DNA of 64,000 nt from Paramacrobiotus metropolitanus (lineage: Eukaryota; Tardigrada; Eutardigrada; Parachela; Macrobiotidae), in contig NW_026570366.1 in NCBI RefSeq assembly GCF_019649055.1, positions 1 through 64,000 on the forward strand, read 5' to 3'. Every line of letters starts with the position of its first letter. Positions within the stretch are counted from its first letter, which is position 1. The position numbers and the translations under genes are program-made. The notes under the pieces were generated by a model. That model worked only from the letters and a program-made list of their open reading frames with translations, had not been told where the DNA came from and did not search any database. This document shows, piece after piece, positions 1-64,000 of this stretch.

Positions 1-320
1 ATTTCTGACTCAGGAAGAAAACTAATAGTATTTGCCCATAAAAAAACAACGTTGAAATTTGAAATTACCGAAACTCATTAAGCCACGCCCAAAAACCAAG
101 TTACATAGGTAACACGTAACCAAAAGATGTGACCGACATGTATTTCATACTATTTTTGCTCAAAAAGACGTGACATTTCAAACAAAGAAGAAATCGTCGC
201 AGTTACAAGTAACTTACACGGTAACCGACTATATGTCATGGTAACCAATGCAGTAACAGGTGCCGTTACAACGGTGGTAGCTGATACTGCTATCATTTTG
301 GTACCGGTTTTAGTAGTTAC

Positions 321-460
321 ATTAGTAGCGGGCACCGCTACTAATTTAATAACGAAAATTGGTACTACAGTGATAGCGGGTACCGCTATCACTGTAGTAA
401 CGGGTACCGTTACTACAGTGGTAACGGGCACCGTTACCATGTTGGTAACGGGTTACCAAC
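321..460. repeat. Chain of overlapping hairpins within the satellite unit
   Basis: Five consecutive inverted repeats are readable in the first unit and recur in the long units. They are arms 321-331/335-345 (loop GCA), 363-379/383-399 (17-bp perfect arms, loop GTA), 390-403/407-420 (14-bp arms, loop GTA), 419-427/431-439 (loop GCA) and 441-449/452-460 (loop GG). The second, third and fourth share arm sequence with their neighbours, so neighbouring hairpins exclude each other. Four of the five stems end CGG-GNA-CCG. Other palindromes in the same unit are centred on GGTNACC, such as TGGTCACGTGACCA near 1074-1087 and the 10-bp arms AAAGGTCACC/GGTGACCTTT near 1105-1126. Confidence 0.9.
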
Positions 461-1131
461 AATGTTTACAGAGCAAACTGTTGCAAACAGCGTCGCAAAT
501 GAAGCTAACGACTTGGCAATTACAGCAGACTGTATGGGATGTCAAATAGGGGTGCTTTGGACTTGGTTACATATGGTAACCATATATATTACAATGGTAA
601 CGCTACCGTTACCAAAGGTCATGGGGTCAGATATCAAAATCTTTTACTTTTTTGGACTCAGGAAGAGAAACTGATCAAAACCGTCCATAGAACACGTAGT
701 TTTTGTGCCACCCGGCCATTTTCACTTAAACCCCGCCTCCCAACGATCCGGATTGGTCGGTGGGCGTTATTATGTCTGTAATACTTATATGATTAGGAAG
801 GGGTGGTACCTACCTGATACGAACGTCCGCCACGCCCATCCTGACCCACCCCAAAAGTTTCCGTCATTAAAGCGGCCGGTACTAAATGTGACCTTACATT
901 TGCAAATCTGAAGATTCATTGCGTTCACCCGATTTCGAGGTTTCGATGAACCGGCTGAACCGACTATCAGACCAAAAAACGAACTATTGAACCTTTTTTT
1001 TCACGTCAAATCATTCTGGGTAGTCGGCAAAGACTTTTTCAAAAGGTCACCAACCAGAGTTATACACTATAAATGGTCACGTGACCACCGAATCTATCGT
1101 TAGGAAAGGTCACCCAGGTGACCTTTTACCA

Positions 1132-1839
1132 ATTTCTGACTCAGGAAGAAAAACTAATAGTATTTGCCCATAAAAACAACGTTGAAATTTGAAATTACCG
1201 AAACTCATTAAGCCACGCCCAAAAACCAAGTTACATAGGTAACACGTAACCAAAAGATGTGACCGACATGTATTTCATACTATTTTGCTCAAAAGACGTG
1301 ACATTTCAAACAAAGAAGAAATCGTCGCAGTTACAAGTAACTTACACGGTAACCGACTATATGTCATGGTAACCAATGCAGTAACAGGTGCCGTTACAAC
1401 GGTGGTAGCTGATACTGCTATCATTTTGGTACCGGTTTTAGTAGTTACATTAGTAGCGGGCACCGCTACTAATTTAATAACGAAAATTGGTACTACAGTG
1501 ATAGCGGGTACCGCTATCACTGTAGTAACGGGTACCGTTACTACAGTGGTAACGGTACCCCTGGCCGGTACTAAATTAAAGCGGCCGGTACTAAATGTGA
1601 CCTTACATTTGCAAATCTGAAGATTCATTGCGTTCACCCGATTTCGAGGTTTCGATGAACCGGCTGAACCGACTATCAGACCAAAAAACGAACTATTGAA
1701 CCTTTTTTTTCACGTCAAATCATTCTGGGTAGTCGGCAAAGACTTTTTTCAAAAGGTCACCAACCAGAGTTATACACTATAAATGGTCACGTGACCACCG
1801 AATCTAGGTTAGAAAGGTCACCCAGGTGACCTTTTACCA
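1132..1839. repeat. Short satellite unit (708 bp) with internal deletion
   Basis: This unit lacks about 420 bp found in full units, from inside the GTAACGG hairpin region to just before the AAAGCGGCCGG segment. The junction near 1550-1580 carries a filler in which GGCCGGTACTAAA appears twice, once before and once after ATTAAAGC. The extra copy looks like a templated insertion made during break repair. Confidence 0.9.
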
Positions 1840-2551
1840 ATTTCTGACTCAGGAAGAAAAACTAATAGTATTTGCCCATAAAAAACAACGTTGAAATTTG
1901 AAATTACCGAAACTCATTAAGCCACGCCCAAAACCAAGTTACATAGGTAACACGTAACCAAAAGATGTGACCGACATGTATTTCATACTATTTTTGCTCA
2001 AAAAGACGTGACATTTCAAACAAAGAAGAAATCGTCGCAGTTACAAGTAACTTACACGGTAACCGACTATATGTCATGGTAACCAATGCAGTAACAGGTG
2101 CCGTTACAACGGTGGTAGCTGATACTGCTATCATTTTGGTACCGGTTTTAGTAGTTACATTAGTAGCGGGCACCGCTACTAATTTAATAACGAAAATTGG
2201 TACTACAGTGATAGCGGGTACCGCTATCACTGTAGTAACGGGTACCGTTACTACAGTGGTAACGGTACCCCTGGCCGGTACTAAATTAAAGCGGCCGGTA
2301 CTAAATGTGACCTTACATTTGCAAATCTGAAGATTCATTGCGTTCACCCGATTTCGAGGTTTCGATGAACCGGCTGAACCGACTATCAGACCAAAAAACG
2401 AACTATTGAACCTTTTTTTTCACGTCAAATCATTCTGGGTAGTCGGCAAAGACTTTTTTCAAAAGGTCACCAACCAGAGTTATACACTATAAATGGTCAC
2501 GTGACCACCGAATCTATGGTTAGGAAAGGTCACCCAGGTGACCTTTTACCA
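1840..2551. repeat. Second short satellite unit (712 bp), same junction
   Basis: It has the same deletion and the same duplicated GGCCGGTACTAAA filler (near 2260-2300) as the preceding unit. The deletion therefore happened once and the short unit was then copied next to itself, by unequal exchange or conversion. Confidence 0.9.
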
Positions 2552-5500
2552 ATTTCTGACTCAGGAAGAAAAACTAATAGTATTTGCCCATAAAAAACAA
2601 CGTTGAAATTTGAAATTACCGAAACTCATTAAGCCACGCCCAAAACCAAGTTACATAGGTAACACGTAACCAAAGATGTGACCGACATGTATTTCATACT
2701 ATTTTTGCTCAAAAAGACGTGACATTTCAAACAAAGAAGAAATCGTCGCAGTTACAAGTAACTTACACGGTAACCGACTATATGTCATGGTAACCAATGC
2801 AGTAACAGGTGCCGTTACAACGGTGGTAGCTGATACTGCTATCATTTTGGTACCGGTTTTAGTTACATTAGTAGCGGGCACCGCTACTAATTTAATAACG
2901 AAAATTGGTACTACAGTGATAGCGGGTACCGCTATCACTGTAGTAACGGGTACCGTTACTACAGTGGTAACGGGCACCGTTACCATGTTGGTAACGGGTT
3001 ACCAACAATGTTTACAGAGCAAACTGTTGCAAACAGCGTCGCAAATGAAGCTAACGACTTGGCAATTACAGCAGACTGTATGGGATGTCAAATAGGGGTG
3101 CTTTGGACTTGGTTACATATGGTAACCATATATATTACAATGGTAACGCTACCGTTACCAAAGGTCATGGGGTCAGATATCAAAATCTTTTACTTTTTGG
3201 ACTCAGGAAGAGAAACTGATCAAAACCGTCCATAGAACACGTAGTTTTTGTGCCACCCGGCCATTTTCACTTAAACCCCGCCTCCCAACGATCCGGATTG
3301 GTCGGTGGGCGTTATTATGTCTGTAATACTTATATGATTAGGAAGGGGTGGTACCTACCTGATACGAACGTCCGCCACGCCCATCCTGACCCACCCCAAA
3401 AGTTTCCGTCATTAAAGCGGCCGGTACTAAATGTGACCTTACATTTGCAAATCTGAAGATTCATTGCGTTCACCCGATTTCGAGGTTTCGATGAACCGGC
3501 TGAACCGACTATCAGACCAAAAAACGAACTATTGAACCTTTTTTTCACGTCAAATCATTCTGGGTAGTCGGCAAAGACTTTTTCAAAAGGTCACCAACCA
3601 GAGTTATACACTATAAATGGTCACGTGACCACCGAATCTATGGTTAGGAAAGGTCACCCAGGTGACCTTTTACCAATTTCTGACTCAGGAAGAAAAACTA
3701 ATAGTATTTGCCCATAAAAAACAACGTTGAAATTTGAAATTACCGAAACTCATTAAGCCACGCCCAAAAACCAAGTTACATAGGTAACACGTAACCAAAA
3801 GATGTGACCGACATGTATTTCATACTATTTTTGCTCAAAAAGACGTGACATTTCAAACAAAGAAGAAATCGTCGCAGTTACAAGTAACTTACACGGTAAC
3901 CGACTATATGTCATGGTAACCAATGCAGTAACAGGTGCCGTTACAACGGTGGTAGCTGATACTGCTATCATTTTGGTACCGGTTTTAGTAGTTACATTAG
4001 TAGCGGGCACCGCTACTAATTTAATAACGAAAATTGGTACTACAGTGATAGCGGGTACCGCTATCACTGTAGTAACGGGTACCGTTACTACAGTGGTAAC
4101 GGGCACCGTTACCATGTTGGTAACGGGTTACCAACAATGTTTACAGAGCAAACTGTTGCAAACAGCGTCGCAAATGAAGCTAACGACTTGGCAATTACAG
4201 CAGACTGTATGGGATGTCAAATAGGGGTGCTTTGGACTTGGTTACATATGGTAACCATATATATTACAATGGTAACGCTACCGTTACCAAAGGTCATGGG
4301 GTCAGATATCAAAATCTTTTACTTTTTGGACTCAGGAAGAGAAACTGATCAAAACCGTCCATAGAACACGTAGTTTTTGTGCCACCCGGCCATTTTCACT
4401 TAAACCCCGCCTCCCAACGATCCGGATTGGTCGGTGGGCGTTATTATGTCTGTAATACTTATATGATTAGGAAGGGGTGGTACCTACCTGATACGAACGT
4501 CCGCCACGCCCATCCTGACCCACCCCAAAAGTTTCCGTCATTAAAGCGGCCGGTACTAAATGTGACCTTACATTTGCAAATCTGAAGATTCATTGCGTTC
4601 ACCCGATTTCGAGGTTTCGATGAACCGGCTGAACCGACTATCAGACCAAAAAACGAACTATTGAACCTTTTTTTCACGTCAAATCATTCTGGGTAGTCGG
4701 CAAAGACTTTTTCAAAAGGTCACCAACCAGAGTTATACACTATAAATGGTCACGTGACCACCGAATCTATGAGTTAGGAAAGGTCACCCAGGTGACCTTT
4801 TACCAATTTCTGACTCAGGAAGAAAAACTAATAGTATTTGCCCATAAAAACAACGTTGAAATTTGAAATTACCGAAACTCATTAAGCCACGCCCAAAAAC
4901 CAAGTTACATAGGTAACACGTAACCAAAAGATGTGACCGACATGTATTTCATACTATTTTTGCTCAAAAGACGTGACATTTCAAACAAAGAAGAAATCGT
5001 CGCAGTTACAAGTAACTTACACGGTAACCGACTATATGTCATGGTAACCAATGCAGTAACAGGTGCCGTTACAACGGTGGTAGCTGATACTGCTATCATT
5101 TTGGTACCGGTTTTAGTAGTTACATTAGTAGCGGGCACCGCTACTAATTTAATAACGAAAATTGGTACTACAGTGATAGCGGGTACCGCTATCACTGTAG
5201 TAACGGGTACCGTTACTACAGTGGTAACGGGCACCGTTACCATGTTGGTAACGGGTTACCAACAATGTTTACAGAGCAAACTGTTGCAAACAGCGTCGCA
5301 AATGAAGCTAACGACTTGGCAATTACAGCAGACTGTATGGGATGTCAAATAGGGGTGCTTTGGACTTGGTTACATATGGTAACCATATATATTACAATGG
5401 TAACGCTACCGTTACCAAAGGTCATGGGGTCAGATATCAAAATCTTTTACTTTTTTGGACTCAGGAAGAGAAACTGATCAAAACCGTCCATAGAACACGT

Positions 5501-8500
5501 AGTTTTGTGCCACCCGGCCATTTTCACTTAAACCCCGCCTCCCAACGATCCGGATTGGTCGGTGGGCGTTATTATGTCTGTAATACTTATATGATTAGGA
5601 AGGGGTGGTACCTACCTGATACGAACGTCCGCCACGCCCATCCTGACCCACCCCAAAAGTTTCCGTCATTAAAGCGGCCGGTACTAAATGTGACCTTACA
5701 TTTGCAAATCTGAAGATTCATTGCGTTCACCCGATTTCGAGGTTTCGATGAACCGGCTGAACCGACTATCAGACCAAAAAACGAACTATTGAACCTTTTT
5801 TTTCACGTCAAATCATTCTGGGTAGTCGGCAAAGACTTTTTTCAAAAGGTCACCAACCAGAGTTATACACTATAAATGGTCACGTGACCACCGAATCTAT
5901 GGTTAGGAAAGGTCACCCAGGTGACCTTTTACCAATTTCTGACTCAGGAAGAAAAACTAATAGTATTTGCCCATAAAAAACAACGTTGAAATTTGAAATT
6001 ACCGAAACTCATTAAGCCACGCCCAAAAACCAAGTTACATAGGTAACACGTAACCAAAAGATGTGACCGACATGTATTTCATACTATTTTTGCTCAAAAA
6101 GACGTGACATTTCAAACAAAGAAGAAATCGTCGCAGTTACAAGTAACTTACACGGTAACCGACTATATGTCATGGTAACCAATGCAGTAACAGGTGCCGT
6201 TACAACGGTGGTAGCTGATACTGCTATCATTTTGGTACCGGTTTTAGTAGTTACATTAGTAGCGGGCACCGCTACTAATTTAATAACGAAAATTGGTACT
6301 ACAGTGATAGCGGGTACCGCTATCACTGTAGTAACGGGTACCGTTACTACAGTGGTAACGGGCACCGTTACCATGTTGGTAACGGGTTACCAACAATGTT
6401 TACAGAGCAAACTGTTGCAAACAGCGTCGCAAATGAAGCTAACGACTTGGCAATTACAGCAGACTGTATGGGATGTCAAATAGGGGTGCTTTGGACTTGG
6501 TTACATATGGTAACCATATATATTACAATGGTAACGCTACCGTTACCAAAGGTCATGGGGTCAGATATCAAAATCTTTTACTTTTTTGGACTCAGGAAGA
6601 GAAACTGATCAAAACCGTCCATAGAACACGTAGTTTTTGTGCCACCCGGCCATTTTCACTTAAACCCCGCCTCCCAACGATCCGGATTGGTCGGTGGGCG
6701 TTATTATGTCTGTAATACTTATATGATTAGGAAGGGGTGGTACCTACCTGATACGAACGTCCGCCACGCCCACTCTGACCCACCCCAAAAGTTTCCGTCA
6801 TTAAAGCGGCCGGTACTAAATGTGACCTTACATTTGCAAATCTGAAGATTCATTGCGTTCACCCGATTTCGAGGTTTCGATGAACCGGCTGAACCGACTA
6901 TCAGACCAAAAAACGAACTATTGAACCTTTTTTTCACGTCAAATCATTCTGGGTAGTCGGCAAAGACTTTTTCAAAAGGTCACCAACCAGAGTTATACAC
7001 TATAAATGGTCACGTGACCACCGAATCTATGAGTTAGGAAAGGTCACCCAGGTGACCTTTTACCAATTCTCTGACTCAGGAAGAAAAACTAATAGTATTT
7101 GCCCATAAAAAACAACGTTGAAATTTGAAATTACCGAAACTCATTAAGCCACGCCCAAAAACCAAGTTACATAGGTAACACGTAACCAAAAGATGTGACC
7201 GACATGTATTTCATACTATTTTTGCTCAAAAGACGTGACATTTCAAACAAAGAAGAAATCGTCGCAGTTACAAGTAACTTACACGGTAACCGACTATATG
7301 TCATGGTAACCAATGCAGTAACAGGTGCCGTTACAACGGTGGTAGCTGATACTGCTATCATTTTGGTACCGGTTTTAGTAGTTACATTAGTAGCGGGCAC
7401 CGCTACTAATTTAATAACGAAAATTGGTACTACAGTGATAGCGGGTACCGCTATCACTGTAGTAACGGGTACCACAGTGGTAACGGGCACCGTTACCATG
7501 TTGGTAACGGGTTACCAACAATGTTTACAGAGCAAACTGTTGCAAACAGCGTCGCAAATGAAGCTAACGACTTGGCAATTACAGCAGACTGTATGGGATG
7601 TCAAATAGGGGTGCTTTGGACTTGGTTACATATGGTAACCATATATATTACAATGGTAACGCTACCGTTACCAAAGGTCATGGGGTCAGATATCAAAATC
7701 TTTTACTTTTTTGGACTCAGGAAGAGAAACTGATCAAAACCGTCCATAGAACACGTAGTTTTGTGCCACCCGGCCATTTTCACTTAAACCCCGCCTCCCA
7801 ACGATCCGGATTGGTCGGTGGGCGTTATTATGTCTGTAATACTTATATGATTAGGAAGGGGTGGTACCTACCTGATACGAACGTCCGCCACGCCCATCCT
7901 GACCCACCCCAAAAGTTTCCGTCATTAAAGCGGCCGGTACTAAATGTGACCTTACATTTGCAAATCTGAAGATTCATTGCGTTCACCCGATTTCGAGGTT
8001 TCGATGAACCGGCTGAACCGACTATCAGACCAAAAAACGAACTATTGAACCTTTTTTTTCACGTCAAATCATTCTGGGTAGTCGGCAAAGACTTTTTTCA
8101 AAAGGTCACCAACCAGAGTTATACACTATAAATGGTCACGTGACCACCGAATCTATGGTTAGGAAAGGTCACCCAGGTGACCTTTTACCAATTTCTGACT
8201 CAGGAAGAAAAACTAATAGTATTTGCCCATAAAAAACAACGTTGAAATTTGAAATTACCGAAACTCATTAAGCCACGCCCAAAAACCAAGTTACATAGGT
8301 AACACGTAACCAAAAGATGTGACCGACATGTATTTCATACTATTTTTGCTCAAAACAGACGTGACATTTCAAACAAAGAAGAAATCGTCGCAGTTACAAG
8401 TAACTTACACGGTAACCGACTATATGTCATGGTAACCAATGCAGTAACAGGTGCCGTTACAACGGTGGTAGCTGATACTGCTATCATTTTGGTACCGGTT

Positions 8501-11500
8501 TTAGTAGTTACATTAGTAGCGGGCACCGCTACTAATTTAATAACGAAAATTGGTACTACAGTGATAGCGGGTACCGCTATCACTGTAGTAACGGGTACCG
8601 TTACTACAGTGGTAACGGGCACCGTTACCATGTTGGTAACGGGTTACCAACAATGTTTACAGAGCAAACTGTTGCAAACAGCGTCGCAAATGAAGCTAAC
8701 GACTTGGCAATTACAGCAGACTGTATGGGATGTCAAATAGGGGTGCTTTGGACTTGGTTACATATGGTAACCATATATATTACAATGGTAACGCTACCGT
8801 TACCAAAGGTCATGGGGTCAGATATCAAAATCTTTTACTTTTTTGGACTCAGGAAGAGAAACTGATCAAAACCGTCCATAGAACACGTAGTTTTTGTGCC
8901 ACCCGGCCATTTTCACTTAAACCCCGCCTCCCAACGATCCGGATTGGTCGGTGGGCGTTATTATGTCTGTAATACTTATATGATTAGGAAGGGGTGGTAC
9001 CTACCTGATACGAACGTCCGCCACGCCCATCCTGACCCACCCCAAAAGTTTCCGTCATTAAAGCGGCCGGTACTAAATGTGACCTTACATTTGCAAATCT
9101 GAAGATTCATTGCGTTCACCCGATTTCGAGGTTTCGATGAACCGGCTGAACCGACTATCAGACCAAAAACGAACTATTGAACCTTTTTTTCACGTCAAAT
9201 CATTCTGGGTAGTCGGCAAAGACTTTTTTCAAAAGGTCACCAACCAGAGTTATACACTATAAATGGTCACGTGACCACCGAATCTATGAGTTAGGAAAGG
9301 TCACCCAGGTGACCTTTACCAATTTCTGACTCAGGAAGAAAAACTAATAGTATTTGCCCATAAAAAACAACGTTGAAATTTGAAATTACCGAAACTCATT
9401 AAGCCACGCCCAAAAACCAAGTTACATAGGTAACACGTAACCAAAAGATGTGACCGACATGTATTTCATACTATTTTTGCTCAAAAGACGTGACATTTCA
9501 AACAAAGAAGAAATCGTCGCAGTTACAAGTAACTTACACGGTAACCGACTATATGTCATGGTAACCAATGCAGTAACAGGTGCCGTTACAACGGTGGTAG
9601 CTGATACTGCTATCATTTTGGTACCGGTTTTAGTAGTTACATTAGTAGCGGGCACCGCTACTAATTTAATAACGAAAATTGGTACTACAGTGATAGCGGG
9701 TACCGCTATCACTGTAGTAACGGGTACCGTTACTACAGTGGTAACGGGCACCGTTACCATGTTGGTAACGGGTTACCAACAATGTTTACAGAGCAAACTG
9801 TTGCAAACAGCGTCGCAAATGAAGCTAACGACTTGGCAATTACAGCAGACTGTATGGGATGTCAAATAGGGGTGCTTTGGACTTGGTTACATATGGTAAC
9901 CATATATATTACAATGGTAACGCTACCGTTACCAAAGGTCATGGGGTCAGATATCAAAATCTTTTACTTTTTTGGACTCAGGAAGAGAAACTGATCAAAA
10001 CCGTCCATAGAACACGTAGTTTTTGTGCCACCCGGCCATTTTCACTTAAACCCCGCCTCCCAACGATCCGGATTGGTCGGTGGGCGTTATTATGTCTGTA
10101 ATACTTATATGATTAGGAAGGGGTGGTACCTACCTGATACGAACGTCCGCCACGCCCATCCTGACCCACCCCAAAAGTTTCCGTCATTAAAGCGGCCGGT
10201 ACTAAATGTGACCTTACATTTGCAAATCTGAAGATTCATTGCGTTCACCCGATTTCGAGGTTTCGATGAACCGGCTGAACCGACTATCAGACCAAAAAAC
10301 GAACTATTGAACCTTTTTTTTCACGTCAAATCATTCTGGGTAGTCGGCAAAGACTTTTTTCAAAAGGTCACCAACCAGAGTTATACACTATAAATGGTCA
10401 CGTGACCACCGAATCTATGTTAGGAAAGGTCACCCAGGTGACCTTTTACCAATTTTCTGCTCAGGAAGAAAAACTAATAGTATTTGCCCATAAAAAACAA
10501 CGTTGAAATTTGAAATTACCGAAACTCATTAAGCCACGCCCAAAAACCAAGTTACATAGGTAACACGTAACCAAAAGATGTGACCGACATGTATTTCATA
10601 CTATTTTTGCTCAAAAAGACGTGACATTTCAAACAAAGAAGAAATCGTCGCAGTTACAAGTAACTTACACGGTAACCGACTATATGTCATGGTAACCAAT
10701 GCAGTAACAGGTGCCGTTACAACGGTGGTAGCTGATACTGCTATCATTTTGGTACCGGTTTTAGTAGTTACATTAGTAGCGGGCACCGCTACTAATTTAA
10801 TAACGAAAATTGGTACTACAGTGATAGCGGGTACCGCTATCACTGTAGTAACGGGTACCGTTACTACAGTGGTAACGGGCACCGTTACCATGTTGGTAAC
10901 GGGTTACCAACAATGTTTACAGAGCAAACTGTTGCAAACAGCGTCGCAAATGAAGCTAACGACTTGGCAATTACAGCAGACTGTATGGGATGTCAAATAG
11001 GGGTGCTTTGGACTTGGTTACATATGGTAACCATATATATTACAATGGTAACGCTACCGTTACCAAAGGTCATGGGGTCAGATATCAAAATCTTTTACTT
11101 TTTTGGACTCAGGAAGAGAAACTGATCAAAACCGTCCATAGAACACGTAGTTTTTGTGCCACCCGGCCATTTTCACTTAAACCCCGCCTCCCAACGATCC
11201 GGATTGGTCGGTGGGCGTTATTATGTCTGTAATACTTATATGATTAGGAAGGGGTGGTACCTACCTGATACGAACGTCCGCCACGCCCATCCTGACCCAC
11301 CCCAAAAGTTTCCGTCATTAAAGCGGCCGGTACTAAATGTGACCTTACATTTGCAAATCTGAAGATTCATTGCGTTCACCCGATTTCGAGGTTTCGATGA
11401 ACCGGCTGAACCGACTATCAGACCAAAAAACGAACTATTGAACCTTTTTTTTCACGTCAAATCATTCTGGGTAGTCGGCAAAGACTTTTTTCAAAAGGTC

Positions 11501-11569
11501 ACCAACCAGAGTTATACACTATAAATGGTCACGTGACCACCGAATCTATGGTTAGGAAAGGTCACCCAG

Positions 11570-11600
11570 GTGACCTTTCCTGGTGACCTTTGAAACTAAT
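11570..11600. repeat. Rearranged junction between satellite units 11 and 12
   Basis: At every other boundary the GGTGACCTTT half-palindrome is followed by TACCAATTTCTGACTCAGG. Here that stretch is missing and a second copy of the half-palindrome (CCTGGTGACCTTT) is joined directly to GAAACTAATAG. The break lies at the hairpin, as expected if the palindrome is a fragile site. Confidence 0.8.
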
Positions 11601-12454
11601 AGTATTTGCCCATAAAAAACAACGTTGAAATTTGAAATTACCGAAACTCATTAAGCCACGCCCAAAAACCAAGTTACATAGGTAACACGTAACCAAAAGA
11701 TGTGACCGACATGTATTTCATACTATTTTTGCTCAAAAAGACGTGACATTTCAAACAAAGAAGAAATCGTCGCAGTTACAAGTAACTTACACGGTAACCG
11801 ACTATATGTCATGGTAACCAATGCAGTAACAGGTGCCGTTACAACGGTGGTAGCTGATACTGCTATCATTTTGGTACCGGTTTTAGTAGTTACATTAGTA
11901 GCGGGCACCGCTACTAATTTAATAACGAAAATTGGTACTACAGTGATAGCGGGTACCGCTATCACTGTAGTAACGGGTACCGTTACTACAGTGGTAACGG
12001 GCACCGTTACCATGTTGGTAACGGGTTACCAACAATGTTTACAGAGCAAACTGTTGCAAACAGCGTCGCAAATGAAGCTAACGACTTGGCAATTACAGCA
12101 GACTGTATGGGATGTCAAATAGGGGTGCTTTGGACTTGGTTACATATGGTAACCATATATATTACAATGGTAACGCTACCGTTACCAAAGGTCATGGGGT
12201 CAGATATCAAAATCTTTTACTTTTTGGACTCAGGAAGAGAAACTGATCAAAACCGTCCATAGAACACGTAGTTTTTGTGCCACCCGGCCATTTTCACTTA
12301 AACCCCGCCTCCCAACGATCCGGATTGGTCGGTGGGCGTTATTATGTCTGTAATACTTATATGATTAGGAAGGGGTGGTACCTACCTGATACGAACGTCC
12401 GCCACGCCCATCCTGACCCACCCCAAAAGTTTCCGTCATTAAAGCGGCCGGTAC

Positions 12455-12987
12455 TTCGGTTTTTTCGAAAAATGCGAATGTACGCATGGGATGGTTTTCG
12501 ACCGCTTTGCACTTTTTTGAACAGCGAGGTTTTCAAAACGAATAAAAACTGTGAAATTGGACATAGCCAGATTTGCTTGGGTAGTACCGAGACGTACTGC
12601 TCGGTTACCATTATATTACAGTTACCGCTCAGTAACCGTTGTAACGAACTCGTTACCAATAAGTTACCTGTGCGTATCTATCAAACGAAGAGCAATAGTT
12701 GTTTACTTCAGCTGAAGAAGATGTTTTTTAGTCAGTTATACTGTTATACTGCAAAGTACTTCGCTGCATTATTTGACATATACGCACTGAGTTGCTACAT
12801 GCTAGACGAACACTGTGTGGCCGATCGTTTTGTTCAAAATATTTACTGCACTGGAACGCTCGTATTTTTTAATGAAGAAACCGATCGAAAAAACCGAAAA
12901 ATTTTGTTTTCGACGATCGTCTGGATCTTGAATTTTTTAGTGTTGTACAACATAATAATCTTTTTTATTTATTATAAATTGAAAAAG
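12455..12987. other. Diverged flank of the satellite, no gene seen
   Basis: Sequence similarity to the satellite ends at 12454, but the next 500 bp keep its flavour. GTTACC/GGTAAC elements recur between about 12600 and 12670. This may be a decayed or distantly related unit. An open frame runs from the last satellite unit through this stretch into the next feature, but it starts inside repeat DNA, so I do not accept that start. An AT-rich stretch lies at 12955-12980, just before the next ATG. Confidence 0.5.
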
Positions 12988-13563
12988 ATGCCTCCCGTTC
13001 ACCGAAATGTGCACGGTCAGTTCGCGGCTGCTGAGAGCTCGGTCCCACTCGCCCGGGTGCCGCGGTTCCGCGTCGGTCGAGACGCCCGCCAGCGCACGCC
13101 GCCAAGACATCGGCGGCGTGACCGGCATGCGGACATCAATGCCGCGCGGGCGGAGTCAGCCACCGCAACCGGCGCCCGGGAAAGAGTGCGTGCTGCGTGG
13201 CGAATGCAGCAGGCTGTTATGGCGGAGGAGAGGCGGGACTTCAAGGAAACACCATCAGGTCCACGCCGGCGTCCGGGAAGACCGGTGTTTTCCACGACCA
13301 AACACCGGCGGACACCGGAACCTGTTCCGCGTCTCCTGCCGGCCCGTCGGTCACTGGCGGTCAAACCAAGTGCCGGTTCGCCGGAGCCGCAAGCGTCGCC
13401 AACAAGTGCTGCGGACCCACCAGTTGTCCCGGTGCACCACCCTGCGGACATGGACGAACTCCTTGAGTTCGAGCCTGATGTAGGAGACCAGGAAGTTCCA
13501 GGCGCCGTCCACTCCACAGTCCTACGGGTGGTCCGCCGGGATAACCGATGGGTACACAAATAG
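12988..13563 (+). CDS. Hypothetical GC-rich ORF, 191 aa
   Basis: I do not recognise this protein. From the ATG at 12988 the frame is open to a TAG at 13561. The stretch is markedly GC-richer than its AT-rich surroundings. The predicted protein is rich in Arg, Pro and Ala, has no membrane segment or signal peptide, and ends in an acidic patch (DELLEFEPDVGDQE) before a basic tail. An AT-rich TATA-like stretch precedes the ATG, and repeated AATAAA-like sequences follow at about 13630-13650, which fits a short intronless gene. Against this, the same GC-rich stretch is also open on the opposite strand (13017-13559) and partly in a second + frame (13007-13483). High GC alone can produce that. The next-to-satellite position also raises the chance of a mobile-element remnant. 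Confidence 0.3.
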   Translation: MPPVHRNVHGQFAAAESSVPLARVPRFRVGRDARQRTPPRHRRRDRHADINAARAESATATGARERVRAAWRMQQAVMAEERRDFKETPSGPRRRPGRPVFSTTKHRRTPEPVPRLLPARRSLAVKPSAGSPEPQASPTSAADPPVVPVHHPADMDELLEFEPDVGDQEVPGAVHSTVLRVVRRDNRWVHK

Positions 13564-14150
13564 GTTTTATTTTTGTGTTTTTTTGGTAGTTATGTTTTTT
13601 TCTTTTCTTTTTTTTATTTTGTCATAATTAAAATAAAATAAAAATAATAAAATTGCAAAACTGCCCAAAAAAAAGCAGTTTGTTGTGTTGGTGTTTGTTG
13701 TGTGGTTTTTATGTTGTTTTTTGTTCAGATGTTCAAATAAAATTAAAGTAAAATAAAAAACGAAAAAACGCAAAACTGCCAAAAATATGATGTAATTTAA
13801 TTTTCAAAATATTTTGTTGTTTTGTTTATTTGCTCTTTTGTTTACCTTTTGTCTAAAATTTGTGTTCATTGGTTAAACTGAAGATAAAAACCGAAGAAAC
13901 CATAATACAGTCAACATGAAGTTTGAAGTGCATTCCTAGATTATTCAGAACCACATCACATTACAAGTGCCTTCCCACCCACTTCCTGGTCCGCTTACTT
14001 TCTATCAATACCTCAAATATCTAGCAAGGTTTTTACCTGACAATTACCTGGAGCCTGTCAATTGCTGACTAAAAGTGTGCGACCATTTAAATTAACAAAT
14101 CCAAAAGGAAAAGACGAAAACAACTAATTCGTTAGTTGCTGACGGTCAAC
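13564..14150. other. AT-rich spacer, no gene seen
   Basis: Low-complexity T-rich and A-rich DNA with several AATAAA-like words and TGTTTGTTGTG repeats. No open frame with coding character and no clear repeat boundary. Confidence 0.6.
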
Positions 14151-14168
14151 AGTATTACAGACAATCGT

Positions 14169-14338
14169 ATGCACCGGAGGTGCATAACGAGGCCCGCCCT
14201 TACGAGGCCACGCTGTCGGCCGCAGTCTACTTGTATAATATATAATATTATATATATATATAAATATATAATATTAATAATAATATAATATTATATATAT
14301 ACAAGAGTCATCTTCGGCTTCGCCTCAGATGCTCTTGT
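14169..14338. repeat. Palindromes flanking an AT microsatellite
   Basis: A short inverted repeat ATGCACC/GGTGCAT lies at 14169-14185. An (AT)/AATATT microsatellite follows at about 14233-14300. A hairpin then starts ACAAGAG and ends CTCTTGT (about 14300-14338) with arms containing ATCT/AGAT around CTTCGGCTTCGCC. Related AT blocks recur at 16490-16520 and 18514-18660. A GGCGAAGCCGA core, the complement of this hairpin's centre, recurs near 27142. Confidence 0.7.
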
Positions 14339-14344
14339 GGTCTA

Positions 14345-16550
14345 CAGTCAAATCTTTGAAAAATAATTCTTGATAATTTATTTTTGAAGCCTGGTTTGTA
14401 TGTATGTTTTTACGTTGTATGATTAAGCGCTGTTCACAGCTTCAGTTAACTTGCTCTAATCAGGAAACAGCATTATATAGCTTAATAGCTGATCGGTTCA
14501 TTTTATGTGAAACAAAATAGTTAATAGCACGACTGATAATCGGAGAGCGGTCAGCTTGCTAAGTTTCTAATAATTCGGCTTCGCTACTTTTTAATAACTG
14601 GTACGTGGAAACCAATTTTGTTTGAGGACAATAATATCTTTTGTTCAGTAATAATCAGTAGGCTTGGTCAGTAGATGCAGTAGTGTGAATTTTTGAGTTT
14701 TTGATTATTTTTTTATTTTTGATTCAGTCGGGAGCAAGGAGTGTGTAGTGATAACGAGCAACAGAGATCACGTTGTCGTAGCTACTAGCCACCGAACATT
14801 AGTAACAGCAATAACGGGTCCTGTAATTTGCGTTTACGCAGCAGCCCTGATTAGTGATACCTAAACACCGGTATGGCCTGCGGGTTGGCTCTTTCTGAAT
14901 TTCGATTGTTTCCGGATAACTGTTTCCAAAAAAATTTTTGACAGAGATTTCAAGCATCTAATGGTGTTTGCATTTACACGGGATGTCGTTCTACCTGGTG
15001 CTAGGTAGTTAACATTTTTTGTTTATTGGCAATAGCCACCAACAAAATAAAAACTAGCCCTCGCGGTCACACTGTTTGTGGTAAGGGGTGGTATTAAGGT
15101 CGGTGGTAAATTGGGGATTTTGGACCATGGCGACCGTTCCCTTTATTTAGTAGGGGTTTGGTCGGTGGATAGACATGCCAGCTTTTTCGCAGTTCTGTTC
15201 GTTTGACAGCTGGAGCATTAGAGTTATGCTGGACAATGATAACGGTTCTGCTCTTTTCTGGTTTAAGCCACTAACACTAAAATAATATCCCTTCCCTAAA
15301 AATTGAGCTTCCGTTCACTCTACAGCCCTGATCGACGGTCAGTATGTCTCCTGTTACTCAGTACGTCTTATTAGTGGATAGCGTAACCTTTGTGCGGTTC
15401 TGTTCATTCAGCAGCTCAAGAACTTTGTTAGCATCGAACACTGGGTACTGGGCAAGGGTTCCGTTGGGTTCCGTTCTCATATGCCGGTCTGGTTAGTGAG
15501 TTTAACATTGCATAGGAAAACTCACGGTCAGTAAACTTTCGCTTGCAATTTGCAAACTATGGTTAGACACTGCCAGTTTTCTCACTACCACCGAGTGGAC
15601 GAAGTCCGATTTCGCCTTCTACCTATGGGTAATATGTAAAGGAACTACCTCTGTATGCAGGTAAATAGGAATACGTTCGCAAACTATCGCTTTCGCACCC
15701 TCAAACACTTCTTTCGTTTCATAGCTTTCATAACGATCACCCTATGGCCAAATGGTTTGTACTTTATACATCTGTGTGAAAATTGTTTATGAGATATAAG
15801 GGGAATAAAATTTTAAAATGTTTATTCACGTGGCAAATGCATTCACGTGGCATTCAAAAGACTCATTATGAATCCCATTATTCTTATCCCAAATTTGCAT
15901 GTAAACGCGCGAGTATACCGTAGTACATATGAGTGTTATGATCGTTTTACACCGAACACCGATCATAATATAGATCTACAACGTCTTTGGTATTTAAGTT
16001 ATTTTTAAATTTTCTGTTTATTGAAGATCTAACTTTTTTGTAATGTATAAGAACAATGTACAATGTATAAGAACGCGGAAAAGCTAAAACGTTCCAGTGC
16101 AAACGCGCTTTCCGGTTCCAAAAATCAAAAGAAAATATCTTCGCTTTAGAGCGTTTTGTTGAAACGTGACAAAGCTGAAAAATTTTTCGAAGTTTATTTG
16201 AAAAAATTACAGTTTTTTTATTACACTACATACTCTGCATTTGAATAATAGCTGCTCCACGCAACAGTGTTTTATGTAAAAGGTCTTTCAAGGTCACCTT
16301 GAACTGATGCCTGTACCGGTATCGGCATCCGAGCGTTGGTCCAGGGCAGATATTTTTGAAAACAAAATGCATGTGGGACCCTTTGGGACATGCTGAGTTT
16401 AATGGTGAAATCGGTTTTTCAATTTGCTTGGCGGTTTTTTCTAGCCAAGTTCCACGGGGCGGCCGATCATAATATAGATCTATTTCCTTGATAATATATA
16501 ATATTATATATATAATATCAACAGATTCATATATCCTTACGTCCTTATTT
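14345..16550. other. Non-coding stretch, no gene seen
   Basis: No convincing exon in 2.2 kb. The word GATCATAATATAGATCTA occurs at 15961 and again at about 16467, a direct repeat of roughly 500-bp spacing that could mark an old insertion. No inverted termini were recognised between the two copies. Confidence 0.5.
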
Positions 16551-16552
16551 TT

Positions 16553-16820
16553 TGGAAATTATCTCCTAAATCAAGATTATTTTTTCAATAAGTTGATAAT
16601 TTTATAAAATAAAGCATCGCACAAACGTTCCTACCTTTATCTTTAAAAAAATCTCAAGTTTTGGATAAGGTCTTAAAAAAATTTTTAAAAGTTGTAGTAC
16701 TTAAGGGTTCTTAGTACTTAACGGTTGCTAGTTTTGGAAATTATCTCCTAAATCAAAACTGATTTTTCCATTAAGTTGTTTATTTTATAAAATAAAGCAT
16801 CTTCCAAAGCATCCTACCTG
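16553..16820. repeat. Direct duplication, ~180-bp spacing
   Basis: TTTTGGAAATTATCTCCTAA followed by an AAATAAAGCATC box is present at about 16550-16640 and again at 16733-16815, with moderate divergence. It is a degenerate two-copy tandem repeat. Confidence 0.75.
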
Positions 16821-17155
16821 CAGCTTGGAAAAAAATTGCTGGTTTCCGGAAAGTTTTCAGAAACCCTTTCAAACTTTCTGTACTTAGCGTTTAAAGTTCA
16901 TAAAAATTTCCAGTAAATTCTGGAAACGTCTCGAATGAGCAAATACAAGTTTCGCAGCTTAGCAACCTAAACAACAGATCTGTGTATGTTATTTAAATTG
17001 TCAATCCCATAAAAATTATAACTTTTTTTAAATTTTTGAAACCTTCAAGATGATTTTAAATCATGTTCGAATACCTCAAAATAACTATTAATTTTTCCAA
17101 AGTCGGCTCCAAAGCTTTTACATTTCCAGAATTTCTAATATGTCTAAATATTTCG

Positions 17156-17182
17156 ACTCGGCCCCGCGCAGCGGGGCCGTTA
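17156..17182. repeat. GC hairpin in AT-rich DNA
   Basis: A perfect 9-bp stem, CGGCCCCGC and GCGGGGCCG around a GCA loop, stands in otherwise AT-rich sequence. A related GC palindrome (GGCCCGCGGCC) lies near 18390. Together they bracket the foldback element described next. Confidence 0.7.
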
Positions 17183-17267
17183 CCTCTAATTTTTTGAGCC
17201 TCCAGAGTTTCGAAATTTAAGGATGTCTAGAAATGTCTGAATACCTCAATATCTCGCGGTCTTAAGG

Positions 17268-18330
17268 GATTTGGCCCGGTACATAGCACCAGATTTGTTT
17301 ATATCTACGGCAACTTCCGCTGTCGCGCGCTCCCAAACCTAAATTCTCATAGCGGTCCTCATACTCATAATCCTATTCCTAATTCAGAATACATACTCAA
17401 AACAGCTTTCATAATCATAATCATACTTTGATCCTACCGGTTATCGTATTTTTGTTCATAATCATAACTCAAACCTTTACCGCTACTCATACCAGTGCGC
17501 TACTGCGCTTAATGTTATTACTATTAGTGAAAGCATTACCATATATTATTTATTAATCGTAAAAACCGTATTATTGACACGGAGTAGTAATAGCTGTTGC
17601 GCAAATTGTGCACCGTTCTTGAATTTTTTCTAAATATTTTTTTCATATCTGCTTTTGTCCTGGCTAGCAACGATTAAACTGTGTTAATATGTTATTACTG
17701 TTCCTGTACATGTGTTCCATTGTTGTACAGTGTACGCGATGCTTTTGTCGAAATTTAATTTTGTGGAAATAAAAAGTTAACGGCCCGTTCACTTTTTGTT
17801 TGGTGGAAGCTACGTAGTAAGCCCATTAACATTGCAGGTTCTTTTATCATTATCACTAGTTTAAAAATGGACGAAAGTGAACCACAGTAGATTTTCTTGC
17901 TCAGTTTTTATATGCAGATTAAATTAATTTGCTTTCGTTACTCAGTTAACAAGTTTACTGAAGTCATTTTGTAATGAAGCCATTTTCTAATAAATATTTT
18001 TTCGCTACTAATTCAGATGAAATAATTTTTACGAGTAGACGAAAGCGGGCGGTTGAGTAGACTTACATGAACACATGGTTGCAATTGAATATTACATTTT
18101 TGACACACCCGCATGAGTAATGGTTAAGATAGGAGCTATAATTATGAATAAATTAATATGATGACCGGTAGTACCAATTACCAAAGTACGATTATGAGTA
18201 TGAGAGCCGTTATGAATATTACCCTAGGTGCATACCTAGCCATGCAAAAAAGTGTTTAGCATTGCGCGACAGCGAAATTTCCCGTGCATGTACCCGAATT
18301 TGGTACTACAGATATGTACCGGGCCAAATC
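17268..18330. mobile_element. Foldback / MITE-like element with ~230-bp inverted arms
   Basis: GATTTGGCCCGGTACAT at 17268 reappears inverted as ATGTACCGGGCCAAATC ending at 18330. The arms keep matching inwards: the CGCTGTCGCGC box, the CTCATACTCATAATC box, and an ACCGGT/TCATAATTA stretch. They extend over roughly 17268-17510 and 18090-18330 with about 75-80% similarity. The 0.6-kb core encodes nothing recognisable. No clean target-site duplication was found, so the superfamily is unknown. It is most simply a non-autonomous DNA transposon that has aged in place. Confidence 0.75.
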
Positions 18331-18513
18331 TCTAAATATATTAATTATCTTAATATCCCATAATTTCTAACGGTAAATATCTAAAAGCCGGCCCGCGGCC
18401 CGTTTACCGTATTCACTCACGTGGCTGCTCTGTGATACTGGTGGTAGCTTGGGCATTCACTAACCTCGAAATCTAATAAACATGTATTTATTTTATTTTT
18501 AATAAATACTGAA

Positions 18514-18660
18514 GAGCTTGTAAATATATAATATTAATAATAATATAATATATATATAATAAATACTGAAGAACTTGTAAATATATAATATTAATAATAA
18601 TATAATATATATATAATATATAATATTATATAATATTAATATATATTAATATAATAATAT
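18514..18660. repeat. AT microsatellite with 60-bp direct repeat
   Basis: A segment beginning AATAAATACTGAAGA and running into AATATATAATATTAATAATA is present twice, followed by (TA)n/(ATATT)n. It lies directly left of the segmental duplication that starts near 18661. Confidence 0.85.
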
Positions 18661-18983
18661 CCGAATTCTACTCTGCATGTGTTTCAAGTTATCCAACTAT
18701 CAAAGTTAGCTTCTAGATCTAGCGTGTGACAGCAGTGTGGCATGCAAGGCCAAAATGTAACGTACGGCTTTCCATTTTCAAAACTGTATAAGTCACTCCT
18801 ACCGAAAACAGCAAACTGCTTATTAATTTTTGCAGCAGCATCTGTCCTCACAAAAGTTCTGGGTTCCTGATTCCACGCCATTTAATTTCGCGACGGAGGC
18901 TGCTGGCGATACAACCAACCTGTTTCAGTTTTTGCTTTTAATCATTAATGTTTAACTGCCATCTTTTTTCAAGGGGATAAACA

Positions 18984-20555
18984 ATGCTGAAGCGAGCGCT
19001 TAGTAGGTTAGTGTGTGCTTTTCAGTTTACGGTATTCTAGAGTATCATAGCTTCGCACTTGGTTATATCTGCCAGTTGCCAACTGATATGCTCGTTATTC
19101 GTAGATTTTTGCTGATGGAGCGGCAAGGTGGTGATCGACGGATAACACCTGGCCATTGTCAGTGGCTGCGTGGAGTGAAGACGCGTAGGCAGCCCGCGGA
19201 ACTGGCATCATTGCATCGTAAGAGCATCCGCACAGTGTCTCAAGTCGTTCCCGGAAAAATTGCGCCAACTCCGCCATCATTTATGCCGGGGAGCGGTTTG
19301 TCCGTTCCGAACGCTGAAACGCCGTTGGCAGGAATGAAGTACAGCACTTAAACTGAACAGCTCACATAACCGTACAGATACATACTCGTACTATTGAAAA
19401 GTTACCGACAGTTTTAATATCAGTATTTGCTTTACGTGCCTACGGGGTTCGTGATACATATCTACGGCACACTGTTGGAACTTACAATTTAGAAGTGAAA
19501 TCTGGCTGCTTACTTAACTTAGCGGTGGCGTATGTCAGTGTAATTAGACATGGTAGACATTATGTCGGGATTCGGATTCAGCTCGGTAAACCATCCAGGT
19601 GGCAAGTCTGCTGCAGTTAAAACTAACTGTACGTTGCAGGGAATCTCGTGTTATCCGCTTTCCGACGCCAACCATTCGGCTCGCACCATGCGTAAATAGC
19701 GGTGTGAGTATTTGTACTTCTACAGCTACAGTTCTACGCGTAACTGCAAACAAGCAAACAATGACTAACAATAAGTAAGGTTTTTTGGGTGTTCTCTGAT
19801 GTACCTTTTCGTTCGACTTCGTGCAACATTGTTTTAAAAAATTGAAAATGAGTGTAATTTAGGTATTTTCAACTGCATTTGATTTCGTCATTGTTATTTC
19901 ATCGTAGAACTCAGTCGGTGGTGGGTTTTTCATCAAAGGAGTCCAAAAGTTGATGGATGAGAGGCTGGCGCGCGTTCGAGCGGGGTGAGTTGCGCAGCAA
20001 ATGTCCTTCTTTGTTGGATACGGTATTAAGTCTGTAAAATTGCTCTCCTTCAGGGAAAAGGGTCTGCTGACGGGGACCGCACGAATTAGACTGGACATTG
20101 CCATTAACACGGACCACCAACGCGACTGGTTTAAAGCCTGGGGACAAGTGGGGGAGAGCATAGTGCGTATGGATGCTGGCTTCTACAGTCACGAATACTG
20201 GGGTAAAGGAATTTGCGAGGAAATACCAAACTTGGCACGTCCGTTTCACATGGTTTGGAAAGCATCGCCGACGGGTAGCATGAACATCGCTCTGATTATC
20301 ATTGGTGACTCCGATCACGCCCAGGAAACATTCGTGAAAATGGAGGAAAATGTCATGGAAGGGATTCAGCATCTGCATGAAGTACGTTGTATTAAAGAGG
20401 AAACCACATTTGTAGCGTTCCGTGGGCCAGCGTTCTACTGGGGAGTTGCGCGTCTTGGCCAGACGCCCATTCGTCGTTGTGAGTTGACGGATATCCGAGA
20501 GCCGGCAGCCGAGGAGGTGCTCGAGCAGCTGGCCACGCACCTTTGTGCTTTGTGA
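18984..20555 (+). CDS. Gene A copy 1: unrecognised conserved protein, ~6 exons
   Basis: I do not recognise the family. A plausible model starts at the ATG at 18984 (MLKRALSR, then a GT donor). It continues with an exon at about 19108-19340 (LLMERQGGD to GMK), an exon at about 19592-19691 (ASLLQL to APCVNS), a short exon at about 19903-19986 (NSVGGG to VRAG), then EKGLL from the acceptor before 20054, to a TGA at 20553. The last 170 residues carry the segments DWFKAWGQVGES, HEYWGKG, MVWKASPTGSMNIALIIIGD and a C-terminal EEVLEQLA helix. The basic N-terminus could be a mitochondrial targeting peptide (inference). Copy 2 at 39765-41424 keeps the same frames and splice sites, and most differences in the last exon are silent or conservative. 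That pattern argues for a functional protein in at least one copy. The short exons' exact borders are my reading of GT/AG sites. Confidence 0.6.
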
Positions 20556-21100
20556 TGGATTCCGTGGTGCATACTTTGTGGTCTTATAATCTCGGTTGAT
20601 ATGATCTTTCTCATCGCTGATGTACACTGCTAGAGTAGCAATTCGCGGAAAGCGTACCGCTACCATAGTTTCTCTTGAGTTGTTGATGTTTGGATTAAAG
20701 ATTCGTATTACTGTGTGACTGTGTGTGTACGTAATCCCTATGCACTGCTGCGAAAGAATCAACTTAAACCACATTTCATTATATTATTAGAGAAATGCAT
20801 TTAGACAACCAGATTATCCAGATATATCTTTCTGTTGCATTTGGATTCGACCTTAATCTAAGCAGGAATTTATGTTCTGCTGCTACATACTCCATCACAT
20901 CGGCGCTGATCGCCCTATCTTGACTCATATGTATCTATATTTAGTTTTATTTACTGGCTGAATACCCTAAGATTTTTCTGTGTTTGTTAACTAGTTTGAC
21001 TTACATTTAATTTCATTTGCCGGTTGAATAGTTTACGATTTCTTAATATTTCCAGTTTTTGCTGTGATTGAGCATTAATCGCATTATCTTTTTTGTGTAG
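20556..21100. other. Spacer between gene A and FNIP exons
   Basis: Conserved as DNA with 41425-41968 in the other copy. The upstream FNIP exons expected before the YLSRLITTV exon were not found here. No other exon is evident. Confidence 0.5.
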
Positions 21101-22174
21101 CTATCTCTCGCGGTTAATAACGACTGTTTGGGCTGACCATTTGGGATGGGTATCAACAGTGATTCCATCCAATTCCCAAACGTCTCATTACAAACTAAAG
21201 CATGAACCACAGTGGATCCAGCTGCTAGCCAAATCTCATCCCTACAATCCGTTATGGGCAAAGTTAGGGTATGATTGATATTTTTGTCCCGAATGAATTT
21301 TTTCCAGTGTGCATGGCTTTCTTCACAGAGATCTCCTGGGCATTTGTGATAGACCAGCTCGTCTAACCAAAACCATTCTGGTCAGTCGGAATCAGTCGGT
21401 TTATTTGCAGTATTGCTTGACGGATGAGCCATCGCTATGATCGCGGAAGCATCCGCGATCATAGCGGATTTGGATAATTTCACAGTAAAGGTGATTAGCT
21501 GCGGCCGGCGGGAGCTTCCCTGTGGTGTGACTGTTCCGGTGAAGCCAAATTCCATACGACCGCACATCGAAGACTGCGCGGCTTCCAGCTATATACAGTA
21601 CCTTATGCAAAACCACGGTCAGCCTGTCTAAAATGAAGACAACGCCCGAGTTTGTGAGTCATATAGTAACCGTAATTTGAGTCACAGTTGTCTGCGTTGC
21701 AGAGTGTGTTTTGAAGAAAGTAATTTTTTGAGTTGCCACAATTTATTGTTTTTTGCTTCACAGTGCCTGATGCATTTGGATCGAAGACAGGCTGCAGGAG
21801 TTGTACGTGCCAGTTGCGCCATGGTTACCTTCAGACAGCACCAAATAACGATTGATACGAAAGAGACGTTGGATCTGCTAGGGTAAGTTGCGAAGTTTTG
21901 TTTTTTATTTCAAGTGTGGTGAATAAATTTAAAAATTTCGCTTAGAATTTTTCACAAAGAAAACATTCCACTTTATTCTAAGTTTTTGTGACGCATGTTT
22001 TCTTGAAATAATCCCACTTTTTTTGTGGACGTAGCTGCCAGTCAATAAAACCGGATGACCTTTAGTTCGTACTATTTTGTTTTATTTAGATTGGAGATGT
22101 CGGATTTTCCACTGGTGATAGCAGTGACATCCACGCACACCCCCGATATCATTTCCGACTTGAATCTAGCGTGA
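21101..22174 (+). pseudogene. FNIP (folliculin-interacting protein) 3' fragment, copy 1
   Basis: FNIP proteins bind folliculin and AMPK in the lysosomal Rag/mTORC1 nutrient-sensing complex. Exon 21101-21268 encodes DHLGWVSTVIP and LLAKSHPYNPLWAKLG, matching the conserved FNIP block. Exon 21329-~21400 gives DLLGI and RPARLTKTILVS. Exon 21411-21625 gives LTDEP, then IAEASAIIADLDNFTVKV. Exon 21764-21882 begins CLMHLD. Exon 22090-22174 ends in LVIAVTSTHTPDIISDL and a TGA, matching the FNIP C-terminus. All N-terminal FNIP exons are absent, and the region between the LTKTILVS block and LTDEP is deleted. An 8-nt insertion between LTDEP and IAEA breaks the frame exactly at a hairpin (21433-21466). 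Homology is confident; a functional product is unlikely. Confidence 0.85.
21433..21466. repeat. Perfect 15-bp hairpin at the FNIP frameshift
   Basis: Left arm 21433-21447 and right arm 21452-21466 are perfectly complementary around the loop AGCA. The left arm's outer seven bases sit inside the 8-nt insertion that breaks the FNIP frame, and they equal the complement of the right arm's outer part. Confidence 0.92.
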
Positions 22175-23340
22175 ATTTTGTGAGGAACGGAGCATCATTC
22201 CCGTCGTCGTTGCTGCGTTGATTATTAAAGTTAATCTGGAGTTCGCCTTTCCGTTTTGGATGGTTAGACTGTTATTTGGGCACACTCTCGCGGGTGATAT
22301 GACCGCTACTTTGCTCAAGAGAATGTGACAGTAAATTAAATTAACTCCGTTTTTACAGTGTACATACACATTGATGTTTTTTTCTCGACAATATCTATAC
22401 TGTTTATTTTTGTGTATAGATATGCGTGGAGGTTGTATCGGGTTGGAGATTGTTTTTGTACCGTTCTGAACTGCTGTTTCAGTCGTTTTAGTTGTTTTAA
22501 AAAGTACCATAATTTGGTGTTGCAAGTGCATTTTCCGATGGAATTAGAAAGATGCTCAAATTTTTTGCCAAGGAACCGTTTTATACTTGAATATTTCTAG
22601 AAATGTTTGAGAAAATAAAAATACCTTCTGTGATTTAATTATGAGTAAACCGTGGATGTACAGATATATTATTACAATACACTCTGCATAACAACACTAT
22701 CCGATTAACGTATAACTCACTGTACGGAAAGATGCCAACTGCCAAGTTCGCTCCACAATACGGTACTTCCGGAAGATTTTGGACATCCCGCAATCGGTTT
22801 TACGCGCAATCACACATATGCTGCTAATGGGCTGCCCAGTTAAGACAATCCCACTAAAGAACACGAAGAGAAATTAAATTTCGTTTATGAACAATTTCGA
22901 ACTATCTTACAGAAAGGTGGAGGAATGGCTAATTAAAAACCTATCCTGATTCAGATCTATATGGCCACGAATGGGATACACCAGAGCCGGCAAACCAGAA
23001 ATGACTGACCCAAACCAATATTATATTCTGAAAGCCCGTAGTCAAAAACCGGGCCAGATAGTATTCATTTCTTTCAGAACCTCTCCCGCTTGGAACGCCA
23101 AAGGGGAAGAGTTTTGACTACCTTCACCAAATGCAACTAAATTATTGTAGTAATAAGTATTATCGGGGTATTTTTAACCAGGCAATGCTGCCACGTAAAC
23201 CAACTAAAATATAGCTAGAAAATGAACGTCATTCCTACTATTTAAATTATCAGAATCTTTTAATTAGCAGATCGTTATTACGACAAGAACGACAACGAGT
23301 ATGTATGTAACGTTGTCATCGATGAAAATTTCTGCACGAG
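22175..23340. other. Non-coding, includes a block shared with 45.8 kb
   Basis: No gene recognised. About 22760-22930 (AAGATTTTGGACATCCCGC, the CAATC(G/T)GTT.TACGCGC box and CACACATATGCTGCT) is related to 45850-46010 at roughly 75%, so this is another piece of the shuffled duplication. Confidence 0.55.
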
Positions 23341-23343
23341 TGC

Positions 23344-23900
23344 CGGCCGATCAAGAGACCAAGCTACCGGTACTGCCCAATGTACGGGGCCCGTTAGGTG
23401 AGAGGATGACCAAGCTACCGGTACTGTCCAGTGCACAGAGCTCGTTAAGCGAACCGAGTGACCAAGCTACCGGCACTGTGCAGTGAACGGGGCCGAGCTG
23501 TGAGGGTTGGGAGGTAAACGAGTGACCAAGCCACCGGTATTGTCCAGTGTATGGGAACGGATAAGTGAGCGGGTGACCGAGCTGCGGGTACTGTCCAGTG
23601 CCTCTCGCCATACATAATTCTAGGCGGACGAATGGCCAAGCTACTGGTACGCTACGTCAAATGTACGGGACCCGTTAGGTAAGCAGGTGACCGAGCTACC
23701 GGTACTGTCGGCCCGTTAGGCAAACGAGCTAGCCGGTGACCTTGCTACCGCTACTATTTTATGCACAGAGCCCGTTAGGGGAACGAATGACCGATCTAAC
23801 GGTACTGTCCAGTGTACGAGACCCGTTAGGCAAACGGGTGACAGTTCTGTCCATTGCACAGATTCGTCACATGCAGAACCAGTGACCGAGCTTCCACTAC
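23344..23900. repeat. Degenerate minisatellite, ~50-60 bp unit, ~10 copies
   Basis: The consensus core is GTGACCAAGCTACCGGTACTG followed by TCCAGTGTACGGG and CCCGTTAGG. Core starts are readable near 23357, 23408, 23459, 23522, 23574, 23629, 23685, 23734, 23786, 23838 and 23880. Spacing is irregular (49-63 bp) and copies diverge, so it is an old array. Open frames in it on both strands are by-products of the repeat. Confidence 0.9.
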
Positions 23901-24684
23901 CCAGATTGATCAGGTTAAGGTTCACAGAATCATGGATTCAGTTGTGAGAATTTATGGGGATTTGAAAGAATCATGAACTGATTAAAAAAATCATACTCGT
24001 ATAAAAATCAAATCCGTGTTTTATATAAAATCCGTTTTTTGCGCTAATACGATGTACCGGTTATGCTTGGACGAAATATGTTATTTTAATAAATATTCAT
24101 TGAAAACTAAACTAGTATAAGGTCTCATACGCCCTTAGGGCAAGCGGGCGGCGGTTTTAATTTTGAGTGTATAAGGCAGCGAATATATAAAGTACAGTCT
24201 TGTAAACAGGTAAGCGCTGAAGCTGCAGAATTGGCCTTGGAAATTGATATATGAGTTTAAGGGTACATGACACTATTAATGCGTTTTATTCCAAGAAATC
24301 GTTTTATTCCAAGAAAAAATAGCACACTTTCGTGTGAAATCTCCCCAATTAATGTTGCGGTAAGTTTTTAAGCCCAAAAGGTGTTCATGCTTACGTGTCA
24401 TCTGCAGATTAGAAAAAAACTGTCGAAATAGATTTTAAGGAGAATTCAACGTTTCAAATATCCAGAGCTGTTTTTGCAAGAGTTCGTTTTTCTGCTGCAT
24501 TGTCGAAAGCAAATAAAGATGCATGTTAAAAATGAATTCAAAATGTAATATGGGTTTTCGAGGAGCAAAGATTTGCGGTAACAATTAAAAATTTAATCGA
24601 AAGTGGTGTTCGGATTTACCGCTACTGCAACATTAGGAAAAGTATTTGATAAATTAATTAGAACTTAATCAGTTTGGAATCATA
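23901..24684. other. AT-rich spacer, no gene seen
   Basis: No open frame or recognisable repeat beyond short A/T runs. Confidence 0.5.
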
Positions 24685-25514
24685 CAGGGGTGCTACTGCT
24701 ACGCAAAGTTGGGCAGTTGCGTAAAATAAACTACAAAACAATTTAACACGTAGCATTGCTTTTGGTTTTGCACTTTTCTAGCGTAACTGTTTATTGCAAA
24801 TCTAGAAATACAGAAACCGCAATCTTTTGAAGCACCAGTAGGGAGCCGAGCATTTATTCAGGGGATGGGGTAGTGGTCATTCTGTGTATGCTTATAACTC
24901 ACTCTATAAAGTATTTCCCAACCGATATATGATTCGTAAACTTGTTTGGGAACCTTTAAGTGTAAAAAATGGTGTTCGCTATCAGTTAGCCATAAAACCT
25001 TGAGCGATCAGGGTTTAAGCTGACGGCCGAAGAAGGTATGTGGCAAAAAAAATCTTATCAGGAGTGGTTGTCTGTGGCATTCCGCGACTGTTTAGAGAGT
25101 TCAAAGAGGAGGTCGCCCTCCACTTTGACAGTGCTCGCAGTCTAACTGAAAAGGTCACGCTGACTTGACTGCAATTCATGCATGTTAGGCATGATTCAAA
25201 AGAGGAAAGAATGACAAAAAAAACTATCACTTGTCTTATCACCATTAGACTACAGCCTCAAATGAAAGGTTAAAAAAATTTCGCATAATAGGAAGGCTGT
25301 CCCTGTCCACAGGTTAACCACAATTTTTATGCATGTCAGCTCTAGTTTTCACCTCACTGGAACACGAAACACGCCCTTAGCGTAGAATACTGTAGTGGAA
25401 AAGATGCTGGTGACATTGGACAGCTAAGTAAAAATTAAATAATTATTCATTTGTTGACGGTTGGCTTGTGGCAACTTCTGGAAAAAAGTGTCCCAACTTG
25501 GCGAAGCACCCCTG
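24685..25514. mobile_element. 830-bp TIR element flanked by TA (mariner-like size and TSD)
   Basis: The left end starts CAGGGGTGCT and continues CGCAAAGTTGGG; the right end is CCCAACTTGGCGAAGC followed by ACCCCTG, its inverted match. Both ends are flanked by TA, the target-site duplication of Tc1/mariner-type elements. The core has only a short - strand open frame (25015-25245) with no recognisable DDE signature. The element is therefore non-autonomous or decayed. Assignment to Tc1/mariner rests on TSD and TIR form only. Confidence 0.75.
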
Positions 25515-26460
25515 TATCTAAAAGCGATGCATGGAAAATTTTATTGCGAATTCTAAAAATTGGTGATGACTCATATACAAAAATTACAAAAATAATAGAG
25601 ATTCAGATTTGATTGTACACTTATTGAATGAACAATTGACTGTGCATTTAAAAACCGACTGTACGAATCAGCAAAAACAAATTTCAAAAAGTCATCAGAT
25701 TAAAAACTTGATTTGAAAAAGCATGGCGCTTAAATTTATTTCTTTCATAGTACCTTAGAATTTAACCGTGAGTAAAAACGATTAAGAAATCAATTTCAGA
25801 GATGGTTCATTCGTTGAAAGCCATGATTTGGTTTCCGTATAAAAATTCATAAATATTACATAATTATGGAATTTGAATTAGAAAACTTTGTTATTAATTT
25901 TGGAATTTCATAAAATTTTTGTGCTTTAACGAGCAAAAGTTTCGGTACATTTGAATTTCGCATTTTACAGCGGCACACGAAATGTGGGTAACCAGTTTTT
26001 CTTCATTAAATTTCAAAGGCAACTATCAGTTTCTTTGAAGATGAGGCTTTAGATGTATATTTACCTAAGGTATTCTAACGTCCGATATTCTCCCAATCAG
26101 AGACCTGAAAATTGAGCAAATTTATTATTCCCGTAGCTTGCTGCTTAAGATTTTCACGATTTAGTTATCCGGCTATTCAGTTATCTTATTATTTAGGTTT
26201 TTTAACTGATTTAACGATATAAATATTTCAAAACGGAAAGCTTATAGACTTGTAGTTTTTAAACTTTTCTAGGGGAGAATTTAAGTTTTAAGTAAATAGA
26301 TATGTACGATTGGCTTTTTAATTTTTCAGAGGTACTTAAGATTCAGTTAATGAACCTTAATGCTGAATATCCAAATATGTAATTGAATTTCTTACAGGTA
26401 AATAACGAAAAAATATCTAGAGCTTTTTCACATTATTTAATAATGTTTAGGAATACTCAG
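25515..26460. other. AT-rich spacer, no gene seen
   Basis: About 70% A+T with no open frame of note. Scattered short poly-A and poly-T runs only. Confidence 0.5.
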
Positions 26461-26469
26461 AATTATTAC

Positions 26470-26590
26470 CTATTTAGAATTATTTGGAATTTTAGAATTA
26501 TTTAGAATTATCTAAAATTATTTAGAATTATTTAGAATTATTTAGAATGATTTAGAATTATTTAGAATTATTTAGAATTATTTCGAATGA
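26470..26590. repeat. 10-bp minisatellite (TTTAGAATTA)n
   Basis: About ten copies of TTTAGAATTA with single-base variants (GGAAT, TCTAA, GAATG). Confidence 0.92.
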
Positions 26591-26606
26591 TTACTTAAGA
26601 TCGATG

Positions 26607-26979
26607 CAGCACATCAGACTGTACATTTGTAGTACATATCGTGGTGGCGACCTCGGGGACCCGGGTTCGAGGTCCCCGAGTACTTTAGTTCGACTCAGCA
26701 CATCAAACTGTACATTTGTAGTACATATCGTGGTGGCGACCTCGGGGACCCGGGTTCGAGGTCCCCGAGTACTTTAGTTCGACTCAGCACATCAGACTGT
26801 ACATTTGTAGTACATATCGTGGTGGCGACCTTGGGGACCCGGGTTCGAGGTCCCCGAGTACTTTAGTTCGACTCAGCACATCAAACTGTACATTTGTAGT
26901 ACATATCGTGGTGGCGACCTCGGGGACCCGGGTTCGAGGTCCCCGAGTACTTCAGTTCGACTCAGCACATCAAACTGTA
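26607..26979. repeat. 89-bp tandem repeat, four copies, each with a 10-bp hairpin
   Basis: CAGCACATCA(A/G)ACTGTACA starts at 26607, 26696, 26785, 26874 and 26963 (partial), giving an exact 89-bp period. Each unit contains CTCGGGGACC and GGTCCCCGAG as perfect arms (first copy 26652-26661/26671-26680) around the loop CGGGTTCGA; the third copy has one change in the left arm. The loop and 3' arm read GGTTCGAGGTCC, close to the tRNA T-arm/B-box pattern GGTTCGANNCC. No acceptor stem or anticodon arm could be assembled, so this is not a tRNA gene. Confidence 0.95.
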
Positions 26980-27069
26980 TAGGAATCACGATGAAAATCG
27001 GTGGCGACCCAAAGGTCACTCGGCGACCCAAAGGTCACTGCCACTTCGTTTCATCGAACCCTCAACATG

Positions 27070-27165
27070 TCTTGAATTAGAAACGCGGGCTCGCTTCGCT
27101 CGCCCGCTTGATAAAGTGGCCGTTGACCACAAGAAACGCGGAGGCGAAGCCGAGGCTGTTTCTTG
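27070..27165. repeat. Two GC-rich hairpins after the 89-bp array
   Basis: GCGGGC and GCCCGC enclose CTTCGCT at about 27084-27108. GAAACGCGGAGGCGAAGCC with GGCTGTTTC follows at about 27133-27163. The GAGGCGAAGCCGA core is complementary to the hairpin near 14313. Confidence 0.6.
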
Positions 27166-27169
27166 TATG

Positions 27170-27830
27170 TTATATTTCAGTGACCTTTGTGATCTGCGTT
27201 GCAAACATTGCCATCTATATCTATGTAGTGACTGCCTGATTGGTATTGTTTAAACTTCCTTTCATTAATTAAGTTATCATATTATACTGTAAGCGCTGCT
27301 TCAGTCGTTTACATGGGCGGACTAAGAATAAAACTAATAGTAACGGACTGTCTCGTCTACGGTCTACGTCGTAATCACACTTGCAATACAGAACATAGAC
27401 AGACCAGAGGCGATAAGCAACTTATAAAGTGCTGACCAAAGCATTGCAGGGCGGCAACTCTTGAGACCACCAAGATAAAGTCAAGGGGGAAATTTTAGTC
27501 CGGTGCGCTCGCCAGTCGCGACAGACTAAACAGATTTCCACTTCCCCGTTTTTTGCATTTTACCTCGCATTGTGCGGTGCAGTTGCGGTGATTTCATCTC
27601 ACAGTCAGTTTCAGTACTTCTATCTGTTTCGTGCCCACACTGGTTATTTACTTCATTTCTGATAATAACATTGTTGATTGTTATTATTACTATTTTTAAT
27701 GTTATATTATTATTACCGATTCTTGGAATAATTATGCTGATTTTTACAACAAGTTTGCCAACGGTCGGTCTGTCGACCAAGTTCCGTTAAAGCCTATTCG
27801 ACTTACCGGAATTGAATTCGAAGTAAGTAC
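27170..27830. other. Block with a partial copy at 46.0-46.65 kb
   Basis: The start reads SDLCDLRCKHCH in one + frame, a CxxC-like pattern, and its copy at 46030 reads CDLCGRRCRYC. This could be a zinc-binding exon, but no complete gene can be built. GCTTCAGTCGTTTAC at 27299 has a counterpart at 46161, and the CCAAGTTCC box at 27777 one at 46609. The shared block is about 70-80% similar, and both copies look decayed. Confidence 0.45.
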
Positions 27831-27903
27831 TCACGCCACACGCATTCCGCAGGCGCTGCCCTTTGATACTTAGTTGGGATCTCTCTCATCCTGAAGCGCA
27901 AAG

Positions 27904-28484
27904 ATGAACGGCATCAGCAGGTAAGCTTCACTAATTGCAATTTGCAAGTGAAACATTGTAAAAACCCTTATACTGTTCTTGGTGCGATTGGTAGGTTCGT
28001 TAAGCGTAACTGTGTGACATATCCTTGTATTCGTAATTATAACAGCGGCGTTGACTGTACAAATTTGGAATTTCTAACACCATACCTGAGATTTTTTAGC
28101 GTTGCTTTTCGGAAGTTGTCGTCCGAGTTGAACTATCGCTAAAAATGCGTAAGATCATTTCGTATTTTACGCGGCGGTTTTAATTTTAATATAATTACAC
28201 GTATAATTATACGACTAACTCAAGATTTGTGTAGGGCGACCGAACCATGCGAGAATCTTCGTGCTAGTACAGCTGGCATAATGTCTGGAGAATTTGAAAG
28301 GAAGCTTGGTCCGAAGTGAGTGCGATTTCTACTTTCTGATTTCTGTTTGTGAATTATGGAAACTGGCATTATAGTATCACCGAGCATACAACTATGTGAT
28401 GCAACATATGTTTGCAGATATAAACGACCACAAGATCAGACTGCCACATTTACGAGGTCCCATCACGATGCCGCGTCCAGTTGA
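27904..28484 (+). CDS. Possible three-exon small protein, 54 aa
   Basis: ATG at 27904 opens MNGISR. Exons 27904-27920, 28235-28315 and 28418-28484 join in frame through canonical sites (AG/GTAAGC, GTAG/G, AA/GTGAGT, TTTGCAG/A) to a TGA. The product is rich in charged and polar residues, with no signal peptide or membrane span. I do not recognise it. In-frame joining of three short exons is suggestive but could be chance. An alternative reading takes the 28396 frame through GAG to the donor GTATGT at 28485. Confidence 0.3.
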
Positions 28485-28489
28485 GGTAT

Positions 28490-30860
28490 GTACAGTCAGT
28501 ACAGATAAATTCAGATTTGTTTTGGCAAAACGACGTTTAGGCTATCGAGTAGACCAACAATTTAAGGGATACCTAATAAGTATGAAGCAGATTTGAAGAC
28601 GATAGATACCCTGTTTCAGGTCCCTGCCCTTGTGTTTTTGCACGCACGAGATGCTTAGCGTGCAGTCGGTTTAACTTAATTATGCGCTATGACACCAGCT
28701 GTCATGATCATGTTCTCGTTCCATAATTTTTTACATAAAAGGTTATGTGTTAGCACTATAAGTTTGGCTGTGTGCGAGAGTTTTCCAGCCTCATTAAAAG
28801 TAATATTCAATTACTTCATATGCAGTACTTTATTTTTACATTACGGCCGCGTACAAGCCTGCATGGTAAACACGAGCTTTGGGCTACGTGCACGGGTAAC
28901 CTTTTCCAGTTTGCACGGGTACGTTCCGGCTGCGTGCATCGGAAGTCGCCAAGGGTGTTGGCCGCGTGCACGTAATTTTACATTTAATTGAAATTCTTAT
29001 TGAATATTTATTTTGCATTTTAAATTCCATGTAACTTCATTAGCCTTTTTCGGATTTAATTCAACAACGGTTGATTTTTTCGCGTTTTTGAGACATACTG
29101 TATCAGCCGCTCTTGCCGGCTGAGACTTCCAACCACTTTGAGGAAGCCCATTTGTTGGCTGTCAGCCGAAAGGTCAACCGTTTAGCCTAGCACGATTATC
29201 CGTCTTGTCATATCTCATACCGGCAACTACGAGTACTGTATGTTTTCGTACCTTATCGCTGCGCACCGGCATTTTCGTTTGTGGTATGTCATGTCTTGGT
29301 ATAAAATTAATTCATGTCTTCGGTCAAGCTTCTGCCGAACCGACCGGTAGTAGTACCTGCAGAAGTGAGTGGTATGATGTTCATGGCTTCGAAAGCGGCC
29401 TTCCGATGACCTTGCATCATTTCCGGTTCGAACGTTGCCGTTCCCGGAGGAAGCCCATATGCACATGTAGTGGCCATTGCGATTGCCAAGAGACACCGTA
29501 TTCGACGCCCTTCTGTTTTTGGCACCGTTCTCTGACCGTTTGGTACATCCATCCCGCTTGTCTGTCATCTAATAATTTTTTTTGAGGACCGTTAGGCGTT
29601 CCGTTTCTGCCGCAATATGATAACCCAAAACCGGTTTAAAAATAAGTTTTGAAGAAATTTTACGTGCTTGAAAACGAAAACGAAAGAACGTAGCCGTGTA
29701 TTCAGCCAAAATCCGTTCGCTAATCCTATGCAGTGATGCACGCAGGCGACGCCTGCGCTTTCCCGTGTACGCAGCATCTACTTCATTTTTTTCTTACTCA
29801 TATACGAATTTACTTGAATTACTACATACTTCATTTTTGCCTTGTCATGAAAGCCAAGAATGATAGGAAATTCACCTTTACACAATAAAGGATGTAATCG
29901 AGTAGTAGCGTGTACTCGCTTGCAACTGTTGTTAAATCGGGGGCTGTTGTCAATTATTTGTTACAGTATAAAGGATGTACGAGTATTATCGGAGCCGCTT
30001 AGGCGTAGAAATTTTCATAGCCAAGAAATCGGTTCAACTAGCAACGCAAGAAATCAACCGGCAGTTCCAGAAACAGAACCGGAAACCAGCTTACCCTCAG
30101 TCGGCGCAACCAGCTAACGGGATTTCGCTACATGTAGAGTTCTACCTGCCGGACAGTGCTGGTACAAGTAACCCACGTGGTCGGCCATCCGAAGGAAGGC
30201 GTCATCACCAAATCAGTCAGTCCAACAACAGCTGCATGGCTCCGCCGACTGGGATACGGGGGTTTCCGGTACTGCTTCCGGAACTGCCGGTTGATTTTCG
30301 TGACCTGTAACTTGGACGGATTCCATGGCTGTAGCGGCTGGGGAGTGGGTGGCTAATTATCGCCACTGCGTGCATTGTCCAAGTACATGCATTATACAAG
30401 CATTATGTACAGGGTATTGTCGAAGCGCTATTACTGGTTGGCTGCACTAATAATGTAGATAACGGTCTGCTTTATCAGGTTTGCTGCATCCGTCGAACGT
30501 TTGATTGATTTCGTGTCAGCTTCATTCAAAAGAGCATTGCTTTTTATAGCGCAGAAAAATTAAACCGAAGTAACATTATGATTATGCAGAGGTCTGGCCT
30601 TTTTCGGAACCGGTAAAACGAAAAGTACCGATCAGCACAATTTCTACCGTCTATAAAGCCAGTCCGATGTTTCTTATCATTCTTGGCTGTCATGACATAT
30701 TACAAATCAAATATGTAGTAATTCAATAGATCAGTATATAATAAAAACAAAACGTAATAATTTATTATTAATTTTAATAGCACTGAAAAACTTGTGCGTA
30801 GCTACACTTAATTGCACAAGATGCTGTCGCCCAAATAAATTATCGGCGGATTGAATGATC
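28490..30860. other. No complete gene; scattered coding-like scraps
   Basis: Weak coding character is visible at 29975-30170 (RLGVEIFIAKKSVQLATQEI, then LHVEFYLPD) and in a different frame at 30156-30356. They would need a frameshift to join, so this may be a decayed exon. 29320-29480 has a related block at about 45360-45520, centred on GATGACCTTGCA and TTGCCGTTCCCGG. 29030-29100 resembles 42735-42795 (CATTAGCCTTTTT, then TTTTTGAGAC). Confidence 0.4.
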
Positions 30861-30879
30861 CGGCTCGAATGTTGAACAT

Positions 30880-31546
30880 ATGTTGTCTTTGAAACAGGTC
30901 CAAATGCCAGGGTGCGGTGTAATTCTCCCCCGACGCTGGTCTAGTTCTCCGCTGACTGGTCACCTTTGGAAGGCCACTGCCGCCAGACGAAGACTGCTGC
31001 ACAACCGCGCGCCTGCTCCCGAAGCGGACTGTTGGGCGCAGTACATCAAACACGAGCAGTCCTGGTACGAACGACTGCTGCTGACCAAACCTACGTGGGA
31101 ATTCCCACACTATGGTTATGTCAACCTCTGGCTGTACCTCAATTCAGCTCCTCCGATCTGCGTGTGTCCGCAAAGCAGACTGACACCAGAGGGTATGAAG
31201 ATGCGACCGGGGTACAAAGTCCCGGACTGCACATTGGAGCTGCTCACCGGAAAACGGACCGTGGCAGCCATTGTCGAGGTCAAGCACTGCAATGGCGGCT
31301 TGACGAAACTGCTGGACCAGTTGAAGGAACAGTGTAAGTATTCTTGCAAGGAACGCTCATTTAATTGGAGAGCAGGTGATCGGTATGGCTAGCGCTGTCC
31401 TCGGAACGGGAGCTAAGTTGTTCAGCTTTCACAAAGACAGCGGGCGGTTAGCTGAGCTAACTGACTGGACGGAAATGGACTCTGATACACTGCGCAAAGT
31501 CTTTAAACAGTTTTTGAAAGAAATTTCAGGTGTTAACTTATTATGA
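30880..31546 (+). pseudogene. PD-(D/E)XK nuclease-like ORF with a broken splice junction
   Basis: The first part (30880-31332) includes TWEFPHYGYVNLWLYLNS, ICVCPQSRLTPEGMK, then GYKVPDCTLELL and AAIVEVKH. The order P-D, about 15-20 residues, then E-x-K is the core signature of PD-(D/E)XK nucleases. The continuation (31376-31546) reads VIGMASAVLGTG and ends KEISGVNLL, matching the helix that follows this core in the superfamily. The two parts fit if exon 1 ends at CAG (31332) and exon 2 begins after GAGCAG (31375). However, the donor reads CAG-T-GTAAGT, one base out of register, and no other GT/AG pair keeps the frame. It is either an unusual ~43-nt intron, a sequence error or a decayed gene. 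A shorter decayed copy lies at 46676-46975. The family assignment is motif-level only. Confidence 0.5.
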
Positions 31547-34500
31547 GATTGTGAGAAGTGGTGCTGGCCTTATTTAAATAGTTTGTGAAATCCGTTACTC
31601 ATTAAACATCACAGGATTTTATTAATTTACGCGGGTTTCTTGTAAGAATTTTGAAATATTTGTCCGTTATTACCTTGTCTGTCAAATGGCAAACACTTCG
31701 AATAAATCCAAACGAAGGAAAGGAAAGCGGAGACTTATTTGTATTCTGTGACAATTTCTACAATAAGCGGCTAAAATAGAAAGAAAAATAAGTTTCAGCA
31801 AAAAATAAATAATTCATGTTCGTAATTTGCCGCTGTGGCTTCTAGGTGTGGTGCAAGAATAATACTCATCGTCAAAACACTCCATTGAATTCAATGGATA
31901 CAGACTGAGCAGCCAACTACAAGTGCGTAGTACTACGTAGTGAGTGAAGTACGATGATAGCATGACAAAGACAACGTGTAACATTCGTAAATCTACCGAA
32001 TACTAAAGGCAATTAGACAAAACAATATCAGCATAAAACTCAAAATCTCCACGCTTTGGGGTAATACTCGCCCCAGATCCCGTCGGGCAAGACACGCAGA
32101 AACTCCGACGTTACACCGGCTAAAATAAGTATTGTACTCGTACAGTACATATGCTGAAAAGCGTGAAACAGTTTTCATGAACCTTTTTGGCTCATTGTTC
32201 TTGACGGTTTAACGTATTATGATTGTCGAATTGCTAGGATGTTTGATATTTAGCATCTACTGATCCATGATGTGACCCTCTACATACTAAACTGTCAATC
32301 AGGCTGAATTAAATTTTTAAAAAAATAAGATTGCAACGCACGATAAATCAATTTTGCTCAGTCACCGAAACCATGCGAGTGATGCGATGATATTCAGCAT
32401 CTAGGCGTTACGTTCCGTGTAAGGAATACTGTTTCAGTGTTTCTGCTTTCTGTGTGAAAACAATTTTTTAAAATATAATATTACGTAAGTAGATGCTGTC
32501 TATCTACCAAAGCGAGAATTTTCTGAATTTGGAGCCGGCATATGTGCCCTGACTGAAACCTTTCGCTCAGTAAGCTCGGCTGACTGAAACCTTTCGCAAT
32601 CCGCATTATAAAATGTTTGGCAACGCCCACAATATTTTAATTTAAATTTACCATTTAGTTTACCGTTTGACGCACTTATTGTGCAATTAAAAACAAAAAC
32701 TACCTCGCCGGTCGCGAGCCGGCTGAACGAGTACGCATGCGAGTATAAAGAGCAGTTCGGTTGCCCTCGATAAAACATACAAACTAGGCAAATAACAATT
32801 ACTAGGATAGGCATCGCTTGTGAAAAACTACAACAGTAGTTAGCTGTAGTAGTGTACGTACTACGCAGTTTACAGTTACAAAACTGTACTTTACTTCCGG
32901 ACCGACTCAAGGTACAGGGCGGGAATACTACTTACACATTTCGCCGAACGATTAATTAACGAATTAACGCCGATTAATTAACGAATTCGGGCAGTGATGA
33001 GTAATTTATTATCTTTCTGTTCATCGATGATTGACCCTACACCGTCTCCGCACTGCACGGTTTCGCGCAAATAAATGTGATGCGTTCCCTTGATGGTCAT
33101 CCCAGCTGCCTGAGACTGGGTGTTGCAGTTGGACTCAATCATATTGACGACTTCGACTACCACCTCTTGCCGGGATACGTTTATGCTGACTTAACTAGCT
33201 TTGTTGCCGGCTTTCTGAACCGGACCACGGTGTTTGTGTACAGTGCGGGATTGCGATCACTGACGAAACGGAGAAAGGCCTCTGTCAGAATGGAATACGA
33301 GTAGACGTCGTCTCGAAAAATCATGGTGTGACAATAGTTGTTCATCTAGTGAATAATTCTGGCTAATCATGGGGTCATTTTATGCAAATGTACAGTACAT
33401 ACTTGAGACTGCACAAAAGCGAACAATTTTTATTCATTTAAATGGTTTAATCTAACAGAGGAGCTTTTATTTTAATGATACTGTGTAATTATGAAATATC
33501 CGTCCAAATGAAATTTTGTATGAAAAGTAGTTTCTTTGTTCTTCTGGATTAGCGAAGCAAATGAAAAGTACGAGTGCCGTCTCGAGTTGGTTCTCTTTAT
33601 ATACTTATTGTGGAGCTCTGTGCCGGCTTTCGTGGTGTGCTGGTTGGTTTGGTATGATATGTCAGCGACACGAAAAAGCAAGCAGCAAAAGAATTACTTA
33701 CAATTAGCTGATAAACTGAATACGGTAGGAATATTGCAGTCGCATAACTGTATTGTGAACTGTGCGGTGACCTCGCTGTCCTCGCAGGCATTTGTGCCAA
33801 GTGCATCCTTTTATGGTAAATCACATCTGATGTATCACTACAGTCTACAAATGATTTTTTCTGATCAGACCAATCGAACAAAACAATTTGCAGGGAATGA
33901 CTTGTCTCCATTCCATTCCAGCTAATGTTGTATCACATCACAGGTGATCTAAATTCTTACGATTGCTTGATTGACATGCGATTTAAATTAAAAATCTCCG
34001 ACTATGGTCCTCCGTACTTCCGTAATCCAAAACTTTTTCCCGCGTCCAAACCCAGCGCAACGGAGCGGTCTTACAGTAGGGTGTTGTGGCGAGCCTCAGA
34101 GTGGTTGTTCGAGACGATGCCACCAAAGACCACTTGCGTCTGCATTCGCCTAATATATAAATTTTGCACCGATTTTCTTTTTGGAAAGGCGATTGTAACA
34201 TATTATTATTATTATGTATACAGTTTTGCAGTAATCCTGCAGCAGCAGGCTTAGCGCAGTGGACCATTGAGCGTTCATATGACCCCTTAAAACGTTCAGA
34301 TAGGAAATGTTCCTAAAGATATTCAGATCGAGGATTATTATTCTAATCAGACTTTGCTTAATTTATTAAATACGTGGTGAACACATAACGATTACCACAT
34401 TAATTAGTTTTGGGAATGGTGTGTGGAAATATATGAAGCAAAACACAATAAACGTTGGTCAAGATCAAATCACTATTGAACTGGATTCTATGCATTCTAA

Positions 34501-35345
34501 AGGTCATCACAGCCAAACTTCTCCTGTTCGTCCACGTGTACCGCGATCAGCCTGCTCCAACAAATTTTACGATTTGATGGAACGCTGCTGGTGCCTAGGC
34601 GGAGCGACCGACCTTTGCGAAAATCGAAGAACGTCTGGTCGGCGTCATCGGCAATTCTGGTACGACTACAGGCGGCAAAATGGTAATTTTAACACATTAT
34701 AAAATAATTTGTGTTGTATTATAAAATAATGTGTGTTACTGTCAGCACAAAATCTTTACTTACTTTTACTGTTACTGTTCTCAAAAACTTACTGTTCATT
34801 TACTGTTTAATATTAGGCTACTGTTTACTAAGTAAATCCTTTTCTTTACTGCCTATTAAGTAACATATCATTGCATTATACGTAGTTATCGACTTCCTTT
34901 TACTAGTCTTATTTTATACAAATTTTATTTACGCAAAGAGAAACGAAATCAGTGAAAAGACTGAGCAGTGTTGCATTTATTCGTACCTGCTTCATTAATA
35001 TTCATATTAAGTCATTAACCTATCCGTGTCAAAAAACTACGGCTGACTTGTGAGGAATTAAAAAAGAAGGTCACGTATTTTCAGTCTGATTTCAGGTACC
35101 TCGCTATTTTATTTTCCTGATACTTAAATAAAATAGCGGTAAATCTGGGATAGTTTCGCTAACAGTTACGATGTCTGACAGTCAAGGATACTGGTTCGGG
35201 GCGCTTTTTCGGGATCGAATTTTTCATTTTACTCAGTGAAATTTTCATATCGCTTGATTTTTTAATCGGTTTTGTGCATTTGTGAACCGATTATACGAGT
35301 GAAACCGATTGCAATTATATTAATTTGATTAAGTATTAATCTGAT
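31547..35345. other. Long stretch without a supportable gene
   Basis: Only short open frames occur. The least unlikely are 33077-33304 (+), containing GLNHIDDFDYHLLPGYVY, 33536-33925 (+) and 34421-34702 (+). None has a family signature or a consistent splice model. Two small inverted pairs (TTAATTAACGAATT near 32950-32980) and a (TTA)n stretch near 34202 were seen. Confidence 0.5.
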
Positions 35346-35348
35346 TAA

Positions 35349-36071
35349 CCAGGGCACATTTTCCGGGTCTAAATTCAAAAAATTCTAATATTTTGCAGAA
35401 AGGTATAATACTACCCTGTAACCCTAGTATAATCAAAAAAATTAATTTCATCTGCAAAGGCTCAAAGGGCGTGGCCAACCAACAATTAAATGTTAACGTA
35501 GTATTACATACTGCATTGTTACTGCTATTCAGCGCACTGGCCGGTGCTGCGAAGTCTGAGTATGATAGCTCCATTTTTATTTTGCGAGCGCCGCATTATA
35601 GTTGTGGCCCTTTCAGCACGCCCCCCATGTCATCGCGACCAAATTACTACTTGTCAGCAATTTTGTAACCGTAAAGAAGGAGTGCCTGCGTAACAGGCTG
35701 TATTAATGTGCTTTCAAATTAATAACCGATAGCAGATTTTGGAAATTAAAATTTTGCTTTATCGGCAGGGTCACCGCTACCGCATGCGTGCATTGGTTAA
35801 ACATCAGGACTTGACAATTGGTAAAGTCCAATAATTTGCTCGTGCAATACGGTAAAATCTAATCAACAAAAAATATAGCCTGAAAGAGTACTAAGTACTG
35901 CACTAATACACTGCAACAGTACGTAGTTCTGTGTGTTTATTTAATTCTGTTTGGCCACGCCCTTTGAGCCTTTGCAGATAAAATTATTTTTTTAATTATG
36001 CTAGGGTATTATTCTATCTTTCTGCAAAATATCAGAATTTTTTGGATTTAAACCCGGAAAATGTGCCCTGG
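35349..36071. mobile_element. MITE with ~125-bp TIRs and TAA target-site duplication
   Basis: The left end CCAGGGCACATTTTCCGGGT (35349) is repeated inverted as ACCCGGAAAATGTGCCCTGG (ending 36071). The arms continue to about 35480 and from about 35949 through CTTTGCAGATAAAATTA and GGCCACGCCC, with few differences. TAA flanks both sides (35346-35348 and 36072-36074), matching the TWA target preference of PIF/Harbinger elements. The 470-bp core holds no transposase, so this is a non-autonomous, Tourist-type MITE (inference from TSD plus TIR). Confidence 0.88.
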
Positions 36072-36220
36072 TAAGTACTCTAACCGGTAAGTCTAGCCGA
36101 TGACAGCATTGTGGCACGCCATGTCGATTCATAGTTTCACAGTGGACCGGCGCTCGCGCTCGGTGCAATGATGTGGTTATATTAACCGCCACTAGTACTA
36201 ACATAATATTACTAAACATT

Positions 36221-36507
36221 ATTACTAATATTACTAATATTACTAATATTACTAATATTACTAATATTACTAATATTACTAATATTACTAATATTACTAA
36301 TATTACTAATATTACTAATATTACTAATATTACTAATATTACTAATATTACTAATATTACTAATATTACTAATATTACTAATATTACTAATATTACTAAT
36401 ATTACTAATATTACTAATATTACTAATATTACTAATATTACTAATATTACTAATATTACTAATATTACTAATATTACTAATATTACTAATATTACTAATA
36501 TTACTAA
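36221..36507. repeat. 9-bp microsatellite (ATTACTAAT)n, ~32 copies
   Basis: An uninterrupted 287-bp run of a 9-bp unit. Because 9 is a multiple of 3, it is open in several frames (NIT, VIL and SNI repeats). These are artefacts, not genes. Confidence 0.98.
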
Positions 36508-36552
36508 ACACATGACGTCACGGCAGCGCACCTGCATTGTGCGTCGGAGTGG

Positions 36553-38954
36553 GCAACCCCTACGGGTTTGGCACTTTTCGAAACTCCCAAATTCATACAA
36601 CTTGTTCGTACTATGGCTCAAAAAATAGAGGAAAAAAATTCAAGTTTGTGAAGCGAAAGTTAGCTAGTAAAAAGTTATCAGGGAAACGAAACGTTTGCGA
36701 TTTATGTAATTCAGGTTTAGCACTGAGGTCTATGAGGCTGTTTGCCATAGACCTCTACGGTAAACAAAAATATTGATTTTTTTCATTGTGATCAAATCAA
36801 AACAATTAAAATGTAATCACTTAATCAAAACAAAACATCCAGAACTATAATCAGTCAATTAAACAACCAAACAGTGCGTTCAATACGGTCTCGCGTGCGG
36901 TAGTGCTGAGTGCCGTGCGGTCGTACTTCCCGGAATACTTCGTCTTTTTTCAGTCAGCTTATGGACACCATTCGTCACTGTTCATCGACGACCACGTTCT
37001 ATCATCCGAATCCGGTGTACAGCAGGGGGATCCATTGGGACCGCTACTATTTTGCCTCGCATTGCAATCAGTTATTGCCTCCCTGGATACCGAGCTAAAC
37101 GCTTGGTACCTTGACGATGGGACGTTGGGCGGGCTTCCTAGTAGTGTACTTGAGAATTTTGACCGCGTCATCGAAAGAGCACGGGCGACTGGCCTGGAAA
37201 TTAACGTCGGAAAGTGCGAATTATACGTTGCAGGCGGTTCTGAGATTACACAGCAAGAGGCAATTACCAATTTTCTTTCAAGGCATCCGGGAATCCGCGT
37301 CATGTGCAGCACTAATTTAACGCTTCTAGGAGCCCCTGTGCTGGACGACGCGATTGCCCCTGTATTTGCCGAGAAAGCGAAGTCGCTGACCGCGGTATGC
37401 GAAAGAATGAAATTGCTTCCCCGTCACCACGCCTTATTCCTTTTAAGGCACTGTCTCGGAGCACCGAAAATCATTTACATGTTGCGGTGTTGCAACGCCT
37501 GGAAATATCCTGAGCAATTGTACCAAATCGATGAAGTATTGCGGTCTTGTTTCCAGCTTCTATGTAATGTCCGGACAAATCACGATGATTATCCCAGTTG
37601 GCGGCAAGCAAGTCTCCCGGTTAGCAGAGGAGGCATTGGTCTACGTCGATCGGAGGAATTAGCACTCCCAGCCTTCCTGGCTTCGATTCACTCCGTCGGC
37701 GACCTGGTGTCTTTGTTGCTTCCCAGTCGAGAGACTTCAGACATTACCGTTGCTCTAGAAATGTGGAAGGCAAAAGCCCGTTTAACAGAACTGCCCGTTC
37801 CAGAATTCCGCAATTCCCAGAAGGCATGGGATTTGCCATTGTGTAATGTATCTCTGGCTGCCCTGCTAGAAGTATACCGGGATGATGAAATTAATAAGGC
37901 GCGTCTGCTTGCCCAGTCGAGACCAGAAGCCGGCATTTGGCTCAACGCGTTGCCTTCCGCCCATATAGGTAACCTCCTCGATGACGATACTCTGAAAATC
38001 TCAGTAGGCCTTAGACTCGGCGCCAGGATTTGTGAACCTCACAACTGCACGAAATGTTTAAAGCCGGTCGACGGATACGCTCATCATGGTCTTTCCTGTA
38101 CCTTCTCCGCCGGCAGACACCCAAGACATGGTGGCCTTAACAGTATCGTATGTCGGGCTTTTGTATCAGCCGGAATCCCAGCTAAACTTGAACCCCGAGG
38201 CACTTCCCACACCAACGAACGACGCCCCGATGGCTGCACAACGTTCGCCTGGCAGCGAGGAATGTGCTTGGCATGGGATGTCACCTGCGTGGATACTGTT
38301 GCCGCTTCCCACATCAAATCTACTTCGGCAATTGCGGGATCGGCCGCGTTGCAGGCTGAAGAGAAGAAGTCTAGGTTCTATTCTTATTTAAACGGCCGCT
38401 ATATATTCACACCTATCGCTTTTGAAACTATGGGCCCGTGGGGACCAGCGGCCATTGCCATCATAAAAGAACTGGGGAAAAGATTACGTTCTCATTCAGG
38501 AGAAGCCCGCTCGCACGAATTTCTTCGACAACGTTTGTCCATAGAGATACAGCGTGGTAATGCGGTTTCTGTTTTGGGCACGGTGGAGAAAGCCGAAATG
38601 TTTAACGAGCTGTTGTTTTTGTAACTGTTTCTCTAACACGTGTTTAAGTGATGGTTTGAAATAAAATGCGACACCACCAAACAGTTAGATTTTTGATCAA
38701 CTGAAGTAGTTTTTGTTTAGCATTGATGTCTATGGCAAGCTGCCTCGTAGACCTCAATATGGCAAGCTGCCTCGTAGTCCTCAATGCTAAACAAGAATTA
38801 CATAATCGTGAAGTTTTCGCTTTCGTGATAACTTTCTACTCGCCAGCTTTCGCATTGACAAACTTAAAATTTTTTCCTCCATTTTTTGAGCCATAGTACG
38901 AACAAGTTGTATGAATTTGAGAGTTCTGAAAAGTACCAAACCCGCAGGGGTTGC
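36553..38954. mobile_element. RT-carrying element enclosed by ~220-bp inverted repeats
   Basis: GCAACCCCTACGGGTTTGG at 36553 returns inverted at the right end as CCAAACCCGCAGGGGTTGC, ending 38954. The arms (about 36553-36770 and 38715-38954) stay about 80% similar through CATACAACTTGTTCGTACTA and the GCTCAAAAAAT box to the TTTAGCA.TGA box. The right arm has an extra internal duplication of ATGGCAAGCTGCCTCGTAG. Between the arms lies one RT/endonuclease ORF (next entry). No target-site duplication is evident. Non-LTR retrotransposons normally lack TIRs, so either the ORF was captured by a foldback element, it inserted between two inverted MITEs, or this is an unusual element type. Confidence 0.8.
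36885..38624 (+). pseudogene. Reverse transcriptase with C-terminal restriction-like endonuclease, 5'-truncated
   Basis: The readable frame begins at about 36885 with FNTVSR, a typical RT motif-3 start, upstream of the first possible initiator (GTG at 36903). It continues GVQQGDPLGPLLF (palm motif B) and YLDDG (catalytic motif C), then a thumb/linker region. A Cys/His knuckle follows (CTKC, then HHGLSC), then RRPDG with WDVTCVD about 16 residues on, the PD...D pattern of restriction-like endonucleases. It closes with QRLSIEIQRGNA before the TAA. The N-terminal RT motifs are missing and no ATG fits, so this copy is 5'-truncated. From 36885 to the stop there are no internal stops over 579 codons, which makes it recent or constrained. 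Class: non-LTR-type RT with REL-type endonuclease; the clade is not assigned. Confidence 0.85.
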
Positions 38955-39056
38955 TTACTATGTACTACCTACATACCTTTAATCCAATGGTTCAACTACA
39001 TCACTTCAACACATAATACACTGTAATCTTTCATAATAAAGATGTAATCTACAGTC

Positions 39057-39470
39057 TCAACCGACAACAGAGATAGACGGTCTGATTATACTGAACATCT
39101 CATCTAAATTAGCCGATGCTGGTGCTGTTCCCATGACGGAGGCCGCATTCCCGCGTTGAATTTCAATGCTGAACCTCTGGCGCAGATACTCAATCGCCCG
39201 TATCTCGCCCGTTTCTGCGCGTATCATCTGTCCGAGTTCGGTGACCATGCGAGAAGCGTCTGGTCCCAAAGGTCCGAGTGTTTCGACGCCTACTGCACGG
39301 AACATGTAGTCCTGTGTGATGTCACGATACTTCGCCACTTTATCCTGCTCTGCGCGCGCCGCGGCTGCTCCCGCTTGTTTCGATGTTGCCACGATGTGCG
39401 ATAAGGCTACTGTGCACACACATGTAGCATCCCAGGTCAACATCTTTCCTACATACCTATGTACGAGTAG
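39057..39470 (-). pseudogene. Second fragment of the same RT/endonuclease family
   Basis: The - strand encodes LTWDATCVCTVALSHI, ETLGPLGPDA and QRFSIEIQRGNAASVMGT, aligned with the C-terminal endonuclease segment of the preceding element. Everything N-terminal to the WD motif is absent. It lies just outside the other copy's right arm, in inverted orientation. The two copies have diverged strongly, so they are separate insertions rather than a fresh duplication. Confidence 0.82.
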
Positions 39471-39764
39471 TATGTAGGTAGTACGCCTGTACACATCCAG
39501 TTAGCTTCTAGCCTGTGGCAAGGCCAAAATGTAACGTACGGCTGTCCATGTTCAGAACTGTAATTCACTCGTACAGAAAACAGAAAACTGTTTTATTATT
39601 TTGCAGCAGCATCATTCTGCACTCTGTAATCTCTAGTCTACTCATAAAAGTTCTTGGTTCCACCATTTTGTTTCGCGACTGAAGCTACTGGCGATACAAC
39701 CAACCTGCTTCAGTGAATCATTTAGGATAGTTTTAACTGCCATCTTTTTTCAAGGGGATAAACA

Positions 39765-41424
39765 ATGCTAAAGCGAGCGCTTACGAGGTGAGAGTATGCT
39801 TTACAGTTTACGGTATTCTACAGTATCATACTGTAGCTTCGCAGTTGGTAATATCTGCCAGTTGCCAACTGATATGCTGTTATTGAGTTATTCGTAGATT
39901 TCTGCTGATGGAGCGGCAAGGTGGTGATCCTCTGATAACACCTGTCCATTCTCAGTGGTTGCGTGGAGTGAAGACGCGTAGGCAGCCCGCGGAACTGGCA
40001 TCATTGCATCGTAAGAACATCCGCTCAGTGTCTCGAGTCGCTCCCGGAAAAATTTCGCCAACTCCGCCACCATTTATCCCGTGGAGCGGTTTGCCCGTTC
40101 CAAACGCTGCAAAACCGTCGGTAGGAATGAAGTACGTACTTAAACTGATGGTGAGGAGCTCACAGTCTCACACACCGTACAGATACAACTGTTGAAAATT
40201 AACGAAAGTTTTGGTACTCGGATTTTATTCGAAAATCATAATTAAAAATAATTGATAGGCAGGGCGTATAATAAATATCTGTGCTGCGTTGTCGTAACTG
40301 TAAGTAATTTTATGACTGACTTTATCGTTGATGGCGTTGTTACCTTTTTATACTAAGGACTTCAGGTGCCTATTTGCAATTTGATTAAATGGGGATAGAG
40401 ACAGTATTACATGCTAAAGTGTAACTATGCGCCATGATGTCAGCTCAGCAAATCATCAAGGTTGCAAGTCTGCTGCAGCTAAACCTAACTGTACGTTGCA
40501 GGGAATCTCGTAATATCCGCTTTCCGACGCCAACCATTCGGCCAGCACCATGCGTAAACAGCGGTGTGAGTATTTGTACTTCTACATTTCTACTCTTAAC
40601 TGCAGACAAGCAAACAATGATTACAATAAGTAAAGTTTTATGGGTATTGTCTGATGTATCGTTTCGTTCGACTTCGTGCAACATTGTTTAGAAAATTAAA
40701 GATGAGTTTAATTTAAGTATTTACGCAGTTTTCAACTGCGTTCGATTTCGTCAGTGTTATTTGATCGTAGAACTCAGTCGGTGGTGGGATTTTCTCCAAA
40801 GGAGTCCAAAAGTTGCTGGATGAGAAGCTGGCGCGCGTTCGAGCGGGGTGAGTTGCGCAACAAATGTCGTTCTTTAATGGATACGAGTACAGTATTAAGT
40901 CTGTAAAATTGGTATCCTTCAGGGAAAAGGGTCTGCTGACGAAGACTGCACGCATTAAACTGGATGTAGCCATTAACACGGACCACCAACGCGATTGGTT
41001 TACAGCTTGGGGACAAGTGGGGGAGAGCATATTACGCATGGATGCTGGTTTCTACAAACACGAATATTGGGGCAATGGAATTGACGAGGAAATACCAAGC
41101 TTGGCACGTCCGTTTCACATGGTGTGGAAAGCATCGCCGACGGGTAGCATGAACATCGCTCTGATTATCATTGGTGACGCCGATCACGCCCAGGAAACAT
41201 TCGTGAAAATGGAGGAAAACGTCATGGAAGGGATTCAGCATCTGCATGAAGTACGTTGTATTAGGGACGAGACCACATTTGTGGCGTTCCGCGGGCCATC
41301 GTTCTACTGGGGAGTTGCGCGCCTTGGCCAGACGCCCGTTCGTCGTTGTGAGATTACGGATATCCGAGAGCCGGCAGCCGAGGAGGTGCTCGAGCAGCTG
41401 GCCAAGCACCTTTGCGCTTTGTGA
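39765..41424 (+). CDS. Gene A copy 2: unrecognised conserved protein, ~6 exons
   Basis: The model parallels copy 1. ATG at 39765 (MLKRALTR), then exons with LLMERQGGDPLITP (from about 39903), ASLLQLNLTVRC (about 40465), NSVGGGIFSKGVQKLLDEKL (about 40764) and EKGLLTKTARIKLD (from about 40924), ending in a TGA at 41422. Residues DWFTAWGQVGES, HEYWGNG, MVWKASPTGSMNIALIIIGD and the C-terminal EEVLEQLA are retained. Differences from copy 1 in the last exon are few and mostly conservative (I/V, K/R, S/A). I see no stop or frameshift in either copy, so both may be expressed. The function is unknown. Confidence 0.6.
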
Positions 41425-41968
41425 TGGATTCCGTGGTGCATACTTTGTGGTCTTATAATCTCGGTTGGTATGATCTTTCTCATCACTGATGTACGTTGCT
41501 AGAGTAGCAATTCGTGGAAAGCGTACCGCTACCATAGTTTCTCTTGAGTTGTTGATGTTTGGATTAAAGATTCGTATTACTGTGTGACTGTATGTGTACG
41601 TAATCCCTATGCACTGCTGCGAAGAATCAACTTAAGCCACATTTCATTATAATATTATTAGAGAAATCAGTAAAGGAAATGGATTAAGACAACCATATTG
41701 TCCAGATATAACTTCTACTGTCTGGCTTCGACCTTAGTCTATGAATTTATGTTCTGCTGCTACATACTCCACCACACCGGCGCTGATCGGCCTATCTTGA
41801 CGCATTTTTAGTTTTGTTTACTGGCTGAATACCATAAGATTTGTCTGGGGTTTGTTGACTAATTCGATTTATATTTAATTTTATTTGCCGGTTGAATATT
41901 TTACGATTTTTTAAGATTTCCAGTTTTTCCAGTGATTGAGCATTAATCGCATGATCTTTTTTCTGTAG

Positions 41969-42596
41969 CTTTCTCTACGAGTAGCGGTTAATAACGAGTG
42001 TCTGGGCTGGCCATATGGGATGGGTATCAACAGTAATTCCCTCCGATTCTCAAACGTCTCATTACAAACTAAAGCATGAACCACAGTGAATCCAGCTGTG
42101 TGCCAAATCTCATCCCTACAATCCGTTATGGGCACAATTAGGGTGTGATTGATATTTTGTCCCGAATGTACGTATTTTTTCCAGTGTGCATGGCTTTCTC
42201 CACAGAGATCTCCTGGGCATTTGGATTTGTGGTAGCCCAGCCCGTCTAACCAAAACCATTCTGGTCAGTCAGAACCAGACCTTGCTCGACGCCTACCTTC
42301 ATTTGCTCTGCTATTTTGTCCGCACATCCGACCTGGCGTTCCACCGGTTCGAGCCGGTTGTCCCGGTGCAGCCGGCCTCCGACACGTCGACGCAGCGTCT
42401 GCGCCGGTTTCAGTCCGGCGACAATTTCCGACCCAGTTCCATTTTTAAACACAAACACCAAAGCGGATCGTCGAGACCACGGCTGCAGTCGCTGAACGAA
42501 ATGGGCATGGGACGCTCGAAGCGGAATCCTTCGATGAGTAAGCGGAATAGTGATGCCGGTGTCGGCTCGGATGATAGTGTCTTCGAAGGAAATTAA
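41969..42596 (+). pseudogene. FNIP 3' fragment, copy 2
   Basis: Exon 41969-42142 matches the FNIP block (HMGWVSTVIPS, then KSHPYNPLWAQLG). It carries a TAG created by a 6-nt ACGAGT-type insertion near its start and a TGA where copy 1 has Trp. Exon 42206-42596 joins in frame as LG-DLLGIW, then RLTKTILVSQNQTLLDAY and LLCYFVRTSDLAF, the FNIP segment that copy 1 has lost. It then runs through a Ser/Arg-rich linker to SDAGVGSDDSVFEGN and a TAA. The C-terminal FNIP exons do not follow. The first stop could be avoided by a shifted acceptor (GAGTAG), but the TGA could not. Confidence 0.82.
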
Positions 42597-43025
42597 GGTA
42601 GATACCCCTCGATCGTTTGAATTTTGTTTTTATCAAGTCTAAAAAATTTTCTCTTTGGGGATTTGAAGAAGCGTTGCATCGGCTGGCATGGTAAAAAGTG
42701 GCATATGTAACGGAATTAGCCACTCGGGGAGCCTTCATTAGCCTTTTTTCACACTTTATTCAACAATTATTGAATTTTTAGGGTTTTTGAGACGTATCCT
42801 GTGGTATGCCATATTTTATAGTCAGAGAAATTTATCGCTTCGATAACGTCTCTGCGTGTGAATGGTGTGTAAACAAAAATATCGGAACGACTGATCGGCA
42901 CAGAAGCTTTACTTCTTATGGGCGTAGCGAACACCGAAGACAACATTCTGGCTAAACACACGGTCGTCACAACAAACAGCAGGAGAAACACGAACAAACC
43001 GCACGAGGAGAGGCGGACAAACAAG
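42597..43025. other. Spacer with fragments related to 29.0 kb
   Basis: Between the FNIP remnant and the DIRS-like element. CATTAGCCTTTTTTCAC and the TTTTTGAGAC box at 42735-42795 match 29038-29095. No gene seen. Confidence 0.45.
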
Positions 43026-43029
43026 CAGC

Positions 43030-45145
43030 TTAACGCAGTGAGCCCCCAAACGAAGCCCAAGGAAAACCCGTGGCTGCGGCACGGGCAAAGACAAGACGAC
43101 GGTCGTTGTCGCGCGCGATGTACTTCTCAAAACACGCGCTACGCCAGTTACCCTGCGCTTTTATAGCATCTGGTGACGCTCCACATTCGGACGCGAATGT
43201 TGCACCACCGCGCCGGAAGGAATGAATACTGAAACTCGAGCCATCGTACCCAGCTGCATTTAACGCGGTATGTAGTAGCTGGGTAAAACGATCCGCTGAC
43301 AGTTCTTTCACCCGACCACTGTTATCGCGGTAACAGAAGACTGATCGGTGACCTTTATGCACGTCAGAGTCACGCAGTTCCAAGAAGGCTTTTGCAGGAC
43401 AAAATGCTGAACCGGCGCGCATCGGAAGTGGAATAAGAATATTATGTCCAATATATTTGTTTGTCTTCATAACGGGCTCCGAAACGAACAGGTTATCTTT
43501 TCCCACCGTGACATCCCGAAAGCAAATGTGCAGTCGATTATTCGATGCGGCAAATAAGTTACTCTTTCGCAACAGCGAAAAGAATGCAAATAGGCATGCC
43601 GTCCAAAACGCTTTCCGTACTTCCGCGGGAAGTCGGTGTAAGGCACTGTAGATGCCTTTTAAATGCCGCGTTAGAATAGGAGGTTTTTTATTTGGAAATT
43701 CCCTGCGCTGACGGCGCACTCCCTCCAGTGCTTGCTTAATCACAAAATGCTTAAGATCGGGCGCTGGTTTGTTACGAAAATGATGTAACGTCACAATGGC
43801 TGCCACATAATTTTGCACCGACGAGAATTCAAGGCTGCGCGACAGCTCAGCAATATACAACCCGATGGTGCGCGGCTTCGCCGGTACTGGCTGTAGTCGA
43901 TGACGATCGCAAAAATTTAAGTAGCGGCACCATTGAACTTTTCTAGTGCGAAGGGATGACGGCGCCAAAGCATTCAGCCGCAACGAGTTCAGGATCCGGT
44001 TGAGATTGGCTGTTTGGGTACCTGGAACAGTAGTCACCAGGCGCAGTGAACTATGGCCACTGTTAATGCGGTCAACAACGGTTGACTTATAGATGTCAGC
44101 AGTGGTGATGCGGCTCAGAGCATCTGCAAAACTGTTATCGGCACCAGGAATGTGGCAAGCGTCCACATAAAAATCATGCTGGCACGAAGCATAAAATACT
44201 AATTTTAACCACTTTAAAGCCTCCAGAGATTTGCAAAATCCGCGTTTTAAAAAGGCAACCGTGGACGAATTATCGCTTTCAATCAGTATCGTGCAACCAC
44301 CGAACGCCGGTGCCCAGACCAAGATCGGGATGCAAGCGGCAACCATTTCCAAATAATTTATGTTCGTTCGTAAACTATGATTAACCAGCGGCGGACGAAT
44401 AAAATTTGGCAGTACGCGTAGGTGATGGGAGATATCCGCTAAATCCCAACTGCCGGCTAACCAGCTATTACCCAATGTGGGACCAAACCCAGAAAACGAC
44501 GCGTCTGTAGAAATGCGAATCACGCGGCTGGGCTTTGAGATTACATATTGCGTCATACCATTAAGCTGCGTGCGACTGTTTGCCACCAAACCAACTCACT
44601 GCGGATTAGTGCAGTTACTCTCACTCTGTGGTGAGGCCGCTGCAGTTGAGTAACTGCATCTATAAAAATTCGGGAAAACGCCCGTGCGCCTTTCACTGCT
44701 CGCGACGCAAAACAAATCAAACCCAGTAACGACTGCAGTTGAATTTTACTGTTTTGCATTATTTTCGAATTCAGCGCATTTAGACACTAATTTCCGTATC
44801 TTCTCTTCTGGTAGTTCCATTTTCTGCGCCACGGAATCGATAATTATGCCAAGAGAACGTACTCGTTGCGTGGGGTAGATAACCTTGTCCCAATTAAAAA
44901 CGAAGCCGAGCAATAAAAGTAATGCTATTAGCGCCTGCTGAGCGGCCGCGCATAATTCGTAGTTGTCAGCGATCACCAGGAAATCGTCCAGTGCGGCACA
45001 ATTTTAAAACTACGTCTACGAATCATCCGCGCTACGGCGGTAGATAATCGATGAAAAATACTTGGAGCACAAGACAGGCCAAAACTTAAAAAGTTATCGA
45101 CATAGTATTCGTCGGAAAAAGAAAGTGAACTAACTGTACATTCTG
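43030..45145 (-). pseudogene. DIRS-like retroelement: RT remnant, RNase H, tyrosine recombinase
   Basis: Reading 5' to 3' on the - strand, an RT fragment appears first: FLSFGLSCAPSIFHRLS (from about 45110), then after a frameshift LDDFLVIADN (about 45000, the DIRS form of the catalytic motif), then LLGFVFNWDK. Two further frame changes near 44750 and 44570 lead into a 519-codon frame (44589-43030). This carries RNase H (RISTDASFSGFG, INYLEM, ESDNSS, HIPGADNSFADALSR) and a tyrosine recombinase with LLRKSNL, HSFRRGG, GNW and a following EKYI, giving the R...H-x-x-R...W...Y catalytic set. DIRS elements insert by tyrosine recombinase rather than integrase. The 5' end and RT N-terminus are missing and the RT frame is broken, but the recombinase frame is intact. 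No terminal repeats were recognised. Confidence 0.9.
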
Positions 45146-45149
45146 CTCT

Positions 45150-45560
45150 GCAAATGCTTATATCTATATACTATCCGCACATTCTTACTCTTCCACATAC
45201 AAAGACACCGCACTCGTCCACAACAAGTCATTAGCAGCTAGCATGCAATTATTACAGCGACTGCCTTTTGTCTTTCCCCAGGTGGTCAGATGCAGATTGG
45301 GTGGTCGTTATCCATGTCTCTGGGAAGCGGTCACGCGTCGTTATAAACAGATTTTATAGAAATCTTTCTCGTCAGGCTTCTCTGGAACCTACCGGTAGAG
45401 GACCAGAGGTGCACCGGTAGGAGTGAATGGTATGATCATGATGTTCTGGCTTCGAATGCAGTCTCCAGATGACCTTGCACCTTCTCCGGTTTGAATATTG
45501 CCGTTCCCGGTCAAGCCCATAATTATACAGATGTGGTTACATTATATGTGCATAACACTA
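45150..45560. other. Spacer; 45360-45520 related to 29320-29480
   Basis: The shared words GATGACCTTGCA and TTGCCGTTCCCGG and a GAATGGTATGAT context identify another displaced piece of the 27-31 kb block. No gene seen. Confidence 0.5.
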
Positions 45561-45570
45561 TTATTATATA

Positions 45571-45776
45571 TAGGGGGCAAAACTAAACGTGTTCCACCGT
45601 CTCCGGCTACTGCTGCCGTCACCCGGCTGGAGTTTTACGTTGTGGCTATACATGGCGCTTATGTACCGCGCCAGATTTAGCCATATGTATGCCGTAACGT
45701 CACACTCCAGGCGGGTGACGGCAGCAATACAGGGGAACCGTGGAACACGCTTAGTTTTGCCCCCTATATGTACATT
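45571..45776. mobile_element. 206-bp near-perfect palindromic MITE, TA target site
   Basis: TAGGGGGCAAAACTAA at 45571 returns inverted as TTAGTTTTGCCCCCTA at 45776. The arms keep pairing through GTGTTCCAC, TGCTGCCGTCACCCG, CTGGAG and TACATGG almost to the centre, so nearly the whole element is one hairpin. TA lies on each side. ATTACATTATATGT also stands on both flanks, with ATAACACTAT farther out, which suggests a flanking duplication. Confidence 0.88.
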
Positions 45777-48276
45777 ATATATATAAAAATACCATATTAC
45801 ATTATATGTACTCGTACTGATGTACATAACACTATAACAGTATTTCAAAAGATTCTGAACATCCGGCGCAATCTGTTCTACGCGCCATCACACAGCTGCT
45901 GCTGTTAAGGGGTTGCATAATTAAAACGCTTCCCATTTAAGCATATGAAGAGAAACTAAGTGTCATTTACAAAAAATTAAGCTTTTCAGCCATTCCCTCA
46001 TGTTTCCTATAAGGCAGTGCAATGTCATATTTCTGTGACCTTTGTGGTCGGCGTTGCAGATACTGCAATGTACTGTACAGTGATTTCCTGATTGTTTTTT
46101 AAAATTTTCTTTCAGTACGAGTAAATTTTTAAGTTATTTTATTTGTTATGCTATAAGGGGTGCTTCAGTCGTTTACGTGAGCGGACTAAGAAAAAAACCA
46201 AAATTATCGGACTGTTTCGTCTACGGTCCACATCATAATCGCAAATGACAGATCAGACACGATAAGAAACTTATCAGACACGGCTTATCAGGTGAGCGAA
46301 TAAAGTGCTGGGCCGAAGCAAGGCGGCAACCCTTTGAGCCAACCAAGATAGCGTGACAGCGCCAGAGAGAAAATTTTGGTCCGGCGCGCTGTGCTTAGAC
46401 TCAACAGATTTCCACTTCCCCGTGTTTTGCATTTTTCCAGCAAACCAACACCTCGCATTATGCGGCGCCATTGCAGCGATTTAACCATCTCACGTTCGGT
46501 ACAGTATCTGTCCCATGCCCGCACCGGCTATTTGCTGCATTTCTTATTACAATAATTATTATTGATTTTGACAACTAAGTACAAGTTCCCCAACGTTCGG
46601 CGTGTCGACCAAGTTCCTTCTAAGCCGTATTCTATTAGCGTCCGGTAGCCTGACTCGGAAGTTGTGTTATCTTTGAAAGGTTCAGATGCCCGGGTGCTGT
46701 GATTTTCTCCCCCGACACTCATTCGGTTCCGGACGCATGCTCCCGAAGCGAGCTTTTGGCTGACACTGTGCATGGAACATTAGTGTTCTTTGTATGGCCG
46801 ACCGACAAAACCGTAGTAGACAAACTCCCAAAACTATTTGGGAGTTTCCATACTATGGCTTTGTTGGTCTCTGGCTGTACCGGAATTCCGTTTTGATCTG
46901 CGTCTGTCCCCAAAGCAGCCTAACGCCTGGAGGCACGATACGACCGGGATATAAAGTCCCAGACTTCACACTGTTTTGCTCCTAACGGTAACGGGATACT
47001 ACTACCTAACACTATATATGGTACTTGAGCGGTGTGATGTTCGAAGATGTGTATCTCTACATATTTCTAAAGTTGCGTACGAGTACTGTATTTCTGAAGA
47101 CACTGTTTTCTGTACTGTTTTAAGATACGTACTTCTAGTTCAGTCCCCTTTATACTGCTGCGAAGGAGTCACACATTTCACTGGTTTCTGTTATAATTAG
47201 GCCAGTCAATAAATGAAAAGATTAACGGCAGGCTTGATAGCTACATACGAGTAGGTAAAATTTTCTCTACAGTAGTGTTCTGCTTCGACTGCAATCTGTG
47301 CGGCTACTTCTTCCCACCGGCATACTCTACAGTAATTGCATAATTTCTTGATTTCGTGAATCGTTTTATCCTACTTTGATTTACACATTTTTATGAAAAC
47401 TTTATCGCGCATTCGGTGCAAATCTAGGATCTATCTGATCGCTATTCGTACTCCAATGCCATTTTTATACTTATAGTCTTATACAATCTGAATCCAAAAT
47501 CAGATAAATCATTTTTACAATAATTTCAAAACGTATTGAACCGCGTGGTTTCAGAATCCGTTTATTGGTGTTTCCTCTGTAACCAAACAGAAGCGTTACA
47601 GAACTACAGACGAATATCCAGTTTCCAGATGAGTACCGATCTTCGGAGAACAAAGTCCGTAAAAACGCCAACGCGCACCGATCCACATGTCTAACAAACC
47701 GGAGACCCGAAAACAGTCTATCAATGGTATGCTTAATATCCAAAGACCGCATTTCTTTTGGCGCTTTTATTCACATTTGACGTTCTTCCAGAAATGAGCA
47801 TCTACAAAAATATACAACTTGCAGATTACAACACATTAAAGAATTCCACGCAAAAACAAATTCATGATTACCACGAGTAAGCACTTTTAATCTATGATCA
47901 CCAAGTTCTATTCTCACTTTAAATTAATAATTGAAAACCAATTTCAGGAGTAATTATGTACGAGTACTGTTGTTCTGAAGTCGTCAAAGTCCTTGCTAAT
48001 TATTTACTTACACTGACTACGAGTAGTGAGTTATTGCATACACTGCGGGAGCGGATGATTGCTACTTGCTACTGTTATGCGGGTACTGCAGAATACTCAA
48101 ACTGACAATCCGCATTCAAACCACTTTAAGTTCTTATTATTATTTTAATCATAAAATTTAATCATAATCATTAATCATAATCATTTTCTTATTATTATTA
48201 TAAAATATCGTTTACCATCTAACTCGTAAAAAATATTAAGGGAATAGTAGTTTGTCCGCGTCTGTACTTTTCGACA
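45777..48276. other. Shuffled partial copies, no intact gene
   Basis: 45850-46010 matches 22760-22930, 46015-46650 matches 27170-27800, and 46663-46980 matches 30890-31240 (nuclease-like ORF: TIWEFPYYGFVGLWLYRNS, then GYKVPDFTL). The 3-kb stretch between the last two in the other locus is absent here. The reading frame of the nuclease-like copy is broken several times. 47471-47752 (-) is open but unrecognised. Confidence 0.6.
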
Positions 48277-49648
48277 TTATGATGGATATTCCTTACGATT
48301 TTTAGTAAAGGTTATTCTAATCACTCTAACGTACCCCAGCAAGCCGCGTCCATTCCATTTTCGCGGCGTTAGAGCTATCCGTTTGTTAACACTGTGTCGA
48401 CGAACCTCCACGCTGATTGCACGGTTTTCACTATTGCTAACCACCGTCGCGAGATCAGCTAAACTGCGGAAATTCGCACTGGACACCGAACCAAATGCGG
48501 TTATCAAATCGCCGGGTTCCAGACCCTGCAACGCACAATTATGCCAAATATAAAATAAAGTTTGGAATGAAATTTTCAGAAAGTCATATAAATACAAACA
48601 AAGTTAAGAAAAGAAAAACAATTTGGTGTTTCTTCAATAACGAGCAATCCTAGCATTGTCAGCGAAAACGAGAGACAACATTACGTCGTCGCACTACAAC
48701 ACTCCAATTTTTATCTTAACGCGGTCAACCTTGCCAGATGATTGATAGCACAGCCACAATTTATAATATCAGAATTTTCCATTGTACTCGCACTGCGGAA
48801 AGTATGCAACGAAAACACGTTTTCAAATTTCTCTGTCCTTTTCCGATTTTAATTACCGCGCTGGCAGCCGGGGATTCTGGAGAGACGAACTGAATTTTCG
48901 CGAACGATTTCACCTCATTGTTGTCTTCGGCTTTCTTTTCATCCACATCCATGTATTCATGGCGAGCCTGTTCGTGGACTGCATACAGTCCTTCCTCGAT
49001 GTCCTTCATCAACGCTTTATGATCGTTATTCAGACCTATCACAAACTCACAAGTCAGTGGTCACAACTGATTCATATGAAGATCAGATGAGCGAAATTAA
49101 ATTAATTTCCATAATTACAACTGCCTAACTGCCGAGCCGCCGACACCGAAATAAGCACCCCAAAATAAGAATTAAAAACAAACAATTAAAAAAGGAAATA
49201 AAAAAGCAGCTGGCAAATAAACAAGACCCACTCAGGCACTCACAGATAATTTTATGGCGAGCGTGACGCACCGAATAAACATCAATATCCGAGCGCGGGT
49301 AGCCTTCTCCGTCCAGCAAAGGCCCTTCCATTCCGACATTTCCTTGCTACGGCAAACACAGATGCGATGCTATGTCTCCGACAGGGATTAGTGCGAGTCT
49401 CAGCTGCTTACAGACTGCAAAACATCCTGCAGGGCTTTCAATTCAGCTTCGATTTCGTCCTTGCGTCGCATCAGCGCTAAAACATCGGCGCGCGTCACGA
49501 CGGGGTTTTTCGCGGGGGAAGACTGAGAGGATGCTGGGCTCGGCGATGAGCGGGCATTCGGAGAGTCTCCCCGATCATCCATGACAAATGCAGCAGAGGA
49601 TTGGATGAACGTGTTGGTCCGGAAACGTTTTGCGGGCTCTCGCATCAA
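48277..49648 (-). CDS. PSMD9: 26S proteasome assembly chaperone PSMD9 (p27), 4 exons
   Basis: PSMD9 is a PDZ-containing chaperone for assembly of the proteasome base (Rpt ring). Exons on the - strand are 49648-49412, 49346-49244, 49035-48857 and 48525-48277. They join in frame through GT-AG introns of 65, 208 and 331 bp to give about 255 aa. The N-terminal coiled segment has [20 protein letters not shown]; then [20 protein letters not shown] and HARHKIIC, then [16 protein letters not shown], the family's diagnostic order. The PDZ part spans exons 3-4 ([16 protein letters not shown], then [14 protein letters not shown]) and ends NGRGLLGYV. Vertebrate homologues are about 220 aa; the excess is an N-terminal Ser/Pro-rich stretch and a C-terminal tail. 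Translation may begin at the second Met cluster (MDDRGDSP) instead of the first. Confidence 0.93.
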
Positions 49649-51273
49649 GATAGCGCGATGCTAAACAAAGTATGCCCAGTAAATTATAAATATGGATAAA
49701 ACTGTGACTGTACAGTGTACGGTTGCAGATTTCAATAAGTAATAAATCATTACATGGTAATTCGAATACGGCACTGCTGTCAAAGAGTCCCTCGCATACT
49801 ATAAAATACAAAGACTAAGTCAAACAAAGTGAAGTTGAACTGAAATAGGATTGCGCACATAAAAGAATTCGTAAGAATTTTGGAAAACATAAAAAACGCC
49901 AAACGGCTTTAAATAATTCAAAACTGTTAAAAATGACGAGTCATTTGCCCTGTCAAGTATGAATGCAGAATGATACAGCAAGTTGCCCGCCTAGGCGGGG
50001 CGCACAATGTGCAATATAAGCGCCTTTTCATAATGGGCTTCCGCTTCCAAATTTCCAGCTTATTATTCAGATGAAACTAGAATAATAAGCTTTTGCTGCC
50101 AAGCGAACTTCCGGTGGAAATTTTATACTGACGTTGGATTCAGCGAACACGATTTTCCTTCTAGTCTCACAGAAATAATAGGTCTGTATTTTTGTAGTGT
50201 TTGTGCTTCCACTAGGTATACTGGCTCGCATACGTCCAGGCGGTCCAGCTGTATCCGAAAAATTTTGAAATTACTGTAGCTTACAAACACATTAATGGAA
50301 TATGTAAACAGCTTTTTACATTTATTATACGTAGATATGATCTATGGACAGCGACCTTACGAGTTACCATGTAGACGTGCAAAAGGTGATATGTAGCTAA
50401 AATACCGTACCTCTGATTTTGACGTGTAACAATAAACTACACTAATTTCGGGATCGAAAAGTAAATAAAATGAAACATATGAATAGCTGATAAAAATAAA
50501 TGCCGAGTACACAATAGTACCGAAAAATTAATAAAGTAAATTTAATTTTGGGATCATTTTTATGGTTTGTACACACTGCAAAAACGAGCAAGATTCTGCA
50601 GGAACGATTCCGTAACTAGTCCAAGGCACAACGAGAAATGATAATCAGTGTCAGAGACTATTACAAAATTTTACTTTTTGTACGTACATTAATGCAGAAT
50701 ATTGCTTATTACTTTATTTTATTTGCAGTACTGCATGAATAAAACTGATTTTGGAGAACATGCCTATAAATATCTGACGCATCCGCATTTGTACAGAGGA
50801 AGTGGTAACGTCTTAATTATTAACGGTAAGAACCAAACAAGCGAGAGTATAATTGCATCATTTGCATGCAGTGTGCATGTGAAGCAATGGTATCGCATTG
50901 CAAGTTGCCGATTCGCTGCTCAAGGAAACGCAGGTTGTTCAGATTAGATCACGCCGTTTTGGATTGCTATTATTTTCTTGCTGATATCATTTGTACCATT
51001 CTTTCCATATATTTTATCTAAACGTACGAGATATTTCTCGCATTTATCTAAACTATTGTAACAGCGATTTTGCCACCAGAAAAGTAATCATAGGTTAATT
51101 AATCATTATCTTGGACGGTTCTGATAACAGAAATGCGCGTACCTGAGAAGAAGTAGAATTCATGCTAATCAAACTTGGAATGAAATTAGTTATCCAGATC
51201 CAACGGGGACAGAACAGCGTCTGCACATTATTTTACGTTTTTATCGAAATTGATATTTGACTGGTCAATCAAA
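49649..51273. other. Intergenic, no gene seen
   Basis: This 1.6 kb separates divergent PSMD9 and the secreted-repeat gene, so it probably contains both promoters. No TATA box can be singled out. A short + frame at 50702-50947 is unconvincing. Confidence 0.5.
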
Positions 51274-54200
51274 ATGCGGATCTCTGCGTTGCTTTTTGTT
51301 CTCGTTTCGGCAGCCGTTGCCAATGCGGCATTTACCGGCTCCTTGAATCAAGGTGCCAAAAGCCTACACGCTTTGTGATTTTTAGCAAAATATCAGTTTG
51401 CAAACAAAATCAATTTTACAATGTAAAATTTGGATGATTTATGCAGATGCCCATTTGCTTCTGACCAAAGCCATCCGACAAACGAGGACCGCTGCAAACA
51501 TTGCCGGACTGCGCAACCGGAAGTAAGCTCTATTTACCGTATAAACTATAAGCCTCATACTGCAATTGTAAGTTCTGCGTTGTCCATAGTACAGACTTAT
51601 GAGCGTACAATTACTGGAAGTAATTTTTGAAGAGCAGTTTTGAAAACTGTTCGGTGTCCACAACATAAAAAACATCTATTACAGTGTGGCATTAAGCGAA
51701 CTGCAAAACCAACTGCTGAATACTATACAAAGTCATGCCGAAAATGTCGTGGCGGAGATTTCAACGGCCATCCAAGCCGGTCAAACGGCGGCAGAACAAA
51801 TAGCTGCTTTGATTCAAAATGCTTTGGTCCAGTTGCAGTCCTTGGGTGAAAATATCGCCGCTCATGGTCAACAGCTTCTGCAAGATCTTTTCAACAATCT
51901 GTTAACCCAAAATGGTAAGAAGTTAATTCTGGTGATTGTGTACCTCACTACTACCTCCCCATTCGCTACTCGCAAATAATCGCAACCACTCGTAAATTGG
52001 TAACATTGTTTAGTTGTTCACAAACTGCTGGTAAGCATTCATAGAAGTATCTTTTATATGCAGAGTATTGTGTATAATAATTTAATCATTATATTATGCC
52101 AAAACAATTTAGGCGGATTGGGCTTTTTTCGTGTGACAACGTTTATAATGCTTTGGTTACTGAACTGTTTAGCAACGCATATAGCCACGCTGTGCTACAA
52201 TTTACGAAACAACTGCAAATAGCGTATTGTACATATTCGTCTAGCATATACCCAGTAGATATGCGGAACTTCTCTTTCGCTTGAGTGTCTAAACAGTCTA
52301 TCGGTAATTAGTATTACGTCTGTACTGACGATGAATATATTATTTCTTTTTCTAGCACCATCAATGCACTTTCAGCGCGCACGTGTCCTCGTTGTTGATT
52401 TGGATCTGCAGGCTCTTTTCGAGCAGGCACTGCTGGAATATCTACATGCAGTAAGTTCCGGAAACTGGTCGAATTTATGTCACAGTGTACACACAAAAAC
52501 CAATAGCATTGGCAGTATTATCTTCTGATCATTGTTTTTGCGCATCGATCATTAATAAATTCATCGCTCACCGATAAGCATGTATGCATGATTAGGCGAC
52601 AGTGTGAAAGGTCACGTGTATTAACGTGATTGTGTTTTACCTGGATTTCGCTTTTTGAACAGCTGCGGAAGTTTCTGGTTCGACGTTGCCATACTTGTTT
52701 ATTGACGAGTAACTGTAGTATGAGAAGATATTCGAATTGTTTGCACTTGCAATTTTTTGCCTCTGCAGGTCGGTATTCCCGAGAACCAGTTGCAAATCGT
52801 AATAACAGAGGTTATGCAGAACTTTGGTTTCACGGTTGAAACGCGTGGAGTTTTCGATGGTTTGGGACATCTGGCTCAAGTGCTGTCCAATCTGCTCACA
52901 TTGGCTCAGTCTACCGCAGGAAACACGTAAATACAGAATAACAACGGGATTCCAAAAAACTTTATCCCAAAAATTGAGTTACGCCTCTTTTGCAGTTTTG
53001 TCGCCGTGCAAACTCTGGTTCAAAGCTTCCTGAGCAGCGCACAGGCCGCCGGTGAAGCAGCTGTCAGTGCCGCTGCCGCGCAACTGCTCGATCTTCTCAA
53101 ACCAGTCCAGAATGCGCTGGGGCCCATTTATACTGAAGTACAGAATGTCATCAATCAAATCCTCACCGGACGACCTTCCACGAGTCAATTACAGCAAAAT
53201 GCTAATCAGAAAAGCTTGTCCGAGTTGACAAGCATTTTGTCGCAGTTGGTCGGCCTGGTTGGTGCAACAGCCGATAACACGTAAGACAACAAACCCTCTA
53301 AAATATTGCTTGTGGGAAAAAACTAATTTTTAATGTCTTTCGTAGACATGTGGCAGTACACACCTTAGTGCGGGGATTTCTGAGCAGCATGGCGGCCGCC
53401 GGTGGAATGGCCATGGACGCAGCTGGTCAACTCTTACTGAACTTCTTGTATCCGTTTAAATGGCTCCTGGGTACGATTTATGACCAGGTGGAAAGTGCGG
53501 TCACATCCATTCTGGGTGGTGGTCGACAGTTGATCATCCCACCAGTTATCGGATCCAACAACGATTTGCCTAGCACACTGGAGGTTTTGCGCTTTCTAGC
53601 CCTGATCGAACCGAACAATGTCCTGGCCGAATCCATCGTGTAAGCGCTGCCTAAACAGAATTTCCAAAATTTTGCGTTATTGCGTTTATCTTGCTTTTAT
53701 TATATAATACAAGTTATGAATAAATTGGAAAGGATTAAAAACAACATTCAGTATCAGAAAAAACCATATAATCAGCATTAAATTGCAGTGCTTTGACGGT
53801 GGGGCAGACAGTCCAGAGCTTTGTCGACAAAGCAGTCGCTGCCGACATCTATTCTTCCACCGAAAGCGCTGCACAAGCTCTCCTTGATTACCTTGTTCCG
53901 TTCCAAACCGAACTAGGAAAGGTCTACGACTTTGCTGTGGCTCTAACCGGTTCACTGTATCTACCCAGCGCTCTTGCTGGCAAATCTGACCTCGAAAAGG
54001 GCATCATCAGTGGCATTACCAACATGGCCAACGTAGTATCAACTTTAATCGGATTAGCCCAATCTACCGCTGGAAATACGTAAGCATATGTCTCAGTAAT
54101 TTTATTTGATGTGCTTGTAGGGTATCCGAATAATAAAGAATAACTAGTAAACTTATGGGTCTCTTGCAGTCATGTGGCTGTACAAAGTATTATCCAACAG

Positions 54201-55458
54201 TTTTTAAGCACCGCTATGAATGCTGGCGAAGCTGCTGTGAGCGTTGCCGCTTCCCAACTTCTCAACTTCATCCGACCTTTTCAAAATTTATTGGGCGGTG
54301 TGTACACTGAAGTACAGAATGCGATTAACCAATTCCTATCAGGCACTGGACTGGGTGGTGCAAGTAAACTAGAACGCCATGTCCAGCCTCGAGGATTTTC
54401 CGACTTCTCCAGCATTTTGTCGCAGCTGATTGGAATTATGGGCTCCACAGCTGGAAATACGTAAGCGCGCAGTCCAAACCAGGAAATCAATGAAAGGTCA
54501 TAATCTGCTTGGCATTGCAGTGCCGTCGCCGTTCAGAATTTGGTGCAAGGTTTCATCAGCAACATGGTTGCTGCCGGTGGAATGGCTGCGAATGCTGCTG
54601 GCCAACTTTTACTGGACTTCTTGTCACCGTTTCAGTGGATGCTGGGATCAGTCTACGATCTCGTGGAAAGTGCCGTTTTATCCATTTTGACCAAGGATGG
54701 GCGCCGATCGTGGATTATCAGCAACACGGGTTCCAATGGCGATCTGCAAAGTACACTCGACATTCTCTCCATCATTGCCGCCGCTCAGCATGGTCAACTG
54801 ACGTCAGATTTCCTTGTGGAGGCCACGATGTAAGCATGACCTTTACCTTACCACCATTGCGAAAGCTGTATTTGTCCGCGTCCTTCTTAATAATATTGGT
54901 GCATTTGTTATTTGACAGCGTCACCACTATAGCGCGAACCGTCCAGAATTTCGTATCGTGGTCAATAGCAACAAACACCCATCCATCCGCAGAAAGTGCT
55001 GCACAAGCCCTTCTGGACGCTATTGCGCCTCTTCAAGATGAACTCAAAGAGGTGTACGATTGGACTGCGCTTGTCATTCAAATTCAGTACTTCCCTAACG
55101 CCGTGTCCACCAGATCTGTTTCGCATGAAAAGGGCATCATCGGCAACCTTGCAAATATTCTGTCGACTTTAATCGGAATGGCTACATCCACGGCCGGGAA
55201 CACGTAAGACCGAAGAAATTTTTTCAGAAATGTCCAAAATGCTTCATTTCTTATTATTGCAGACATGTGGCTGTGCATACATTAGTGCAACAGTTTCTCA
55301 GTACTGCCGTTGGAGCCGGACAAGCAGCTGCGCAGGCCGCTGGTAACACATTGCTGAACTTCATCCGACCTTTCCAAAGCATCCTGGGTGGTATTTACGA
55401 GCAAGTTGTGCAGGCCGTGGCGGATATCGTGGGCAACACCCCGGCACTTGAAATCTAA
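51274..55458 (+). CDS. Secreted helical protein built from repeated three-exon cassettes, 11 exons, ~844 aa
   Basis: I know no named family for this protein. The signal peptide is MRISALLFVLVSAAVANA. Exons are 51274-51374, 51685-51914, 52356-52450, 52769-52926, 52996-53280, 53346-53639, 53789-54079, 54170-54460, 54521-54829, 54919-55203 and 55263-55458; all join in frame to a TAA. From exon 4 on every intron is phase 2, and exons fall into three types. A (exons 5, 8, 11) has AVQTLVQSFLSSA, AAQLL and a P(F/V)Q..LG..Y core. B (6, 9) has MAAAGGMA, AAGQLLL and an LG..YD.VESAV core. C (7, 10) has STESAAQALLD, EKGII and an ending such as LIGLAQSTAGNT. Exon 4 ends like C. The order is therefore (C)-ABC-ABC-A. 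The sequence is Ala/Leu/Gln-rich and amphipathic with almost no Cys, so probably an extracellular helical bundle. AATAAA lies at 55704. The exon 1 donor (GTGATT) is weak; the rest of the model is firm. Confidence 0.88.
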
Positions 55459-55703
55459 AAACCTCTAGAATTACAAAGAAGTTATAAAAGTGTTAGTATA
55501 GCAGTTCTATCGACACTGCCCAGCGTCGATTACCGTGATTTCATCGAGACTGATTTGCGCTGCTGTCTTGACGTCATGGGGTTCACAAAAAATAACTGCT
55601 AGAACACTGATGTTGAAAACGAATTCCGATGTTGCAGTTCGCTGTTAAACTGGCATAATATAAGGTGTACGGTGACACTCTTCTACTGTATGCCTCTTCT
55701 AAC

Positions 55704-55709
55704 AATAAA
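55704..55709 (+). terminator. Candidate poly(A) signal of the secreted-repeat gene
   Basis: AATAAA about 250 bp after the stop codon at 55458, the first canonical signal downstream. Confidence 0.45.
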
Positions 55710-56387
55710 AATTCGAATCACGGACTGTTTCGCTATGGCCATACGAGGACAATCGATAAACGAGATCGTATCTGAATACAAATTTGTTGTTGGACAAGTA
55801 CCACTTCAACTTGTTTACTAATTTCACCGATTACTACGAAGTCTAATGGTTGGGTCAGACGGTGCCTGCAAAATCACATCAAGGAATTAAACGCATGACG
55901 TACTGAAGCACAAACAACAGGCGCTCCATTTTGGCGGAGCTACTGTAGTTGTCGGCTACTAATGTTGGTATACTCAAGGCGTACAGTATATTATGTAGAG
56001 TATGTACTCGTATGTATGTCTCCACTTGCCAACCATTAAGCAAAATTTCGGTTTTCGCTTATCCATAGAATACGTGCGAACATGTAACCCGATCCCAGTA
56101 TATTTACATCTGATCCCCTACGTACAGTATACTTTAAAAGTGGGCAGGAACGTGTACTTTGCTACCCATGCTTTCGTCAAACTTTGTGAACAGTGTATTG
56201 ATTTTTGCAAAACTGCTACGAGCCTTTTCGGTTATAAAGTCTCTGGTAAACCACAATTCACAGGATATAGTTGACCTTTTTGTACGAGGTAATGGCATCC
56301 ATGATCGTTTACGACCTTTAAGGTGTTTGCAGGTATCTAACCAAAAACAGCGTGTGGATAGCTATGATAATTTAGTGCGAAGCGGTC
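55710..56387. other. Intergenic, no gene seen
   Basis: Short open frames only (for example 56002-56274, +), without family signatures. Upstream region of the Gr-like gene. Confidence 0.5.
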
Positions 56388-57916
56388 ATGTTTCCAAAAG
56401 TTACGACCACGTCTAAAGACGCCCAAGGTCACGCTCCTACAGGTTGGCTGTGGACAATTATGAACCCTTGGATGGCTGTTTTGCACACATTAGGCATCTT
56501 CTATTATCCATCTAAAGACTTCACATATAAAACAATAATCTTTATGCGCAGTATTTTGATACTGGAAGCGCTATTGATAACAGCTTTTGGTGTATTTGAC
56601 GCTTACGATACGTGGACGAATTATCCGACAAACGGCAGCAAATTTTCGGTGATTCTGATTGGATTTATTAACACTATTATTTGCGTAATAGAGTTACCGT
56701 ATATGATCATTATGTGGATGGCTAGTGAGAGAATCGCTCACCTTGTTCAAAAACTAGACGTAGAATTTGGCAAATTTTTGACGCTTCGTGATTGGTCCGC
56801 TCTAATATTTGTAGTGGTCGCGTCGTTAATTGGTATTACGGGGGTATCTGGACTGTTTCTGTACAGTTATGACCGCAGTGACGAACTCTACAGCACCGCG
56901 GAAAACTATAACCAGCTGTACTTTCCAAATGCTTCCGTCGAAACGTCGCTTGTTTTCACTGTAGTATCTCAGGTTGCGCTGGCCATTGGTGACCTGGGAA
57001 AGCGTTTTCTGCTTGGATTCATCGCATGCTTAGCGTTTGCCGTTGGGTTAATGTTTCGCCGGCTCGCCGCAAGAGCGCGGTCATCAAAGAACGAAATGGC
57101 CTCTTACGTGTTGTTGCATTCAAAGTTGGGTGCAATTGTGCAAGAACTCGATGCTTTGGTGTCTTTAATAACGGCGGGATACGCTCTGGTTACTCTGGGC
57201 TGGATCATTATCGCCATATTTAATATCAGCGCCCAATACGCTAATTGTGGTGCACCAGTCAGTTCTACATTACTCACGTTCATTGAGTCCGCTTGCAAAC
57301 TCAGCTTTCTGGTTTGTGCTTGTGTATTTTCAGTGGAACAGGTGAGCTTTTTTATACGAATACAAAACATTTTTCAAAAGCGGATGCGCGCGCGCGAGTA
57401 TGCATGACCTTTGGCTTAATCCAAATATTTTAATAGTATTACGTGTGCCCGAATTATCCTCACCGGGCTTATAAAGGGTCCGCTGAATTCGGTTTTTTAT
57501 ACAGGGGCAGTTGATCGTTGGTCTGCTTGAAGTAGATTTGGAAGAAAATTGCATGATAGCGCATGAGGATACCTGTAAAGACAACAAATGTGGAATGTAT
57601 AAAGTGAAACGACTTTATCTGCAGCGCATGCTACGTGCTCCTCCGGGATTCACTCTAGCGGGAATTGTAGTCACTCGGGAAAGGGCACTCGAGGTGAGCT
57701 ATTTAATATTTACGTACACCAAACTACGAGTTGTTTGTACAAGTACGCAATTCCTTTAAAATGAATAAATTTAAACACCTTTGCTTAATTTGGCAGGTAG
57801 TTCTCGGTATGATAGGATGCATTCTCGTCTTTACGGAACTGGCCGGCAGCAGCAATACGAGCTTCACTTGTCCTCTAACCGTTAACGGAAGCGGAACCGC
57901 TGGACGAATTGTTTGA
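56388..57916 (+). CDS. Gustatory-receptor-like seven-helix membrane protein, 3 exons, 420 aa
   Basis: Exons 56388-57341, 57505-57693 and 57797-57916 join in phase 0 through GTGAGC/ACAG and GTGAGC/GGCAG sites. The protein has several hydrophobic helices: around residues 45-70 (ILILEALLITAFGVF), 85-110, 135-160, 185-215, 255-280 and 290-315. It closes with the segment GFTLAGIVVTRERALEVVLG that runs into a last helix (MIGCILVFTEL). A short cytoplasmic-type loop, then FTLAG, then a final helix is how invertebrate chemosensory Gr proteins end, although the usual TYhhhhhQF motif is not exact. Length (about 420 aa) is typical for the family. Ligand unknown. Another insect-type seven-helix receptor family is the main alternative. 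Confidence 0.65.
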
Positions 57917-59161
57917 TCATGATGCGTAAAATGATGTTATTGCTTGTATACTTCTTATTGCTTGTATACTTCCATGTGTATATAACTATATGTGTATGGG
58001 TATGCTGAATGGTTAAAACAGTTTTTGATACTTTTCCTTTCTGTGTCTTTTACGCTTTTTAAGGGAATGATAAGTCCTTGATAAAGTGCTTAAGAAAGAT
58101 TTTTGACTACCGCTTGCAGAAATATCTTTTGGTGTAATGAAAACTATGGAAGTGCACTTCGGTGCGTTTCTTATAATACGAACGCACAGACTTTACTAGT
58201 CCTGAAAATTATTGCAGTCAGTGCTGCGTCCCTAAAAATGCTTTTCTCCAGAAAACTAAGATTTGTTTAATTTGAATACCACGTTGTGTTATGTTCAAGT
58301 TCATAGTACAGTTCAACAGTTGAATGTATCATAGCGTTTCGCTATAAGAATTACGGGTGTCGAAGCCGTACAATTTTGTACTCGTATTAGACAGAAGATG
58401 AAACACAGAGTGTATGTGCACAACAATGAAATCGGCATTTCTTATCTAAACCGTTCTTACCAAACTTAATTAATAACTGCGCGCGGATCCCGTTAATTAA
58501 ATCTGTAGCCATTAGCAGTAGTAACTATCTCTTTTCGTGCACATGCGGACAATGTAACACCAGCCGGTGTTGTGTTTCGTGGATGAGCGGCGATAAGCAC
58601 TTGCTGATCGTCAGCAACGGATACCACTATACAGCGCGTTACTGTTTGCTGGGTTTGTTGTTGCCGATTTACATGAGGAGCGGAGTTGTGCGACGATAGC
58701 CAATTTTATTAAGGCCATGGAATAACCTGCTGCTGATCATCAAAAACGTCTTACAAGCAATTTCTTGCATATCGTCTATGGATTTGTCAGAATCTGTCAG
58801 AGTGAAAAACATGGAGTTAAATGCAAGACGGCGTTCATCGGTACTCCGCAGCAAAAACGGTACGCGACACATCCGAACTGGTAAATAACCTGTATAGATT
58901 CGTAACCAGGTAGATGTAAATTTTTTTGAACGGTCAAAAGCACATTTTAATTTGGTAACAAAGATAACTTATGTCGAACAAAACGGTCACAACTTATATG
59001 GCGCTGTTATTGCGAAGGGCTTGCTTGTTAAGTGTGCAATATATGTAGAGTCTGAAAGGTTTTTGAAAGGCTTCTTGGATTTAGGAATTTGACTTTTTTG
59101 TAACAGTGCTTAACGCCGCTAGTGGCTTCAATATCAACGTGGTAGATATGCCGTTTTTTAG
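57917..59161. other. Intergenic / 5' part of the transporter gene, exons not identified
   Basis: The first recognised transporter exon opens mid-codon after an acceptor (59161), so at least one upstream exon with the start codon should lie here. I could not identify it. Confidence 0.4.
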
Positions 59162-62100
59162 ATGAGCCAAAAATTGTGACAACATTAACGGAAGAAATAA
59201 CCATAGAAGAAGAAGAACCGCCGAAAAAGAACTGGTGGTTGGCGACCGTGGTGTTATTACTAGAAGTGACTCTCGCCATCTGCGAAGCACAGTTCACATC
59301 CATTGGATTCACTAACCACAACTTCACAGCTCCCCACTTTTACACAGAATGCCGGTTTATATCTCGTTCACTGGCGTTTCCCTTGGTGATCGTTATTGTA
59401 TTAGTTATGAATATATTTTCTACAAAAAAGAAAAACCTCCAACTGTTTTTCAGGTATTGCATTTCAATGATTTTATGTTCTTCCGCAGCTAAGTTGCATT
59501 AATACAAGCTGTGCGACACTGGTGATGTTTTCATTCCCATAAATTGTTTTAGAAAATGTGCAAGTATCTCCGGTAAAGAGGGACTGACGGTGAAAAACTT
59601 TTTCAAAAAGTACACGCTGCCCACATTAACTACGGCTGGAACCGGTGCGACGTACATTGTAGCGCTGATTTATATTCCGCCAACGGTCACGTCGGCCTGC
59701 TATACATCATGTGTGGCGATTTCCTATGTGCTTTCTCTGGTGTTCCTAAAGCAAAAGCACTTCATTTTTAAGGTAACATAAAGGAAAAATAAATGTGTAC
59801 CGAGCACAGTTATTTAGTGTTACATAAGAAGCTATCGGGTTCTTACGCATTACATATTAAAGAGCTAAAGCTTTACTCTTTCTGCAGACTTTATTCGTGT
59901 GTTTGTCCTTTGCCGGAATGGCCTTGGTGGCATACTCCACAACAACCGGCGTCCAAATTCGCAGTGATGCGTATGTATATCGGCGTTATTGTCATCATCA
60001 TATCCTGTTTTCTGTTGTCGTTTCATCAAGTGAGTTACAAATAGTAACGAAGGAAAAATTAACGTAAGAACAATACGAACACCGGATTTTTTTCCCACCT
60101 GCATAGTTGTTTTACGTGAAATCATTTCCGGACGCTGATCCCTACCAAGCAGCATTCACCTGTACGATCATGTTTGCCACGGCCGCTCTGCTTTACTGGC
60201 CCGTTCCCCTGGCTCTACGTCTGCAGGAACAAGAAGTGTGGGAATGGAGCACTGTACCGTGGCCATACGTTTTCGGAGGAATGTTTGCATCTTTAGGTGC
60301 GAATAACAATTAATTAGGATACGCGATATAGGTGCAGTACTTTTCGGCATAATCGGATCCTTAGCGACGTAAAACATGCTCGTATGGTCGTAACTACAGA
60401 AGAAGCCGCATGCTTTAACGCTACCGCAGTGGGGTGCACGCATTGCTACTATGGCAACGAGCTCCACCTAAGACCACCTTCTTTTGCGGTAGTGCGTCCA
60501 TCGGCAGATCGGTGTTTTTATTCCTTTGTGAGCAGTGTAATGTTCTTTATTTAGGTGATGTAATTGTAGTACTCCAGTTTTAAGTAGTAATTAATATCAA
60601 ACCATTCATGTGCATGTACATATGTATCCATCACATGCATCGAACTTCGTGAATTCATCAAGGCACAGTTTGCTTTTGGCGGCACTCAACCAAATATATT
60701 AATGGCTGATGCCGACGCGGGACCTTCACGGAAGCGCTTCAGAGGGTCAACTTCGGTGCACCCACGCACTTTATCGCCGGTAGCGGAGATCCGCGTCGCT
60801 TTCCGCGTCCCGGCAAGCGAGTTTCGTATGCGATGCACAGAAGAGAATTCCGGATCAAACGGGACAGCGCCCGTTGCCAAAGTGTGGATCTACGAAGCCG
60901 AAGTCAAGGTTCCGAAGTCGTCGGAACATCCGGGAATTGCGTCAGGGACGTGGGTATTCGCCATAAAGCGGTCCTTGCTGCTGAATGGTACGCTGCTCAG
61001 AGAGAAAAAAGTCCATGCATCACTCCGGCCAACCGATTTATTACGTGGCCAAGGAAATCCAGTTGGATTTTGTACCACACTGGATTTCATTCTTGGGTAA
61101 GTCGTAATAGACGGGTTTATGCTTGAGCGTCATATTACGACACAACCTGCCTATTGCCATGCCTTATTACTCTCGACGTGAGTGCTGCCTGATTCCGTGC
61201 ATACTTTTATGAAGCAGAGAAAACAATAAAAAATAAATTGTTTCAGACTGCACGTTACTGGCCGAAAAAGGGCTACCTTCAACAAAAGAATTACGAATAA
61301 AAAACATGAAATTCAAACAAGGATATGCTCGTAAATGCATACCATCACTCATATAATTAAAATACCCCAAAACTTAGCTGAACAGCATTACGGATGGTAA
61401 AAGAGTCATTGCACTACAATTTAATTACACGTTGCGTTTACTACGTGCGTATGTATACTCTGATGCTAATTGAACTATCGGTCTGTCAATGGTTTTAAAG
61501 TTTCGGAAAGCCGAACAAAAATCTAATCAAATCGCTTTGCAGACGAACAGATATTAGCTTTTTAAGTTAAAGCACTAATACTCAACTTACAACAAAAAAC
61601 GTACTTGTATATACAACAAACAGCTACTTCTATACAAAGTCAAGCGCCTCGCGTATTAATTCAATTTTTGTAAACATAATGCCGTTTCCGAATTATCGAA
61701 TTATTCATACTTTAGATGAAGTTATAATTAACCTGCCAATTATTTATCAACTCATAAATCCTTTTTGCATGTAGCTTAAAATAATTACTGGGTTCTTTGT
61801 ATTACAGATTACGTTTTCCTTCTGAGCAATCCTACTTTATTTGGCCAGCTCAAAACGGTGTTTTCAACAATAACCAGTTTATCTCAAAGCCGCTGCGCTT
61901 GACCTTTCCCTATGATCATGAGTCGCCTTTTTGCGACGACAACTCATTGACTGTAGGTACAACATGGTCGGTGGACTTTCTCTTTTATACTAATCCACTT
62001 ATTCAACGTCCTGGCGCCACACTGACCGGTCTCGCTAGCAAACTGGATAGTATGCGCAAATCGGCAGCGTTTTCGGATTGTGCTTTGGTATCGGCTGACG

Positions 62101-63499
62101 GCCAGACGTTCCCGGCGCACCGCGTGGTACTGGCCGCGCAGTCACCGGTGTTCGCTGCCATGTTCGAGCATAACATGCTGGAAAAAGAGACCGGCGTTTG
62201 TCGGATCACCGATATTCAGTCGGCCGTTTTGGAGGTCATACTGGATTTCCTGTACTGCCGCACAGTGTCGGATGCGCTAAAGAATGACGCCGAAACGATC
62301 CTGGCTGCGGCGCATAGATATAATATAGATGATCTGCAAAATGTCTGCGAGGATGCTTTGATTGGCAACTTAAATAAAGAAAACGCGGTGAAGTATCTGG
62401 GTATGGCGATGCAGTTCGGCTTGGACAGTCTCATGAAAAAGGCCGCCAGAATGGTTGCCGACTGACGGCCTGGGTTCCCATAGTTACGCATAGGTACATT
62501 ATCAGCGTGCGTTTTGTTACATTAAATAGAAGATCTTTGTGTTTGGGTTAATTGGGTACGAACGCGGTTCTTGCGTTTTCTTCTGCCGCTCAGATATACG
62601 ATAATTCATGCATGCTGCAATTAAAGATAATGTTTCCCGGAAAAAGTTTGCAAAGGGTGTGTTTTTTCGCACACGGAAAAAGTTGCCGATTATTGATCAC
62701 AATCCCGGAACTTATAAATCATATGACAAAAAGGAAGATAGCTTTATATTACGAACGTCATATGATATAGACACACCAGGAAGATAACCTAGGTAGCATC
62801 CGGCACACTTGTGCGGGAACTGTTGTAGCGTTAAAGTTGCCCAGCCACTACGGTAATGCTGTTCTACGGTAGCGCTGTTCTGTACGGTAATCTGCGGTAT
62901 GCTGCTCTCCTTGTGTACTGTAGCTGTCTGTGAACCTGCCGACATAGTAATAAATTACAAGTATCTACTCTACTGCAGTATGTAGGTAACAAGCACACGT
63001 GAATGCGATAACAGTATACAGCAAACTTTTTAATAATGCTATAAAAAATTTTGTTCATTTTTCTGGCAAACTGACTCGTTTCATTACAGGTGTGGCTTTT
63101 CTATATGCGTTTTGTTTAGCCATATCCAGCCCATTTTTTATTTCGCTGGGCGAGCTACTGAATCTATGCGTTACCGGACGTAAGTGCTATAATGATAAAC
63201 TTATTATTCGTGACTCGTGACACTTTTATAAGAAAGGACTGTCTCATTGTTTAGTGGTGGATTATTTTCTACGTGATATACCATTATTCCCGCTGCAAAT
63301 AGTGGGCTCGGCGTTGATCGGTGTGGCGTTTATTGCATTGTTAATACCCGACCGGTTCATATCCCTGGATTTGAAGCGCTTCAAATATGTGTCGAAGAAA
63401 ACGTTGGTGACCCATCCCCCATTGCACACTACGGACTCCGTTGTGGCTATTGTAGAACGGAGTGAATCGCTGGCGTCGGTTGGGGAAGCGCAAACTTAA
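59162..63499 (+). CDS. SLC35F3/F4-like transporter (5' exon missing), six exons seen
   Basis: Members of this drug/metabolite-transporter-type family include the human putative thiamine transporter SLC35F3. Exons are 59162-59453, 59553-59772, 59888-60029, 60107-60296, 63090-63179 and 63255-63499 (TAA). The first has a basic/acidic tail (EEEEPPKKNWW), a helix, then FTAPHFYTECRFISRSLAFP. The second has GLTVKNFFKKYTLPTL and LIYIPPTVTSACYTSCVA. The fourth begins LFYVKSFPDADPYQAAF. The fifth has LAISSPFFISLGELLNL, and the last a terminal helix plus a Ser-rich tail. The order and spacing match SLC35F3/F4. Exon 3 starts in one frame (LFVCLSFAGMALVAYS) but must end in another (RMYIGVIVIIISCFLL), so it contains a 1-nt frameshift between about 59935 and 59975. 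The 2.8-kb fourth intron contains the MATH-BTB gene. Confidence 0.78.
60702..62465 (+). CDS. MATH-BTB (SPOP-like) ubiquitin-ligase adaptor, 2 exons, 350 aa, nested in an intron
   Basis: Exons 60702-61096 and 61808-62465 join in frame (GG/GTAAGT, TTACAG/A). The N-terminal half is a divergent MATH-like substrate-binding domain, where WVFAIKRSLLLNG, RPTDLL and WSVDFLFY mark strands in the usual order. The second half is a clear BTB/POZ domain: SAAFSDCALVSADGQTFPAH, RVVLAAQSPVFAAMF and ETGVCRITDI, then EVILDFLYCRTV. It ends with the 3-box-like helices HRYNIDDLQNVCEDAL and AMQFGLDSLMKKAARMVAD. SPOP-type proteins bind substrates by MATH and CUL3 by BTB plus 3-box. There is no nuclear-localisation tail. 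It lies wholly within a transporter intron on the same strand, so it needs its own promoter (60300-60700). Confidence 0.88.
62466..63089. other. Rest of the transporter intron
   Basis: 3' flank of the nested gene and the remainder of the intron; no further exon seen. Confidence 0.5.
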
Positions 63500-63785
63500 T
63501 AATCTGATATCAACGTATTACGGTTATGTGATACCGCGTGATAACGTAGCCAAAAATGCAAATGCAGTTCTTTACTAAATAATTTTCCAAATCCATCGAG
63601 CGTGTTACTGTATTACGATAATTTAAACAATCTTTTATAAGTGCTATATTAATCACTTGCACGTTGGGTAATAAAAATGTGATATAATTGTAAGGTGAAC
63701 CGCAGTGTGTCGGATGTCGAATATCCAGCGCTATAATATTAATCAACACATTGGCGGAATTTTTGTGGATGGCCGAATTCGATGG

Positions 63786-63939
63786 TTACAGTCGTGTAGG
63801 TACCGAGGATTTGTCCTTGGTCTCTTTAAGCTCTTCCAGGATTTTACCAGGACTGGTGGGCGCGGATGGTGTGGGGCGGAGCATCCAGCGATAATCAGCG
63901 TTTCCGCTGTTGGCTTCCGGTGCTTCTTTAACTCGAATA
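63786..63939 (-). CDS. 3'-terminal exon of a - strand gene (unidentified)
   Basis: On the - strand an acceptor TATTTTCAG leads into IRVKEAPEANSGNADYRWML, then PTPSAPTSPGKILEELKE, with a stop at 63786. The charged and Pro-rich tail looks coding, and the acceptor is strong. The rest of the gene would lie beyond the right edge. It would be convergent with the transporter gene, whose stop is 290 bp away. Family not recognised. Confidence 0.45.
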
Positions 63940-64000
63940 CTGAAAATACACAATTTTATGCTGCCGGACCAGAACAAACATTTTATTAAGTAATACATGC

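Follow-up and report, generated by a model that had tools for sequence, protein, structure and literature searches.

A probably secreted helical protein of the tardigrade Paramacrobiotus metropolitanus with an apparently duplicated three-exon cassette

In the genome of P. metropolitanus, we describe a gene of 12 exons whose product, likely secreted, contains six helical modules, each encoded by one exon, in the order A-B-C-A-B-C. Comparisons of the modules support a common origin for all three types, and the cassette seems to have arisen within what was the only C-terminal module of a shorter protein. Members of the same small family that lack the duplication are still present in the genome. 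We propose, with a probability of about 0.35, that the protein acts outside cells and coats hydrophobic surfaces, lipid among them, with amphipathic helices.

Results

A 12-exon gene with a single open frame

The window analysed here is the whole stretch of DNA from position 1 to 64000 of contig C146, and the gene, which we call the C146 gene, lies on its forward strand at 51274–55458 (Table 1). Spliced at GT-AG sites, its exons form a single frame of 2589 nt encoding 862 amino acids and a stop codon. The 11 introns are 59–441 nt long and all GT-AG. Nine donors read GTAAGN and one GTAAAT; that of intron 1 is the weak GTGCCA, which gains support from two related genes, C29a and C29b (see below), where an intron interrupts the same position in the same phase. 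By eye, the start exon encodes a signal-peptide-like stretch, and on the basis of this N-terminus the protein is likely secreted.

The initial annotation had joined 11 exons in frame behind a signal peptide. We recovered the in-frame join and the likely signal peptide, but counted one exon more: exon 4, of 31 codons, had been missed. Leaving it out makes GTGATT and GTGTAC the only in-frame donors after exon 3 that avoid a stop; its inclusion gives exon 3 the donor GTAAGA and exon 4 the donor GTAAGT. The end of exon 4, DLDLQALFEQALLEYLHA, resembles that of exon 2 in the C29 genes, LDLQSLLQNAIAALF, and each is followed by a phase-0 intron, the two introns falling in different columns of an automatic alignment. 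We hold the gene and its cassette anatomy, as modelled, with high confidence.

Table 1 Features of the C146 gene (positions in the window).
Feature	Position	Strand	Description
Exon 1	51274..51352	+	Carries the start codon and a likely signal peptide (AVANA/AFTG); ends in phase 1; weak donor GTGCCA
Exon 2	51447..51522	+	N-terminal domain; ends in phase 2; phase-2 intron of C49a in adjacent alignment column, none in C29a/b
Exon 3	51685..51914	+	Conserved N-terminal helical domain (C29 and C49 relatives); ends in phase 1
Exon 4	52356..52450	+	Absent from the first count; ends DLDLQALFEQALLEYLHA; phase 0
Exon 5	52769..52926	+	C-module-like end (AQSTAGN^T); phase 0 to phase 2
Exon 6	52996..53280	+	Module A1; phase 2-2; 285 nt
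Exon 7	53346..53639	+	Module B1; phase 2-2; 294 nt
Exon 8	53789..54079	+	Module C1; phase 2-2; 291 nt; predicted helices, mean pLDDT 76
Exon 9	54170..54460	+	Module A2; phase 2-2; 291 nt; predicted helices, mean pLDDT 63
Exon 10	54521..54829	+	Module B2; phase 2-2; 309 nt
Exon 11	54919..55203	+	Module C2; phase 2-2; 285 nt
Exon 12	55263..55458	+	Terminal module, between A and B types; stop codon TAA at 55456..55458
AATAAA	55704..55709	+	Possible polyadenylation signal

A probably duplicated block of three symmetric exons

Modules A1, B1, C1, A2, B2, and C2 each occupy one exon that is bounded by phase 2 at both ends, as first described, and has a length divisible by three. Modules of the same letter are 51–54% identical (A 51/94, B 51/97, C 47/93), and modules of different types 19–41% (17/88 to 37/91 across 12 pairs). 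The six modules can be paired in 15 ways; A/A, B/B, C/C gives the highest mean identity, 0.525, compared to 0.416 for the runner-up. In a tree of nine modules, C1 groups with C2 (support 99.7/99) and B1 with B2 (97.5/98), while the support for A1 with A2 is only 74.2/58.

The three same-letter pairs have similar dN (A 0.341, B 0.402, C 0.389), which fits a single block duplication. Their dS is 2.17 for B, 2.83 for C, and beyond estimate for A (NG86 left dS undefined for five of the eight pairs tried), and dN/dS is 0.185 for B and 0.137 for C. The pairwise identities, the tree, dN, and dS fit one old duplication of a three-exon block under purifying selection and argue against an assembly copy. 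The proposed cassette duplication is supported by pairing, tree, and dN.

The initial annotation had also taken the three types as probable descendants of one ancestral exon. Five cross-type pairs were compared with 500 shuffles each, none of which attained the local alignment score of the real pair (z 7.9–19.6, with shuffles that do not keep helical periodicity), and these sequence comparisons support the homology and common origin of A, B, and C. Seven positions are invariant in the seven modules, counting the terminal one: F11, A26, L30, L31, P36, L41, and Y45. The LG..Y core noted earlier in A and B is there and extends to C1; in C2 it reads LK..Y, the L and Y being invariant throughout.

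The cassette is not perfectly clean: the last exon is intermediate between the A and B types. Its module is 43.8% identical to A1, 53.1% to A2, 54.7% to B1, and 46.9% to B2, and it groups with B in the tree (support 87.6/76). Of the order first read as A-B-C-A-B-C-A, we therefore retain A-B-C-A-B-C, the final module being not cleanly A. At the other end, exon 5 was expected to close like a C module, and it does so by alignment score (z 12.7 against C1, 11.0 against C2, and 3.3 against A1); plain identity favours C only narrowly (15/51 and 15/49, compared to 13/51 and 14/52 for A). As a candidate for another copy of the module, the N-terminal domain in exon 3 scored 33% against it in hhalign (E 4.4e-4), with shuffle z of 5.0 against the terminal module (A3), 2.6 against A2, and 0.7 against A1.

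Shorter relatives in the same genome

We searched the genome (169.8 Mb in 533 contigs) for relatives. The C146 protein found two genes on contig C29, in four matches with E from 2.3e-6 to 8.1e-4, and matched C49 twice, weakly (E 0.08 and 0.09). A C29 query reached C49 at E 5.6e-9 and returned to the C146 gene at E 1.5e-4. The two C29 genes form a tail-to-tail inverted pair of 261 amino acids each; C29a and C29b are identical at 253 of 261 residues and differ at 21 of 786 nt. C49a has 638 amino acids. All three relatives have signal-peptide-like starts by eye. The C146 gene is the longest member found of this small family.

The C146 protein, C29a/b, and C49a have an N-terminal helical domain in common, and each relative carries one C-terminal helical module. 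A profile of the modules scored 97.2% in hhalign against the C-termini of C29a/b and C49a (E 3.9e-11, 54 columns). The introns agree in part. For intron 1 (phase 1), the C146 gene and C29a/b share one alignment column, and C49a lacks it; for intron 2 (phase 2), the C146 gene and C49a use neighbouring columns, and C29a/b lack it. Next come, in an order that is shared, a phase-1 intron (C146 gene and C49a) and a phase-0 intron (all); their columns differ and are gapped, which makes these two less certain.

A second domain, which we call D, is present in three copies in C49a and in one diverged copy each in C49b and C42 (C49b against C42, E 1.1e-22; C49b against C49a, E 4.5e-10). By hhalign the D domain of C49a showed no relation to the module, so C49b and C42 are tied to the C146 gene only through C49a.

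The C29 matches to the C146 protein run exon by exon. We read the last exon of the C29 genes as corresponding to exons 5 and 12 of the C146 gene combined, the six module exons lying between these two at the AGN^T border. On this reading, growth of the cassette seems to have taken place within the last exon of the family, in the lone C-terminal module of a shorter protein. In the C146 gene, the module is turned into a unit of symmetric phase-2 exons by an intron at AGN^T. On this account, these exons diverged into the A, B, and C types before one duplication of the A-B-C block gave the arrangement C'-A-B-C-A-B-C-(A/B).

Predicted structure, composition, and codon usage

AlphaFold2, given the seven module rows, returned nothing but helices for the two single exons modelled, with mean pLDDT of 63.4 for A2 and 76.0 for C1, a modest confidence. 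This agrees with the earlier description of the modules as helical. Mature C146 protein has 10.4% charged residues, a GRAVY of +0.36, a pI of 4.87, and no cysteine. From the models and this composition, the protein is predicted to be all-alpha-helical, and it is hydrophobic.

The C146 protein has no N-glycosylation sequon; shuffles had 7.3 on average and none of 2000 lacked them, a test that is indicative because the repeats make positions non-independent. C29a/b have none either, which is not significant for C29a (1.7 expected; 295 of 2000 shuffles without any), and C49a has one sequon and six cysteines. The mean hydrophobic moment exceeded the mean of 300 shuffles in all four proteins (z 10.4 in C146, 7.6 in C29a, 7.0 in C29b, 5.8 in C49a), shuffles being a weak control for amphipathicity since any helical bundle has amphipathic helices. 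The moment peaked at 95–100 degrees in C146, C29a, and C29b and at 90 in C49a. The one dibasic site seen by eye in the modules is in B2, away from the module border, and gives no sign that the chain is cut into individual units.

A cluster of SAHS genes lies on contig C3 of the same genome (best E 3.4e-19, 57% identity, with a tardigrade SAHS1 probe). Four SAHS open frames, which include a few intron-derived residues, are 28.6–29.9% charged with GRAVY from -0.68 to -1.05.

ENC values indicate strong codon bias in C29a/b (32.5 and 32.9), a medium level in C49a (43.4), and a slight one in the C146 gene (55.0). For comparison, ENC is 58.5 and 56.6 in two other open frames of the window and 42.8–55.8 in the four short SAHS frames. 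Judged by codon bias, the C29a/b products are probably abundant and the C146 product less so.

Comparison with named families and folds

The initial annotation could place the pattern in no named family, and strong named-family matches for every module would have told against it. No such match occurred: the best Pfam match among all seven single modules has E 0.015. Sequence searches of the PDB gave nothing better than E 0.31 with the full protein (one match, a polyketide synthase, E 1.1), the module profile (five matches, E 0.31 to 1.2), or C29a (no match). Compared by Foldseek and VIA-align, the single-exon models of A2 and C1 had best Foldseek E of 2.9 and 3.0 and best Z of 4.4 and 5.1, which at pLDDT 63 and 76 are within noise. 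A description of the family was not found among literature titles and abstract openings, nor in the accessible parts of PMC9224920, PMC9145152, PMC12167791, PMC8277472, PMC11191345, and PMC3459984. At the level of sequence, the assignment of the module to no named family is supported.

One Pfam family passed its cut-off with the whole protein. TAFH/NHR1 (PF07531) scored 36.3 bits against a cut-off of 27 (E 5.6e-9) in two stretches. Among five units spanning a module border, however, two scored 14.2 and 14.8 bits over profile positions 5–43 of 90 and three scored nothing, and TAFH was not among the Pfam matches of any of the seven single modules. No single domain copy among these units and modules covers the profile or passes the cut-off alone. 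We rejected membership, reading the full-length score as a sum of weak border-spanning matches over repeats. TAFH proteins are nuclear.

C29a gave weak matches to Apolipoprotein (PF01442, E 9.6e-5, 22.6 bits, cut-off 90), Perilipin (PF03036, E 6.1e-4, 19.4 bits, cut-off 33), ApoLp-III (PF07464, E 0.077, 13.6 bits, cut-off 36.3), and ApoO (E 0.088, 13.1 bits, cut-off 31.4). Membership in PF01442, PF07464, and PF03036 was rejected, the scores being far below the curated cut-offs. These are four of the 18 Pfam families among the C29a matches, which include unrelated helical ones such as Baculo_PEP_C (2.2e-4), and the four were absent from the Pfam scans of C49a and the C146 protein. The matches may reflect only low-complexity helices.

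Discussion

The weak C29a matches, together with the hydrophobic, low-charge, amphipathic, and unglycosylated character of these proteins, make surface coating our leading guess for the function. Each module would be a bundle or hairpin of amphipathic helices that coats, or opens onto, hydrophobic surfaces outside cells, such as lipid, lipoprotein, or membrane, and added modules would let one molecule cover more surface or have a higher valency. Amphipathicity above that of shuffles is at most compatible with reversible binding to lipid surfaces. Exchangeable apolipoproteins, apolipophorin-III, and perilipins bind surfaces through amphipathic helices and have often grown by internal repeats. 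The coating proposed here is analogous to that of apolipophorins and apolipoproteins, from which no descent can be shown. True apolipoproteins carry abundant charge, and the C146 protein differs from them, as from ApoLp-III and perilipins, in its low charge and in its whole-exon modules of ~95 residues. More tentatively still, the family could be a class of secreted amphipathic-helix proteins that evolved in tardigrades, unrelated by descent to apolipophorins; the C146 protein would then be a multivalent surface-coating chain, produced by duplication of a block of three phase-2 exons and carrying, unusually for its length, neither an N-glycosylation site nor a cysteine.

Next in our ranking, and a possible but doubtful alternative to coating, is a structural matrix protein of eggshell, cuticle, adhesive, or silk-like material. 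Low-charge helical modules rich in Ala, Leu, Gln, and Ser would be stored in soluble form and assemble outside cells, and module number would set chain length. The hydrophobic, low-charge composition without cysteine or sequons suits this role, as do the tandem modules, which may resemble helical spidroin repeats, and the strong codon bias of the C29 pair, as expected of an abundant product. Against it, the C146 gene itself has little codon bias, and the models, of modest confidence, matched no structural-protein fold.

Third, each module could be a bundle that carries a ligand (a fatty acid, retinoid, or pheromone) in a cavity, a role we consider unlikely. Nematode polyprotein allergens and Bla g 1-type insect allergens are secreted tandem helical modules of about 100–130 residues, and by analogy with their design the tandem ~95-residue helical modules, with seven invariant positions, would fit. 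Yet neither allergen family was among the Pfam matches of the C146 protein or its seven modules (E up to 10, although HMMER filters drop most matches above about 0.1), and the C146 protein differs from both in having, by eye, no dibasic cleavage site at module borders.

Less likely again is a secreted desiccation protectant analogous to the SAHS proteins, which are secreted beta-barrels not known outside tardigrades. The SAHS family is clustered in this same tardigrade genome, and the C146 protein, like its members, is predicted to be secreted. Tardigrades have lineage-specific protectants, and P. metropolitanus has both CAHS and SAHS genes, according to PMC9224920. The chemistry, however, is opposite: the SAHS frames are hydrophilic and charged, whereas the C146 protein is hydrophobic and poorly charged. 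This composition argues against an SAHS-like hydrophilic protectant and makes any hydrophilic heat-soluble stress-protein role less likely.

Finally, it is very improbable that these exons reflect chance open frames or come from several separate genes: the first donor is weak and the model is built from genomic DNA, but 11 GT-AG introns yield one open frame, introns are common to the C146 gene and its relatives, and same-letter exons combine dN of 0.34–0.40 with dS of 2.2 (B), 2.8 (C), or beyond estimate (A).

Whichever function applies, the C146 gene is a clear case of protein growth by duplication of a block of whole exons, and the persistence of short, unduplicated relatives in the same genome makes the states before and after directly comparable. 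Were these ordinary matrix proteins, their interest would be chiefly evolutionary. If they coat lipid or eggshell surfaces, they would add to the extracellular toolkit of tardigrades beyond the well-studied heat-soluble proteins.

Repeats and other reading frames in the window

Ten occurrences of one ORF (137-145 aa), each with VTNAVTGAVTTVVADTAIILVPV within it, lie at the start of the window and form a long-period tandem array. Starting with the copy at 2682, they are spaced ~1.1 kb apart; the array is absent from the Tandem Repeats Finder output, which reports periods of ≤500 only. Further along, the 9-mer TATTACTAA is repeated 32 times in a perfect array, a short way ahead of a reverse-transcriptase ORF with a partial Pfam match to RVT_1 (31.8 bits). 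A 521-aa ORF weakly resembles tyrosine recombinases, scoring 25.0 bits against Phage_integrase, whose cut-off is 27.1, and is possibly a DIRS-like element.

Three ORFs had no Pfam match at 0.001: a closely similar, unnamed pair (188 and 190 aa) and, immediately downstream of the main gene, a 343-aa ORF whose sequence, on visual inspection, suggests several membrane-spanning passes.

Coordinates of the repeats, reading frames and genes
Feature	Contig or locus	Position	Strand
Long-period array	window	1-12200	
ORF copies with VTNAVTGAVTTVVADTAIILVPV	window	133, 2682, 3808, 4924, 6067, 7186, 8303, 9441, 10584, 11706	
Array of TATTACTAA	window	36220-36507	
Reverse-transcriptase ORF	window	36825-38624	
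Tyrosine-recombinase-like ORF	window	43030-44595	-
188-aa ORF	window	19989-20555	
190-aa ORF	window	40852-41424	
343-aa ORF	window	56376-57407	
C49a	C49, L006	2365-4621	
31-codon stretch	C12, L008	about 4465-4557	-
C29a/b gene pair	C29, L005	2783-3887 and 8737-7634	+ and -

Relatives on other contigs

C49a, a 638-aa relative of the main gene's protein, carries three copies of a different, cysteine-containing domain with SYKCLKENGLTVTFEWVQ within it, two of them intronless and placed after the C-terminal module. This is a second repeat expansion within the family, distinct from that of the main gene. On contig C12, 31 codons with 97% identity to the last exon of C49a sit within a reading frame and overlap an ORF that is receptor-like by eye; they represent a recent partial copy.

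The two 261-aa relatives C29a and C29b are arranged as an inverted, tail-to-tail pair differing at 21 of 786 coding bases, the result of recent duplication or gene conversion. Codon bias in the pair is strong, and its product is apparently an abundant secreted protein.
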